In this document: positions 1 through 64,000 of the stretch, piece by piece
How positions within the stretch are numbered: position 1 is the first letter of the stretch
Layout: every line of letters begins with the position of its first letter
NCBI GenBank assembly: GCA_030141605.1
Contig: JAQGDQ010000197.1
Span: 1 to 64,000, forward strand
Reading direction: 5' to 3'
Source of the DNA: Tubiluchus corallicola
Taxonomy: Eukaryota; Priapulida; Priapulimorpha; Priapulimorphida; Tubiluchidae
DNA length: 64,000 nucleotides
The notes under the pieces: generated by a model
Databases searched by the model: none
Seen by the model: the letters and a program-made list of their open reading frames with translations, nothing else
What the model was told of the DNA's origin: nothing
Made by a program: the position numbers and the translations under genes

Positions 1-928
1 CGTACTTCAGGGCCTTGTCCCTGCACCTGGCCCTAAGCGAGTAGATGTTTCCTGCTGCCGAGATGGTCGGATCGATAACGTACGTATGACCACCTTTGGT
101 CGCCAGGATGTCGGGGTGGTACCTTGTTCTGTTGATCTTGAACCAAGGTTCCCTGACGACCGTAAAGCCCTGCCCCTTCAAGGCTTCGGCGAGCACCTCG
201 CACAGTGCATTGTGCCTTCGTGATATGGCATTGTTTACTGTTATGCACTGTTGAAGTACGTGAACCTGACTCTCTGCATGTCTCCCGCACCTGCGACATC
301 TCCTGATTGCATTGGGTTGTCCTCTCGTGGTGTTAACTCTAACTGGTAGAGAGTTGGTGATCATCTTGAGAACCAAGATATAATCACCCCCGCTCAGGAG
401 TGTGCTGCTACGTAGGTAATGGGTACTCAGTGGGTCAGCAGACACGGCTGCAAAACCCTTCCCATGCACTTTACCGTTGAATGCCGATAGATGTCTGCGA
501 TCGTTATCCCTTTTTGCACGATTTATGTCTTTTGCGTTACTGTAGGCTTCGAGGCTCGCCACCCTCTTAGCCCACGCAAGCTCCCTATTCCACACTGGAG
601 CAGATGCACTCATGTTCACCAGTGGATCTGGTGAGGCCTACAATCGGCTGAGCATCTTGACTTTCATCAAAGGAACATCCTTTTCAAGACAAGAAAATCC
701 CAGCCCTCCCTTCTTCATTGGCATGTAGAAGAATGCATTTGGGACATCCGTCGCCATATGAAGTATACGTTTTAGGCTTGATCTTATAAGCCTGTCTGCT
801 CCCTTGAGGCCATTCATATGAACCTCACATATACGGAAGTGGTATGTCAGACGCGGAATCACATATTGTCTGATCATATTTCCTTTTGTTGAGGTTTGAG
901 TGGTGCCCCTTCCACTCTTATAAGCCAT
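1..928 (-). pseudogene. R2-like thumb, zinc knuckle and PD-(D/E)XK endonuclease
   Basis: This is the downstream continuation of the R2-like protein in a second frame. It holds the thumb segment (IRQYVIPRLTY), a TAG stop near 636, then a further open stretch to the window edge. Near 245-298 there is a zinc knuckle of form C-x2-C-x8-H-x4-C. Near 71-115 there is the endonuclease signature PD-x12-D (HPDILATKGG, then YVIDPTI). Knuckle plus PD-(D/E)XK nuclease at the C terminus separates this group from LINEs that carry an APE endonuclease at the N terminus. The 3' end is cut by the window. Confidence 0.85.
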
Positions 929-2313
929 GCTTTAAGGGACTTGGTGTCCATGGTGGGTCGTCCCTTAGCAGTCATAGGAATTCCCAGGTATTTGTATGCA
1001 TCACTGACTCCCAGCATTGGAATAGGAGTCTGGCTGATCTCCCATGTGGGTTCTATTAGCACTTTCATAGCCTTTCGCCGGTATGCCTTGACTAGTCTCA
1101 TGGCTTTGCATTTGTTGGCGTTTAAAACCATGCCTCGTTTCGTGAAGAAGCCATTGGCTGTCTCCAACAAAACTCCCATGCCATGTTTTGAGCCTGACAT
1201 TAGGACTAGGTCGTCGGCAAAACCAACTATAGCCACTTGGTGCTCGTCGATCCCATAGCCAAATCGAGAACCGACTTTCGAGATCAGTTCGTCGATTACC
1301 AGGTTGAAAAGCAGGGGTGATAGCGGGCATCCCTGCTTAACACCTGACGTGATGCTAATACGGCGGGTATTTGCTTCCTGTATCGATATCCGTGTAGCAG
1401 CACCCGTATACATATCCCCAATGATTTGCTGAACCTGCTCTGGAAGGCCGAACCTTCGCATTGCCCTCACGATCGAGGTGTGAGGAACCGTGTCGAACGC
1501 CTTTGCTAAGTCGAGGAATGCGATGTTTAATTCCCTATGACTTGCTCGGGCATGCAGAATCACGGTGTTTAGGAGAGTCAGGTTTTCTGAACAGCCGTCT
1601 CTTGGTTGGAAGGCTCTCTGGAGTGGGTTGAGCTTGACCGTTGCCTGGATTCTGGTGGTTAGAATCTTGGCATACCACCTGAGCAATAGGGATCCGATTG
1701 TGATAGGCCGCCAGTTACTGACGTCCTGCAAGCCCTCAGCAGACTTGGGGAGGAGGGTGGTACGGCATTCCTTCAGGCTGTTTGGGACCTTCTTTAGGAA
1801 TTGCCATACCTTGAAGACAAGGGTTATCGCACCCTTGCTTACCCTCTGGAGGGCTTGCATCGTGACCCCCCTATCCGGACCGGGCGACGAATTGGACTTC
1901 ATGGCTTTGAATGTTTTTGCCACTTCCTCTTGTGCTATGGGAGCACAGAGGCTGTCTGGATCTTCACACGGTTTGAAGTCCCCGATGGGTTCGTCGTCCG
2001 GTAGGGAAGGTTTCTCGAATCTCTGGATGTACGTTTGCTCTATGCAGTCAATGGGAGGATACTTGACTTCCAGGGGTGCATCATCGAGTACGACGTTCGC
2101 AAGCTTGCGTCTGTCTCTTTGATACAGTCTCTGGTACGTCTTATACCTTTCCCTCCTGCGTTTTTGGCGGTTAGCGGGTCGATCGGGAGCTCTCCTAACA
2201 GGACGAGGTCTGGCTGGTTGTGGACGGGCGTCCACCGGGAACCATGCCTCACTCAGTGCCTGAAATAGGTCATCTCCTGCGCAGGATGTTACCACTCGAG
2301 TTCTTACATCCAA
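874..2313 (-). pseudogene. R2-like reverse transcriptase region
   Basis: An open stretch of 479 codons carries the non-LTR RT blocks in order: SSPGPD (block 0), NWRPITI (block 1), AFLDLAKAFDTVPH (motif A), SGVKQGCPLSPLLFN (motif B), GFADDLVL (motif C with the catalytic Asp pair), LNANKCKAM (motif D) and AYKYLGIPM (motif E). It ends in APLKPQQKEI, just before the conserved thumb helix, where a one-base frame change moves the rest of the protein into another frame. No ATG is present at the upstream end, so the first codons are coding remnant rather than a true start. Confidence 0.88.
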
Positions 2314-2650
2314 ACGTGTGAAAGGTTTATACCTAGAGGAAATCCGACTACTCTATGAGTAGCCGGTGGATACCGTACCTTTACGGTATCGAAAAGGCGA
2401 GTTTTGTTGGGTCTGGAGAAATCCAGTTCCCACGGAATTGACGGATGCCGTATCTTTACGGAAGAATTTGGAATTTGGCAAGTTTGACTCGAGTCAAAAG
2501 GCAACACACAGGTGAACAGATCTGACGCCTGTGAAATCTGACAAAATAAAATAAAATAAAATAAAATATATAGACCCCGGGTTGCCACAATGGCAACAAG
2601 AAACCTTGTGCTACGTTTCATGATCACAGTGTGGCCACCAATTTTGTTCA
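2314..2650 (-). other. Possible 5' leader of the R2-like element
   Basis: This stretch lies just upstream of the RT frame. It contains a 9-bp-arm hairpin at 2369-2390 (GATACCGTA with loop CCTT), a related copy of the same core near 2444-2461, a small hairpin at 2583-2599 (GTTGCC arms) and an AAAAT run at 2543-2568. A 115-codon frame here matches nothing I recognise. Whether it belongs to the element or to the flank is undecided. Confidence 0.35.
2543..2568 (+). repeat. (AAAAT)n microsatellite
   Basis: About five tandem AAAAT units. Such a run can be the 3' tail of a plus-strand retroelement or a slippage product at the insertion border of the R2-like copy. Confidence 0.8.
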
Positions 2651-3249
2651 CTTTTTATATTAATAAAGTAAACAAGGAAGAGTGGAGAGGTTCATAAGTT
2701 ATTTATGCTTAACCTCTATCCTTCGACGGTAACGGCAATATATCATTTTTTATTTTGTCTCGCTTCACAGACAAGTGATCAGTTTCATTACCGTTTGGAC
2801 AAATAATTGTTTTCCAGTAAGTAAACGGGCTAGCGAGCTATGTAGCCTACATAGTTTCTCTGTTTAAAGCATTAGATACTTAGTATAACACTATGCTGAT
2901 ATTAATGGAGCTAATAATAATGATTATTGTAAAAAATACATTTGTAAATTGTCAAGGACTATTCATCATTATTAATAATAATTAATATTAATAATAGTTG
3001 CTTTTTTTCTAAACGAATTTAGTTTTGTTTTATTATGTCATAATTCGCCAGAAATCGCCAGTGCCCCATGTACGACACTGCTTTTCCACTAATTTAGCAC
3101 AAGCGCTTTAGCAGAAGTGTCCTACTTCGGTTAATGGCGTACTCCGCGCCTTATTATTTTTGATTTCCGATGCAGGTGAAAAAATAACTGAGGAAAATAT
3201 AATTTCCCAAGAAATAATTAAGAAGTGAGGATCGCTTTTTCAGTTAAAA
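2651..3249. other. Intergenic spacer
   Basis: AT-rich spacer between two retrotransposon remnants. It has an ATTAAT-rich run near 2965-2995. No gene or recognisable element was seen. Confidence 0.5.
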
Positions 3250-3276
3250 ACGCATGCTCAGATACTAAGTAAAGAG

Positions 3277-4269
3277 ATGGATAATAAGGACATGCCATTG
3301 AAAGATGTCGAACTTATGTACATGATCAGCGATGAAGAATTAGACAGAGCACTTATAAGTATAAAAAGTGGTAAAGCATATGGAGATGATGATGTAGCTG
3401 GAGAGTTATTAATTGGTCTTAAAAGTAAAGCAAAAGAAATGTTAAAAAAAGAGCTCAACTCTGTCATTTTGACAAGAAGTATACCAGTATCATGGAAAAC
3501 AGGAACAATTTCTCTCATTCATAAAAAGGAAGAAAAAGAAAAGATCGAAAATTATAGGCCTATAGCTATGATTTCAGTGGTCGGGAAATTGTTATCATAT
3601 ATTTTAAAAACTAGAGCAGTAAAGGAACTAGAATTAAGAAATGTGGTTGCCGAAGAACAGAATGGATTTAGGATTGGCAGAAGTTTGGAGGATAACCTAT
3701 GCATATTGACTCTTTTGAGAGAAATAGCTTCTGTACAGGAACGAAGCCTTTGGGTGGTGATGTTGGACCTAGAAAAAGCCTATGATCGTGTCGACCAACA
3801 AAAATTGTGGCAAGTATTGACACATTTAGGTGCAGAGCAATCCTTTCTCGAATTTTAGAAATCATGGTACCATGGTTTTAATGTTAGATTTGTTTGGAGA
3901 AGTATCAAAACAGATAACGTAACAGTAACGTCAGGTATAAAACAGGGTGATCCTTTGTCCTCTGTATTTTTCTCATTGTATATTAATAAAATGTTAAAAG
4001 AAATAAGTAGATCAAAAAGAGGATACAAATTAGATGAAAATATAATAGTGAGCATATTAGCTTTTGCCGATGACACCGCGTTAATTACAGAATTTGAAGC
4101 GGATATGGTAGTGTTATTGAAGATTGCGGATGATCTTGGAAAAGAGTTTGGCATGAAATTTAGTGCGACCAAGTGTGCATCAATACTTCTTAGTGGAGCT
4201 AATGCTAATGCAGTCTTTAAGATAGGTGACATACCTATACATGCAACAGAAAGAGAAAAATACCTATAA
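3277..4269 (+). pseudogene. LINE reverse transcriptase, upstream part
   Basis: RT blocks are clear: NYRPIAMISVVGKLL, EEQNGFRIGRSLEDNL, MLDLEKAYDRVD (motif A), SGIKQGDPLSSVFFSLYI (motif B), LAFADDTALI (motif C) and FSATKCASILLS (motif D), ending at EREKYL where a frameshift follows. The TAG at 3856 is the only stop inside; the frame is the same before and after it. The ATG at 3277 is probably not a real start, because homology appears to begin a few codons upstream. Confidence 0.85.
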
Positions 4270-4274
4270 TAAGG

Positions 4275-5263
4275 GTAATTATAAGAGCCATAGAAGATGA
4301 ACATAGCTGGAAAGAAAGAATACCAGATATCAGAAGAACCATAGGTGCCATAAAATTTGCGGCAATGCAATCAGAAGCAAGATTAGAAATAGGAAGAACA
4401 GGCTGGAAAGCAACTGTAGTCCCTAAAATAATGTTTGCTTGTGTGGGCAGAATATACAGCCAAAAGGAAGTTGATTGGTATAACAGCATTCAAGAAGAAT
4501 TTGTAAGATGGCTCTGGAAAGCAAAAGGATGCAGTGGTGCTGCTATTAGAGGTGAGGCGGGTTTTTCATCCTTTGAAGAACGGGAAGCAAAGGTGCCACT
4601 AAAATTTTTTAAAAGAATTATATTTATGAGTGATAATCGGTTACTGAAAAAAGTAGTAATATGGGTAGTGACACACAGAATTTGATCGAAATGGCTGCAA
4701 AGAATCAGACATTTGGGGGACAAATTTGGGCTTCCGGTATTTGGCAATATTATGGCATTAGGGGAATTAAATGAGGTAGGTTTGAATAAAATTTATGATA
4801 AACATTTGGGTGAAAAAGCATGGGATGTGCATATAGAGAAAATTATAGCTGAAACAGGATTAAAAATGTGGAATGAAAAATTAAGTAAATGTTCGACAGT
4901 AGAAAGGTATAGAGATTGCAAAAGTTCTATATCATTTGAACACTGGATGAATGATACATGGGGTGCAGAATTGCTTGTCAAAGCTAGGGTTGGCGCATTA
5001 GAAGTATTGGGAAATCCCTTGTATGCTTAGAAAGTAGGTTACTGCATAGAAAAAAGACTTTGTAAATGTGGTAAAGATATTGAAACTGCAGAACATATAA
5101 TATTAAGTTGTGAATTTTACACAGAGATGAGAAACAAGGTCCCTTGGCAAGGAGTAACTGATGAAGAGTGCTTGAGATGGTTGTTATTTGGAGAGGGAAA
5201 AATTTATGCAGTCTGCCTACTGAAGGACATAATGGTTAAAAGAAGAAGCATAGTGAATCATTA
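4275..5263 (+). pseudogene. LINE ORF2 C-terminal part with CCHC-like knuckle
   Basis: This continues the LINE protein after the frameshift: the thumb/connection region, stops at 4683 and 5028 in an otherwise constant frame, then a knuckle of form C-x-C-x8-H-x4-C (LCKCGKDIETAEHIILSC) and a final TAG at 5261-5263. Such C-terminal knuckles are common in LINE ORF2 proteins. Confidence 0.75.
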
Positions 5264-5642
5264 GAGCAAGCATATGTGTGCGCCTTAGCATTTTCGAGTA
5301 GTAATCATATTATTTTAAAAAGCCTAGTAGTACAATATACATTGCTACTCGCCCTGATATAAAAGGGATTTAGGCACCGGATGGATGAAAAGACATCGGA
5401 AACAAAAAAATCCATCTTTCACCTTTAAAATTACAGCGTCCCATCTCTGTTTGAAAACAATTTTACATTGTGCTAAACACTCGCCGTCAAGTATACTTTC
5501 ATCCATTGGGAAAAACAGTTTCCCTTAATTTTTACTTCCAATGTATACTTCAGGCAAAATTTTTACTTCAATTGTCCTTCCCGGCATTCGCATTTCCGCT
5601 TACGGCAAATCTTTGAATTAAAGTTTGCTTAGTTCGTTATCA
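5264..5642. other. Spacer between LINE and gypsy element
   Basis: Probably holds the LINE 3' untranslated tail up to the A-rich run near 5400, then unassigned AT-rich DNA. No coding signal seen. Confidence 0.4.
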
Positions 5643-6406
5643 TGTCAGGTCTTATTTATTGCTCAGTAAAACCGGACTGAATATTGGTGTCAAAATGACG
5701 TGGGATGTCTTAGATAGAGGTAGCACGTTCTTTGACGTACAGTTTTACTTTCTGCCATTTGATCGACATTATTACAGGATGGTTGAGTTTGATAACTTAC
5801 TTTTACTAATCAACTTCCCTAATCACTAATCAATCACCTCTCAGACAAATTAATCATAATAATAATATTGCTACATTGCATCATTACTGTTTTATGCACT
5901 GTGTTTTTCTTTCTGTAAAAACGTGATAAATAAAAATACTTATACTTATGGCTGTCATGACAACATCCACTTATTTCTAACTGAATCAACAGTTCCTAAC
6001 CAGATGACCATGGCACAAGGGCAGCCTTTTTTAGTTGGCCATGGAACCAAATAAAAAATCCTTGTTTTCATAGGAAGGACGTCTCTGATTAGATAATTTG
6101 GAAAGAGAAGCCAAAATAGCCAATCTGGGACGAGGGTTAGGAAATAAAGTTAATGCTTGATGCATACTAATAAGAAATGCAGACGTGTCAGGGTCACGGG
6201 TCACAGAAACATCAAACAAACGTTTAACGGCATAATTAAACCTGTTTATTAACCCTAACATTAAAATTGGAATCAAAAGAGCTGAAACTACTATCCTAAA
6301 ACGTGGTCCCGACATTAGACAAAGACATTTCCAATTAGTGGCGCACCAAGCTTTCAATGCGCAATGACAAGCACACATTTGCTTAATAACAGGGCTGGCC
6401 CTGACA
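5643..6406 (-). repeat. 3' LTR of the gypsy element
   Basis: About 760 bp from TGTCAGG (5643) to CCTGACA (6401-6406), with AATAAA on the minus strand near 5652-5660 as a possible polyadenylation signal. Its last 60 plus-strand bases (6347-6406) are identical to 10698-10757. The outer boundary is inferred from the inverted repeat only. Confidence 0.65.
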
Positions 6407-6659
6407 TTCGGCCATGCTCCAGTCATGTGACCTCACATGATGTACAGTTCAGTTCAGGAATCACTAGGCTAACATCAATGTTAACATAATTTAGCATAGC
6501 ATAACTAACATTCAAACTGGCAGAATGCAATACAAACAGCGAACAAACTTTCAAAATTGAAATCTAAGAACAACTAGAATCAGAAGTGTGCAATACAAGT
6601 TATATGTACCAAAATCAAACAAAAATTTTCAAAAGTCATGAATGAAACAAGCCATTCTG
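6407..6659 (-). other. Gypsy untranslated segment before the 3' LTR
   Basis: About 250 bp between the end of pol and the 3' LTR. No clear polypurine tract is next to the LTR. A near-palindrome CATGTGAGGTCACATG (minus strand) lies close to it. Confidence 0.5.
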
Positions 6660-7238
6660 TCAAACTAAAGCTAAAGAATAATCTGTGAGTCTTTTTGGCA
6701 ACCTCCGACTTCTACGAGGCCTTAAATTAAAAACATGTCCATCAAAATCATCATCTGGACTTTCAGCACTGCAGCTACTGACATCAGAATTAATACATTC
6801 ATTATCATGGTCATCACTACTAAAATTAGCATTATTAGCATCTTCTATCATATTCACATCATCTTCAGACTGATTTGGGTCATAACAGGGATATCCATGC
6901 AAAAGAGCATAAGTGTCATCATCATCATAATCAGAATCATAACTATCACAATTAATACAAGATTTGGATTTACCGGTTTCACGGATATTAAGATTTAACT
7001 TCTTCAAGTTACCACCATGCACCCACAAAGAATTATGAGCACGAGGTAGTTGTATACAGTAATCAGGAGGTTTCCATTTTATCACCTTATAGGGGCCCAA
7101 ATAATGCTCCACAAGTTTCCTATTTGGTCCAGATCTACCTCTAAAATTTATCATTGCAACATTGTCACCCTCTTTAGTGCAACCTAGAGGTGTTACACTA
7201 GTCACTGAAGCATTTTGGTACTTTTCAATATTTGACAT
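6660..7238 (-). pseudogene. Gypsy integrase C terminus with GPY/F module and acidic tail
   Basis: This continues the polyprotein in another frame. LVEHYLGPYKVIKW is the GPY/F module of gypsy integrases. A tail of about 100 residues follows, very rich in Asp/Ser/Asn (for example SDYDDDDTYA), and ends in a basic patch (RPRRSRRLPKRL). The acidic tail is not a domain I can name. Confidence 0.78.
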
Positions 7239-9100
7239 AACATTTTATATACTCTGACAAATTCATAAGCTAAAGTGTTTGCATATTCTGAATAATCAGG
7301 GACTTCAAGAAGGTCTTCACAATTTAACTCACTAACAAGAGGATGCCTAGCCTCCTTTCCAAACACAAGTTTATATGGAGTCACTTGAGTAGTGCTATGG
7401 ACACTAGTACTATAGGCAAAGGCAATCATTTGTAAATACTTGTCCCAATCACGACAGTTACTTTTCACATACTGCGTTAATGCTTCACAAAGAGTCAAAT
7501 TAAACTGTTCACATTGCCGATTGCAACAAGCATGGTACACTGAAGTCCTCAATTTTTGTATACCTAACTTATCATTGATTTGCTTCACCAAATCAGATTG
7601 AAAATTTGCACCTTGATCAGTCAACAAAGTTTTAGGCACTCCATAATGACATATAAAATCAACAATACATTTAGCAAGAGATTCAGCACTCTGATTACGA
7701 ATAGGATACAATTCTACAAATTTAGAGAACAAGTCAGTAACAACTAAAACATACTTATAGCCACTACTACTTAAAGGCAAAGTCAAGATATCAGCAGATA
7801 TCTGTTCAAACTTATCACCTAGTACTTTAATAGTTCCGCGAGCTTCACGTTGTGGTCTGGCTTCACGCTCCACTAAAGCACATCCATGACAATTTCTGAT
7901 GAACGTACAAACACTATTGGTTAAACCATACCAATAATACAATGGCGTAATTTGGCCTATCGTTTTTCTTACACCAAAGTGAGCAGATAATACATGATCA
8001 TGAGCAAGAGAAATAACACGATCTCTAAGCACTGGTGGCACAAGTTTCTGTGGCGAAGCATACCCACTTGATTGTCTTATAATTTCACCATTCACTAAAG
8101 ACAACTTATCTTTTTCACGAAGATAATATCTCAGTTCATCTGAGTCAGGCTGGTCAGACATGTGCTTCACACCTTGCACCTCATCACGAAGCGAGGCGAA
8201 CACAAGATAATTAGTCACAGCTTCCGCAATTGACTGGCACTCAGTCACATCTTTAGTCGTACACACGCGACTCAGTGCGTCTGCATGAGGAATCATTTTT
8301 CCAGGTTTATGGCGTACCTCAAAGTCATATTGATTCAGCCATAGTAACCACCTAGCAAGTCGGTCAGGAAGGTCTTTCTGGCGCTTCAACCACGAAAGAG
8401 CCTGATGATCTGTCACAGCAATGAAAGGTTTCCCAAGCAAATAATGATGAAATTTATCTATTCCATTTTTCAAAGCAAGGAGCTCAAGCTCCGTAGTTGA
8501 ATACTTCTGCTGGCACGGAGAATATTTTCCAGAAGCATAAGAGATAACATACTCTTCTTTACCAGATCCTTGGGACAAAACAGCTCCCCATCCTGTTTTG
8601 CAGGCATCAGTCGTCAAGATGAACATTCTGTCGGGATTAGGATGTCCAAGAATAGGCTCACTCATCAATCTTCTCTTTAATTCATCGAAGGCATGTTGGC
8701 ATTCAATACTCCACAAGAATGGCGCATCTTTGCGAGTCAGATCAGTAAGCGGCTTTGCAATCACAGCAAAGTCCTTCACAAAATGACGAAAATAAGAGCA
8801 AAATCCATGAAATTGACGTACTTTATGAACATTTACAGGGACTGGCCAGTTTTTAATAGCAAGCACTTTGTCTTCAGTAGGTTGGATACCCTTTCTACTG
8901 ACATGATGACCAAGGAAATCCACTTCTTCACATGCAAATTTACACTTGTCCATACCAAGTTTCAAATTATACTGTTGAAATCTCTGTAATACAGCACGTA
9001 AATCATCAACATGTTGGTCAAAAGTTGGGCTTACAATTAAGCAATCATCAATATAGATCAAAGCAGTTGTACCTAGCCCTTGCAAGATGCGGTACATCAT
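7202..9100 (-). pseudogene. Gypsy RT C-terminal part, RNase H and integrase
   Basis: A 632-codon open frame starts just before the RT active site YIDDC (near 9050). It continues through RNase H (FILTTDACKTGWGAVLSQG, near 8600) and the integrase zinc module (H, H, then C-x2-C in RNCHGC, near 7880-8000). The integrase core keeps all three acidic residues in VVTDLFSKF, LLTDQGANF and CEQFN. It ends by a frameshift near 7210-7238, just before the GPY/F module. Confidence 0.88.
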
Positions 9101-9279
9101 ACGTTGAAAGATGATATATTAGGCATATATTAAATTCCAGGCATATTAGATAGACCAAACGGACAGACATTAAATTCATAAAGCCCATCTTCAACTACAA
9201 ATGCAGATTTTTCTCTTGAAGATTTTTCCAAGGGCAACTGGAAATATCCAGACTTTTGGTCAATTAACGTAACAATCAA
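9101..9279 (-). pseudogene. RT segment broken by two small insertions
   Basis: The fingers/palm part of RT is still legible in short pieces (DQKSGYFQLPLEK, GLYEFNVCPFGLSN) in a frame different from the upstream one. Two extra stretches of roughly 25 bases, one near 9265-9290 and one near 9110-9135, each partly repeat adjacent bases and shift the frame. They look like slippage or fill-in duplications. Confidence 0.7.
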
Positions 9280-10692
9280 TTAATTAACAATCAATGTAAA
9301 CCAGCCAGCATTGCCAGCACTACACTTTGCAAGCAATTCATCCATCCGGGGTAAAGGATGACTGTCCTTCTTCATTACATTATTCAACTTAATGTAATTC
9401 ACGCAAAATCTATATTCATTATTCTTTTTACGAACAAGAATAATTGGACTTGCCCACGGTGACTGTGATTCAGAAATTATGCCGCTTTCAAGCATGGTGT
9501 CAATCTGATTTTGCACTTCAGCACTAAGGTGCACAGGACATCTGTAAGGCTTCTGTTTTATAGGCGGTCCAGCCGTTTCTATCACATGTTCACACTGAGA
9601 CACATGCCCCAATTCACCATGGACAGAGAACACATCAGAAAATTCATTGAACAACAACTTTTCCATCACGGCACGTTTGGAATCATCAAGGTGATCAAGA
9701 TTTATACCAGATTTCAATTTCTGGTGATGCTTTGAGTCATTCATACTTGCAAGCTTTGCACATGGTGCATCTAGCACATCAACAATTTCTACAGTTTCCA
9801 ATGATCCTAAACAAGCTCCATCTTTTACTTTGACAGGATCATCTTTCACATTGCACATTCGAACAGGCATAACATCTGCACTTGCCATACATCCTCGAGC
9901 AATGAAAAGACCACTGTCCCTCCATGAATTTTCAGGGTTCAACATATATGCTTCATCACTAGACATAGTATGCCTTGTCACAAATGGCTGAGTCACAGAA
10001 GCCGGAATCACAGCTTCACTATGAGGTTCAACAAAAACTGTTTCTCGGCAAAAAACTGTTGGCGAGTCCATGGCAACCACTTTTGAAAACATTTTCACTA
10101 AACCAGTAGCATGGTTCACCTCGCATTTAGATTTTTGTAGAAAGTCTCTACCCAAAATTACAGAGTCAGTGATACTGCCTATCATGCAGTTCAAGGTCAA
10201 AGATTGATCAATACTTGGCAAATGAAAATCAATTACAACATCACCATAGTCATGTAATTTCAAACTTCTATGTGCAGTAGCTAAATGTGAGTCACTCACC
10301 GTAGCTTTGACATTATCACATATGAGATCAGCTTTCTTCGCCATGTCAACGCTAATTACGGTACATTCACTACCAGAATCAATAATTGCTGGACATTTAA
10401 CACCATTGACCAACAACTCAACAACCAAACAACCCACACCAAGACGTCGATTTATAGTACCTGATGTTTTCACACCTGAGCGCGTTGATTGATTGTCACA
10501 ACTCTTATTGCAGTTTTTAGTAATATGGCCAAGGAAATGACACTTGTGGCACTGTATCTTACAGTTCTCGGCAGTGTGCCCGACAAGGGTACATGAAGAA
10601 CATCGCTTTGCAAACTTGGATCGACCACCATGAGCATTAGGCTTGGCACGAACACTAACCTCACCTTTCACTGTGGCACAGTCTCTCGCCAA
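9280..10692 (-). pseudogene. Gypsy gag (nucleocapsid)-protease-RT N-terminal part
   Basis: The frame opens with two CCHC knuckles, CSSCTLVGHTAENC and CHKCHFLGHITKNC (both C-x2-C-x4-H-x4-C), then a retropepsin with the active-site triplet in IIDSGSECTVIS, then the start of RT (ASPIILVRKKNNEYRFCVNY and KKDSHPLPRMDELL). It ends at a stop beside a small insertion. No ATG is present; the frame runs into the LTR remnant, showing loss of the upstream gag. Confidence 0.87.
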
Positions 10693-10697
10693 GGATA

Positions 10698-10757
10698 CAA
10701 GCTTTCAATGCGCAATGACAAGCACACATTTGCTTAATAACAGGGCTGGCCCTGACA
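10698..10757 (-). repeat. 5' LTR remnant (60 bp)
   Basis: Sixty bases identical to 6347-6406, ending in CCTGACA. The identity stops abruptly at 10698, where coding sequence for the nucleocapsid region begins. The rest of the 5' LTR, the primer-binding site and most of gag are therefore deleted. Confidence 0.85.
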
Positions 10758-12369
10758 GACGTACAAAAATTATTAATTTTTGTTATACAGAATGTAGTAT
10801 TTGTTGCAGAAGATAAGGATTAATGCTAGTAATGCTAGCTTGGGTGATCAATTAGACTGTCTCACACCGCAATATAGGTACTAGGTGGATTTATGATATT
10901 TTTTATTATGATGACGATGAGCAGAGAACAATACAGTGACACAAAAATAATGTCAAAGGTCACATGAGAGAACATAATGCAATAGGAAAGGAAAAAAGAT
11001 GGGTAGCCAAAGAAAGAAATCAAATAATTAAAAAGTACAAATCATGGGCTTAATGAAATGCTGATATTTGCTCATCATAAGATTTAGATGATATTAAACG
11101 AATAAATAATTAAAAAAACATCTCTGCATTAATATCCAGAAAAACGAGATTCTCAATGGTAAATGGTTTAGTTTATTATGTGTTTCTAAGGAAATAAACA
11201 GATAGGTGTCTTTAATGACTGCTTTTGTGTTCTTTGGGAGCAGTGGCTATGTAAGAAGCTATATTATAAGTATTAAGCATCATAGTGGAAAATTACAGAT
11301 CCTTCTGGTCCCTGCAGAATGTAAATTATGGTGGCTATGGGCAATGACTACAAACTGGGCCTCAATGCGTAACTTGCATGACTACATTATTTTTCTCTTT
11401 CATGAACTGACAGCTGATTCGAAATTTGAACGACATGCAGTACTGCAATGCTTGCATCTATGACTTTTTCCAGGAATTTATGTTCTGTAAGCTGGTCATT
11501 GTGTTCGCAAAGAACGCTTTCTCATGTCAAGAATGGAACCTTATTATGCAATGTAGCACCACTCGAACATATAATTTGATGCCAAGTTCCCTGATCTGCT
11601 TGTCACATGCCAAATATCTACAAAATTTTAGTTGTGCGAGGTATTTAATTAGTCTTTCTTTAAAATATTCAAACATGTGATTAGCTGTACAAGCTAGGGA
11701 AACGGATAATAGTGGCTGTCTGCTAATCACATATTTAATTTAATTCAATTCAAGTTTGTTTGTACAAATACAGTGAGGTAGGTGTCATGGAAAAAGCTAA
11801 GTTATTACGAGTATTACACCGACAAAATATAGAAAAATTAAAATACATATACCTAAAATTATCGAATAAAAAACTGTTTAAAGAACTATGAAGACCTGCA
11901 AAAAATTAATAAAACTAATTAAATTACATAGTCACAACAGTTAAACATGATCAGAAGATAAATTAATTACATAATCAGTAATCACAACTGTTAAATATGA
12001 TCACATACAAGTTAATTATATAATCACAACAGTTACCCTAATCTTAACAAAGTGTGCGTAGAGAAGACCATCAAACACCAAAGCTCAAAAATAGTTTCCC
12101 TTTTCGTAGCAAGGCGCAGCCTATATTTATTTAAAAATAAATAAACCAGTTTAGCACTAACATTATGGAATAAAACACTTTATTTTCTACTTGTAGCTTG
12201 TTATTAAATATATCGATTTTTCCACTATTTTGTTACTTTAGTAATTTTATTTTTAAGCGCATTAACATATTACGTGAAGTAGGTGTTCTTAGGTCACACG
12301 ACTACTGAATTCAGATTTGTGTGTTTTTTTCGGCATATTTTACTGTTTTGCAAAGATGGATTTTTCGTA
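10758..12369. other. Spacer upstream of OSBP
   Basis: About 1.6 kb of AT-rich DNA between the gypsy element and the OSBP start codon. It should contain the OSBP promoter and 5' UTR, but no TATA box, initiator or CpG-rich block stands out. Short open frames near 11206-11730 show no recognisable protein. Confidence 0.5.
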
Positions 12370-12515
12370 ATGAGTGAGTCAAGGAATGCCCAGAGGTCTG
12401 AGCAAAGCGAAACAGAATTTAAGGGTTGGCTGTACAAGTGGACAAATTATTTAAAGGGTTATCAGAAACGATGGTTCGTGTTAAGCAGTGGTAATGGACT
12501 GTTGTCTTATTACAG
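12370..12515 (+). CDS. OSBP: OSBP exon 1: start and first half of PH domain
   Basis: Encodes 48 residues and two bases of the next codon, with [20 protein letters not shown] at the PH start. Donor AG|gtaac. The frame stays open upstream to an ATG at 12283, but the ATG at 12370 gives MSESRN directly before the acidic lead-in to the PH domain and is preferred. Confidence 0.9.
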
Positions 12516-15500
12516 GTAACTTAATCTAGATTTTTATTGCATTAATAAAATTGGATATGGCCTCACAAGAGGTTTAAATCCAAATTCGCTGTTTTGCGAG
12601 TTTAGTGCATAGTGATAGTTGATAATTGATTTTTGTATGGAAAAAATGTGTGAAAAGTCAAGTAAATGGTCAATGATTTTATTTAAGATTAATAAAATTA
12701 GGGGCGACGGATACAAGCTTTAGAAAAACGGTGAACCCGGCAAAAAAGCTGCTGGGGCAGCAGATTAAAAACAGCAATTAAGGCAGCAGAGGATTTTTGA
12801 GAAATAGGGACTCGAAGAATGATGACCTTCAGTTTAAAAAAAATACATGGCAAGTAATATGACGAAGAAGAGAAACTATAAAGAACTAACACTGAACGCA
12901 AAAAATGGTCAAATTAAACAAACTCATGTATACAAATACTTGTGAGATTGATTTAATAGCAAAAACAATTATCAGCTTCTGTTTGAAAAAGAAAAGAGAA
13001 GCTGAAATTTATGATCTCAGAAGTAATGAATACTAGTTGCGAATCTAAAGTTGGAACTCAGGGCTAGATTAATGTATAGACAAACTAAGCATGTACTTAG
13101 GGCACCAAGCTGGCAAAAAATAAATTGAAAGCAGATAAATTTTTAATAAAGTATGTTAAAGACCATAAACGTTTTTCACAGTTCAAAATGTGAGGTAGAG
13201 GGCTACAGGAGAATAAAGCATCGTGGCTAGGTTGTTTTTCATATCATTACATAGCATCATATCAACTACCTGATATGTATTAGCAATGTATTGATATTTT
13301 TGCTGTTCATCTATATGAACAATATTACTAATCATGTCACGCTATATCGAGGAATGGGTGGTGAAAAGCCTCCAAAATGGCCCCTTTTGCCCGCAAAATT
13401 TATACCTCTTATTTCTAGACATCTGGAACAGGCCAGGCTGGTGCTGGTAATGGTTGGATATGGTGGGTGTAGCAGACATATTTCCCATTTTTACTGCACC
13501 TGATGGGACTTTAGGAAGGAGATCTATAGCTCTTTGGAAAAGGGAGCTACATGATGATATTAAGCACATTATGAATAAATATGAAATATACCAATATCAA
13601 TATGATACAGTGAATATAAATGCAATAACCAAATATTAATCAAAGGAGAAAAATGAAATTCATTTATTTATAGAAAAAGAAATTAAACTTAAAATTGAAA
13701 CAATGACAAAATTAAGATTCTTAAAAACCAAAAGCTTTCAAAGACAAATGTATGTTTAAAAATGCAGGTTAGATGAAATGAAAGATATTATTTCAATCAG
13801 GCGTAACATGATAGATGTTAAAGCGAATTGTAAAAAAGCTGTATAAAATGGATCTGAAATGTTCTTTATGCCATATAGCAGCGGCTACTACTAACTAAAC
13901 ATCTTCTTGAATGTAAAGCTGTGTATGTCGACAAATTGGCCTATCAGCGCAAAATGTTCATTTCGGCTTCACTGATGAAAGCCATGATATCCTGAGATGA
14001 TTTGATGATACCAAAATAACTGTTAGTTTTGGTTTGGACTTTTAATCAAATGATTGCTTGCTCTGCTAGCAGTTAAGTGGCTGCCTGAAATTTATATCAT
14101 CTTCTGTGAGCCTGCAACTCATAATATGAGGAGCTGATTCACCACTTGTTTTGTTGTGCTACCGAATCAACTGCAAAGCAACTTACATGGCATGCAGAGA
14201 TATCTTTGTTTAAAACTCCAGTTATTTCAGCACATTGTTTTTACAATAAAAGTCATTAAAGCAGGACTTCCCCTCCCCTTATCAGTAATTGAAAACAATC
14301 ACTAAATGTTCTAATGCTTATATTCATTTGATGTGTTCTAACTGCTATTCTGAAAGGGGCCCACCCCCGAAATCTGCCACTGGTAATTTACAATGATGTT
14401 GTCATAAAGCTTTGTTGCGTTTCTATAAAGGACTTTCAACAGTATTGTGATCCTGCATATACAACTTGAATTGTTTTCACCTTAACTCACTATTCTGACT
14501 ACCCCACCATTGTAAATGTTCAATAGGAGACTTGGCAGCTTCTTGGGAAGAACCCGTGATGAGGTTATGCAATACATTTCTTAAGGATTGTCAAGTTACT
14601 TGTGGTAGGTGCACATCCATAGAGGGCTACTGTACAAATAAAAAACTGTAAAATGTAAGAATAATCGTAATATATGCTAGCTTTTTCAAAGTTTCACCTG
14701 TCGTATATTTTTCATTTAACTACGATAAAAATAATGCTATAAACCATTACTAGTTTTATCCAGAATTTATGCTATTAGGCACTGTTTGCATTTGCTACAC
14801 GAATAATTACCCTTATTAATCATCACCCGAGCCTGATAGTTCAACCTGGTTCCAATGTGAAAATGTGGTACCTAGGCTGACATTGCTAATTTGTTGATAA
14901 AGCATGAAATTGAGTAATTAAGAAGTCTGGCAGATAAAAACTCAGTCCAATTGCCTTGTGTGCTTTGCAAACCAGCTATCAATTAACTACAAAAAAACCA
15001 AATTTATGATAATCAACAATAAGCAAATTAACAATGCTAATAATCCAAAATTTCATATTATAATAAACAAACACAAAATTGAAGAAACAGACAACATCAA
15101 ATACTTGGGCCTACTCATTGATAATAAATTAACATGGGAACCACATATAAAACACATAACATACAAATTAAGTCGAATTACTGGAATAATTTTAAAAGTA
15201 AGGCACTACGTTGACCAATATATTCTGAAACTTCTATATAATTCGTTAGTTTTCCCTTATTTACAATATCCCATCTTAGCATGGGGTACAGCTTTTGCAT
15301 CAACTCAAAAATTAATACAGACACAACAAAACAAAATAGTAAAATTAATAACTTTTGCTCGCAAATATGATCATGCTACACCATCGTTCGTAAAATTAAA
15401 AATTTTAAAAGTAAGAGATATTTACAATCTTGAGTTGTTCAAATTTATGTATAAATTCAATGCTGGTTTATTACCCGAACTTTTTAGAGAATATTTCACT

Positions 15501-18500
15501 AATGTTTCTGATATACATTCCTACTCCACAAGAGCTGCTTCTAATGAACAGTATTTTGTGGAGAGATTTTTTACCCGACATGGTTTCAATAGCTTAAAAT
15601 CACGAGGAGTTAAATTATGGAACTCGTTGCCAAAAGATACCTTTGGCGGTAGCTTATTTTCTGCTTCCAAAAAATACACAAAATTCTTACTAAATGAATA
15701 TACCTGTAATACATAACTTGTAAGACTAATAAGCAAGCTATCAAGTGTGTTTTTTTCTTCTCATCTCCTAAGTAATTGTTGCTCTTTCTTATACTTACTT
15801 TTTCTCTTAAATTTTCTATATTACACTTTTTTTTGATACTTATTTTATCTCTCCATACAGTCAAAATCCCCTGTCAATAAGGCCCCTATATGAAAATATA
15901 TATAATAATCATAATTACTTGTATTGTTTTGTTTAGATTTTGGTGTCATCTAACTTTATTATTTTTTGTTTTCACTTATACTGTTTTCATTTATACTTTG
16001 TTTTCATTTATACTGTTTATTATTATTATTTTTTTTCCTATTTGATTTTGTTATCCGCAGTCTCACCATTTACTTTTAATATACTAATTTAATTATTAGA
16101 CAGGGCAGGAGACTAGATGACCCTATGGTCCTTCCCTGCCCTGCTCCACTACTATAATTAAGTAATAACTAAAAAAACTTGTCATGTCAAACAAATGGAG
16201 AAAATAAATGTTCTATGTCTATGTGTGGTAAAACATTAATTTTCATGACTCATAGCATGTGTGTTCAGGCCCTCAGCTTGTAATAACTGAATACTTGTTG
16301 TTAAGATAACAGTGCAGTTAGTTGAAATGCACCAGTGGTTGTTTTTATTTGTGAATGTAAATGATTACAGTTTGTGCATTGCCACTGAATCTTTACAGTC
16401 GGGTGTACATGACGATGTAAGAAAAAAGGTAGGCCCACCCTGAGTCAGATTTTTGCTACCTGTGCTAACACTTATGTTAGGTAGGCTACTGCAGACAATC
16501 ACTTATAATTTTCTAAATGATTCAACTATAGCCGTACAGCATTTATTTTAGTAAAAGTGAATGAGCCTTTTCACAGTTTCGCTATCTGCATGTGCAGTTG
16601 CTGTAGGTCAAAGGTTAGGTGAACCTCAGCAACGTGTCTTAAGTACTAGCCACATGACATGTGGGTAAAGCAAAGCTGTCTACCACATCAATTCAGTAAC
16701 TTCAGTTATTTTATGTGGACTTTACCTAATTATGCATTAGTCTGTGTGATGTATAGTGAGTGATCTTGCAAGATCTTGCTTTGGAACAAGAAAAAAATGT
16801 ACTAGGTAAGGTTCTAGCTAGCTGTTAACACTGTTACTATTACAATAGCATGGGCTAAAGTTACTGACAACAATAAGCCTCTAATTTTTTAAAGATTCAT
16901 AGCTTGCTTGCTTATTTGTTCTTCTTTTTCTATCAATGTGTATATTGCCAACTCAAACTATTAAATTTCTCATTGAGAAACTAGTTTAGTTGCTGCTGCT
17001 GTAGTGGTGAAAGTATTCCTGAATGGTACTAAAAAACTAATAAAGTAATTAAAAACTTAAATTATACTATGATAATTTTTTTTCAAAAATAAAACAGAAT
17101 TCTCACATGTCATTGGTATAATTTTTAATTTTTTGAAGTTTCTTAAAACTTCACTGGGGAACTTTTCAGAGGTATCCAGATCTCCTACCTGCTATTTCGG
17201 TAGAATCTCTTGGATTAACACTCAAAAATTGGCAGTGTACTTTATACATGAAACTCTGTGAAATGTGTTGCCATGTCAACAACTGCAGCACTATCGTAAG
17301 AGGTGCTTTCACAAACAATAGCACACAAGGTTCAAGAGAATGCTGATTTAATTTGTAAGAAATATAAAATACATAAAAAGTTGCAAAGCAATTGTCTGAC
17401 TATAGGTTACCAAAATTGTTGGCATCTTACATGTAACATATTTTTTGCAGCAAGGCAAGACTCTTAGGGTTTCCAGTAATGTCCAGAAATTCGTTTATTA
17501 ACATTAACTTCTCTGATTGCGTTATATCTGTCATCCTCAGTGCACATTCAAAAGCGCTCAATGAAAAGTTACAAACCAAGTAGAAGCAGATATCGTGGAC
17601 ACCAGAAAGACACTGTTTTGGCTGTCCAATGCAATGTCTAGCTCGTTTCCAAATTGAGCACTTTTTTGCATTTAGTGAGGTCTTTAGCTGGAACTTTATT
17701 ATTTCAGAACTCATGCTGAAGTGGCACATACGTGTCGGGGAACTATCTCTCTTCAAGGTGCATTCATCCACACGGAAGATTCAAACAATTTTACTGTTTC
17801 AAATGGAGGATCAAGAACATTTCATCTAAAAGTAGGGTTTTTATTGCTTTATTATTTATAAAAGCATATATGTTTCTGAACTTAATTAATGGCTTGTACA
17901 TTTACTATTTAGAGACAAGTAAATTTACATGCACGTGCTGTAAATGCTTCTCTGTTGGCAACTTCTACTTAAGTACTGCTATCATATTTTGATTTATTTT
18001 TTAGGTTTATTATGCATTATTTCAATGCGTAAGGCACCATACATAAATTTCAATGTGATCACGAATTACGTATTTAGTTTTTTGTCCAGTGAGTCTCAGT
18101 CTATGTGCATTGCAACAACTATAGGGTTACAACTAATATTGAATATTTCAGGTAGATTACACATCTTGTTAGTGATCACAGTTTCAGCCAGAGAGCAAAT
18201 TCTGTAAACAAACATGGCTGCACACACAGGAAAACAGCGATCTTTTAAATTAAAAAATATGCTTTAATGTGATTGAAACTTTCAGCTATGTATGAAAATT
18301 TGGAGAACATGTAAAGTTCGATTGGTTCGATTCGTTGAATAACCTGGCAAAATAAACATATAGAGCCAGTTAAGGTCGTATATTTTTTCCTTGAAAAGTA
18401 CCCGTATACGTGTGTTACTAAATTTACTGTCTTCAACTTAAACATAAAATTACCATGTACCCGTGTACCCCCAAGTTATTCATAGCTAGTGTTTGTCATT

Positions 18501-21500
18501 CTCTATGCAGGATCTAGGATCTTTTTCTTTGAGTGCGCAAAAGCTCCAATTTGTTCGATACCCAATCACTGCTTCAAAGCTTTAATTTGTAACTGAAAAC
18601 TGAATTCAATTGTCATTTTTGGCTTGATACAATAAATTCTACTTGGGCAACTTTACAAATTAAGCAAATAGAGTAGGTCTTTCAAAAACATTTTTAAAAG
18701 GTCAGCAGATTATCAGAATGATAAACAGTTTAACAGTTTATTCTTTATAAGCTTTCACCATAATGAAATAGTATCAATGGTGTTTTATAAAATAATGCTT
18801 TGTAATAATAATAGCACATAAATCATTAGTACAGAATCACCTAAAATCTAAAAAAATCACTTTAAATTATGATAGAAATAAAAAAATCATCAATAAAAAC
18901 TAAATCATCGCACTAATAAAACGTCTTAAACTGTAATAATTAAAATGATAGACCCATATTTTTAGATACCACTTCAGTTACCAAATAGACCTATTGTATT
19001 AATTTATACAAATGCTTACTGAAACAGGTGAGTCTTTACAAACAAATTTTGCACACCTTTCGTAAGATAGAGACTGCCAGTAGGTCTTGAGGTGCATGAA
19101 ACATGCGATGATTTTGTGTGTTTGTTTGTTTGATTTTATTCTGTTATTATTATCGAGCGAAAACATTGTTTAGGCCGCATCTGAGGTGGAGAGGCAAAAA
19201 TGGGTGACTGCTATTGAGCTTGCCAAAGCGAAAGCAATTCGCAAGATGGAAGAAGGTTAGTTGTGTAAGCAGGTGTCTGCATTCTGCAAGATATTGATCT
19301 TGTATTATTTATAACCATAATTTGATTTTCTTGTCTGGATAATGGTCTAATGTTCGTTACGTGTACATGCATTATAGAAATCCTAACTTAAAAATCCACT
19401 TTTAAGACAAGTTAATGCATCTGTGGCTTCAGTACACTTGACACCTATTATGTGTGTGGCTAAGGCAATTTAGCTGAGTAATCACAGTGTCTGCTTAATG
19501 ACCAAAGTTAAGCAGTGGTGAACCTAATTAGTAATTTGAAAAATTTTCTAGGTAGTTTATTTTATGTTAATTTTTCATTTGCCTTACCATTTATTGTGTT
19601 GTGGAAGAATGTATATCAGCTTGAACATGGTTAAGATGCCTCTGCTGATTTAGTACCTCATCTTAGATTATGCAATCTTATGAGGTACAGTAGTTAGTGT
19701 TCACTTGTGCCACAATAATTATTATAGTAACTAGGTCTTGTTGTGAAATGCTGCTGGAACTGTTTCTGGAGGGCAACTTGCAGAATGTCAAACTGCATGA
19801 AAAAATGTCACTGATGATAATTCCTCTTTTGTTAATAATCCTACATTTCATGCTTAATTTCTTGCAAAGATGTGAGGCATTTTTAACCAATCTCAGATTG
19901 AATCCTTATTGAAATCCCCAGATCATGAACAAATTCCATGCTAGTGTTGTTTAATATGCCTTTGATACAAACAACTCATTCAAACTGATATAGTCCAGAT
20001 CTAAGTAGGATTATAAAATTTGTGCAAAATTCTGATATATTCACTTTTGTATCTTATTTTGCTGAGGACAAAAATAAATTTATTTTATTTTAGCTGATGA
20101 AGAAGTGGTTCAACCAGAACAACCAGATAAGAATGAATTGCAGAATACTCTACGTTTGCTCAACACTAAATTAGAAGAACTTAACACTTGTAATGATTTA
20201 ATAACTAAACATGGTAAGCATTCATGCATCTTCTTATACTACTTACTTCTGGGGTTCCCACTTGTGGCTGAGCAAAGATTACACTGTATGTAGTATGTAG
20301 GTTTGGAAACTGGAAAACTTATTAACTGTGCACAAATATCCTATGTTTTGACAGGGAGTCAAAAAGTCTTCCCAAGTAAAATACGTGACTAAATTAATAA
20401 GTTAATTATTTCAGAAGCTAGCCATAAGAGTAGATCTATAATAATATGTTGGAGTATTGGAAAGGCTGAAATTTCCAGAAAACAGCGTGAAATATTGAGG
20501 GTTGTTTTCCAGAATCACTGAAGGGCCTATGAAATACCAAGGACTGTTCTCCTGATTATCTTTCATAATGAGTTAGGATAATACCATCAACCAGCCTTAA
20601 AATCCATAGAAGTGAATTATTGATTATTTGATTTTCACTAGGTGCAACACTACAGAGGTCACTTGCTGAGTTGGAAAATTTGTCGACAACATCTCCGCAA
20701 GAACTTCCACAAAGATTCAAAACTGCCAATGAACGAGCGACGTTGTTTCGAATTACGACAAATGCAATGATCAATGTGCGTACATTCTTTCAAATTTTAT
20801 TTTTTGCTGTAACTGTGATTAATAAGTTACAATAACTTTGTTACCTTAGTGCATGTATCATGCTAAGCTAGCTGATTGACGTCAAACATATTGATCTATC
20901 GCTTCGCCTCCGCTGTGACATAAGCATGCTCAGCGGTATCCGGGAGAACAGTTCACGCTGGACAACAACTGTCCAAACTAAGCGAACACGAAATTAACAC
21001 TTCAAATAATGTAGAGACGAAGTTTCAAAGCACTTCAAAATACAGAGACACAAGTATAATAAAGAAACTAAGCCGGTTAGCCTTGCTTTACAATAAATGA
21101 GCAACAAAAATATTAAGTCTTTCTTGCCTTTAAACATACGAACATCAAGCCTCCAATGTATTTTTCTATATTAATTGATCATGTGCTCGTCTGCAAGATT
21201 TGTTAAGTTTTTGTATTTCTCCGCGTGTCAGGCTATGGAAATGGAATAAATTTGACTGTTCCATTCCATAGACGACCCTTATATTGAATGCCCGAGTCAC
21301 ATAAATCCCATTGGCATCTTTTAATTATGATTATAACCAAAAAAATAGCGTAAAATTAACTAATATTACATTGATGTATGATATAAGTTTTGACAACATT
21401 TGAATTAATTTTGACAGTGAAGATCTCATTGAGGTTTATAAAAACTGGCCAGAAAAAAAACCATTTTGTTTTGTCCTTATTTAAAGTTAATCAAATACTT

Positions 21501-24500
21501 GTTTTTGTCTAACTTGCAAAGTCATAAACTAAACTAAACTGCGTATTTTCTTGATTGGAAAATGGTTTAATCAACAACTCATAGACATAAGCTTGTGCAT
21601 TTCTTCCTATAAACGAAACTAGACTATATATTTCCATCAATTCACTTGCAATTTCAGTTGACAATATAGTAAAATCTAGAACCAAGCCAATATTTCTCCC
21701 GCTAGCTAATGAAAAGTTGAGCATTTTTCATAACAGTGTTAGACAGAGCTATGGCTAAATGTCCCGAACGTACCTACTTTAATTAAGCTCTGCAGGGGTG
21801 TGTGAAATAACTTGCACGCTGACTGGGCAGTCAACGAAAATGATTAACATTATATTAGATATCAATTGCAAAAACTTCCATGCATTTGGCTTTCGTTCTA
21901 AGCATTACAGTGGCTCAGTGAACATCTGTGGTTGTTTGAAGAAGAGCTTATAAATTTCAAAATCAGCTCAATAAATGATCTGATCAAATTATTGTAATTA
22001 AAATATAACTTGTAAGTTTGGGAAGTATAGAGTATAATTTTATGTAGGTCTGCTTGAAACAATGGTAGAAATTAGAAAATATTTTCATTTGTAGCAACTG
22101 TATTTATCAATTTTCAGTCCGGCAGTCAGCAGCACAGTTGGTAGAATGATAGCTGTGGTCCGGTGAAACAGGAACTGAACTCATTATCAAGAGTAACTTT
22201 CGAGATTATACAGTGAACTGGTCGAGATGTCTTGACTATGGTCAGTTGTGTACACTCTCCCATAATGATAGAAATGGCCAGTGTGAGCCCAATTGAGTCC
22301 AGTTTACTGTCCAGTTTCTGCTTTACTGAACTGTTGTAGACTTGCCATTGTCACTCAGACACAACAAAATTACAAAGTAACACAAACAAGAAATGATGAA
22401 GACAAAACCGTATCACCACTTGTTGGTTGGCTGAAATTAAGATTCTGGTATTTTATGAGCATTTTTATTTAAGATAAATTTTTAAAACTGCAGAATATGT
22501 AAAATAACTTGTTTTTGCTGTTTTATTTTCAGGCTTGTTCAGATTATGTGAAGCTGACGCAACAGCAGGGTCATCGCTGGGTAAGAGCTCTACAGTATGA
22601 ACACGAGCAAAGACTTCAGCTGGAGGAAATGGTTGAACAACTGGCTAGACAGCATAGTAGTCTAGAAAATGCTGCTAGGCAACTAGCACCTGAACCCTTG
22701 AAAGCTAAAACAAGTACAGGCGGTATGATTTGCTACCACCCAATTTTTGCTTTGAAGGTCTTTCCGATGTCCTCAACAAAGTCCAGAAGTTGTAATTTGC
22801 AAATTTACTTACAATTACTGTAAGTAGTTATAAGTTTGCATTTTTGAAGCCAAGCAAGCCTTTTCACAGTTTTGTTGTGCGCACGCACAGTTGCTGCAAG
22901 TCAAAGGTTAAATGCACCAGAGCAACGCATCTTAATTACAACCATCACGTGATGTGGGTAAAGCAAAACCATCTGCGATGTCTGGTTCACTTAACCTTTG
23001 ACCTTTTCACGATCATCATCTATAATAACGGTTTATGCCTTCCTTGGTGACGTCGAGTTCGATCAAACACAAGTAATTTTACTCATTTTTACCTAAACTG
23101 TATAAAAAAAGGAAAAATATTGTATTTTCTTGGCAATCAAAAACAGAAATACTGTGAAAAATAGCGACTGCCTTTCTCATGTTTTTGCTGGACTATGCGT
23201 GAAATATTAATTTTTGCATTTGGTTGTTTGCTTGCAGCTCATTTGACTCCAGAAAGCGATGAAGACGAATTCCACGATGCAGTGGAAACAAATGAAGTAG
23301 ATTTTGAGGTCGAAATACCCGTGAAGACACATAGGTGTGTAAACCATATAAACATTGTTTATAAGGCCTATATAACCCCAACAGACATTGAAGTTTTTAT
23401 TAACGCATTATTATGATTACACATAAAATTGATGGTTATTTTTCATGAAAGAAACTTATAATTAAATAACTTACCTTTTTGCTCACGAATTTCGAACACG
23501 TGCATTGTCGTAAGGATCACCATGTTTCATGTCTTTGGCGCGAGTAAGCGAGAATGACGTACATTGTTCTTCAGAATGCGTCTTTGGTTACCAATGTTTG
23601 TTTATTGATCTTTGATGACCTCATAATGTCATTTACGTCTCTCAACAAAAAACTGCAGTTTTTCAAATTTAATACTGCTAATAGTGAAGTGATAAAAAAT
23701 CAAAGGAAACAAGTTTTACAGTAAGTTTAAATAAAATAAATCAAATATTTGTAATGAGAATAGGATTTTAGGTTGTAAAAGCTTATATTATGGTGAGGAT
23801 TTAGTTTTACTTTAATAATAATAATTTATTTTTTATAATTTGTAATTATGTCCACGAGTATCGCTGTAATGGGATGTTTAAGCAACTCAGCTGAATCGAT
23901 CAAGGCTGAATGAGTTCTAGCACTTTTGGTGACAATGACTGAATCCTAGCTGATACAGTGCATTTAAGATTTGATGTATAGTTTTTTAGTTAAATTTGGT
24001 TCGAGAAGATTGCATTGAAAAGCACTGGTAAATTCTTTTATGGCTTTCCAAGTTTTATCTTGTAAATTTGCACTTATTTACAGTCAACCACACATATAAC
24101 AAAAAACAGAATAACATAATAAATCTTTGTGACAAGCAGAACAAAGCATTGCAGTATTTGCTCTAGAGTAATTAAATTATAATTGTATGTTTACCTGTAC
24201 GTAATCAAGTTGTACTATGTTTAGGAGAACAGCCAGTGGCATAAGTATAGCATCCATGGGTTCTGAAGGTGCATGCTATGATGAAGAAGATCAAATGTCT
24301 AATGGCGAATATGGTGAGATGTATCGCAAGAAATCCGTCACTGCCAGTGTTGTAGCTACAAAGAGCAAGTCTAGCAAAGACAAGATACACGTATAAAATT
24401 CCCTCTAAATTTATTTCTATTTAAGCAGAAACTTGTTTATATTATCATTTTAATATCGCTTTAACAAGTCATGTAGCTTTAGCATTGTCAAGAATTCATT

Positions 24501-27500
24501 TTATAATGTGAATTCACTTGATATGAGATGAACTTTTGAGTTTGAATCATAGATTTAAATGCCACACGTCGGCGAAAGATTGAACAATACATTGCGAGTG
24601 TGTTTGCGTACTGCTGTTTTTGCCTAACAAATGAACGCAGTTTTTACCTAAGTACATCTTACCCGTTGTTTGTCTTACAGCAGACTGTTGATTTTGTATA
24701 ACAAAATGGCACCCATTGTTGGCAATTTGTACAAGTCTAGCAGTTTCTTTGCTCCTGTGCAGCATGTCATTCTATGACCTGAAAGCACAATTTGTGCAAT
24801 GTGTGGTGTACATTTATTTATTTTATATCACGTTTATTTCAGGTTATGACAAGTACCATAGAACAGTAAATAAAAAGATTTCATTAAAATCATTATCTAA
24901 AAATGTTGCAAGACAAATAAAAATAAATATTTGCACAAAGAACAGAGGATTAGTAAGTTAAATATTTTAAAAAATTGTTAGTAAGTGTGTATTCCCAAGG
25001 GGCAAAAATTTTCGAAGTTAAAATGACATCAGTATTCAGAATAAAAATGTGTATGACTATGTTGTTTGAATTTAGAACGCGCTGACGAAGACTAAAGTAA
25101 CTTCTATTTATTATATACTAGTTATTCTAGCACATTACTTTCTGTGCTTTTTCCCTTCACAATGACAATGAATTATTGCTTAATTTAGTCAGATGAGGTA
25201 CAAGATTTGCATCGAAAACGCTGTCATTCGGAACAATTATTCCAGCACCGGCAAGCGCCATTTATCCGATGCACTAGTGCTCCGGGCACACCAGTGCATC
25301 CTTCGACTACTAGGAGACGTCGAACTGGGATTAAAGACCGTCCAAATCACAGTCTGAACCTGTGGAGTATCATGAAGAATTGCATCGGCAAAGAACTCTC
25401 AAAAATTCCCATGCCGGTAAGTGCGAATATACCTGCCTGATCTTTTATTTCTTTACTCGGTTGAGTTACTGTAACTTGATGTCTACTGCCTAGTGATGTC
25501 AACCATGTATTGACTTATCTAGAATTTCTAAGGTTTAAACTTGTAAGTCTGAAAATGTTCACTTAATGTTCACTCAATTAAATAATTGGCTGTAAATATG
25601 TTGTATTAAGTAACCACAAAATTTTATATGAAATTCTCATAACATTTTTACATGAAAAACGTGTGTATTGAACTCGCCTCATAAGTGTCAAAGGTGTGTG
25701 TGCAAACTAAATAATCTAAATTTTAAATGCGCTTGATCATCCTAATCACAACACAAAATTAAATTTGGAATTGAAAGAACATTTTAACTACTACTTGTTT
25801 TTTTAATTGATTTTGAAACTTCATTTGAGAGAAACTATAATGCAGTATTTATTTTTACCATGTTGCAGGGTGAGCTATGGTTTACTCATCTCACAATTTT
25901 GCCCATTCTGTTTCATTTGAATTGCCCATTTTTCAAACCATAAAAATCCAATTGTGGACTTTAGAAACTAATTCTATTCTTATATATCTAATGAGCAAGT
26001 TGATACCTCTGTGCACATGTATAATGAAAGAAATAGCTGGAAATAGCTTTTGTTTTTACATATGCAAATTCTTTCCTTTGGTTTTTTCACTGATTATTCA
26101 CGAAAATGTAGCATAAAAAAACTTGCAGTGTATTATTGTATTCCTGTAGGTTAATTTTAGTGAACCGCTTTCAATGCTGCAGCGATTGACAGAAGATTTT
26201 GAATACGCTTACCTACTAGATGGTGCTGCTCAATGTGATGATCCACATGAACAGATGGCGTATGTTGCAGCCTTCACTGTCTCATCATACTCAACGACAA
26301 CGAATAGAACTTACAAACCATTTAATCCATTATTAGGCGAAACTTACGAATGTGATAGACGTGATGATTTAGGCTGGCGTGCCTTTTCTGAACAGGTAAC
26401 GTTGTTTTTGTTGCTTGGTGTATTGCAATTGCACAGAATTGTGGGATTGATGATAATGCATGGCTAATTTGGTGAGAAACTAAGGGGAAATTCAAGTTAC
26501 ACTGTTATGGTTATTTGAATGACAGTAAGGTGTATTGCATGTAACATTAATCTACATGTCTTGGGATGACTTATGCTTGATTATACAGTAGGCGCTGCTT
26601 AATAGACTTACATTGGGTTGGAAGTGGTTTAACCAAATTATGCGATTGATATTATTAGCCAAAGGGTGTAGTATTACTAGTACAGAAGTTTGAGTCATTA
26701 TCACTCTTCAACTTAGTATGCACTGTAAAGGCTGTGAGAGCTTTAAATGTCAAGTCTTTATGCTTATGCTCTATATTTCAAAATTAATTCTGTGCTCTTA
26801 ATTGTTCTATGATCGTCTGCAATTTCGAAGAAAATGCATCTATGGCATAGCAATAACAGTTAATTGATTAAACCTTCTATGAGAAGCTGCAAGAGCTTAA
26901 AAAAGAAACTGCTATAGGCATGTGATTAAAAGTTTAGCTTCCATAAATTCTTGGGCAAGAAGGTTACTTGCATGGGATGAGCGGGTGACAGGTTCAAACC
27001 ATGTATTAGTGCATGATAAACGACCTGCTTACATACAAAATGGTACATAATATAATTGTTTCTACGTATGGTATAGTGTACAAAAGTGAAGTAACGGTGA
27101 AATAAAAGTAGTAAAAGCTCGGTCATACAAAAGTGTTTTATTTTAAGTACGTTAAGTGAAAATATTGAGGGAATTGTTTAGAATTATTTGATACAATTGT
27201 ATCAGTTTTATATACACCTGAATAGAAGCGGCACGTTCCAGACGTTTTAAGTCATTTCGGCGATTGATTCTGTTAACTGTGAGTCTAATAAATGGTGTCT
27301 ACTGTATTTCCTTTACCATGACGCATGTATTAAAATTCAATTCAGTCCACCCTTTATTTCAGCATTAATTATAAGTAACCTGTATTGTCTAACATGCATG
27401 GTATGGCCAAAAAGACCTGTGATATAATACTAAAATAAATTTTCTGCTTAGTTTTTTTTGAGCACTGCTTGTTCTGTTTAGTGTAAAATAGTAAAATAAT

Positions 27501-30500
27501 TTTACTAGTAACATACTAATTTGTACTAATATTTCTATTATTTTTATTTGCATGAAATGACTAACTGTGGACTAAAACCTGCCTGTTGCAAGCTTTGGTT
27601 GCCTGATATCTCCACACTGGGGATACTTTTGGTTTGGTACATTTAATTTATTAAAGCATGCTGTAATAACATGGTTACTGTTTAGTGTATTTGCCTGCTC
27701 AGTTCTAGTACTAACAAAGTAATATTAATTTCCTGCCACCTGTTTCTGATATTTTGACATATGTTGTTGATGCTGGTGGTATCAGAAGAATCTGAAACTA
27801 ACACAATTAAAAACTGTTCTATTTCTTAGATACGGCTGTGTTTATTTTCTAAAGTTGTTAAGCTAAAGTGACTCGGTACTATTCTAATATTCTTAACCCT
27901 CGGCAGCCGCAAATGGTTACTAATACACCCCGAACGTCTATATTGAGTTACAACTTTGTACCTTTGTACCATGAAGACATCACTACCTTTTTTCTTAGAA
28001 TCGTGTTTAAGTGGTTATCGGTCTACTATAAGGTGTCGTTTGACTTCTTGCATGTCATCCGCTTTGGTTGTAATATTGATTACAACTCAGTAAGGTGAGA
28101 TTTCACTCAAGCCCTGACATTGCTGTCATGTCGTATTTCTCTATTAACTGATATAGGCAAAAATGAAAAGTAAACAAATGGGAAATATTTTATTGTGCAT
28201 GTTAGCTGGCTTTAAAATGTACTGTTATTGTGAAAAAAATATCGTATGTTAGGCCATTAAGACTAAATTAAGTGATGTGACATACTTACTAATTAAAAAC
28301 ATGCCTTCTGACAATTTTCTTACAATTTTTAATGTGCAACCTTAATGCAGGTTTTGCTAATACAGCAAAGTAATCAAAGGTATGAAGTAGGTTTATTGAC
28401 CAACTGAACTAATATAGTAACATTTCTTCTATATTTATGCATGGAGAGAAATAATTCCATTGCTAGTATTCGCATGACTGTAGAACATTTGTAGGGGCTG
28501 AGAGTTAAGTATGTTATTTGCTGTTAATCTAAAGCACTTGTTTTTTCTTAAAGACCATCATTTCATGGCGTGGAATTCATTTTTCTTTTTGTGCAAAACG
28601 CTGCCAAAACAGGTTTGCTAACGTGTGTACATCAAACTAAACATGTGTAGGAAAATTTATTTTTTGTATTTTTTAACTCTTTATCTAAGAATTGATTTGC
28701 GACACAAAATTAATACATTGAAGGTACCGTTTTAACAATTCAAACCATTCTGTTTAAGCTGTTGTACAACACTTTTAATTATAAAGGATTTTTTGAACGA
28801 TCTTTTAACTTTGCTGAACATACTTTACCATTGGGTTTATTTACACGAGGGTGCCTCAGCCAGTTGAAAATGAATTATCTATGTATGAAGTAAATTATGA
28901 ACATATTTTAGGGAATTATTTTATAAAATATTATTGTGTTTTGTTGCTGTGTAAGCTTGAGTTTACTATGTACTGACGTTTTTCATAGAACAGCGTTAAT
29001 AAGTGTTATCTCAGAGTAAAAAAATTGTTAACAAAGTGGTTTTAAGTCGCTGATTAAAATCGGTCAATTTACCAAGTGATTTTGCTGTCAAACAGTTAGT
29101 TTCAGTTTATTTTACTGTGTGTTAAGGTCAGCCATCATCCTCCTGCAGCTGCAATGTACACTGAAGGAAGAGAGTGGATTTGTTACCAGGAGTTTACCAT
29201 GTCCAGCAAATTTCGTGGGAAATATCTCAACATTATCCCTTTGGGTGTAGCCCATTTAGAATTTCCTAGTTCAGGCAATCACTACACCTGGCGAAAGGTA
29301 TTGTAGAATGCTGTTTAATGCATCCTATTCAGCCTGTGCATAGAACTATGTTTCATTATTGTTTAGCAGGCGTCATGTCAACCAATCAGGCAACAAAGTG
29401 TACTGCAACAGGTAGGTTTTAGAGTTCAAAGACGTGCATTGTTGATGTTAATCTTTTAGGGCTCAAACTTGCTTTGCAAGCCTGTAACATGCTCTGCTTT
29501 TCGCATGGTATGCATTTCTCTAGGTATCGCATCACCCACCGGCTGCGGCACAGTTTGCCGAGGGACCCGGTTGGGTGATGAGTAAGGATTTCTGTGTAAA
29601 GAGCAAATTTCGTGGAAAGTATTTACAGGTTATGCCAATTGGGTTAAATCAACTTGAATTTACAAAGTCTGGACATGTATATACATGGAAAAAGGTAAAT
29701 TGGCAAGAGATGAGAAATCTTGAATGTTATGTGAGTTGTTTTATACAGCATGTTTGTTTTTTGTTGTTGTTGTTGTTATTGTGTTTTTCGATAAGATAGT
29801 TTGCTTTAGCTATTTAGCTGTTTGTACCAAGTAGTGAATTTTCTTAGTGAATTTTTTGTGTGATGTGAGTGCCGTATTAAGACAGTGGTTGGCATACTTT
29901 TTTATGCACTGCATAATTTTACATGATTTAAAAAGATCCACAGAGCAAATTCAGTAAAAACTGTTGTTGTGTCGGTTTGTGTAACATTTTATTCTTGTAC
30001 TGAATAAAACATTAGTGTTTCTATAAAGCTACATATATTGTGAACAGTGTTTAACAATTTACTATATATTATGGCTTATATATTTCATTAATTGATATGC
30101 AAACTCGTTTCAATAATTTGTTGCAAGAAACTAAAAGAAATTTGTTGAAACTGAAATCGAATGTAATTAGTATTATAAAAGTGACGTCGGACAATAATAC
30201 GGATTTTGCACCCCTTTTTTATTACTTTCCTTGTATTTTACATGGTTACTGTTTTAGGAGGTAAGTATTTATTGCACGTTTTTCTTTGCATGCTTCTTTT
30301 CTTACTGTTCTGCAGTCTGTCTGCTTTCAGTTTTAGTGAATCTAGTTTTTATTAAAATTGTTGCATTTTGTTTAAAGATAAAGTTTAGATTATAAAGTTG
30401 TGCAATTCATTCAAAAAATATTGGTCATGATTGCTTTAATTTGTTGTCACTTTGATGTTATACTTTGTCTTCATGTAATCTGTTGAAAGATTGCAATTGG

Positions 30501-33340
30501 TATGCCAGATGAAGGTGACTGAATAAATAGAACAATGCCTTTGCTTAAGTGGATGCTGGTAATTATTTTCACCTTAAGAATTCAATTTCTTCATCTCCAA
30601 TCTGTTTGGAAATTTTTCTGTTAGACAAAGGTTATTTGAGCCATCGCAGTTTCATCAAATCAAACATTTATGTAATTTGTATTGCTTTTTTAGCAGATGT
30701 GACTGTTAGAGCTTGCAACGTTAGTGATAGTCATTGGTATCATTGGACAGTAACTTGTACACATTTTAGTTTTGTGTAGAAAGTATTTCTTATGTTTTAG
30801 ACATAAATGTATTTGTGTGATAAGTTTATGGACCTTTTGAGCCTCATGAAAAACGATGTAAGTCTGTTTAACGTAAAGTATTTCAGATGAAAGTGAAGCT
30901 TGTAATTTTTTACAATTCAATTCAATACATTTATTTGTTTACCTATGGTTATGTCAAGCTATTTGCCACAAATTTCATTTTTAACTAATTTTTTTACATT
31001 GCACCTTTTGTAAATTTTCTACACAACATTTTTAATACTTGCGTGATTTTCATGATATTTGTTGCTGTGTAGGTGATGACAACAGTTCACAACATCATTG
31101 TTGGAAAATTGTGGATAGATCAATCAGGAGAGATGGACATTGTCAATCACAAGACAAAAGATGTTTGTCGGCTAAAATATTATGCTTATAGTTATTTTTC
31201 TCGTGAAGCACCGCGAAAGGTATTTCATCTTAGTTTTATATAGTCACTTTAACAAAAATTATGAAGTTATATTTATAAAAAGCAATTTTTGTTTTATAAA
31301 ATATCACAATTTAGGCATTGGTCACTTGGGCAATTATCACACGCAATTAGTACATGCGGTAATTGATAAGAAATAATGGTACTATTGCATGTTGAAGATG
31401 AGTAAGTGTTGAGGTTGAGTATAATACTAGTAAGTTCTGAATGCACAGTTCCATAAGAACAAACTAGCTATGAGTAGATAGTATGGAACTTATTTGCTGC
31501 ACAGCATTTATTTCTTATCAAAGCCTCTTTTTATTGAGCATGTTGGTAAGTTCATAGATACATCTTCACTATAATAAACTTTATTGTATTATATTATCAA
31601 ATTTATTAATGTGGTTCTGAAGAATTTCATTAATTTTGATTGTTACGCTCTCTAGGTTACGGGTGTTGTGACAGATGCAGCTGGTGGTGTACGATGGGTG
31701 TTATCCGGTCATTGGGATGATAAGATTGAAGGTGCTAGAGTCATTGAAAAAGCTGATAACAGTAGCAGCTTTACGTCTAAGCAGAGTAGTAAGCCCTTGT
31801 TAGAAACGTATGCACCAGTTTTACTATGGAAGCGACGTGTGCCTCCGTAAGTCATAATTTTGTTATTAGCGCTTTTCTGTCATTTTCTGGTGTTTCAAAC
31901 AATTTTTGGTCATTTTTGCCTCTCTGTTACTCTCGTAATCAACGTGGCATTGGTTAGATGGTTAGAATTAGTCATGATATACAGAGTGACTGACAGCCTA
32001 ATTCTAATATCTTCTATGTGAAATTTTATTTCTTAATTGGCCTAACTTTCTATGGGATTGTGTTAGGAGATGCTCTAGGAGTAATCTGATTAGTTATAGC
32101 AGATGATAATTCTGAATTTACTGGTTCATTTCTTTTTTGTACACAGACCTGATAACTCGCGATTCTATAACTTCACTCAGTTGACAGTTCAGCTGAATGA
32201 ACCAGAGGAAGGTGTAGCACCCACGGATTCACGAAAGCGACCAGATCAGCGAGCTATGGAGGAAGGTGATTGGGATGCTGCTAATGACGTATGCACTTTT
32301 ATCCTCTTTTACTCTAGTGCATATTTTGTGAAGTATTTGACTCAGTTTCATTCAAATGTCAGCGTGTAAATTTGTCTAGATGACAGTTTTAGTGGTTATT
32401 AATTGCATATTGTTTGATTCTATGTTGGCCTGTTTTGATAACATTGCGTAAAGTACAAATTAACACTTTGTTTAGGGGATTTAATTTTTTACGTTAACTC
32501 AGAGACCTTGTTTTTGGTAAATTTCTTTAGAGGCACTAGATGCTAGTGTAGTAACTGTACTCCTTAGAAAATGTATTACACAAGAGCAGGTCCTCCATTG
32601 GTAAATGATTTGATATTATAGCTAGGCAATGTGAATATCTAATATCTAGTAAAAAGCCTCTAGGTTATGTTGAAAATGTATGAGCAGTTAAACAGTATGT
32701 AACAAAATGATAGTATTTGCAATGAAGTTGTATTACAATTTTACAGTTGAAAGTGAAGCTGGAGGAGAAACAGAGACGTAAGAGGCGTGAGAGAGAACAG
32801 GAAACTGAGAATGCAGCTGCCCAGGGTATGTACACGTGTCCTGTGTCCTGTACCTGTACACGTGTCCTGTTTTCTACTTGTGAATGTATTGGCGAAACTG
32901 TCTAGCTTTTTGCCCCTAATTTTTCCATCTTAGTACTAACTAGTTGCATGCAGAAACGTAAGAGTTAATCTCTAGATTGTTCGCTAGCAAACTATGGTAC
33001 TAGCATTTCAAGTACTTTGTGAGGGATAAAATTTTAATAGTTTTTCTCCGGTCCTTTTGCAAGTTTTTTGCACCTTGAATTTAAAGATATTCATCGCTGC
33101 AGTTGCTGAATGTAGCTTTATCATTAATTTGATGCTTTCAGTTACAGTCGTGTATAATTTGCAGGACGGCCTTTTAAGCCTTACGAGCCGGTGTGGTTTC
33201 GAAAAGAACGTAACCCTTTGACAGGAAGTTTAATACATATGTACAAAGGGAACTATTGGGAATGTAAAGAGGTGCAAGACTGGAGCATGTGTCCAAAGTT
33301 ATTTACTCTCGAGGAGGCGGGACAATCAGCATCTCCATAG
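12370..33340 (+). CDS. OSBP: Oxysterol-binding protein, 16 coding exons plus one alternative exon
   Basis: Cytosolic lipid exchanger acting at ER-Golgi contacts: the PH domain binds Golgi PI4P/Arf1, the FFAT motif binds ER VAP proteins, and the ORD carries sterol out and PI4P back. Exons: 12370-12515, 17708-17831, 19174-19255, 20094-20213, 20642-20775, 22533-22722, 23238-23334, 24225-24390, 25189-25416, 26150-26395, 29127-29297 or 29524-29694, 31073-31219, 31656-31846, 32147-32288, 32747-32825, 33165-33340. All junctions are GT-AG and the phases agree, giving 812 residues (vertebrate OSBP is about 807). PH domain about 16-112, helical region about 120-250, FFAT-like 276-282, ORD about 405-800 with EQ|VSHHPP at 510-517. 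Similarity to vertebrate OSBP extends over the whole length. No stops or frameshifts were seen. Confidence 0.96.
14958..15716 (+). pseudogene. LINE ORF2 C-terminal fragment, open reading frame
   Basis: Starts near RT motif D ([10 protein letters not shown]) and motif E ([20 protein letters not shown]), then the thumb and a C-terminal region ending in a GVKLWNSLP motif common to jockey/CR1-type elements. There is no internal stop, so the copy is fairly young, but the FADD/YADD-bearing half is lost. The first Met is not a biological start. Confidence 0.8.
14958..16225 (+). mobile_element. CR1/L2-like LINE 3' fragment
   Basis: A 252-codon LINE ORF2 C terminus followed by an untranslated tail. 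The tail includes a hairpin near 16102-16145 (AGGGCAGG pairing with CCTGCCCT) and ends in short TCTATG-type repeats near 16213-16225, a tail style known from CR1/L2-type elements. It is 5'-truncated: RT catalytic motifs are missing. The clade is inferred from the KYLG..ID..L.W..HI pattern only. Confidence 0.75.
16562..16690. repeat. Dispersed repeat, copy 1
   Basis: About 130 bp that resembles 22855-22980 in the same orientation, with shared blocks such as AGCCTTTTCACAGTTT, GTCAAAGGTTA and GTGGGTAAAGCAAA. Probably an unnamed MITE or SINE. Confidence 0.6.
17708..17831 (+). CDS. OSBP: OSBP exon 2: second half of PH domain
   Basis: Acceptor tttcag|A and donor AAA|gtaggg. Encodes HTCRGTISL and SRTFHLK, the beta-strand core of the OSBP PH domain. 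It completes the split Arg codon of exon 1 and ends in phase 0. It lies after a 5.2-kb intron that hosts a LINE. Confidence 0.93.
19174..19255 (+). CDS. OSBP: OSBP exon 3: PH C-terminal helix
   Basis: Acceptor gtttag|GCC and donor AAG|gttag. Encodes [19 protein letters not shown], the closing PH helix with its conserved Trp. Ends in phase 1. Confidence 0.95.
20094..20213 (+). CDS. OSBP: OSBP exon 4: helical region
   Basis: Acceptor ttttag|CT and donor ATG|gtaagc. Encodes [10 protein letters not shown] and CNDLITKH, the start of the helical dimerisation region. Ends in phase 1. Confidence 0.94.
20642..20775 (+). CDS. OSBP: OSBP exon 5: helical region
   Basis: Acceptor cactag|GT and donor AAT|gtgcgt. 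Encodes LQRSLAELE and [16 protein letters not shown], a very conserved OSBP helix. Ends in phase 0. Confidence 0.95.
21233..21271. repeat. Small intronic hairpin
   Basis: CTATGGAAATGGAA and TTCCATTCCATAG form an almost perfect stem around an 11-base loop in OSBP intron 5. Significance unknown. Confidence 0.55.
22533..22722 (+). CDS. OSBP: OSBP exon 6: coiled coil
   Basis: Acceptor tttcag|GCT and donor GGCG|gtatga. Encodes [20 protein letters not shown] and [11 protein letters not shown], a strong coiled coil. Ends in phase 1. Confidence 0.95.
22855..22980. repeat. Dispersed repeat, copy 2
   Basis: Partner of 16562-16690, in OSBP intron 6. Next to it, 22985-23005 carries an inverted copy of the internal block GTCAAAGGTTAA, which would allow folding. 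Confidence 0.6.
23238..23334 (+). CDS. OSBP: OSBP exon 7: FFAT-like motif
   Basis: Acceptor ttgcag|CT and donor ATAG|gtgtgt. Encodes [12 protein letters not shown], an acid-flanked FFAT-like VAP-binding motif in which the usual second Phe is His. Ends in phase 2. Confidence 0.93.
24225..24390 (+). CDS. OSBP: OSBP exon 8: Ser-rich linker
   Basis: Acceptor gtttag|G and donor CAC|gtataa. Encodes a low-complexity linker starting [15 protein letters not shown] and rich in Ser/Lys, in the position of the phosphorylated linker of vertebrate OSBP. Ends in phase 0. Confidence 0.87.
25189..25416 (+). CDS. OSBP: OSBP exon 9: linker and ORD start
   Basis: Acceptor atttag|TCA and donor CCG|gtaagt. A basic linker ([13 protein letters not shown]) leads into [20 protein letters not shown], the ORD lid region. 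Ends in phase 0. Confidence 0.95.
26150..26395 (+). CDS. OSBP: OSBP exon 10: ORD, up to the EQ before SHHPP
   Basis: Acceptor ctgtag|GTT and donor CAG|gtaacg. Encodes [26 protein letters not shown] and [14 protein letters not shown], and ends FSEQ, so the signature EQVSHHPP is split by the following intron. Ends in phase 0. Confidence 0.97.
26396..29126 (+). other. OSBP intron 10 (2.7 kb)
   Basis: The intron before the duplicated exons. A tRNA-like piece with a B-box-like GGTTCAAACC lies near 26990. A TGCATG (Rbfox-type) hexamer lies at 28438-28443. No third copy of the HHPP exon was found here. Confidence 0.6.
29127..29297 (+). CDS. OSBP: OSBP exon 11a: alternative HHPP exon, first copy
   Basis: 171 bp, 57 codons, phase 0 at both ends. 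Acceptor gttaag|GTC has a weak pyrimidine tract; donor AAG|gtattg. It encodes [17 protein letters not shown], then SSKFRGKYL and HYTWRK. The two His of HHPP contact the PI4P phosphate in the family. The 57 residues align end to end without a gap with exon 11b, so one of the two is probably used per transcript. Confidence 0.93.
29524..29694 (+). CDS. OSBP: OSBP exon 11b: alternative HHPP exon, second copy
   Basis: 171 bp, 57 codons, phase 0 at both ends, 226 bp after exon 11a. Acceptor tctctag|GTA has a better pyrimidine tract; donor AAG|gtaaat. It encodes [17 protein letters not shown], then [15 protein letters not shown] and YTWKK. About 32 of 57 residues equal exon 11a. No stop or splice damage is visible, so it is not a dead copy. 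Confidence 0.94.
29695..31072 (+). other. OSBP intron after exon 11b (1.4 kb)
   Basis: AT-rich, with a TTG-repeat stretch near 29758-29778 and a TGCATG hexamer at 30287-30292, about 590 bp after exon 11b. No coding sequence or third exon copy seen. Confidence 0.55.
31073..31219 (+). CDS. OSBP: OSBP exon 12: ORD
   Basis: Acceptor gtgtag|GTG and donor AAG|gtattt. Encodes [25 protein letters not shown] and [11 protein letters not shown], core ORD strands. Phase 0 at both ends. Confidence 0.97.
31656..31846 (+). CDS. OSBP: OSBP exon 13: ORD
   Basis: Acceptor tctctag|GTT and donor CCTCC|gtaagt. Encodes [22 protein letters not shown] and [10 protein letters not shown]. Ends in phase 2. Confidence 0.95.
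32147..32288 (+). CDS. OSBP: OSBP exon 14: ORD
   Basis: Acceptor acacag|A and donor GAC|gtatgc. Encodes [20 protein letters not shown] and [18 protein letters not shown], the conserved PTDSR..RPDQR block of the ORD. Ends in phase 0. Confidence 0.97.
32747..32825 (+). CDS. OSBP: OSBP exon 15: charged C-terminal helix
   Basis: Acceptor tttacag|TTG and donor CAGG|gtatgt. Encodes [16 protein letters not shown], the charged helix of the ORD C terminus. Ends in phase 1. Confidence 0.94.
33165..33340 (+). CDS. OSBP: OSBP exon 16: C terminus and stop
   Basis: Acceptor ttgcag|GA. Encodes [34 protein letters not shown] and CPKLF, then about a dozen unconserved residues to TAG at 33338-33340. Confidence 0.96.
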
Positions 33341-36300
33341 AAACAAAGACTGAGATACTTGAGAATGATGTGATCATGTCTGTATGACAGCTAATGAAAT
33401 CTGTTTCCATTGTAGATGAACCTGCATCAAATTAAGCAAAATGCAGAGATAAAATGGAATAGAAAATAAACAGTATAACAGTTGAAACAGACGGATATAT
33501 TAAACCACTTGTGTGTACTGTGTACGTGCAGTTTCTTTAAAAAAATAGTGCAAATATATAAATTTATTAGCCTTTGTGAGCAAGGCTTTGGTATTTTTTT
33601 CTTTGACAAGTGCAGCATAATTTTTGAACTAGAAGTTCAAGTGCATGAGATTCTTCATTAGATCAGATTACTAATGAAAACAACTATTTTCGTTTCTATT
33701 ACCAAAAATTACTTTCCTTCAAACTAAAGCTTTGAATCATTTTAGTCTTGACACCAGTACTGTACTGCCCTGAAAATAGCATGAAATATTTAAACTAAAT
33801 TATTATGTCAAGTCCTATTATTATAGAAAGTGATCTGTAATTTTTCTTTTGAAAGCAATTTTTGTAGCAAGATGTTAGTTCTAAGCATTGGAATGCATGA
33901 GTAAGATAAATGTGTAAAAAGATCTGAGTTTCTGTGTACAGTTTGCTCGCCTGTGATCAATTCCTATTTATTTCATCTGTAGAATACACTCTTGAGTTTG
34001 TGTATAAGTGGAAGATGCTTTCACTTTATTCCTTAATCTGGCTTCCATGCCTTGCTCACTCATTTTCTTCACATGTGCCAAGTTTTTACGTATTATTGAT
34101 AGCACATACTTTATTGCTGTGGATTATATATAAAGTAATACATGTTGTGTCTTGCTGGGCAAGATATATTATATTGTTGGAAATGTTATCAGCTAGTATT
34201 ACAACGTACATGCAATGGGCTATTTGAATTTTACAAAGATGTATAGCGGCCATCAGTGGCCAAGTGCAGAGCTTGTTTGTTCATAAATACATAGTGTGGC
34301 CCATCCCTTTATTAACAAGATGTTCATGACAAGTTTTCATCCTTGACTGATCTGTTGTAATGGCTTTATTTTTGAGGGTAGATTTTCTGTAATTTGTCAT
34401 AATAACAATTATTTCCAGCAATAGTTTCGAGTGATCTTTTCTTTAATATCTGTGTTAAATAAATAACCGTAATTATTATAGCAAGTTTTAGCATTGCAGT
34501 TTTCAACATTCATGATAGAGGAGTGCAGACGATCAACCCAATTCCTGTAACTTACAATTACTAATTAGTTTGTTCTCTTTGATTAACTACTGGAAAAAGT
34601 GTATGTTACTAATTTAAGCACTGTATGTTACTGATTGCTGCCGTGAAGTTGATAATACACGCATGTGATGCTACTTTGCTTCGTTAATAATGTAAAGTTA
34701 TTGTTGTTAATATTGAGAGGGAAATAATGTTGTTTTTCTATTCACTATTTCTGTGTTATGTAATTTGTACTGCAGTTAAGGGCTATTTTTTATATTCACT
34801 CAGATGTAACCGTGGTTATCTCACTTCTAAAGTGTCAATTGTGTATGATGTAAATGAATTACACAAATAGTAAACTGAAGTGGTACAACTTTTCTTTATT
34901 ATCTAATACATGCGATATGCTTATAAAAGTTGCAGAAATATGAGGAAATGAAAAAGAAAGAAAATTCCACTCTTTGAAGAATGAGAAACAATTTGTTACT
35001 CATGTCTTTCTTTGCCTGTCAAATTAAGTGAAGTTACATTTTGGAATTTTTCCAAAAGCTATTCAATTATGTTAACTTTTGACATCAGCACAATGCAAGT
35101 ACAGTATCAGTTGAAATGTTTAGATTGAATTCCATGTCAAGTTAAACAGGAGTACTTAATACTGTCATCTGTCGAGGCAAGTTTGGTGCACTTTGAATGG
35201 AGTTTTGATTAAATTTAAGTTTCGGTTCTAGGCTGACTGTGTGTCACTATGATTAAAGGAAAAACTAATCCTCAATCAGCATTTGTTGTATTGAAATTAC
35301 CATGTAATATACGCGCATAAAGTGCAAAAGATCATTCTTATGTCAAATGGACATCGCTGTGGTTGTATTTTTAAAAAATGACACATGGTGGACAGCACAA
35401 AAGCACTCGCAACAAGACTTCTGTAGTTCACTTAGAAATTACACTATTCTGGTGTGGTGTTTTACTGTTCTGCATGCAGTTCTGTGAGATATAATAGGTG
35501 CCAGGCGGGTTAATTAGTTCATAGAGTTCAGTTATAAGTTGTTAAAATAATTACTCAGTTCTTTTTTCAGGGTTAATTCCAGGTTATTGTACTACCATCA
35601 GTAAATGTTTTTGAGTACAGTGGGCAACAACATTTATCAAAAAGTAAAAAATAGAATTCATAATAGATTTTACGTTTTGGATTGTTTATAGTCGATAACA
35701 GTAACTGCAGCTGCAAGAGAAGTTTGCTGAAGCACCTGGCAGGATACGTGTTTATATGACATTGTAACTGAATGACGCCATTTTTCGTTCAAAATGTGAT
35801 GCTGAAGCGTGAAGTAATCGCGTTTTTAAACAGATTTTATTAATTATATAAGGCGCTTATCACAATTCTATTGCCGAAACTGTCTAACATTTTTCTCAAA
35901 TATTAGAATAAGCTGAACTTCCCGAGAGACTTGGCTTTTCCTTTAAAGTTTACTGCTATTTCAAGATAAGATTGATTCACTCAGCACCTATTAGACACAA
36001 GAACTCAAACCTGCCATAAAACAACAATTTGAAATGGTTTTAAAGATCTGTGTCAAAATATAACAATTATTATTTTCATAATCATGCAAGACAATAAATA
36101 TCAATTAAGAGTCAAGAATCCTCAGTTTATCACATCAAAATTGATAATAGAAAGTCATTAGTGTTGCTATTAGCAGCATGAATTTCGTGAAGTTGATACA
36201 CAAAAAAACTATGACAACAGACGAGTTTATACCGTATTAACACTTAAAATCAGAATAAGGTTCTGTAATTGAACACATAGGAATTTCACATATTGCTATA

Positions 36301-37856
36301 AAGCCAATGTTTCTAATTTTTTTAATGTTAACTTAGTACACAAATTTAATAGAAACAATTAACAAGTTAATCTTTATTGTAACCTAACAAAAATTAAAAT
36401 TGTTTAATAAATAAAACAAATAAAAATTTATGCAGCTCTTAAAATATTCAATTATTGAAACAAAATCAAAATGCAATAATGCCTTAATCTAAAGTTTACT
36501 CAGATTAATTGCAACTTAACAAAATAACACTACCAGTACGTTAACAAGAGAGGATGAAATATTCATCATTAACAAAGTAAAATTTGAGCAACAATAATTA
36601 CTGAAATAATAATAGTTATAATAAGAATAAAGCATACACGAATGAACTACTTTTCACACGCATTAAAAATACCCTGTCAAACTAAAAAAGGGTAAACAAT
36701 TTCTCACATAATTATAGAGTCTAGCATTAAGTATAAGAATATCATACACATAACATAAAGATCTGATAAAAGGTTTAGTTAAGCTGACATACAAGTAGTC
36801 AAAATTAAATGAGAAAGTATTCTATGAGCATTAAAAACAGAGTGCTATATTGCTCAAGCCTGCACGCAAGCTCCAATACCGATGTCAGTAGATTTAGAAT
36901 AATTTACTGAACACATTTAAGGCACAGAAAATTGTTGCTGCTTTTATAGTTATGTTTAAGTAAATATAGTTGGATCATTGATTGTTACAAGTTTGCTAAC
37001 CGAAATAATGAAAGATAATTTATTAGTAAATTATGTTGCCTTCTCGGGCCGTTTTTCGGAAGAAGACAGACATCCACTTGCACAGATAGTCCCACCCTGC
37101 TAAAATTTCTACTATGAAAAACTGACTGAAGAATATGACTTTTACTTGTATGCATATTATGAAACAACAAATAAAACTTGAGCAAATACTACATGGTTTA
37201 AAAAGCTTCATATCAATATAACTCTAACCTTTCAACACATGACATAAACTGCTACAGTTGCCATATGTAAACTGACTAGAAATGAAGTTGCTATGGCCAA
37301 TGGCAGATATAACAAATTAATGAGATTTTAAAATTTATCTTCATCCTTTTAAACTAAAGTTAACAAAGACCGATACTATGAAATTTAAGCACATTTCTAT
37401 AAAGGTCTTTTAGAGGCAGCTCTCACAGAAGTGTTAATTTTTAAAATACCACTCCTAACAATGTGCATAAATGAGGTAAAGTTAAGCTTCACCCTTCAAG
37501 AGTGACATTTTAGCTACTTTAGTGCATAATGTCCTCTGTAATAACAACAATTTTCGTAGCCCAAATTATGATGCATAGTCATACATGCAAAATAGTACTT
37601 AAAGCTCATCTTCTTTACACAATTACTGTCTGCTTGGTTTTGTTTTGATTTTAAGCCCAAATTGTGACATCCTCCTTGAAAAAAATCATGCTAACCTGAT
37701 TGTAGCTATATAAAATACTAATAATTGTTATTTGTAAAATTCTTATAATAAGGATTACAAAGATAAACTTTACCAATGATTTGCATTTTAAAACCAAGTT
37801 TGCAAAAAGGTGCAAGTGTTTGTAAAATATTTAAAATGCTAATAATTAATATGATG
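33341..37856. other. Intergenic region between convergent genes
   Basis: 4.5 kb holding the 3' UTRs of OSBP (+) and B3GLCT (-). It is strongly AT-rich. Open frames here (for example 33934-34227) show no recognisable protein. No structured RNA or transposon was identified. Confidence 0.6.
33465..33470 (+). promoter_or_regulatory. Candidate OSBP polyadenylation signal
   Basis: AATAAA about 125 bp after the OSBP stop codon. Other AATAAA hexamers occur further on (for example near 34460), so the site in use is uncertain. Confidence 0.4.
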
Positions 37857-38000
37857 CTATAATTCATCGTGATCCACGGAGGTGTCAGCATCTAAGAACC
37901 AGTCCTCATAAACCTGATATGGATCAACCATCCAGTGTTTGTGGAATGAAACTGGAAGCTGGTGACTTAGGTAATCTGCAGCATAATCATCTGGTCTTGC
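37857..38000 (-). CDS. B3GLCT: B3GLCT last exon with HDEL
   Basis: Acceptor tttcag|GCA. Encodes [16 protein letters not shown] and [11 protein letters not shown], then an acidic tail ending DHDEL and TAG (37857-37859). HDEL is a KDEL-type ER retrieval signal; vertebrate B3GLCT ends in REEL. Confidence 0.96.
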
Positions 38001-41000
38001 CTGAAAGCAAAACAAGTTTGAAAACTGAGACTGAACTTAGCAGAAATATTTATGCTACAACAAACAAAGAAAAACAAAACACATAGTGTACAATACTTAC
38101 ATATTTTTTGGCAATTTTCTATTACAATAATCATTAATTGTGAAATTTGCACAGATGTAGCAGAGGATAGCAACTTTTAACGGCATGTTCAGATTAAAGG
38201 AGTTTTCTCGCCAAGAAAACTTGCAGTAGGTTGTCGTGTAACACACAAGCACATTCAGAACAGAGTACATCAACTCACAGCAAGTTTTGAACATGTTTGC
38301 AAGCTACTTGGTAGTTTACTTGGCAAGAAAACTGCTAGTCTGAATGCATCCTAAAAATGCCTACTCCACATTGGATTTACCCAAAACTGCTAGTCTGAAT
38401 GCATCCTAAAAATGCCTACTCTACATTGGATTTACCCAAAACTGCTAGTCTGAATGCATCCTAAAAATGCCTACTCTACATTGGATTTACCCAAAACTGC
38501 TAGCCTGAATGCATCCTAAAATACCTACTCTACATTGGATTTAACCAAAACTGCAAGTCTGAATGCGTCCTAAAAATGCCTACTCTACATTGGATTTGCC
38601 CAAAACTGCTAGTCTGAATGCATCATAAAAATGCCTACTCCACATTGGATTTACCCAAAGCTGCTAGTCTGAATGCATCCTAAAAATGCCTACTCTACAT
38701 TGGATTTACCCAAAACTGCAAGTCTGAATGCATCCTAAAAATGCCTACTCTACATTGGATTTACCCAAAACTGCTAGTCTGAATGCATCCTAAAAATGCC
38801 TACTCTACATTGTATTTACCCAAAACTGCTAGTCTGAATGCATCCTAAAAATGCCTACTCTACATTGGATTTACCCATCAATGGCATATGAAATTAAGTC
38901 CCTGGTCATCTTACCTAACAAATGATGCAAAGCCATCGTGGTAGACCAGAAGCTTGTTTTTTTTGCTTCTTGATAAATATTTTGTGCCATCAAATTATGG
39001 GAGATTGCAACTCATTACTACAGCAATCACAGAAAACGGGACCTGGCAATTAACGCCAAAGTAAGCAGCATCATAAGAATGCAACTGATGAGGCACCTAA
39101 TAATACAACTGCATATCTACTGAGATCAATGAATATGCGTAGATGACGTGACAGTTTACCGATGTTAAGTATCAAATATTGGTAGTCATCAATGTCTTTA
39201 TAAAATACCAAAAAAGAGAAACATTTTAATGAACTTAGTCACAAAAAAGTTATTTTTTCAATAGCTGGACTCTACACATACAGTCATGCAAGACAAAAAT
39301 TAAGATAAGTGTCACTGAGCAGATGGTACTGACAAGTGAATAAAGATTTTTAAAAAATGGCCACCAAATAATAACTGCAATAGTATAAAATGCTGCTTTA
39401 CTGATGCTGTGTCATACTTCAAACCAAGCAAGTGACTTTGTCAAGACTCAGAATGACTCGGACATATTCACTGTACCCAAAGTAAATTTAATCAGTAGTG
39501 GCAAATATATTTTACGTCAACACTTTTGCCATGCTGTTTAACAATTTTTCCACTAAGCTAACCGAATATTAGATGTACAATTGTATGCACAATGCCATAA
39601 AAAAATTCCATATATTACAAAAGCTCATTCACCTGGTGGAAATAAGGGCTATGTGTAACAGGTATGGACAGTGATTTCAAGCACATGCCAATCGTCATAT
39701 CATCGGGAGTGTCCGGAGTTGGACATCCACATCGACCACTGTCCAGCATTCTCCTAACTGCTTCCATGCTAAACACCATACTGAAAATACATAACTTGCA
39801 CATGTCTAAGCTTTCAAGTTATAATGTAACTCATACAAAGTAAAAACCAATAGTTCGTTTTTGCTCTGAATTAGTGTGATATCTTTCTTGATATTTTTCA
39901 GAATTTTAAAATCAGTCACTTGCCAAACAGTAGGGCAACGAAGTGTTATATTATAATATTTATTGACTATCTGACACATTACAATTATACAATTCATTAC
40001 AAATATAATGCAATACATTACAAGTGGAACAAAAAAACTATACAGGCACAATCTTTGCTTATATATCAGCAAAGAGCTGCAAATGGCAACTACAAGTTTT
40101 AATGCACAGAAATTCTCGGTCATTACTATTACTAACAATAAATTGAAAAAAGCTCCATCGAGACCTAAAGCAAATGCCAAGTATCTGTGAGGTCACTTTG
40201 GATAACCAACAAATTTAAGTTTATTACAAATGAAATGTACAATTACTGAACATACAAAGCTATGAAACATGTTGTTAGGTAATGTCTTTGGTAGTCTCAT
40301 CTCTATTTGATTAATAACTAAAATTAAACAAAACGAATTAATTTTACACATGAAAGAGCCAGTCTCTAGGAATGAATATGGTGTTTGTTAAGAGCAGATG
40401 ATCGTTTCAACAACAACTGTCATTGTCAATGTTAGGAATCAAGCCAAAGCAGAAAAATATTTATGACACAACAATAAACCTATACAAATAATTAATACAC
40501 TAATGATTTGGTTTGGCTTGTTGTAGTGCCATAAATGTATTAACAATTTGGATTGATTTCTAGCATTGATAATGACAGTTGACGTCGAAGTGATCGTCTA
40601 TCTTAATAAACACCATGTTTATTAATTTTAATTAGTGATTATCGAAATGTATTAAGTATCCAAAAGTAATTGGTATTTTTTATGAAAACCGGCAGTAAAT
40701 TACCTGCTGCCACCAGTGAGGTAGTCATAACCAAATCCTGCTGTAGCTCCATATGCATAGCGTTCTCCTAATGCTACTGGTTCATGAGAATTATAACAAG
40801 GCAACAGCCTATGCAATCTACTAACACTGAAAAATAAAAAGCATTTGCTACATCACACCTTTCAGTATAGTCTAAAAGTAATAAATTTTGCTGCAAGATA
40901 TAGGATAATGCTGTATAAGTTAAGTTAGCAAATCGGACTACAGATTGGCTATGCCAGAAACATTGCAGAAATGAATTGAAATCATTACCTCAGAATTGTA

Positions 41001-44000
41001 TCATCATCAGCTATCACCAACCAGTCCTTACTGTTAATATGAGGTTTGCTTAAGGCACGATGTAATATGGCAAAAGTTTTAGCACAATGACCTGAAATAA
41101 TGTCATACGTATTAACAAAAAACCTTCATATAAACATGGCAATAGGTACTAAGCAGCACTTTAATGGAATACATCTACAATTAAAGATTTTTGAAATCAA
41201 ACTTATCTGAAAGAAATGTGAAAAAGGCAGGATTAAATGTGGATTTGAATCAGGGACCTTTAGGTTGCCATACCAATGACCACTAGGCTATTTAGTCCTA
41301 ATGATTATGACAGATACAGATGCTAATTCAATCCTCATAGCTTGCCATCCATTTGAAGATTTCCAAAGGTTTTTTATCATACACAAGAGTAATTACTAGT
41401 CAATTCGATTTTTGGTGACTCCCTTGCAAATAACTCTAAAGAGCCTTTTATTTTGCCGTGTTCTAACTATTGTTCTCCTGCATGTAATACAAAAATGCCA
41501 ATTACTTAATGTGAGGCAAACACTATAGAGAACAATTGCACACGCATGTGAAGCGAGCGTGTAACCCTATGTTTCACATTCCAGACTAATTTGTAATTAA
41601 TTTCAAGCCTCAAATGATCTGTGGGCAATTAATTATTTAATTAATAATAAACAACTAATTAATGAAAAATTTTCAAGATTATTACTAATGACTGAATAAG
41701 CGCTGTCTGAAATTTATTATACTTTACCAGCACTATTAGTTTTTGTTTTAAAGCTGCATCATTGGGGAGTATTTGAGGATATGTGGCATTTGGGCATGGC
41801 TATATAAGCCTTAATTTTTTCACATTACTTTACTGAATTTTTAATGACTCAATATTTTTTCAAGAATCATTGCTTCACTAAATTAAACGTGTGCATTAAT
41901 TTTTCATACATAGCAACTAAAACCACTCACATGACTTTGCACTCTGGTTTCCCATGTTAATTCAGTATTAATTGTCGCAGAAGAAGACACCGCGAGTTTA
42001 CATTAGCATTTTATTACAATGCAACAGCATTTTGTTTGAAAAATATCTAATGCATTACAAAAACAGTAAATAACAGAAAAGTTTGTCACAAAAAACTATT
42101 CACACCAAAATTTGGTGTCAGCACAATTTAACCAGCATTATATAATATATCACATTACTATGTTTATTGTCTTGCCCCGTATTTGAAGGCATCGTTGAAA
42201 TAAAGTTTTATCTACTGCAAAAGATGGAAAGCAATATTATACCTCTCTCTGTATTATTAACTCCTAGGTAAATAGTAGGTATATTATCATCTTGTACTTC
42301 ACTATAGATTTCAATGTGCTTTGCATGTTGTCCCCAAGTATTTTTCATCACAGGAACTGAAACAATAGGATGAAAATGAAACACTTTATCCTATACTGAT
42401 GAAAAAGAATTCCAGGAATAGCAATAAGTGAGACACTGTTACATAGTACTATACACTGTATGGATGAGGACATTTTTTTACTGATTTACATGAACTTTCT
42501 GTCTCATTAACACAGTAATATAGATTATAACTGATTCCGGTTTAAATTATTTAGATGTTCTGTCACAATGGTAAAACAAAAGCCTGTTGTGTTGTTTTGA
42601 TCTGCTCTGCTATAGGTTTTGCGTCTATAGCTATGTTATCTGCTCTGCCTCACTATCACGATTTGCTGTAAGTATGCTCACTGGCACAGAAAATCTAGTT
42701 GCGATAAAGATAATAAAAAATACATAACAAAACCTGATTAAGAAGTGGTAATCTACAATTATGTCATTATGATTTAGCAAAATTATAATAAGAATAGAGA
42801 TGATACCTCTGTCTTTATGAAACTTTTCGCAAGTCTTTACTGCAAAGAAAACACTGTCTTGTGATACTGGTTGACCCTGAAAATAAGTTACATGTTCAAA
42901 AACCAAAAAAGATTTTTCTAACAGAATGATGACATATAGCACATTTTTCGTATTGATACTATAACCCATAAGGAACCTGAGTTTCACAGAAAAATGATAA
43001 AAAAAAACACAATTCTACATTTCGTGAAAGATAAGTAAAATAGGCAAGAAAGGAAACACAGAAGGAAAGAGAAACAAATCAGATATTTTTCAAAGTTGTG
43101 TTGTATTATACAAAATTGTTATAACTCTTCTCGTAATTTTGCATTTTTGCAACAAAAAAGAAGCTACTATTTAAGAAGTCACCAATTTCATAATAGTAAA
43201 AAAGGTTGAAATGCTCATTCTTTATTTTTTCAGAAGCTTTTGCCTCTCACAGACTTCATAAGCTGTATAAGGATATAATAGTAAAACTACAGGTGAAACA
43301 AAGTGAAGGTATATAGTGCACTGAGTGCACTCCCTCAGAAAACAACTAACTGGATTATTTTCTTCGGAAAATAACAAAAAAAGCTTCAAGCATAGCCTGT
43401 GTATTGCATAGATAATTTGTGAGTTTTCAGGCTATATGAGGCTGTGAAAATGCATCTGCCACTCCCTGTAACGATGAACCACTAGAAATTTTGATGATGA
43501 TCTTCGAATGACCGCCGCACTCGCTCATGATCTGGGATCTCACTGTGATATTTGACATACGTCATCATCCAATTTCATGGTTGGTCGACTGCGCACATAT
43601 ATGTGCATTGCACATCTTCATACAGTCTAATCATATGTTACCTCCTCCACAAATGCTTAGGGAATGTGTTAAAACATTTATCACCTCTTAGTACCAGTTT
43701 ACATCATAACTATGAAATATTACTAACACCTACTGTAAATTGTTTTAGCTATCAGAAACATTTTTTATTATTTTTTTCACTACTAATTCTAGTGGCCTAA
43801 TATAAGCTTGCTTCCCAAGTCTCTAGTGCCGAATTTATCAATATTTTGGTGTGAAAACCACAATTTGATTTTAAGAATGTACTTGTGATGTAAAAATTTG
43901 TTTATCTTGTAAAATAAATTAATTGAATTGACTAAATGTATGCTCTTTCACATATTCCATAACTATGCCAAATTTCATGTAAAAGTTAAAAATTGACCGA

Positions 44001-47000
44001 ATCAACTGCACTGCATTGAATTCAACTTTAGTTGATTGCAGCAATAACAACAACAGCAACAGCAACAGCAACAACAACAACGACAACAACACAGACACCG
44101 ACAACAACAGCAACATGACAACAAGAGGTACATACGCATGCCGGAAACTTGGCCGGATAGTAAGTGGCGCATGAATCAAGCAACTCCTGATCGCTCGCAC
44201 ACAGCTCTGGAATTCCTGTTAAGCGAGTTCCTTTGCCATCATTGTAAATAAACATTGCTAACTAAAAAGTAAAGAATTGCTATAAGGAAATCTACAGTGA
44301 TGGCTTCAAAGTTATTTACAATATATATGACAAGCCAAAAAAGCCAAGGGAAAATAAATAACAAGTCTTGCATGTATGCTTCGCGCGATTGGCTCATGAG
44401 TTTGACAACTGCTCTGAGTGACTGCATTTTCCATACTAATTTTGGCTCTTTATGGCATATAGGAATGTAGGTAAGGCACTGCTGTTTGTTCAGTGGCTCA
44501 TCTTAAATGCATAGCCTTGGAAATTAGCCAGCCTCAGGTCTCTTGAGAAATATTGTCATTAGGTTACTAGTACTGAAAGTCAGATTCTGGATTGCAGTGC
44601 TGGAGCTGTGTAAAAAAAATATAAAGTTAAAAAGCTCAATGGTGCTACATTGAACTGACAAACCAGTTTTACTCTGGGGCAGAAAGTTTCCTTGTACAAA
44701 AAGAATGGCAAAGAGGCTCAATGGCAAGATAATATCAAGTCCAGAAAAAAGTGGAAACTTTAGGTGTAACCTTTTTTTGTTTGTAGGTTCAGGGAGCAAC
44801 AATTACCTAAGATCACCTTCAGAGAACAAAGAAATCATCAAATCAGTTACAGTGAATTTTGTTGCCCCAAATCTACATGTATCATGACATGGTAACTGTC
44901 TGATTTGTTTTTGCATAAGAACAAGATATTAAAAATCTCTTCTCTCTTTTCATAGGATGGCATCAAGAATAATCTTATCTATGCGCAAAGCAAAATCTTG
45001 TTATGAGTCAAGCACCAGGGGATGAATTTATCACAATCTGTCAGAATTTAATTAAAATTTAGAATGAAGTCTACATCAGCAAACATAATTTATGCAAATG
45101 TGCAACAAATAATTCCATTAAACAACTCACAAAATTTTTATTTTATTTGCATAATGCACATAATATTTTAGAGTGTGTTTGACTAAAATAATAAGCTAGA
45201 GAAAGTGAAATAAGAAATGAATTTTATTAAACAGTGTCTGAAGAGAATCAAGCAAAAGAAGTAACAAACAAAAAAAGGCTACAACAGAAAAATGAGAAAT
45301 TTGTTTTTTCGTCATTTCTTATGAAGCAAAATTTTAAAGACTTTTTAGCATAATCTGCAACTGTTTTGGATAATTATATCTTCAAATCAAATCAACATGT
45401 AAAAGAATACAATTTATAAACAACGTGGATAGGAAGGAGTGGCGACAAACATACGCTATCGAATCAGCCACTCCGCATCGGATTATGTATGTATAGTGGG
45501 TAGTGCCAGACAGTCTACAACTTAATGTAAAAAAGAATAACAAATTAACAAATTATGAGTCAAACAAATAATTAAATGATGATTCAACAAAGCAAAAAAA
45601 CTAACATGCTAAATAATTTAACCAACTAAACAAAAGATACAGTAAATAGATTTGTGAACATAAACTTGGTAAATTGAAGTGATTCACTTCAGCATCACAT
45701 CATTTATAAATCGATCAAATATTGAGCAACCACTTATAAATTTTTGAATAATATTCTGCCCACAGTATAAAAAGCAAAATCGAGAAAACATAAACTGTAA
45801 AAAATTACCTCATGTTTCACGTCTATCGTGAAATCTGCTCTTTTGTTTCCCATTTCCACCCATCGTTTAGACAAGCTGCAAAACTAGCAATGTTAGTATA
45901 ATAAAAATAACAATAAGTACCTAAAAATAAAAATACGAAATCTCTAAAAGTATGACTCTTGAATATTTTGAAACTGTCTGAAATATAATATAATGTTGTG
46001 AATGGTTTATTACTGTCTGAGTTTGATATTAATTCTGCACTGATTCAATATCCATGCTAATCTTGGCCATTTACCTTGAATACCCAAACACAGCACCTAT
46101 GCTGGTTCAGTGGCTCATCTTACAAAATGCCCATGACAGTAAGGTCAGATTCCAGTCATGCCACAAATAATGCATGGAGAAAAGCCTGGTGACAAATGCT
46201 GCATAACTATGTGTCGGGTGCCAAATTGTCAAAAATGTTAAATGACGTCAATATTAACTCCTAAGTGTAGATGGAGTTTAACGGAATTATTTAATTACGT
46301 TATTAACAAATGCCTTTTCATAATGATATCTTTAGCAAAATAAAAAATGACCAGAAAAAATATTCTAGATAAAGAAGCAAATACATAAATTAGTATCACT
46401 TTGGCACTGAACTCTATGCAGAGAAACCACTTAAGCCCTGAAATTTGGTTGTGCACGATAAATGCAAATCACAAAATGGTTTTTTGTTGTAATCGATCGG
46501 GTAGCAATGCAGAATTTTTTTATTCCCGCATCACACAAACTTCTATTACACCAAAACATGTGATTTTACAAAGGAAAGTGTGATAGGATGATGGTAGTAC
46601 ACCAAACCATCACCATGATAATAATAATTAGTAATTTATTGAATATTTTAATGCACTTTACATGATGAACAAACATATCTTACATGTAAAAGATCATCAA
46701 AATTACTAAAAAAATTAATTTATATAAAATATATAAGACCATGGCATATTAATTGATTAAAAGTAGACTGAATATGACAAAAAAAGGAAAATAATAAAAA
46801 CACGGAAAATTTAATAAGATAATAAAGGCAATGCCAGAAAACATACACAATCGTAGAAAATGTAAGACTATCTCAACTACAGAAGGCTTCATTAAAATAG
46901 CAAGTTTTCAGACTTTTTTTAAAGCTACAAAAATGTGGAAAAACTGCAAACTCGTATTCAACAAAGACACATTCAACCAATGAAGACGATTAAAATGTCA

Positions 47001-50000
47001 ATGTGATCAATACAAGACACTGGTCAGTAATGCATCAAGTTGCAACATTGCCTCACTTCTATAATGTGACCGTTAAAATTGTGGATATGTTTACATAGGA
47101 AATCAATACAAATCAGCAGTTGACAATCTCGGCAGCTGGACAGTTCACTTAGTATCAATACATTATGCAATAATACCACCATTTACTTGACTTGTTTCCT
47201 CAATTTACAGTCACTAATATACAAATGCAATGAAAGGGTTGAATCTGGGCGAGCAAACTCATTCACAATAGCTGCCAGTCTGAATGACTTGATAAATGAT
47301 AAAAGAATTACAGAAAGTGACATGGGAAAATCTATGGTACAAAGAGTTTGATAAAGAATCAAACTTGAAAGTGTATGGAAACAAACTGTTCAGTCCTGAC
47401 ATTTATAAATGGATTTGCTGCACACAAATCATTGTTAAAGTCTTTAGGAGCTCACACTGGAAAAAATACAAGAAAAATAAAGAATGGCGACAGAAACTGC
47501 ATATTAACCAGTAATGTACAGTTCAAAAACAGATGTCTAAAAATGTAAAACACCCAAACTTGTAAACAAAAATGAAATAACGTTCCCAAATTAGCTGGCA
47601 ACTAACGATATGATTAATTAGTTAATGAAATTGAAATAAACCTTAATGTAAAAAATGTATAATACAATTATGAAATCATAATAAACAATTACAATCTGAA
47701 ACAAGAAAAGATATATCTCTATGGTGTTTATGTAGACCACTAAAGGATAAAATCAGGATCAGTTGCACATGCAGTCACATTCCAGACATGTTTACTGAAA
47801 TGTTAATAACTTTTTTCTTTAACACAATGCTAAGAGATGTCAAGAAATGGTAGACTTGCTAGATTTAAAAGTCAGCAAAAGTAGATTACCACTTTTTATG
47901 CTGTGAATTCTAGGTTCAAAGAAGTTCATGAAGAAATAAGTTATTATACCATGCCTTTGAATGGCAATCATTCTCCATCCATTAATGGCCATCAGACATG
48001 TGAATGGTGATAGTACCTTATGTTAAAATATGTTCAAAATTAAATGCACTTTCTTAGGATTATCTCTGATTTATTAATTAGTTATAACAGTGATTGCCAG
48101 AATTTTTATAAACCATTGTGCTCTATCTCACCCATTGTGGATAAAGTAATGAGTTGGAAAAAAGAGACACTGAAAAATTGTGGTCTAGTCGAGAATATCA
48201 CTGATTAAATTAACTCCTTTGGTTTCTTCTGCATAAGGGTTTACTTAGTTACTCTACAGAATTTACTCAGAATCACTTCTTGACACACAGCACATAATAA
48301 CATTTGAAAGAAGTACCTCAAACCAGCAACTCGTTTTCTTAATAACATGTTCTCACAGTAGCCATCAAAAATTTAATTTTCAAGCAAAAGTAGTTTCTTA
48401 TATCACACTGCACAGTAAAAATTAAAATATTTTAGTTCAATCATTAACAGCTTTTTCAATAGCAATACTTACTGCACTGACATTTAAAAATGATTTGCTT
48501 GGATGTATTTTAACATATCTTTATTAGCAAATTTCAAGACAGCCTTTGCAATATAATTTTTATGAAAAAATGTTATATGTAAACAAGAATGAACAGTTGA
48601 AATGTTCCTGTATCTCAGTTTCTCCCACAGGAATAGCATGTAATATTTATCTGTTTAATATAATATGATATGATGTGATGTGATGCGATGCGATGCGATG
48701 TGATGAGATGCAATGCAATACAATACAATACAATATAATTTAATTTAATAAATAATATATCTATGCATAACAAGTCATGTTGAATTGCGTGAACTGCTTC
48801 AACAAATAAAATGTAATACAATCATATACACAACTCCACTAGGTATCAATAGTCACATTCGTAAAAGAAAACTAGATGCGATTTCCTAGATGTGATACTC
48901 TAATTTAGATTAAAACTTTGCAAAGACGTTTTTTTTGGAAAAAATCCCTTTCGTAAAATGTCAATACCAAAAAAAGTTTGGCCAAATTAAATATAGAATA
49001 TGATTGCTAATGGACTATTTCAGAAAGAAATGTAAAACAGAATAAAAATTAGAAAGTATAAAATATGAAAATGTGATAATGATATAACAAAAATCATGTT
49101 TGGATCATAATCTCTCGATTTACATTATTGAGAAAAATCACATTTATTTATGAATTCGTTTACCAGAGGATTATCATTGGTGAAGCCCTCCATCACAGTG
49201 CCTCAAAATGAAGCCACCGCTATCTCTCGATAGATGCAGTATTTGTTTGCTTTCCGCCACTTATCCCGTCCAAGAGATTTCCTCAGTTTGGACACTAGAA
49301 GCCATTAGGACATCTGACTGGACAGCCGAGTCCATTAACAAATCACTGGTGAAACTCAATTCCATGCTCTGCACTTGTTCCAAATGTACACTGAAGTTTG
49401 AAGTGCAGATGTTCGGTACATCACAAAACCACCACTAAGTACATTTCCATCAGCATGTTATTAATGATCATCACAAAGTTTGTGGCTCACTATTATTTAA
49501 TTATTTTATTTATTTATTTTATTCACACCCAATAGTAAAATAATAAAAACAATAAATATAAAACATGTTTGCAAAAAGCATACAAATACAATATTAACAA
49601 GAGTGTTGTTAAGACACAAAGAGATGAACTACTTATATGTGTCTATTATGAACAAGAAATTTATGCAAATCATCTCATTAGTTCATTAATTAATTATGAA
49701 TGTGATTGCCATAATTTCTATAAACCATTGCAATTTATTTTACCAATTATTACCCATTGTGTGCATCTCATTACCCAGTAATAAACAGCAATAGTTTATA
49801 AAAATTCTGGCAATCACAGTCATAATTAATTAATAATATTGTTAGTTGCCAGCTAATTTGGGAAAGTATTTTTTAGTTATATCCCATTAGTTTGTCAAAG
49901 TTATATGGCTAGAGAAATGTTATAGTTTTTCTAAGTGCACGAACATTACAAAATTTATAAATTTTTTATCAATATGCATGCGAAATTCAGAGGTTTTCTT

Positions 50001-53000
50001 CTATATTGCATTTACACATATTATGAATGCTGGGTCTCTTAAGTTAATCATTGTACCACAGAAAACACTGATTTCAGACAGTTGAATGTTAACATTTTTC
50101 AGCAAGCCAAAACGTAAATTTCACGGTCAAATATGAAAGGGATTTGCATTAAAAAAATGTAGTTTTAAATGTTCAATTTGTTGTCTGTTTTTGAAAACTA
50201 AGCTTTCTGGCCATGAAAGCCATTCTGTTACATAACACAAATAAAATTCAGCAAAATAAATTGCACACGTTTACATTATTATTTTGTTTGTAGTTTATAG
50301 TTGTCTATTATGACCGACAAAACTTTCGTGACGTCAAGAGCCACGAATCCATAATGTATGGAAGCTCGTAAACAATCAACCAAGCGTCTGCAAGCCTGAA
50401 GATAATAAAATGAACCATTTCATCAAAGCATCTTCAACTTAAACAGAAAATATATGAGGGGAGAACACAAAGCAAAATGGGCTGTCCTGTCGTAAAGTGA
50501 CGCCTAATTTGCCGTATCGTCACACAAATCTATATAAAATAACCAGCATATTTCCCAATTTACTGGACAGCTAAAAGACTGTCATAACTTAGGCAGAATG
50601 TTACAACTTGTTTCACAAGAGTCAGTTTGTACTATACTAAATTTTTAAGACTATGAAATTATTCTTCGCTTGAACAACCAGTTTTAACTAACTAGATGGT
50701 ACACACACAGTGCTTCGCTATAATAGTAAATAACACTGCTTTTGTGAGTTTAGGTTACAGTGAGACTAAAGCTGCGGAAATGAATGTTAAGAATTAATAA
50801 ATATGCTACCGAAAAATGCTATTATATGCTAAAATGGACGTATGCAAGAGAATGTGAAAAGAAAAACAGTAAATATTTAATTTTTGTTCAGAAAAGGATG
50901 ACAAAAGGATTTTTATTTAGCCCAGTGGAGAATAATCTCTGCAAGGAGTAATGTAAGGTGACTGGCTTTAAAACAAGGACAATAAGAAGTAAATCACCTG
51001 CTGTTCACATAATCTTAATGGGTTAAATTAATTAATGGACTGACAGTGAACTGGTCCTCAGGGGCATAGCCAGGTTCTAAAGTTAGGAGGAGCAAGCATG
51101 TAAAAAAGGTGCCATTGATATATACCAAACAATTTCTAACGCATTGATTATTCAGTTTAATCTCGTGTTTAAACTCAAAACATGAGGAAGGCACAGTTTT
51201 AAAGGAAGTCCATAATTGTTATTTCGTGTTTAAAAATAAAACATAATGAAAAGTTTTATAGCTCATAAATCTCAAAACATAATAAAAACGTGTATTGTTT
51301 AAATTTTAAACCCATAATGCAAACAAAATGAATGAGTTTTGGTGCTGTTGAAAAGGCGCCAATTTTGAAAAATGTGCCCGGCAGAGTGGTTGCTCCTCTT
51401 GCCAGGGCCTATTTCAAGGGGGGGAAGTGAGGATACTTCCCGGGGCTTCACCCTCCAGGAGGGCCTCGCGCCAAGGTAATATTTTTTTGCTTTATGTGAA
51501 CATATTGCCTCTTCTCTCCCTCTCTCTCTCTTGCTGAACGTGCACCGTTTGCCAGTATTGACAAGTATTAAGGACTGGTCTTGAGAATAAAGCAGTTTTT
51601 CTTTCAATTGTTCTTTCCTTTAACAACTGTATAATTTCATATTTTCTCTTCGAAAATGCTTCTCCGGCATTCTAGCAGTTCAAAAATTTTCTGGGCGCCA
51701 AGCATGGTAGCGCCTGCCCTGCGGCACTTACCCCCCCCCCCCCCCCGATGGGGCCGCACGCGCCCCCACTTCCCCGGGCCTCGCCTAGGCTGAAATAGGC
51801 CCTGCCTCTTGCTCCCTTATTAGTTATGCCATTCCTAGTCCTGAACAAGTCTAAAAACCTGTTCATAGTCAGAACACCCTAGGAACACTAAAAGTTAGTC
51901 TATTAAATATTTTTCCAGATTGCCCACACAGTGTGTATTCTTGATAATATTGCCCATAATAGGTAACTATCCCTTTTGCTTAATGTGATAATAATAATAA
52001 TAATAACCTTTTATCCACAGAAAAATTTTGTTAGGACAATTCAAGACACAAACTTTGGTGCAAATTTTTGAAAGAGAAAGGAACAGAGGTTAACGCAAAA
52101 TCAATTAAATTGCAGAAATAATATAAATGATATTATTAAAAAATATGATAATTTCTAAATTAAATACTAAAAAAGTGAGATACCTTTTAAGCAAAGAAGA
52201 ACTGATCAGAAAACCAGCAGCTGGATCCGGATACTCAAAACTTGAGGGATGTTCATGAAAAGCAAAGTGATGTATTATGGTAGGTTCCCTATCCCGTAAG
52301 CTTCTTCCCAAGAATAATCTCTTGAAAATGAAAATGATAATTTTGACATACATTTGCATTCTTTAACTACTTTACTTTACATTTGTACGGCTTATCAATA
52401 TTAGCCCAAAATTAACAAATAAACAAATCAGAAAAAACAGAGGACTGGATAGAATTTAATGGTATGACAGTTGTACCTTATTAGCATTGTATCGCGTCAA
52501 AAGTTGCAATAATCCTGCTAAATTCACACGAGTTTCTTCTTCACAGAAAAACACATAAGATGAATTTTTCATAAATGTCTTGCTAAGATTAGATAAAATT
52601 GGTAATATGGTCCAACTCCCTGTTTGTGGCCATTGTTCATGTAGAAACAATATATGAGGGGAAACCTAAAATGAAAAATGTAATTATTAATAAGGAATTG
52701 GTCTAATTAGAAAAAGTGAATACAAAAGTACAAATTATTTTAGTATCATAAAAATTAGTGATTAATAGAGCGGCAGAAATTTAAGGACGATGATTCAAAA
52801 ACAAAAAGAAAGTAGGAGTAAACTTGGAAATGCAAATACAGCAACTGCAAGCCAAATGAAATTTAGGAATTAAATTTGGATTTGAATGTAGTTTGAGATA
52901 TGTGGACTTGCTCTGCCTCTGTGTTCTGGTTCCCACATACAAAGAAAAGAGCTAGCGGGCATGGTCATGTTAGCAGAGTATAACAAAAGGACCCAAGACG

Positions 53001-56000
53001 TGTATAGATTCTGTTTACATTACAAAATTAACACAGATTAATCCGGGTGTTGGCTATGCAGAACTTCTGAGTACACATTTGGAAGGTAGTTCAGATCTTA
53101 CAACGTTTTTTTGAAAACAATAGACCTTCTTGTGAAACCAAAGTCCGGATCCTTTCAACTTTAGTTGAACCTGTGTTTCTGTATAATGCTGAGCTAGGGA
53201 CAATAAAAGTTAAACAGCAGAAGAATTGATGCTTTTCAAAGACGTCTCCATCGAAAATTACTAGGAATTAAATGGCCTGACAGAATATCCAATGATAATC
53301 TGTATGATGTGGTGAAAAAGAATCGTTGGAGTAAACAAATACAAGTAAGAAGATTGCATTGGACTGGGCATGCACGAAGATTACCTCAAGAGTTTCCTCT
53401 TCCAATAGCATTACGTAAAGCGCTTGAAATGACAAAAAAGCCGAGAGGGATTCAGCTACTGACGTATATAGATATACTGCAAAAAATTTAACAAATACAA
53501 CTATAGATTTGAAGATTGATGCATTGTGGGCAGTGGCAGTGGAAAGGAATGCGTGGCACCAACAGGTGGGATGTGCCACGTTTTAGAATGTAGCAGCAGA
53601 ACGTAGACGACGACCGGAGGTAGTAACGGAAACACCACTAGGTGTAGCTGTCATAGCTATTTACATTAGATACAGATTAAAAAGTCTACTACGGGAAGAG
53701 TATTTTCTGTCTAGTGTAAGACGGGATTTAAGATTGAAGGTATAAGCTATTTGATATTTCTAAAACAAAAGAAGATATAGAGACATAAGGACCCAACCAG
53801 ACAAGCTGAGACAGGCTTTATCTTGCAGCAATGGATAGTACATTTTTTATTTAGAAAAATAGATGGTAGTTCTCTATTACTAAGTAGTAACTGGAGGAAA
53901 ACTCATCTGCTTGGGATCATGAACAGTACAGCTTCACTACCAAGATGCTCACAAATCATATACCCAGGTGCATACAGTGGATATTGATAAGGTATCACCT
54001 TTGGTACCAGTGGTCAGTTTTTACTTTTTACTATAAGTTTCTCATGTTTGATGGTGCTAGCATAGGCAGGATGGCAATTTAGATATTAAAATCGAAATAT
54101 GCAAAATTTAACAAGTACAATTATAAAAATATTCTACTTTTAAATTTTAGATTTTTAGTTCACAAATAAACAAATAAACGTATTGATTTTGTGTAGAAAC
54201 GTTTCGATGTAAAAAATTCTTGGTAAATAGATATTAGAAATTGAAACATTCTACTAACATTATGTTTGCTTTTGATTATGGCACTAAAATTAGTACAGGA
54301 AATAAATCTGAAATTCTTTTGCATGGTTCTTTGTACTTTTCTTGCTTCTTTACATCGAAAACTATTTTTGCTATATCATTACCCTAATAAATTTCTGCAA
54401 CCATACAGCCATGCAGTCCCACCACGCTTTGTTTCACTTTATTAAATTACATCACATGATTTTCTTTTGACAAATCAATATAACATTCAAATTCTGCTTG
54501 CCAAGCAAACTCAAGAAGACGTGCATGTAAGGCTTACCCTTTCTACAATCTAATGCTCAGCTGATTTATGATAGGATTATAGGTGTATGATCATTACCAA
54601 CCTGACATTAAAATTTAATTTACTGCAGGCATGAGGATTAAAGGCTTCAAGCATCATAATTACTGGCAATAAATTGGGTCTGGTACTTGCAGACAATGTT
54701 TCACTGACAGATTGTCAAGCAATTTATTAATTAAAATTGCAAGTAATGATTATCTTATGCAGGAGCAGTTCATGTACTTGAACATGTGCAGGTAGTAACG
54801 CGTATTTATAAATTATTCTCCCGCAAAATAAAATATCACATTAATATTTGGTATAAGACCCACTACAGGGCATGTTAAACTCGAATAATGAGAGGCTTTG
54901 GTGTCACCTACATAATTTAATAGGCCTGTTGTCATTGTTTCTTGTAGCATATGGATTTTGTATCAGTCACTATTTCAAAGGTAATTTCTTTGTTCATTTC
55001 CTTAATTCATAAGGGAAAGAGTGAGAAAGACTGTGGATAAAAAGAGTGGAAAAGAGGGAGGGAGAGACGAAACAGATAGGGAAAAGAGGGAAAGTGAGAA
55101 AGAGAAAGTGAGAGAGAGACAAACAGAGCATTTGTAACTATCATACTTGGACTTTATAAGTTTACCCTCATTTTACTTTATTTTGCATAATTTTTCAAGT
55201 GGCGGAAGAGAGCTGCATAAACTGACTTTGATTAGTGCTATGAGCCTCAGTTATAAGGTGGGACAACCACGTTTGCACCAAACTCATTTGAATTCAAGAT
55301 ATCGATATTCTGGTCACGAGCAGAATATATCCAAGAATTTTCTGAAGCTTGACTTACAATCCACGGATAAACATTCAAATCCAACAAAAGCAAGGCGACA
55401 AGAGACGACGCAGCGAAGTGAAGAGACGACGCAGCGAAGAGAAGACTGAAAATTCATGGGAAACCATCAAAGACATTTTAACCAGTGCTATACCTGGGAG
55501 AGTTATTTATGTATAGGCGAAATAACGTTGCACACTTTTCTAGCCGTTAGGTACGCAAATTATTAAATCAAAAGTTGGAGCCAAATTATATTAGTCATTA
55601 TTGTTTACAGGAAACTTGTCTGGAATTTTACAATAATCTTTTTTTAATAAAAAAGCAGTCACACCACTGTTTTCTATTCAGTTGAAAAGTATTGAACGAT
55701 TTATTAAAGAGTTTGTCCATAGGTCAAACTAACTATGGGTGAAAGGTAGCACAATAGATTTTAACCTTTTATGGTAATCATGTTTGTATACAATTATGCT
55801 TTTGCCACTGACGCACTATCAAGCGTGACCAAGGAACTTTTAACGATACAATTTTTAGACAAAGCATTAATTGGTTGTAAATAAGTATAACAGTGCTTTG
55901 ATAATTGTGAAACAAGGCTGCAAGTTAGCTCCATCTCTTTTCGGACTTTTCGCTGCAGTCCTTTTGCAGGTAGCCTTCGGCAGACTTGGCTCGACGAAGA

Positions 56001-57698
56001 GCATTCATGTTCGATTCAGATATGATGGAGACATTTTTGACCTACGTCGACTCAAAGCAAGGACGAAGACACGAATGATGTTCCCGCGTGAAGCGCAATA
56101 TGCCGATGACATAGCTATCTTCTCTGACAACCCGGAAGACCTTCAGGATCTCATCGACATTTACAATGAAACTGCAAAGAGAATTGGACTGCGCATTAAC
56201 AAAAGGAAGACTGAGACAATGAGTGTCGGCTCTAGCGACAGTGTCAATTTTACCATTGACGGAGAACAGCTTGGAAGTGTGCAACGGTTCAAATATCTCG
56301 GAAGTTACATCTGCTCAGATACTCGATTGGATACTGAGCTTCATGCAAGAATTAATGCTGCAGCCAGCTCTTTCGGCCGTATGAGGAAACGTGTCTTCGA
56401 TAACCATGACCTTACCATCGCCACTAAACTGCAGGTGTACAAGCAATGCATCATTCCGCAGCTTACCTATGGTCAGGAAACGTGGACGCTCTATCAAGAT
56501 CAGGTCAGGTCTCTTCGTGCAGTTCAGCAGAGACATCTGCGTCACATCCTTCGCATTCGCTGGGACGACTATGTGCCAAACGAAGACGTGCTGGCTCGTG
56601 CCAAGATGGAAGATATCGAGGTTACGCTTACTAAGGCTCAACTTCGGTGGTTTGGGCATGTGGTCAGAATGAACGATAAGAGACCGACAAAGGCCCTTCT
56701 TCATGGAGAACTAACCAGTGGCTCTCGCAGTGTTGGTCGTCCTCTCCTTCGCTTCAAGGACAAGGTGAAGTTCTCTCTGAGGAAAGGTGGAATGTTGGAC
56801 AAGCTGCCTTTCGCAGTTCACGACCGTCCTGCATGGAGATCCCTAGTCAACAACTGTGCCGAAAAACTCGATGAAGAAAGACGGATGCTTGGATATGCAA
56901 GAAGGTTCAAGTCGTGGATAAGAGATGGTTTCATGGACATCTGACTCGCACTGATTTAGCCGTATCGGCTTCGACGTTGTACTACTACTGATAATGGCCA
57001 CAACCCTGCCTGCTTCTTTATCTGTTTATTCGGTTGTTTATTTATTTCTTTATTTATTTATTTTACGAGATTTGTTTGAGATTTTGGGTACATTGAGACG
57101 ACAGCAGTTCAACAACTACAAAAGCGGTGGTTTTGTGAAACTGCCGCGTGTGTTCACTTTCACGGGTTTGCAAACTTTTCTATCTCCATCGTGTCACACT
57201 GTAATGAAAGCAAACTGAAACAAAATTGAAGTTATTCTCAAGAGCCTGAGTAAAACGGATCTGCCAGTTTTACATTAAGTTCAACGGCTATTTAGGGAAA
57301 TTATTGCAGACGCGCCCCACACACTCCAAGAAGTAACGTCACCTATAGTCAAACTCTTGTAAGTAACCGAACTAATAAGATCAGGCAGAAACAACTGGAA
57401 TTGCATCAAGAGACAAATTTCATTAGTTTGCTCCGCGGTCTTGACTACAAAGAGGCGGCTTTTCAGATGTTTCACCAAATTAGATAACAAATATAGCTGC
57501 GTGCGAAGAATGTGTAACCAAATTGGGCAGAGCCAAAACAATTCATGGAAGAAGCGTTGAAGTCGAAACAAGTTAATGCTATCATGTAAAAAAAAGACTA
57601 ATGAAAGACAGCAATAAGAAAGAAAACGAGAGAGGCTTGAAGGAAAGACTAGAAGACAAAGATATAGTGAGTGGTAGCCACGGAGATATATATAACAC

Positions 57699-57769
<71 letters not shown>

Positions 57770-57854
57770 AGGGAGAGGGAGAGAGAGAGGGGGAGAGAGA
57801 GAGGGAGAGAGAGAGGGGGGAGGGAGAGGGAGAGGGAGAGGGAAAGAGAGAGGG

Positions 57855-57885
<31 letters not shown>

Positions 57886-60800
57886 GTGAAGAAAACTAAA
57901 TGTTTTTGTTTTGAACTAACAGATCTGACATCGCTTAACAGCACACGTTTTCGAACCCACACCCAGTCGGGTTTTGCCAGTATACGACGACAGTAACCGT
58001 TTTAAAAGAAAAAAGAAAAATCTCTTTATCTCAGACATACACATATGTAACACCAGTCACCATTGCCATCATCGTCACTGTCATTATTATCAACATCGAT
58101 AATGTCGGGCTAAAACAAGTAATTAGTAAACGAAGTAAGTGAAAAAGGCACCATATCTTTGTAAAAATGAAAATTTTTATGTTTAATAAGTGATATTATG
58201 TATGGGCAGAATAAGGTTTAGATTTTAGAAGAGCCCGAAGACAAAGGTATCAAGGTATCAAGGTATAATCACGTTCATATCCGCACGCTTTATCTAACCA
58301 TGCTAACAACTGCTTGAGATTTTAGTTAAATTTGGAATGACAAACAAATGGTTTATTTAGTTCCTCAACAGCTCTTACTCAGTTACTTCCATAGGCCCAT
58401 GCGTGGTCAAAACTGGACAATGGAGAGTTTAAAACCATAATCTTTTCCTTAAAATTCGGTGCGCATCTTTCCCGAAGTTTTACAGGCAGAATAGCCGATT
58501 ATCTTGAAAAGACAGAATAAGTCATTCAATAAAAGCTGATCCACAGGAGAGAATGATCAAATAAAAATAAAAAACGAAAAACTGTAAACGGGTATAAAAA
58601 TTTTCATTCGTTAAATAGTACCGCAATGAAAGGTCATGTGAAGCATTGGCGAAACCCATTGTTCTGTTCACATTCTGACACTTTCGAAGTTTCCCTTTTT
58701 TAGATTCCCCTCTGCTCTTAATCTAAACATGACAGATACAATTTTGATTCTTTGCGCAAAGATTACGGAATTACCATTGGCAGTGCAGACAACAAAAATG
58801 TAATTATGGCGTAAGATGTTTGGGACAACAAGGCAAGCCGACACACGAACACTGACAAACTAAATCATGTTAGATATCTACGTGAATACTATCAGTTTCA
58901 ATCACTTCAGGTTCTGTAACCTGTGAACTTGTGAACAGTTTGCATTTTGTTGTCATCATCATCATCGTCGTCATCGTCATCATCATTAGCATCATCATCA
59001 TCATCATCATCACCGCCACAATCATTATAATGTTCATCAACAGTGATCTTGCCATCCTTCGTTGCAGATGTCGACGTTGTCATCATCGTCACTGTCATCA
59101 TTATCAACATCGACACAATGTCGAGTTAAATCATGTAATTAGTGAATGAATAGCTTGATTAACTACGGTACTGTCAACTAATCTGCTAAGTCAATAATTA
59201 AATTAAAACATATAATGCCGTTTACTCACATCACCCAATTCTTCCACTTGTTTATCAAGATGCTGCTTAAATGCAACAGCTCTCTTTACATGGTATGAAT
59301 TTGGTTGACTAAGAAGCACGAAAACAACATCAGACGATCCTGGAAAAACAAGTAAATTAAACACACTGACGATTTCACAGCAAAAACAAGTTGCTTAAAG
59401 TGACCAATACAGAAGCGATTTGGGAGTCGTATTAAATGACGACAAATTATAATGACACATTTTTTGTCAAAAGATAATTTATGTACATCGAATGACTTAC
59501 GGTACAGATTATAGACATTTCAGTTATTCATACGATATAATTTTTAGTAAGAATATGTTGCAAAATATACTTGCCCAGTGGCACAAAAAGGTGGCATATT
59601 CACGAAGTATTTCTTGGAATGAAAAAGTTTGTATCACATATTGTATTTTATTTTTGTAGTTTATTAGTTTGTAGTTTTCCTGCCGAAATAGTACATAATT
59701 AACATTAAGACTCTTTTTAAAAACTTAAGTCAATCTTAAGTGATTAACTCGTGCTAAATTATTTCGTGGGATTGCAAGAGTACGAGGCCTTAATATGTCA
59801 GATAAGAGTGCTGTGTACAATCTGTGGTACTTCTTATGCAATGAGCCAATACCATTCCCGTTGTGCACTTTCATAAGCGGTTCGCTGAATTTTATCTAAG
59901 TATTTTAGGATGGAAAGATAGCATAGCATATTGCTAAAAATTTAACCTTAGCAGTAAAGTATCACGCCTTTAGTTTTTTTGTACAGATGTGATCTAAGGT
60001 TCATAAGTGATTTTATCATTCTGTATAAATATTTAGTAAATTACATTTCAGTACATCTATGCTATGGCTATACCACGTGCGCAATATGAATTCTAAAATA
60101 GATAACCAAACCATGGCAACATAAGCGATTAAAAGCAGCAACGCTTAACGCATCTAAGCTTTTATCGAATTAATTTAAAGCTTGGCGGTTTTCAGCGTCA
60201 CGAATTCTATTCTGCTTGTCTGTTATAATTGCTTTCTCCGCCCTACCATTAAATTCATTATTTGGCAGCTAAAAGAAGCCACTTCCATGCGAGTTATGCG
60301 ATGCTTGCTTCTTCAACCACAATCAAGCAACCGGCAAAATTGTGATGCAATCGAGGCAACCACCCACGTACATCTAGACGCTTAGAGCATTACAATATAA
60401 ATTATGATATACGGAAATAAACCACATGATTAAGATGCGTTAAATGAACCCGTACAAAGCCTTAATGGGACATTTATTTTAGGTGTCTGAATCTGAGGAC
60501 ACTTTGCTTGAACTTGAACTCTCCTTTCTGCAGCCGCCATTTGAATGAGATGTATGAAAGACAAATTGGCAAGATATTTCAATGCAACACTTTTGTGTCA
60601 ATACGAAAAACATTCGATTCTTGCTAATGACGCTGTGATTTCATTTGGCCGGTTATTTGAAATGTGATTGTTGACAGTGCAAATACAAGAGCACACAGCT
60701 TGTAAAGCGACTCGCCTCAATGCATTGTGCCATTTAATATCGATGTTCAGCAGTCGTCTGGTAATTATGGAACAGCGAAAAGCAGAAGAAATGCCATATT

Positions 60801-62387
60801 GTTGTGGCACTTGATAGGCAATGCTGCTGTACAAAGGAAGTGCAAAGAATGCGCCTGCCCAGTTTCCGGTATGACACAGGAAGTGACGAAAAAAGGGTTA
60901 ATAGACAGCAGAGAACATCCCCTAATGGCAAAATGAATGACGAAGCCAAAGACCAAAGTTCCGCTAAAATTATCCGTTTGGTGCTATTCACTGTCACCGC
61001 CAGAGTACAGCCGAAAAAATGCACAACGCGTCTGTATGACTGTCTGTCCATTCGTCTGTCGTTGTGACTGTCGCAGCAACTACATTCAGTGATATGTCTC
61101 TAATGTTGAACGATTAACTATCAAATTAGCTGTCCAATCCGGTTTTCCATATCCGCCTTTCAAATTAATTTTTAGCACTTACATAAATATTAGGGCACTT
61201 GCAAACAGACATTTATAGCACTCACCTAAAATCACACATTTGCGCACGAAATCTATCTCCTACTTCGTACTATAAGTTACGAAGTTTTGAAGCCCAACGC
61301 CTTACACTCTCCGGACTGGTAGGTCTTTGGTCTTGAACCTACACTCAAGGTCATCAAACAACCCACTAAAACGTCTACTTTCTCCTATTATAAGTAATTC
61401 AAATTACTCAATTCTTTATTGTTTTTAAGCTGCAAGAAACCCGTAATTTTGAGCTGATACCCTATCTATAACCCCAACACATGACCAATCCAATGTAGCT
61501 TTATTTAAATTTGCTTACCATCAACCACATCCTTTTTTCATAGAAAATAATGATCATCATGTTTTCATAATTTGTAAAAAAACGCAGAACCAATATGGGT
61601 GATCTTATAATTCAGTCCAACAACAAAGTCTAGCAAAATCAATTGCGAATTCTAACTACCACTTTTTACCTTAGAAATCCCGACTTTCTTAACTTTCCTC
61701 AACGTGTCATTAATCTGTTGTAGACATTGAGGCATTACTATTTATTCCACTCACTCCTACCTGCAGTTAACACCATAAGTTATTCTACACCTAAAGCTAG
61801 ATTTAGTTGACGTTGTTGAATATCTTTATTCATCTTAGCCATCCAAGTTGTTTTTGGTTTGCCAGATGGTTTTTTGCAACATTTTAAGGCTTCCTTTAAG
61901 GTGACTCAAAAATGGCTATTGTCGGTGAACTTTTTCCGAGGAATGTCTATACTTAACATTTGTTGGAGAATTCTACTTTTCGGAGATCTACTTTACTACT
62001 AGAATAGGAGTAAACTCCTATTCTAGTTTGTTCGCAATGTTTGTTACATAAATCATAATCCTAAGTGCATAAAAAAAGGGTTTCTGACTCTGCATAATTT
62101 TTTAGATAGTCTTTCTCATAGGACTAAAAACAGAGGTGTCCAATTTTTCGTCTGACTGGGCATCACGAAAATTAATAGCTCCGCAAAGCTTCAAGCTGAA
62201 AAGGATTACCCCGCTGAGAAGATTATATGAAGCCATATCTACATAAATTAAACTTTGCGTCACAGTTAATTTAATCAAAAATGCATTTGAATGACTGCAA
62301 CATAACTTTATCTTAGAGGGAGAGAAACAAAGAGAGAGAGAGAGAGATAGAGAGAGAGGGGGGAGGGAGGGAGGGAGGGAGGGAGGA

Positions 62388-62461
<74 letters not shown>

Positions 62462-63380
62462 TGTAAGAGAGACAGAGAAAGATGTAATGTAGAATGGTTT
62501 TGCAACATTCTTCTGTGTTTTATTTACCATTATTTTTCATAGTTCAGTTTCATGGATACAGGTTCTTTTTTAGCTTTCGTCATAAAACTAGCATCCCTTT
62601 TGATGCAAACAAAAATGTTTATGTAAAATTATGTGACCTTTCTGGATAAATCTGTAAGTACGTTGTTATACATTGAGTTTGCCATAATTGCAAGAAACTT
62701 AAAAGCTTACTACACTAAAATAATAAAAGCAGAGTCCAGCAATAAGCACATTTTGATAATCCACTTTCTTCTGTCAGGTGCTATGAGGATTCGACCATAG
62801 TGACGCAAAGGCAGTTAAAAGCTGTCTGCTGAGAGAATTCAGTCTACACTGGTGTCAAACAAGAATGAATACATAGCTATAGGGTATATGGCTTTATGTT
62901 TAGCTTCTTATCTTCTGTTTATTGGAAAAACTTGAATATAGCAAATACATCTAGTAGCGCTAGTGGTCTTTCCACACAGTGAAACTTAGTGGACAAATTT
63001 AAGCAGTGTTAGCACTCTACAAGTGTCAACTCAATATAATATTTATTGTAATACCAAATACGTGTGATAAAACTGGTAAATAACCCTCCATATCTATAAA
63101 TGTTTTTTATGAAAGAAAGAGTTTACAATTCCAATACACAATTTAAATACCCCGACCCTATCCCTAACCCTAACAGTAACCTTAATCCTAATTCGATTTA
63201 CGAACTAAATTCTTGTGCGTGGAATTGTAAACTTTAGCCTTCGTGAATATAAATTAAATTTTTTTGTACAATTAGCAAAGCAAAATAAACAACTCCTATT
63301 AAAAAGAAATAAGGTAATTAAACACTTACCTAATCTACGTTGTGAACTTCTACTGCAGGGAAAAAGTGATACCAAGAATA
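37857..63380 (-). CDS. B3GLCT: Beta-1,3-glucosyltransferase, 12 coding exons found, first exon missing
   Basis: ER glycosyltransferase of the GT31/Fringe-like group. It adds glucose by a beta-1,3 bond to O-fucose on thrombospondin type 1 repeats after POFUT2. Exons 5' to 3': 63330-63380 (tentative), 59230-59339, 52477-52665, 52184-52320, 45809-45875, 44136-44261, 42807-42876, 42243-42356, 40989-41091, 40704-40826, 39633-39780, 37857-38000. Phases agree throughout, giving about 460 residues; vertebrate B3GLCT has about 500. The N-terminal and C-terminal glycosyltransferase-like halves are both present. Key motifs are [15 protein letters not shown] (metal-binding Asp triplet), PDDMTIGMC and a C-terminal HDEL. 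The start codon was not found; exon 1 probably lies beyond 63380 or outside the window. Confidence 0.95.
38182..38351. mobile_element. MITE with about 33-bp terminal inverted repeats
   Basis: Left end GGCATGTTCAGATTA..AGTTTTCTCGCCAAG; right end is its imperfect inverse, CTTGGCAAGAAAACTGCTAG..TGAATGCATCC. No coding capacity and no clear target-site duplication. The right end runs directly into the 55-bp tandem array, whose unit begins with the same terminal bases. Confidence 0.65.
38328..38876. repeat. 55-bp tandem repeat array, 10 copies
   Basis: Ten consecutive copies of a 55-bp unit (one copy is 54 bp) with few substitutions each. The unit reads AAAACTGCTAGTCTGAATGC, then ATCCTAAAAATGCCTACTCT, then ACATTGGATTTACCC. 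Variant sites such as TCC/TCT and TAG/AAG recur in separate copies, pointing to unequal exchange. It sits in the last B3GLCT intron. Confidence 0.95.
39633..39780 (-). CDS. B3GLCT: B3GLCT exon: MVFS to FHQ
   Basis: Acceptor tttcag|T and donor CAG|gtgaat. Encodes [31 protein letters not shown] and [13 protein letters not shown] is the conserved acidic motif of the catalytic domain. Confidence 0.96.
40704..40826 (-). CDS. B3GLCT: B3GLCT exon: LGERY segment
   Basis: Acceptor ttcag|T and donor AGCAG|gtaatt. Encodes [24 protein letters not shown] and YDYLTGGS, acceptor-site loops of the Fringe-like fold. Confidence 0.96.
40989..41091 (-). CDS. B3GLCT: B3GLCT exon: DDD metal-binding motif
   Basis: Acceptor tttcag|GT and donor CTGAG|gtaatg. 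Encodes [13 protein letters not shown] and [12 protein letters not shown], where ADDD is the DxD-type manganese-binding motif of GT31 enzymes. Confidence 0.97.
41228..41297 (-). repeat. tRNA-derived SINE-like sequence
   Basis: On the minus strand an A-box-like TAGCCTAGTGG and a B-box-like GATTCAAATCC lie at tRNA-like spacing. No clover-leaf was verified and the ends are undefined, so this is a SINE head or tRNA pseudogene. Confidence 0.5.
42243..42356 (-). CDS. B3GLCT: B3GLCT exon: PVMKNTW segment
   Basis: Acceptor ttcag|TT and donor AGAG|gtataa. Encodes [19 protein letters not shown] and [14 protein letters not shown]. Starts and ends inside codons that join cleanly to both neighbours. Confidence 0.95.
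42807..42876 (-). CDS. B3GLCT: B3GLCT exon: start of catalytic domain
   Basis: Acceptor tttcag|GGT and donor AGAG|gtatca. Encodes [16 protein letters not shown], the first strand of the C-terminal glycosyltransferase domain. Confidence 0.95.
44037..44117. repeat. CAA/CAG-type trinucleotide repeat
   Basis: Mixed (CAA)n/(CAG)n on the plus strand, about 20 bp beyond the donor of the 44136-44261 exon. In transcript sense it is a GTT/GCT run, read through as a Val/Ala-rich tract if the donor is skipped. Confidence 0.85.
44136..44261 (-). CDS. B3GLCT: B3GLCT exon: inter-domain segment
   Basis: Acceptor ttttag|TTA and donor TGC|gtatgt. Encodes [20 protein letters not shown] and YYPAKFPAC. Another AG four bases later would break the phase, so the first one is used. 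A GTT/GCT-type repeat starts right after the donor in transcript sense. Confidence 0.92.
45809..45875 (-). CDS. B3GLCT: B3GLCT short exon: DFTIDVKHE
   Basis: Acceptor ttgcag|C and donor GAG|gtaatt. A 67-bp exon encoding [19 protein letters not shown] and KHE, matching the segment before the LYIWDKG-type strand of vertebrate B3GLCT. Confidence 0.92.
46053..46165 (+). repeat. tRNA-derived SINE-like sequence, second family
   Basis: A-box-like TGGTTCAGTGG and degenerate B-box-like AGATTCCAGTC at tRNA-like spacing. A related sequence lies at 44430-44515 (shared TTCAGTGGCTCATCTTA), so it is dispersed. Confidence 0.5.
47583..48140 (+). repeat. Palindromic repeat family, copy 1, interrupted
   Basis: Starts TTCCCAAATTAGCTGGCAAC at 47583. 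After ATTAATTAGTTA (47613-47624) about 450 bp intervene before a second ATTAATTAGTTA (48073-48084) and the rest of the family sequence (GTGATTGCCAGAATTTTTAT). Comparison with copy 2 shows the intervening DNA is an insertion flanked by a 12-bp duplication. Confidence 0.6.
48655..48752. repeat. Pentanucleotide repeat with stepwise unit change
   Basis: About 19 five-base units that drift from TTTAA/TATAA through TATGA, TGTGA and TGCGA, then TGAGA, TGCAA and TACAA, back to TATAA/TTTAA, each change carried by runs of 2-3 equal units. Confidence 0.8.
49686..49864 (-). repeat. Palindromic repeat family, copy 2
   Basis: Arms 49686-49731 and 49788-49833 are inverse of each other with 42 of 46 bases matching, around a 56-bp centre. 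The sequence ends with the same terminal block as copy 1 in inverse orientation (GTTAGTTGCCAGC..TTTGGGAA, to 49864). It would form a long RNA hairpin. Confidence 0.75.
51059..51834. mobile_element. hAT-like MITE, outer element
   Basis: Left end CAGGGGCATAGCCAGG, right end an eroded inverse (TTATGCC near 51824-51830). Flanking 8-bp sequences CTGGTCCT (51051-51058) and CTAGTCCT (51835-51842) match at 7 of 8 positions, the duplication length of hAT transposons. A second MITE is inserted inside. No transposase remains. Confidence 0.65.
51403..51804. mobile_element. hAT MITE, inner nested element
   Basis: 402 bp with perfect 14-bp terminal inverted repeats CAGGGCCTATTTCA/TGAAATAGGCCCTG and a perfect 8-bp target-site duplication CCTCTTGC at 51395-51402 and 51805-51812. 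GC-rich, with a 16-base C run at 51731-51746. Non-coding. Confidence 0.92.
52184..52320 (-). CDS. B3GLCT: B3GLCT exon: IIHHFAF segment
   Basis: Acceptor ttcaag|AGA and donor AAAAG|gtatct. Encodes [13 protein letters not shown] and [17 protein letters not shown], end of the N-terminal domain. The acceptor has CAAG rather than a CAG/TAG end, chosen because it keeps phase 0. Confidence 0.92.
52477..52665 (-). CDS. B3GLCT: B3GLCT exon: CEEETR segment
   Basis: Acceptor ttttag|GTT and donor AAG|gtacaa. Encodes [20 protein letters not shown] and [14 protein letters not shown], the best conserved block of the N-terminal half. Phase 0 at both ends. Confidence 0.96.
53100..53745 (+). mobile_element. 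LINE ORF2 C-terminal remnant
   Basis: Legible pieces [39 protein letters not shown] and [15 protein letters not shown] follow the C-terminal pattern of LINE ORF2 proteins. Stops and frame changes occur upstream and downstream; the longest clean frame is 53309-53491. Old, 5'-truncated copy. Confidence 0.7.
55871..56944 (+). pseudogene. LINE reverse transcriptase C-terminal fragment, uninterrupted
   Basis: 357 codons without a stop: motif B at the start, [13 protein letters not shown] (motif C), [13 protein letters not shown] (motif D), [12 protein letters not shown] (motif E), then [18 protein letters not shown] and [12 protein letters not shown] in the C-terminal region. Fingers and endonuclease are lost. 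The first Met is chance; recognisable homology starts about 12 codons later. The clade (RTE, CR1 or other) is unresolved. Confidence 0.85.
55900..57000 (+). mobile_element. GC-richer LINE, 5'-truncated, young
   Basis: Begins in RT motif B ([11 protein letters not shown]) and runs through the YADD motif to the natural stop. It ends near 56980-57000 with TACTACTACTGATAATGG, a short-repeat tail. Its composition is much richer in GC than the intron around it, which suggests recent arrival. Confidence 0.82.
57699..57886. repeat. (GA)n purine tract
   Basis: Almost pure A/G for about 190 bp, with GGGA interruptions. Open frames over it are compositional artefacts. Confidence 0.95.
58067..58134. repeat. 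Direct repeat pair, copy 1
   Basis: Resembles 59080-59150 in the same orientation: CATCATCGTCACTGTCAT, TATCAACATCGA, AATGTCG, GTAATTAGT. The pair encloses about 950 bp. Confidence 0.7.
58951..59013. repeat. (ATC)n trinucleotide repeat
   Basis: Imperfect ATC/GTC run of about 60 bp. Apparent Ile/Val- or Asp-rich frames here are artefacts. Confidence 0.92.
59080..59150. repeat. Direct repeat pair, copy 2
   Basis: Partner of 58067-58134, about 80-90% alike by eye, ending 80 bp before the 59230 exon boundary. Confidence 0.7.
59230..59339 (-). CDS. B3GLCT: B3GLCT exon: [11 protein letters not shown] segment
   Basis: Acceptor ttccag|GA and donor GAT|gtgagt. Encodes [20 protein letters not shown], the first strand and helix of the lumenal N-terminal domain. 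A 6.6-kb intron follows. Confidence 0.94.
61998..62027. repeat. 30-bp perfect palindrome
   Basis: ACTAGAATAGGAGT, then AA, then ACTCCTATTCTAGT: 14-base arms match fully around a 2-base centre. Confidence 0.9.
62315..62486. repeat. (GA)n purine tract, second copy
   Basis: About 170 bp of almost pure A/G with GGGA interruptions, similar in make-up to 57699-57886 and on the same strand. Confidence 0.93.
63156..63191. repeat. Short telomere-like repeat
   Basis: CCCTATCCCTAACCCTAACA followed by degenerate CCTTAATCCTAA units, the complement of the animal TTAGGG repeat. Only two perfect units. Confidence 0.6.
63330..63380 (-). CDS. B3GLCT: Candidate B3GLCT exon with signal-peptide-like sequence
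   Basis: Acceptor ttgcag|TA and strong donor TTAG|gtaagt. The phase fits the next exon exactly and gives [17 protein letters not shown], a hydrophobic run followed by basic residues, as expected at the end of an ER signal sequence. No start codon lies upstream in frame without splicing, so an earlier exon is needed. Called from splice signals, phase and hydropathy only. Confidence 0.55.
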   Translation of the reverse strand, partial: YSWYHFFPAVEVHNVD

Positions 63381-64000
63381 CTGCAAAAAATGAAAAGTAA
63401 ATAAATAAATTATTTTTGCTGTACCCAAATGATCGACAAAGTCATAAGCATATTGCCAATTTAACAGGATACAAATTATTCCATTTTCCTTGCTGCAGCA
63501 GTTTTCGCACATATTCTAACATACATCAATGAGCTTTTCCCATTTCTCACAGAATGTGTCAGAATAACAGAAATATTGTTCTTCAGGTCCCTTCTCTTCA
63601 GTCTGTTTTTCTCATTCTTCCATCTGTCTATTAATTTTCATCTGCTTCGCTTTATCAAACTAATATTCTCTAACGACTCCCAGAGTACGCCCAATCAATT
63701 ACAACCCCCAATAAACCCACCAACAAAATAACAGCGAGAATAAAATCTTTACAACCCTGGTTGTGGCGGATCCATACAATAAATGTCCACCAATCTCAAC
63801 CACCCAGTCAAACAGCGCAGAAATGGTTGGCAGCAAAGACAGATCATTCTAATTACAATTAATGAATTTAGTTTTATCTGTAAATCAGTTTTATTTGTGT
63901 ACTGAAATAGCCAGTTTCTCATCACTATTGAACACTGGCATTGTCTAGAATTGCTTATAGAAGGCAGGCGTGCTATCATCAAACTCTTAGCTAATAAACG
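63381..64000. other. Upstream flank of the B3GLCT candidate exon
   Basis: Searched on the minus strand for an exon 1 with a start codon and a donor in the right phase; none convincing. AT-rich and unassigned. Confidence 0.45.

Follow-up and report, generated by a model that had tools for sequence, protein, structure and literature searches.

A close described counterpart of the exon pair reported here is found in vertebrate OGDH, where, according to the sections of that study dealing with exons 4a and 4b, an old tandem exon duplication likewise gave rise to a one-or-the-other choice (PMC7969005). In the same sections, exclusion is attributed to a short intron with branch points less than ~50 nt from the 5' splice site, an arrangement that we also propose for the second of the two genes considered below (PMC7969005). 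A minimum distance of ~50 nt from the 5' splice site to the branch point is quoted for vertebrates in the excerpts of both OGDH and human studies (PMC7969005, PMC5740500), and a catalogue of human mutually exclusive exons, as excerpted, counts 57 clusters (9%) with a donor-to-branch-point distance below 50 bp (PMC5740500). That source also states, in its relevant passages, that for many pairs of similar adjacent exons splicing is not exclusive (PMC5740500).

Here we examine an OSBP gene of the priapulid Tubiluchus corallicola that carries two adjacent versions, A and B, of the exon encoding the HHPP core of the lipid-binding ORD domain. A report of such an exon pair in OSBP was not found in the open-licence library searched. 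Our analysis indicates that A and B are very probably tandem mutually exclusive exons, with each mature mRNA taking one or the other.

Results

The window, a 64,000-nt stretch at the start of contig JAQGDQ010000197.1, contains a complete OSBP coding region (12370..33340, forward strand), identified by its exon chain, its splice sites and the PH and Oxysterol_BP domains of its product. The chain was built from splice sites and the open frame, and runs from the start codon to the stop, each transcript having 16 coding exons, with one further exon as an alternative. The PH domain (PF00169; 60.8 bits, cut-off 25.1) lies ahead of the ORD (PF01237; cut-off 28.9), which scores 463.9 bits with A and 456.1 bits with B, and the linker between the two domains holds a candidate FFAT-type motif, so named for its resemblance to motifs of that type. 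The best match of the A segment among solved structures is the human OSBP1 ORD (PDB 7v62, E 1.5e-45).

Several open frames related to reverse transcription lie upstream of OSBP. Two match the reverse-transcriptase family PF00078 (877-2352, reverse strand, and 3229-3855, forward strand), while two adjoining reverse-strand frames (7205-9118 and 9283-10704) have reverse-transcriptase, RNase H and integrase matches, as well as aspartyl-protease matches below the cut-offs. The adjoining pair is presumably a Ty3/gypsy-like retroelement, and the start codon of OSBP follows it at a distance of ~1.7 kb. Intron 1 of OSBP contains a 264-codon open frame (14922-15713, forward strand) without a Pfam match that, by eye, resembles a reverse-transcriptase fragment.

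Exons A (29127..29297) and B (29524..29694), both on the forward strand, are separated by an intron of 226 bp (29298..29523), the shortest of the gene's 16 introns. They are flanked by two common exons, exon 10 (26150..26395, forward strand; VNFSEPL...RAFSEQ), which ends in phase 0 and has a counterpart in the second OSBP gene described below, and exon 12 (31073..31219, forward strand), which the exon chain places in phase 0 at its start. Each alternative exon is 171 bp (57 codons) long, in phase 0 at both ends, preceded by an AG acceptor, followed by a GT donor and free of stops; either one joins the common flanks in frame, giving a predicted product of 809 aa. The two share 32 of 57 residues in a gapless alignment and 98 of 171 bases. 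The original prediction had placed the two exons at these positions with the same length, phase, splice sites, absence of stops and approximate identity, all of which was borne out on re-checking.

The resemblance between A and B exceeds chance, as judged from tblastn E values and from simulated neutral decay that falls short of the observed 32 of 57 residues. Searching the window with A and B by tblastn returned both places at E 5e-21 or better, with the next best match at E 0.042, and no further copies of the exon in the window. When A was allowed to decay neutrally to the observed DNA identity in 20,000 simulations, at most 25 of 57 residues were kept (mean 15.3), and 3.2% of the simulated sequences were stop-free. 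Agreement between A and B at codon positions 1, 2 and 3 amounts to 35, 44 and 19 of 57, respectively (second against third position, Fisher p 4e-6), with a saturated pS of 0.82 and a pN of 0.33. These values point to an old duplication in which the protein sequence has been kept while synonymous change became saturated.

We searched the genome (343.5 Mb in 2344 contigs) with both exons. Among the best candidates scored, both queries yielded an identical set of four matches at E <= 0.001, two of them in the window and two on another contig (C166), where a second OSBP gene is located whose exons extend from PH to ORD. This gene (hereafter gene 2) carries, on the reverse strand, exon A' (207793-207623) and exon B' (207587-207420; 56 codons), each matching both A and B, and VSHHPP opens all four exons. 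Outside the exon, gene 2 is 69% identical to the window gene over 680 columns; because of this divergence and its location on a different contig, we regard it as a paralogue, as opposed to an allele or a duplicate created by assembly. A and A' share 49 of 57 residues, B and B' 33 of 56, and B and A' 33 of 57. A' and B' are separated by an intron of only 35 bp, whose retention would stop the frame after 75 codons. No extra copies of the exon were found in 40 kb around gene 2. A search with exon 10 matched three more contigs (C2286, C177 and C1874), which hold further ORP-family loci with a single HHPP segment per contig within the ~3-kb loci fetched.

Comparison with other OSBP proteins indicates that A is the canonical exon, whereas B, in which HHPP is retained, is a second version that evolves fast. 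The corresponding segment of Priapulus caudatus shares 48 of 57 residues with A and 35 with B, and that of the nematomorph Gordionus 48 and 32. A' is nearer to Priapulus (51/57) than A is, in keeping with gene 2 as the Priapulus orthologue. Homologues were collected from two protein searches, one with query region 530-625 (exon residues 22-57, the exon starting at 509; best 120 of 1896 hits) and one with the B' isoform of gene 2, region 465-590 (best 120 of 2004 hits); a search with exon B alone yielded two candidates, neither significant. The listed matches comprise 204 proteins, all with HHPP, of which 203 have full segments (135 unique); the unique segments together with A and A' form a set of 137 A-type sequences. 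Aligned to B without gaps, the most similar of the 204 listed homologues agrees at 36 of 57 residues. Residues K21, C24, L41 and N42 of B occur in 0 of the 135 unique homologous segments listed, and these four together with V25, all five common to B and B', have frequencies of 0-1.5% each among the 137 A-type sequences. B' additionally lacks one codon and the conserved residues K28, Y33 and L34, and in view of these losses it may be decaying.

The divergence of the B exons raises the possibility that B does not work as an alternative and is what an old exon duplication left behind, seldom used or in decay. The B exons have much longer end branches in the exon tree (0.72 and 1.82) than the A exons (0.08 and 0.11), in line with far faster evolution, and both have replaced H43 and H52, which are present in 135 and 132 of the 137 A-type sequences. 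Moreover, a B-type segment was not found among the 203 homologous proteins listed, which include one Priapulus record; this absence is weak evidence, given that no more than the best 120 matches of a search were listed and that the database is clustered at 90% identity, so that two isoforms with 25 differing residues would fall into one cluster and may be hidden. We nevertheless judge a relic unlikely: after saturating synonymous change, the B copies of two genes are both stop-free and retain scoring splice sites, and over the 56 codons compared, B matches B' at 36 first, 41 second and 19 third positions (second against third, Fisher p 6e-5). With pN and pS of 0.10 and 0.74 between A and A', and of 0.33 and 0.85 between B and B', protein change appears to be restrained in both copies, B included.

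The shared arrangement is best read as one exon duplication preceding the duplication of the OSBP gene. There are 15 sites at which B and B' both depart from A and A', and at eight of these the two have identical residues, where ~1.2 would be expected (1.25 in the BLOSUM-based calculation; model P ~1e-5); these identical co-changes, five of them to states rare in A-type sequences, are the reason for preferring a single exon duplication. An exon tree, proposed with the original prediction and here built from 33 rows, joins B and B' with support of only 75/86 and does not reject a clade of A and B (p-AU 0.40), and the exon by itself seems too short for its tree to prove a single duplication. The unrejected A and B clade is compatible with separate exon duplications in each gene after the gene duplication, followed by convergence of the two B exons, as is the fact that B is no closer to B' than to A'. 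We find such a history unlikely in view of the excess of identical co-changes and of the order, phase and place of the exons, which are alike in both genes. In a gene tree of 25 proteins from which the exon was taken out, the window gene, gene 2 and Priapulus group together (99/99), as would suit a priapulid or a near relative, with gene 2 and Priapulus as the inner pair (98/92); the gene duplication, and with it the earlier exon pair, should therefore predate the split from Priapulus, making the pair probably older than that divergence.

Two further explanations concern what the exons do in transcripts and whether the locus is correctly assembled. In the window gene, inclusion of both A and B would give an in-frame product of 866 aa (752 aa with neither), and the intron between them measures 226 nt, so that A and B might both be included in one OSBP or behave as ordinary cassettes without strict exclusion. 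This we consider very unlikely, given the 35-bp intron between A' and B' in gene 2 and the difficulty that a fold with five barrel strands doubled would presumably face, judging from the Limulus model described below and the excerpted ORP3 structure (PMC8049286). The original prediction had named an assembly error collapsing two OSBP loci as a case against it, and although the genome does contain two such loci, this explanation is scarcely credible and was rejected: each locus has its own A and B, A and A' as well as B and B' differ strongly, and likeness is confined to the exons, the best match between different flanks spanning 12 bases (E 0.029).

Mutually exclusive splicing of A and B, which we strongly infer from the genomic arrangement, was already the reading of the original prediction, and gains support from the short intron of gene 2 and the restrained change in both copies. 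In gene 2, joining of A' to B' would be sterically blocked, because 35 nt falls below the ~50-nt limit, if that vertebrate limit holds in this animal. In the window gene, nothing physical or frame-based appears to stop double inclusion, and exclusion would have to be regulatory, since the intron is 226 nt long, double inclusion is in frame and the sites are of the GT-AG type.

To compare site strength, we used splice-site matrices derived from the remaining 14 introns of the window gene, with A, B, A' and B' outside the training set. Donors score 6.5 bits for A against 7.9 for B, and 7.5 for A' against 10.7 for B'; acceptors score 0.66 against 9.4 bits in the window gene, and 7.4 against 11.5 bits in gene 2. 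None of the 14 acceptors used for training scores nearly as low as that of A (range 4.8-13.1 bits). The weaker A sites in both genes suggest that B is the default exon and that A depends on an activator. The low-scoring acceptor of A ends in AAG, and a second candidate acceptor, TTTCAG, at 29100-29105 would lengthen A by seven in-frame codons.

A GCATG motif match, presumably of the RBFOX type, lies 16 nt upstream of exon B (29503..29507, forward strand), and gene 2 has a GCATG 18 nt upstream of B'. An RBFOX-type protein bound between two such exons is expected to favour the upstream exon and repress the downstream one, and could perhaps help A and repress B here; by the same rule, another GCATG at 29748, 53 nt downstream of B, would favour B. 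With this copy after B, and with 33 copies in 21.5 kb around the window gene and 20 in 22 kb around gene 2, a role for GCATG in exon choice is suggestive only.

To place the exon in the protein, we used an AlphaFold2 model of a Limulus homologue, computed from a 29-row alignment including exons A and B. Its mean pLDDT is 74, and ten-residue averages within the exon range over 68-97. In this model the exon corresponds to the HHPP turn and five strands (positions 7-13, 17-30, 33-38, 41-46 and 52-56). Two ORP8 strands map by alignment to exon positions ~16-29 and 33-39, with H514 as the presumed anchor of the ORP8 numbering; K21, C24 and V25 of B fall within the first of them. These strands (529-542 and 546-552) are, in the excerpted account of ORP8 simulations, among the elements touching lipid chains, and the numbering fits the Tyr543 named there (PMC10417380). 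In ORP3, according to excerpts of the structural study, the PI4P head group is bound by the two HHPP histidines together with residues of helix 8, and sterol would not fit into the narrow tunnel (PMC8049286).

Discussion

If each mRNA takes A or B, the gene would produce two OSBPs that have the PH domain, the FFAT-like motif and the C-terminal portion of the ORD in common and differ in the HHPP turn and in a five-strand part of the barrel. Because the two histidines are retained, both isoforms should keep PI4P binding, and the changes at K21, C24 and V25 and the loss of H43 and H52 would give B an altered barrel wall; B might accordingly differ in its second cargo or in the rate at which this is carried. 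On this basis we tentatively propose, as one possibility, that OSBP in this lineage is a switchable carrier, in which splicing swaps an acyl- or sterol-facing part of the barrel for a different second cargo while the PI4P residues stay, the switch having been inherited and kept by both genes and exclusion being achieved by regulation in the window gene and by a too-short intron in its sister.

OSBP drives the transfer of sterol from one organelle to another, and the barrel residues that set the second cargo matter for the whole family. As a natural exchange of five barrel strands that leaves HHPP in place, A and B offer a ready-made pair for testing second-cargo residues, and the sister genes, with introns of 226 nt and 35 nt, provide a natural comparison of two modes of exon choice.

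Like the entries of the human catalogue of mutually exclusive exons, A and B are neighbouring exons with compatible splice sites; neither OSBP nor oxysterol occurs in the main text of that catalogue, as excerpted (PMC5740500). The OSBP pair differs from OGDH in gene and function; in the sections describing exons 4a and 4b, the OGDH branch points were mapped (PMC7969005). The 226-nt intron of the window gene need not obey the ~50-nt limit. Compared with the human OSBP1 ORD (PDB 7v62), there are here two versions of the HHPP exon, of which B departs at K21, C24, V25, L41 and N42 and lacks H43 and H52. The original prediction supposed that in vertebrate OSBP this exon is single. Both A and B and the pair of gene 2 are adjacent homologous exons of equal phase, as in tandem mutually exclusive exons, and the OSBP pair would be a further member of this already known class.
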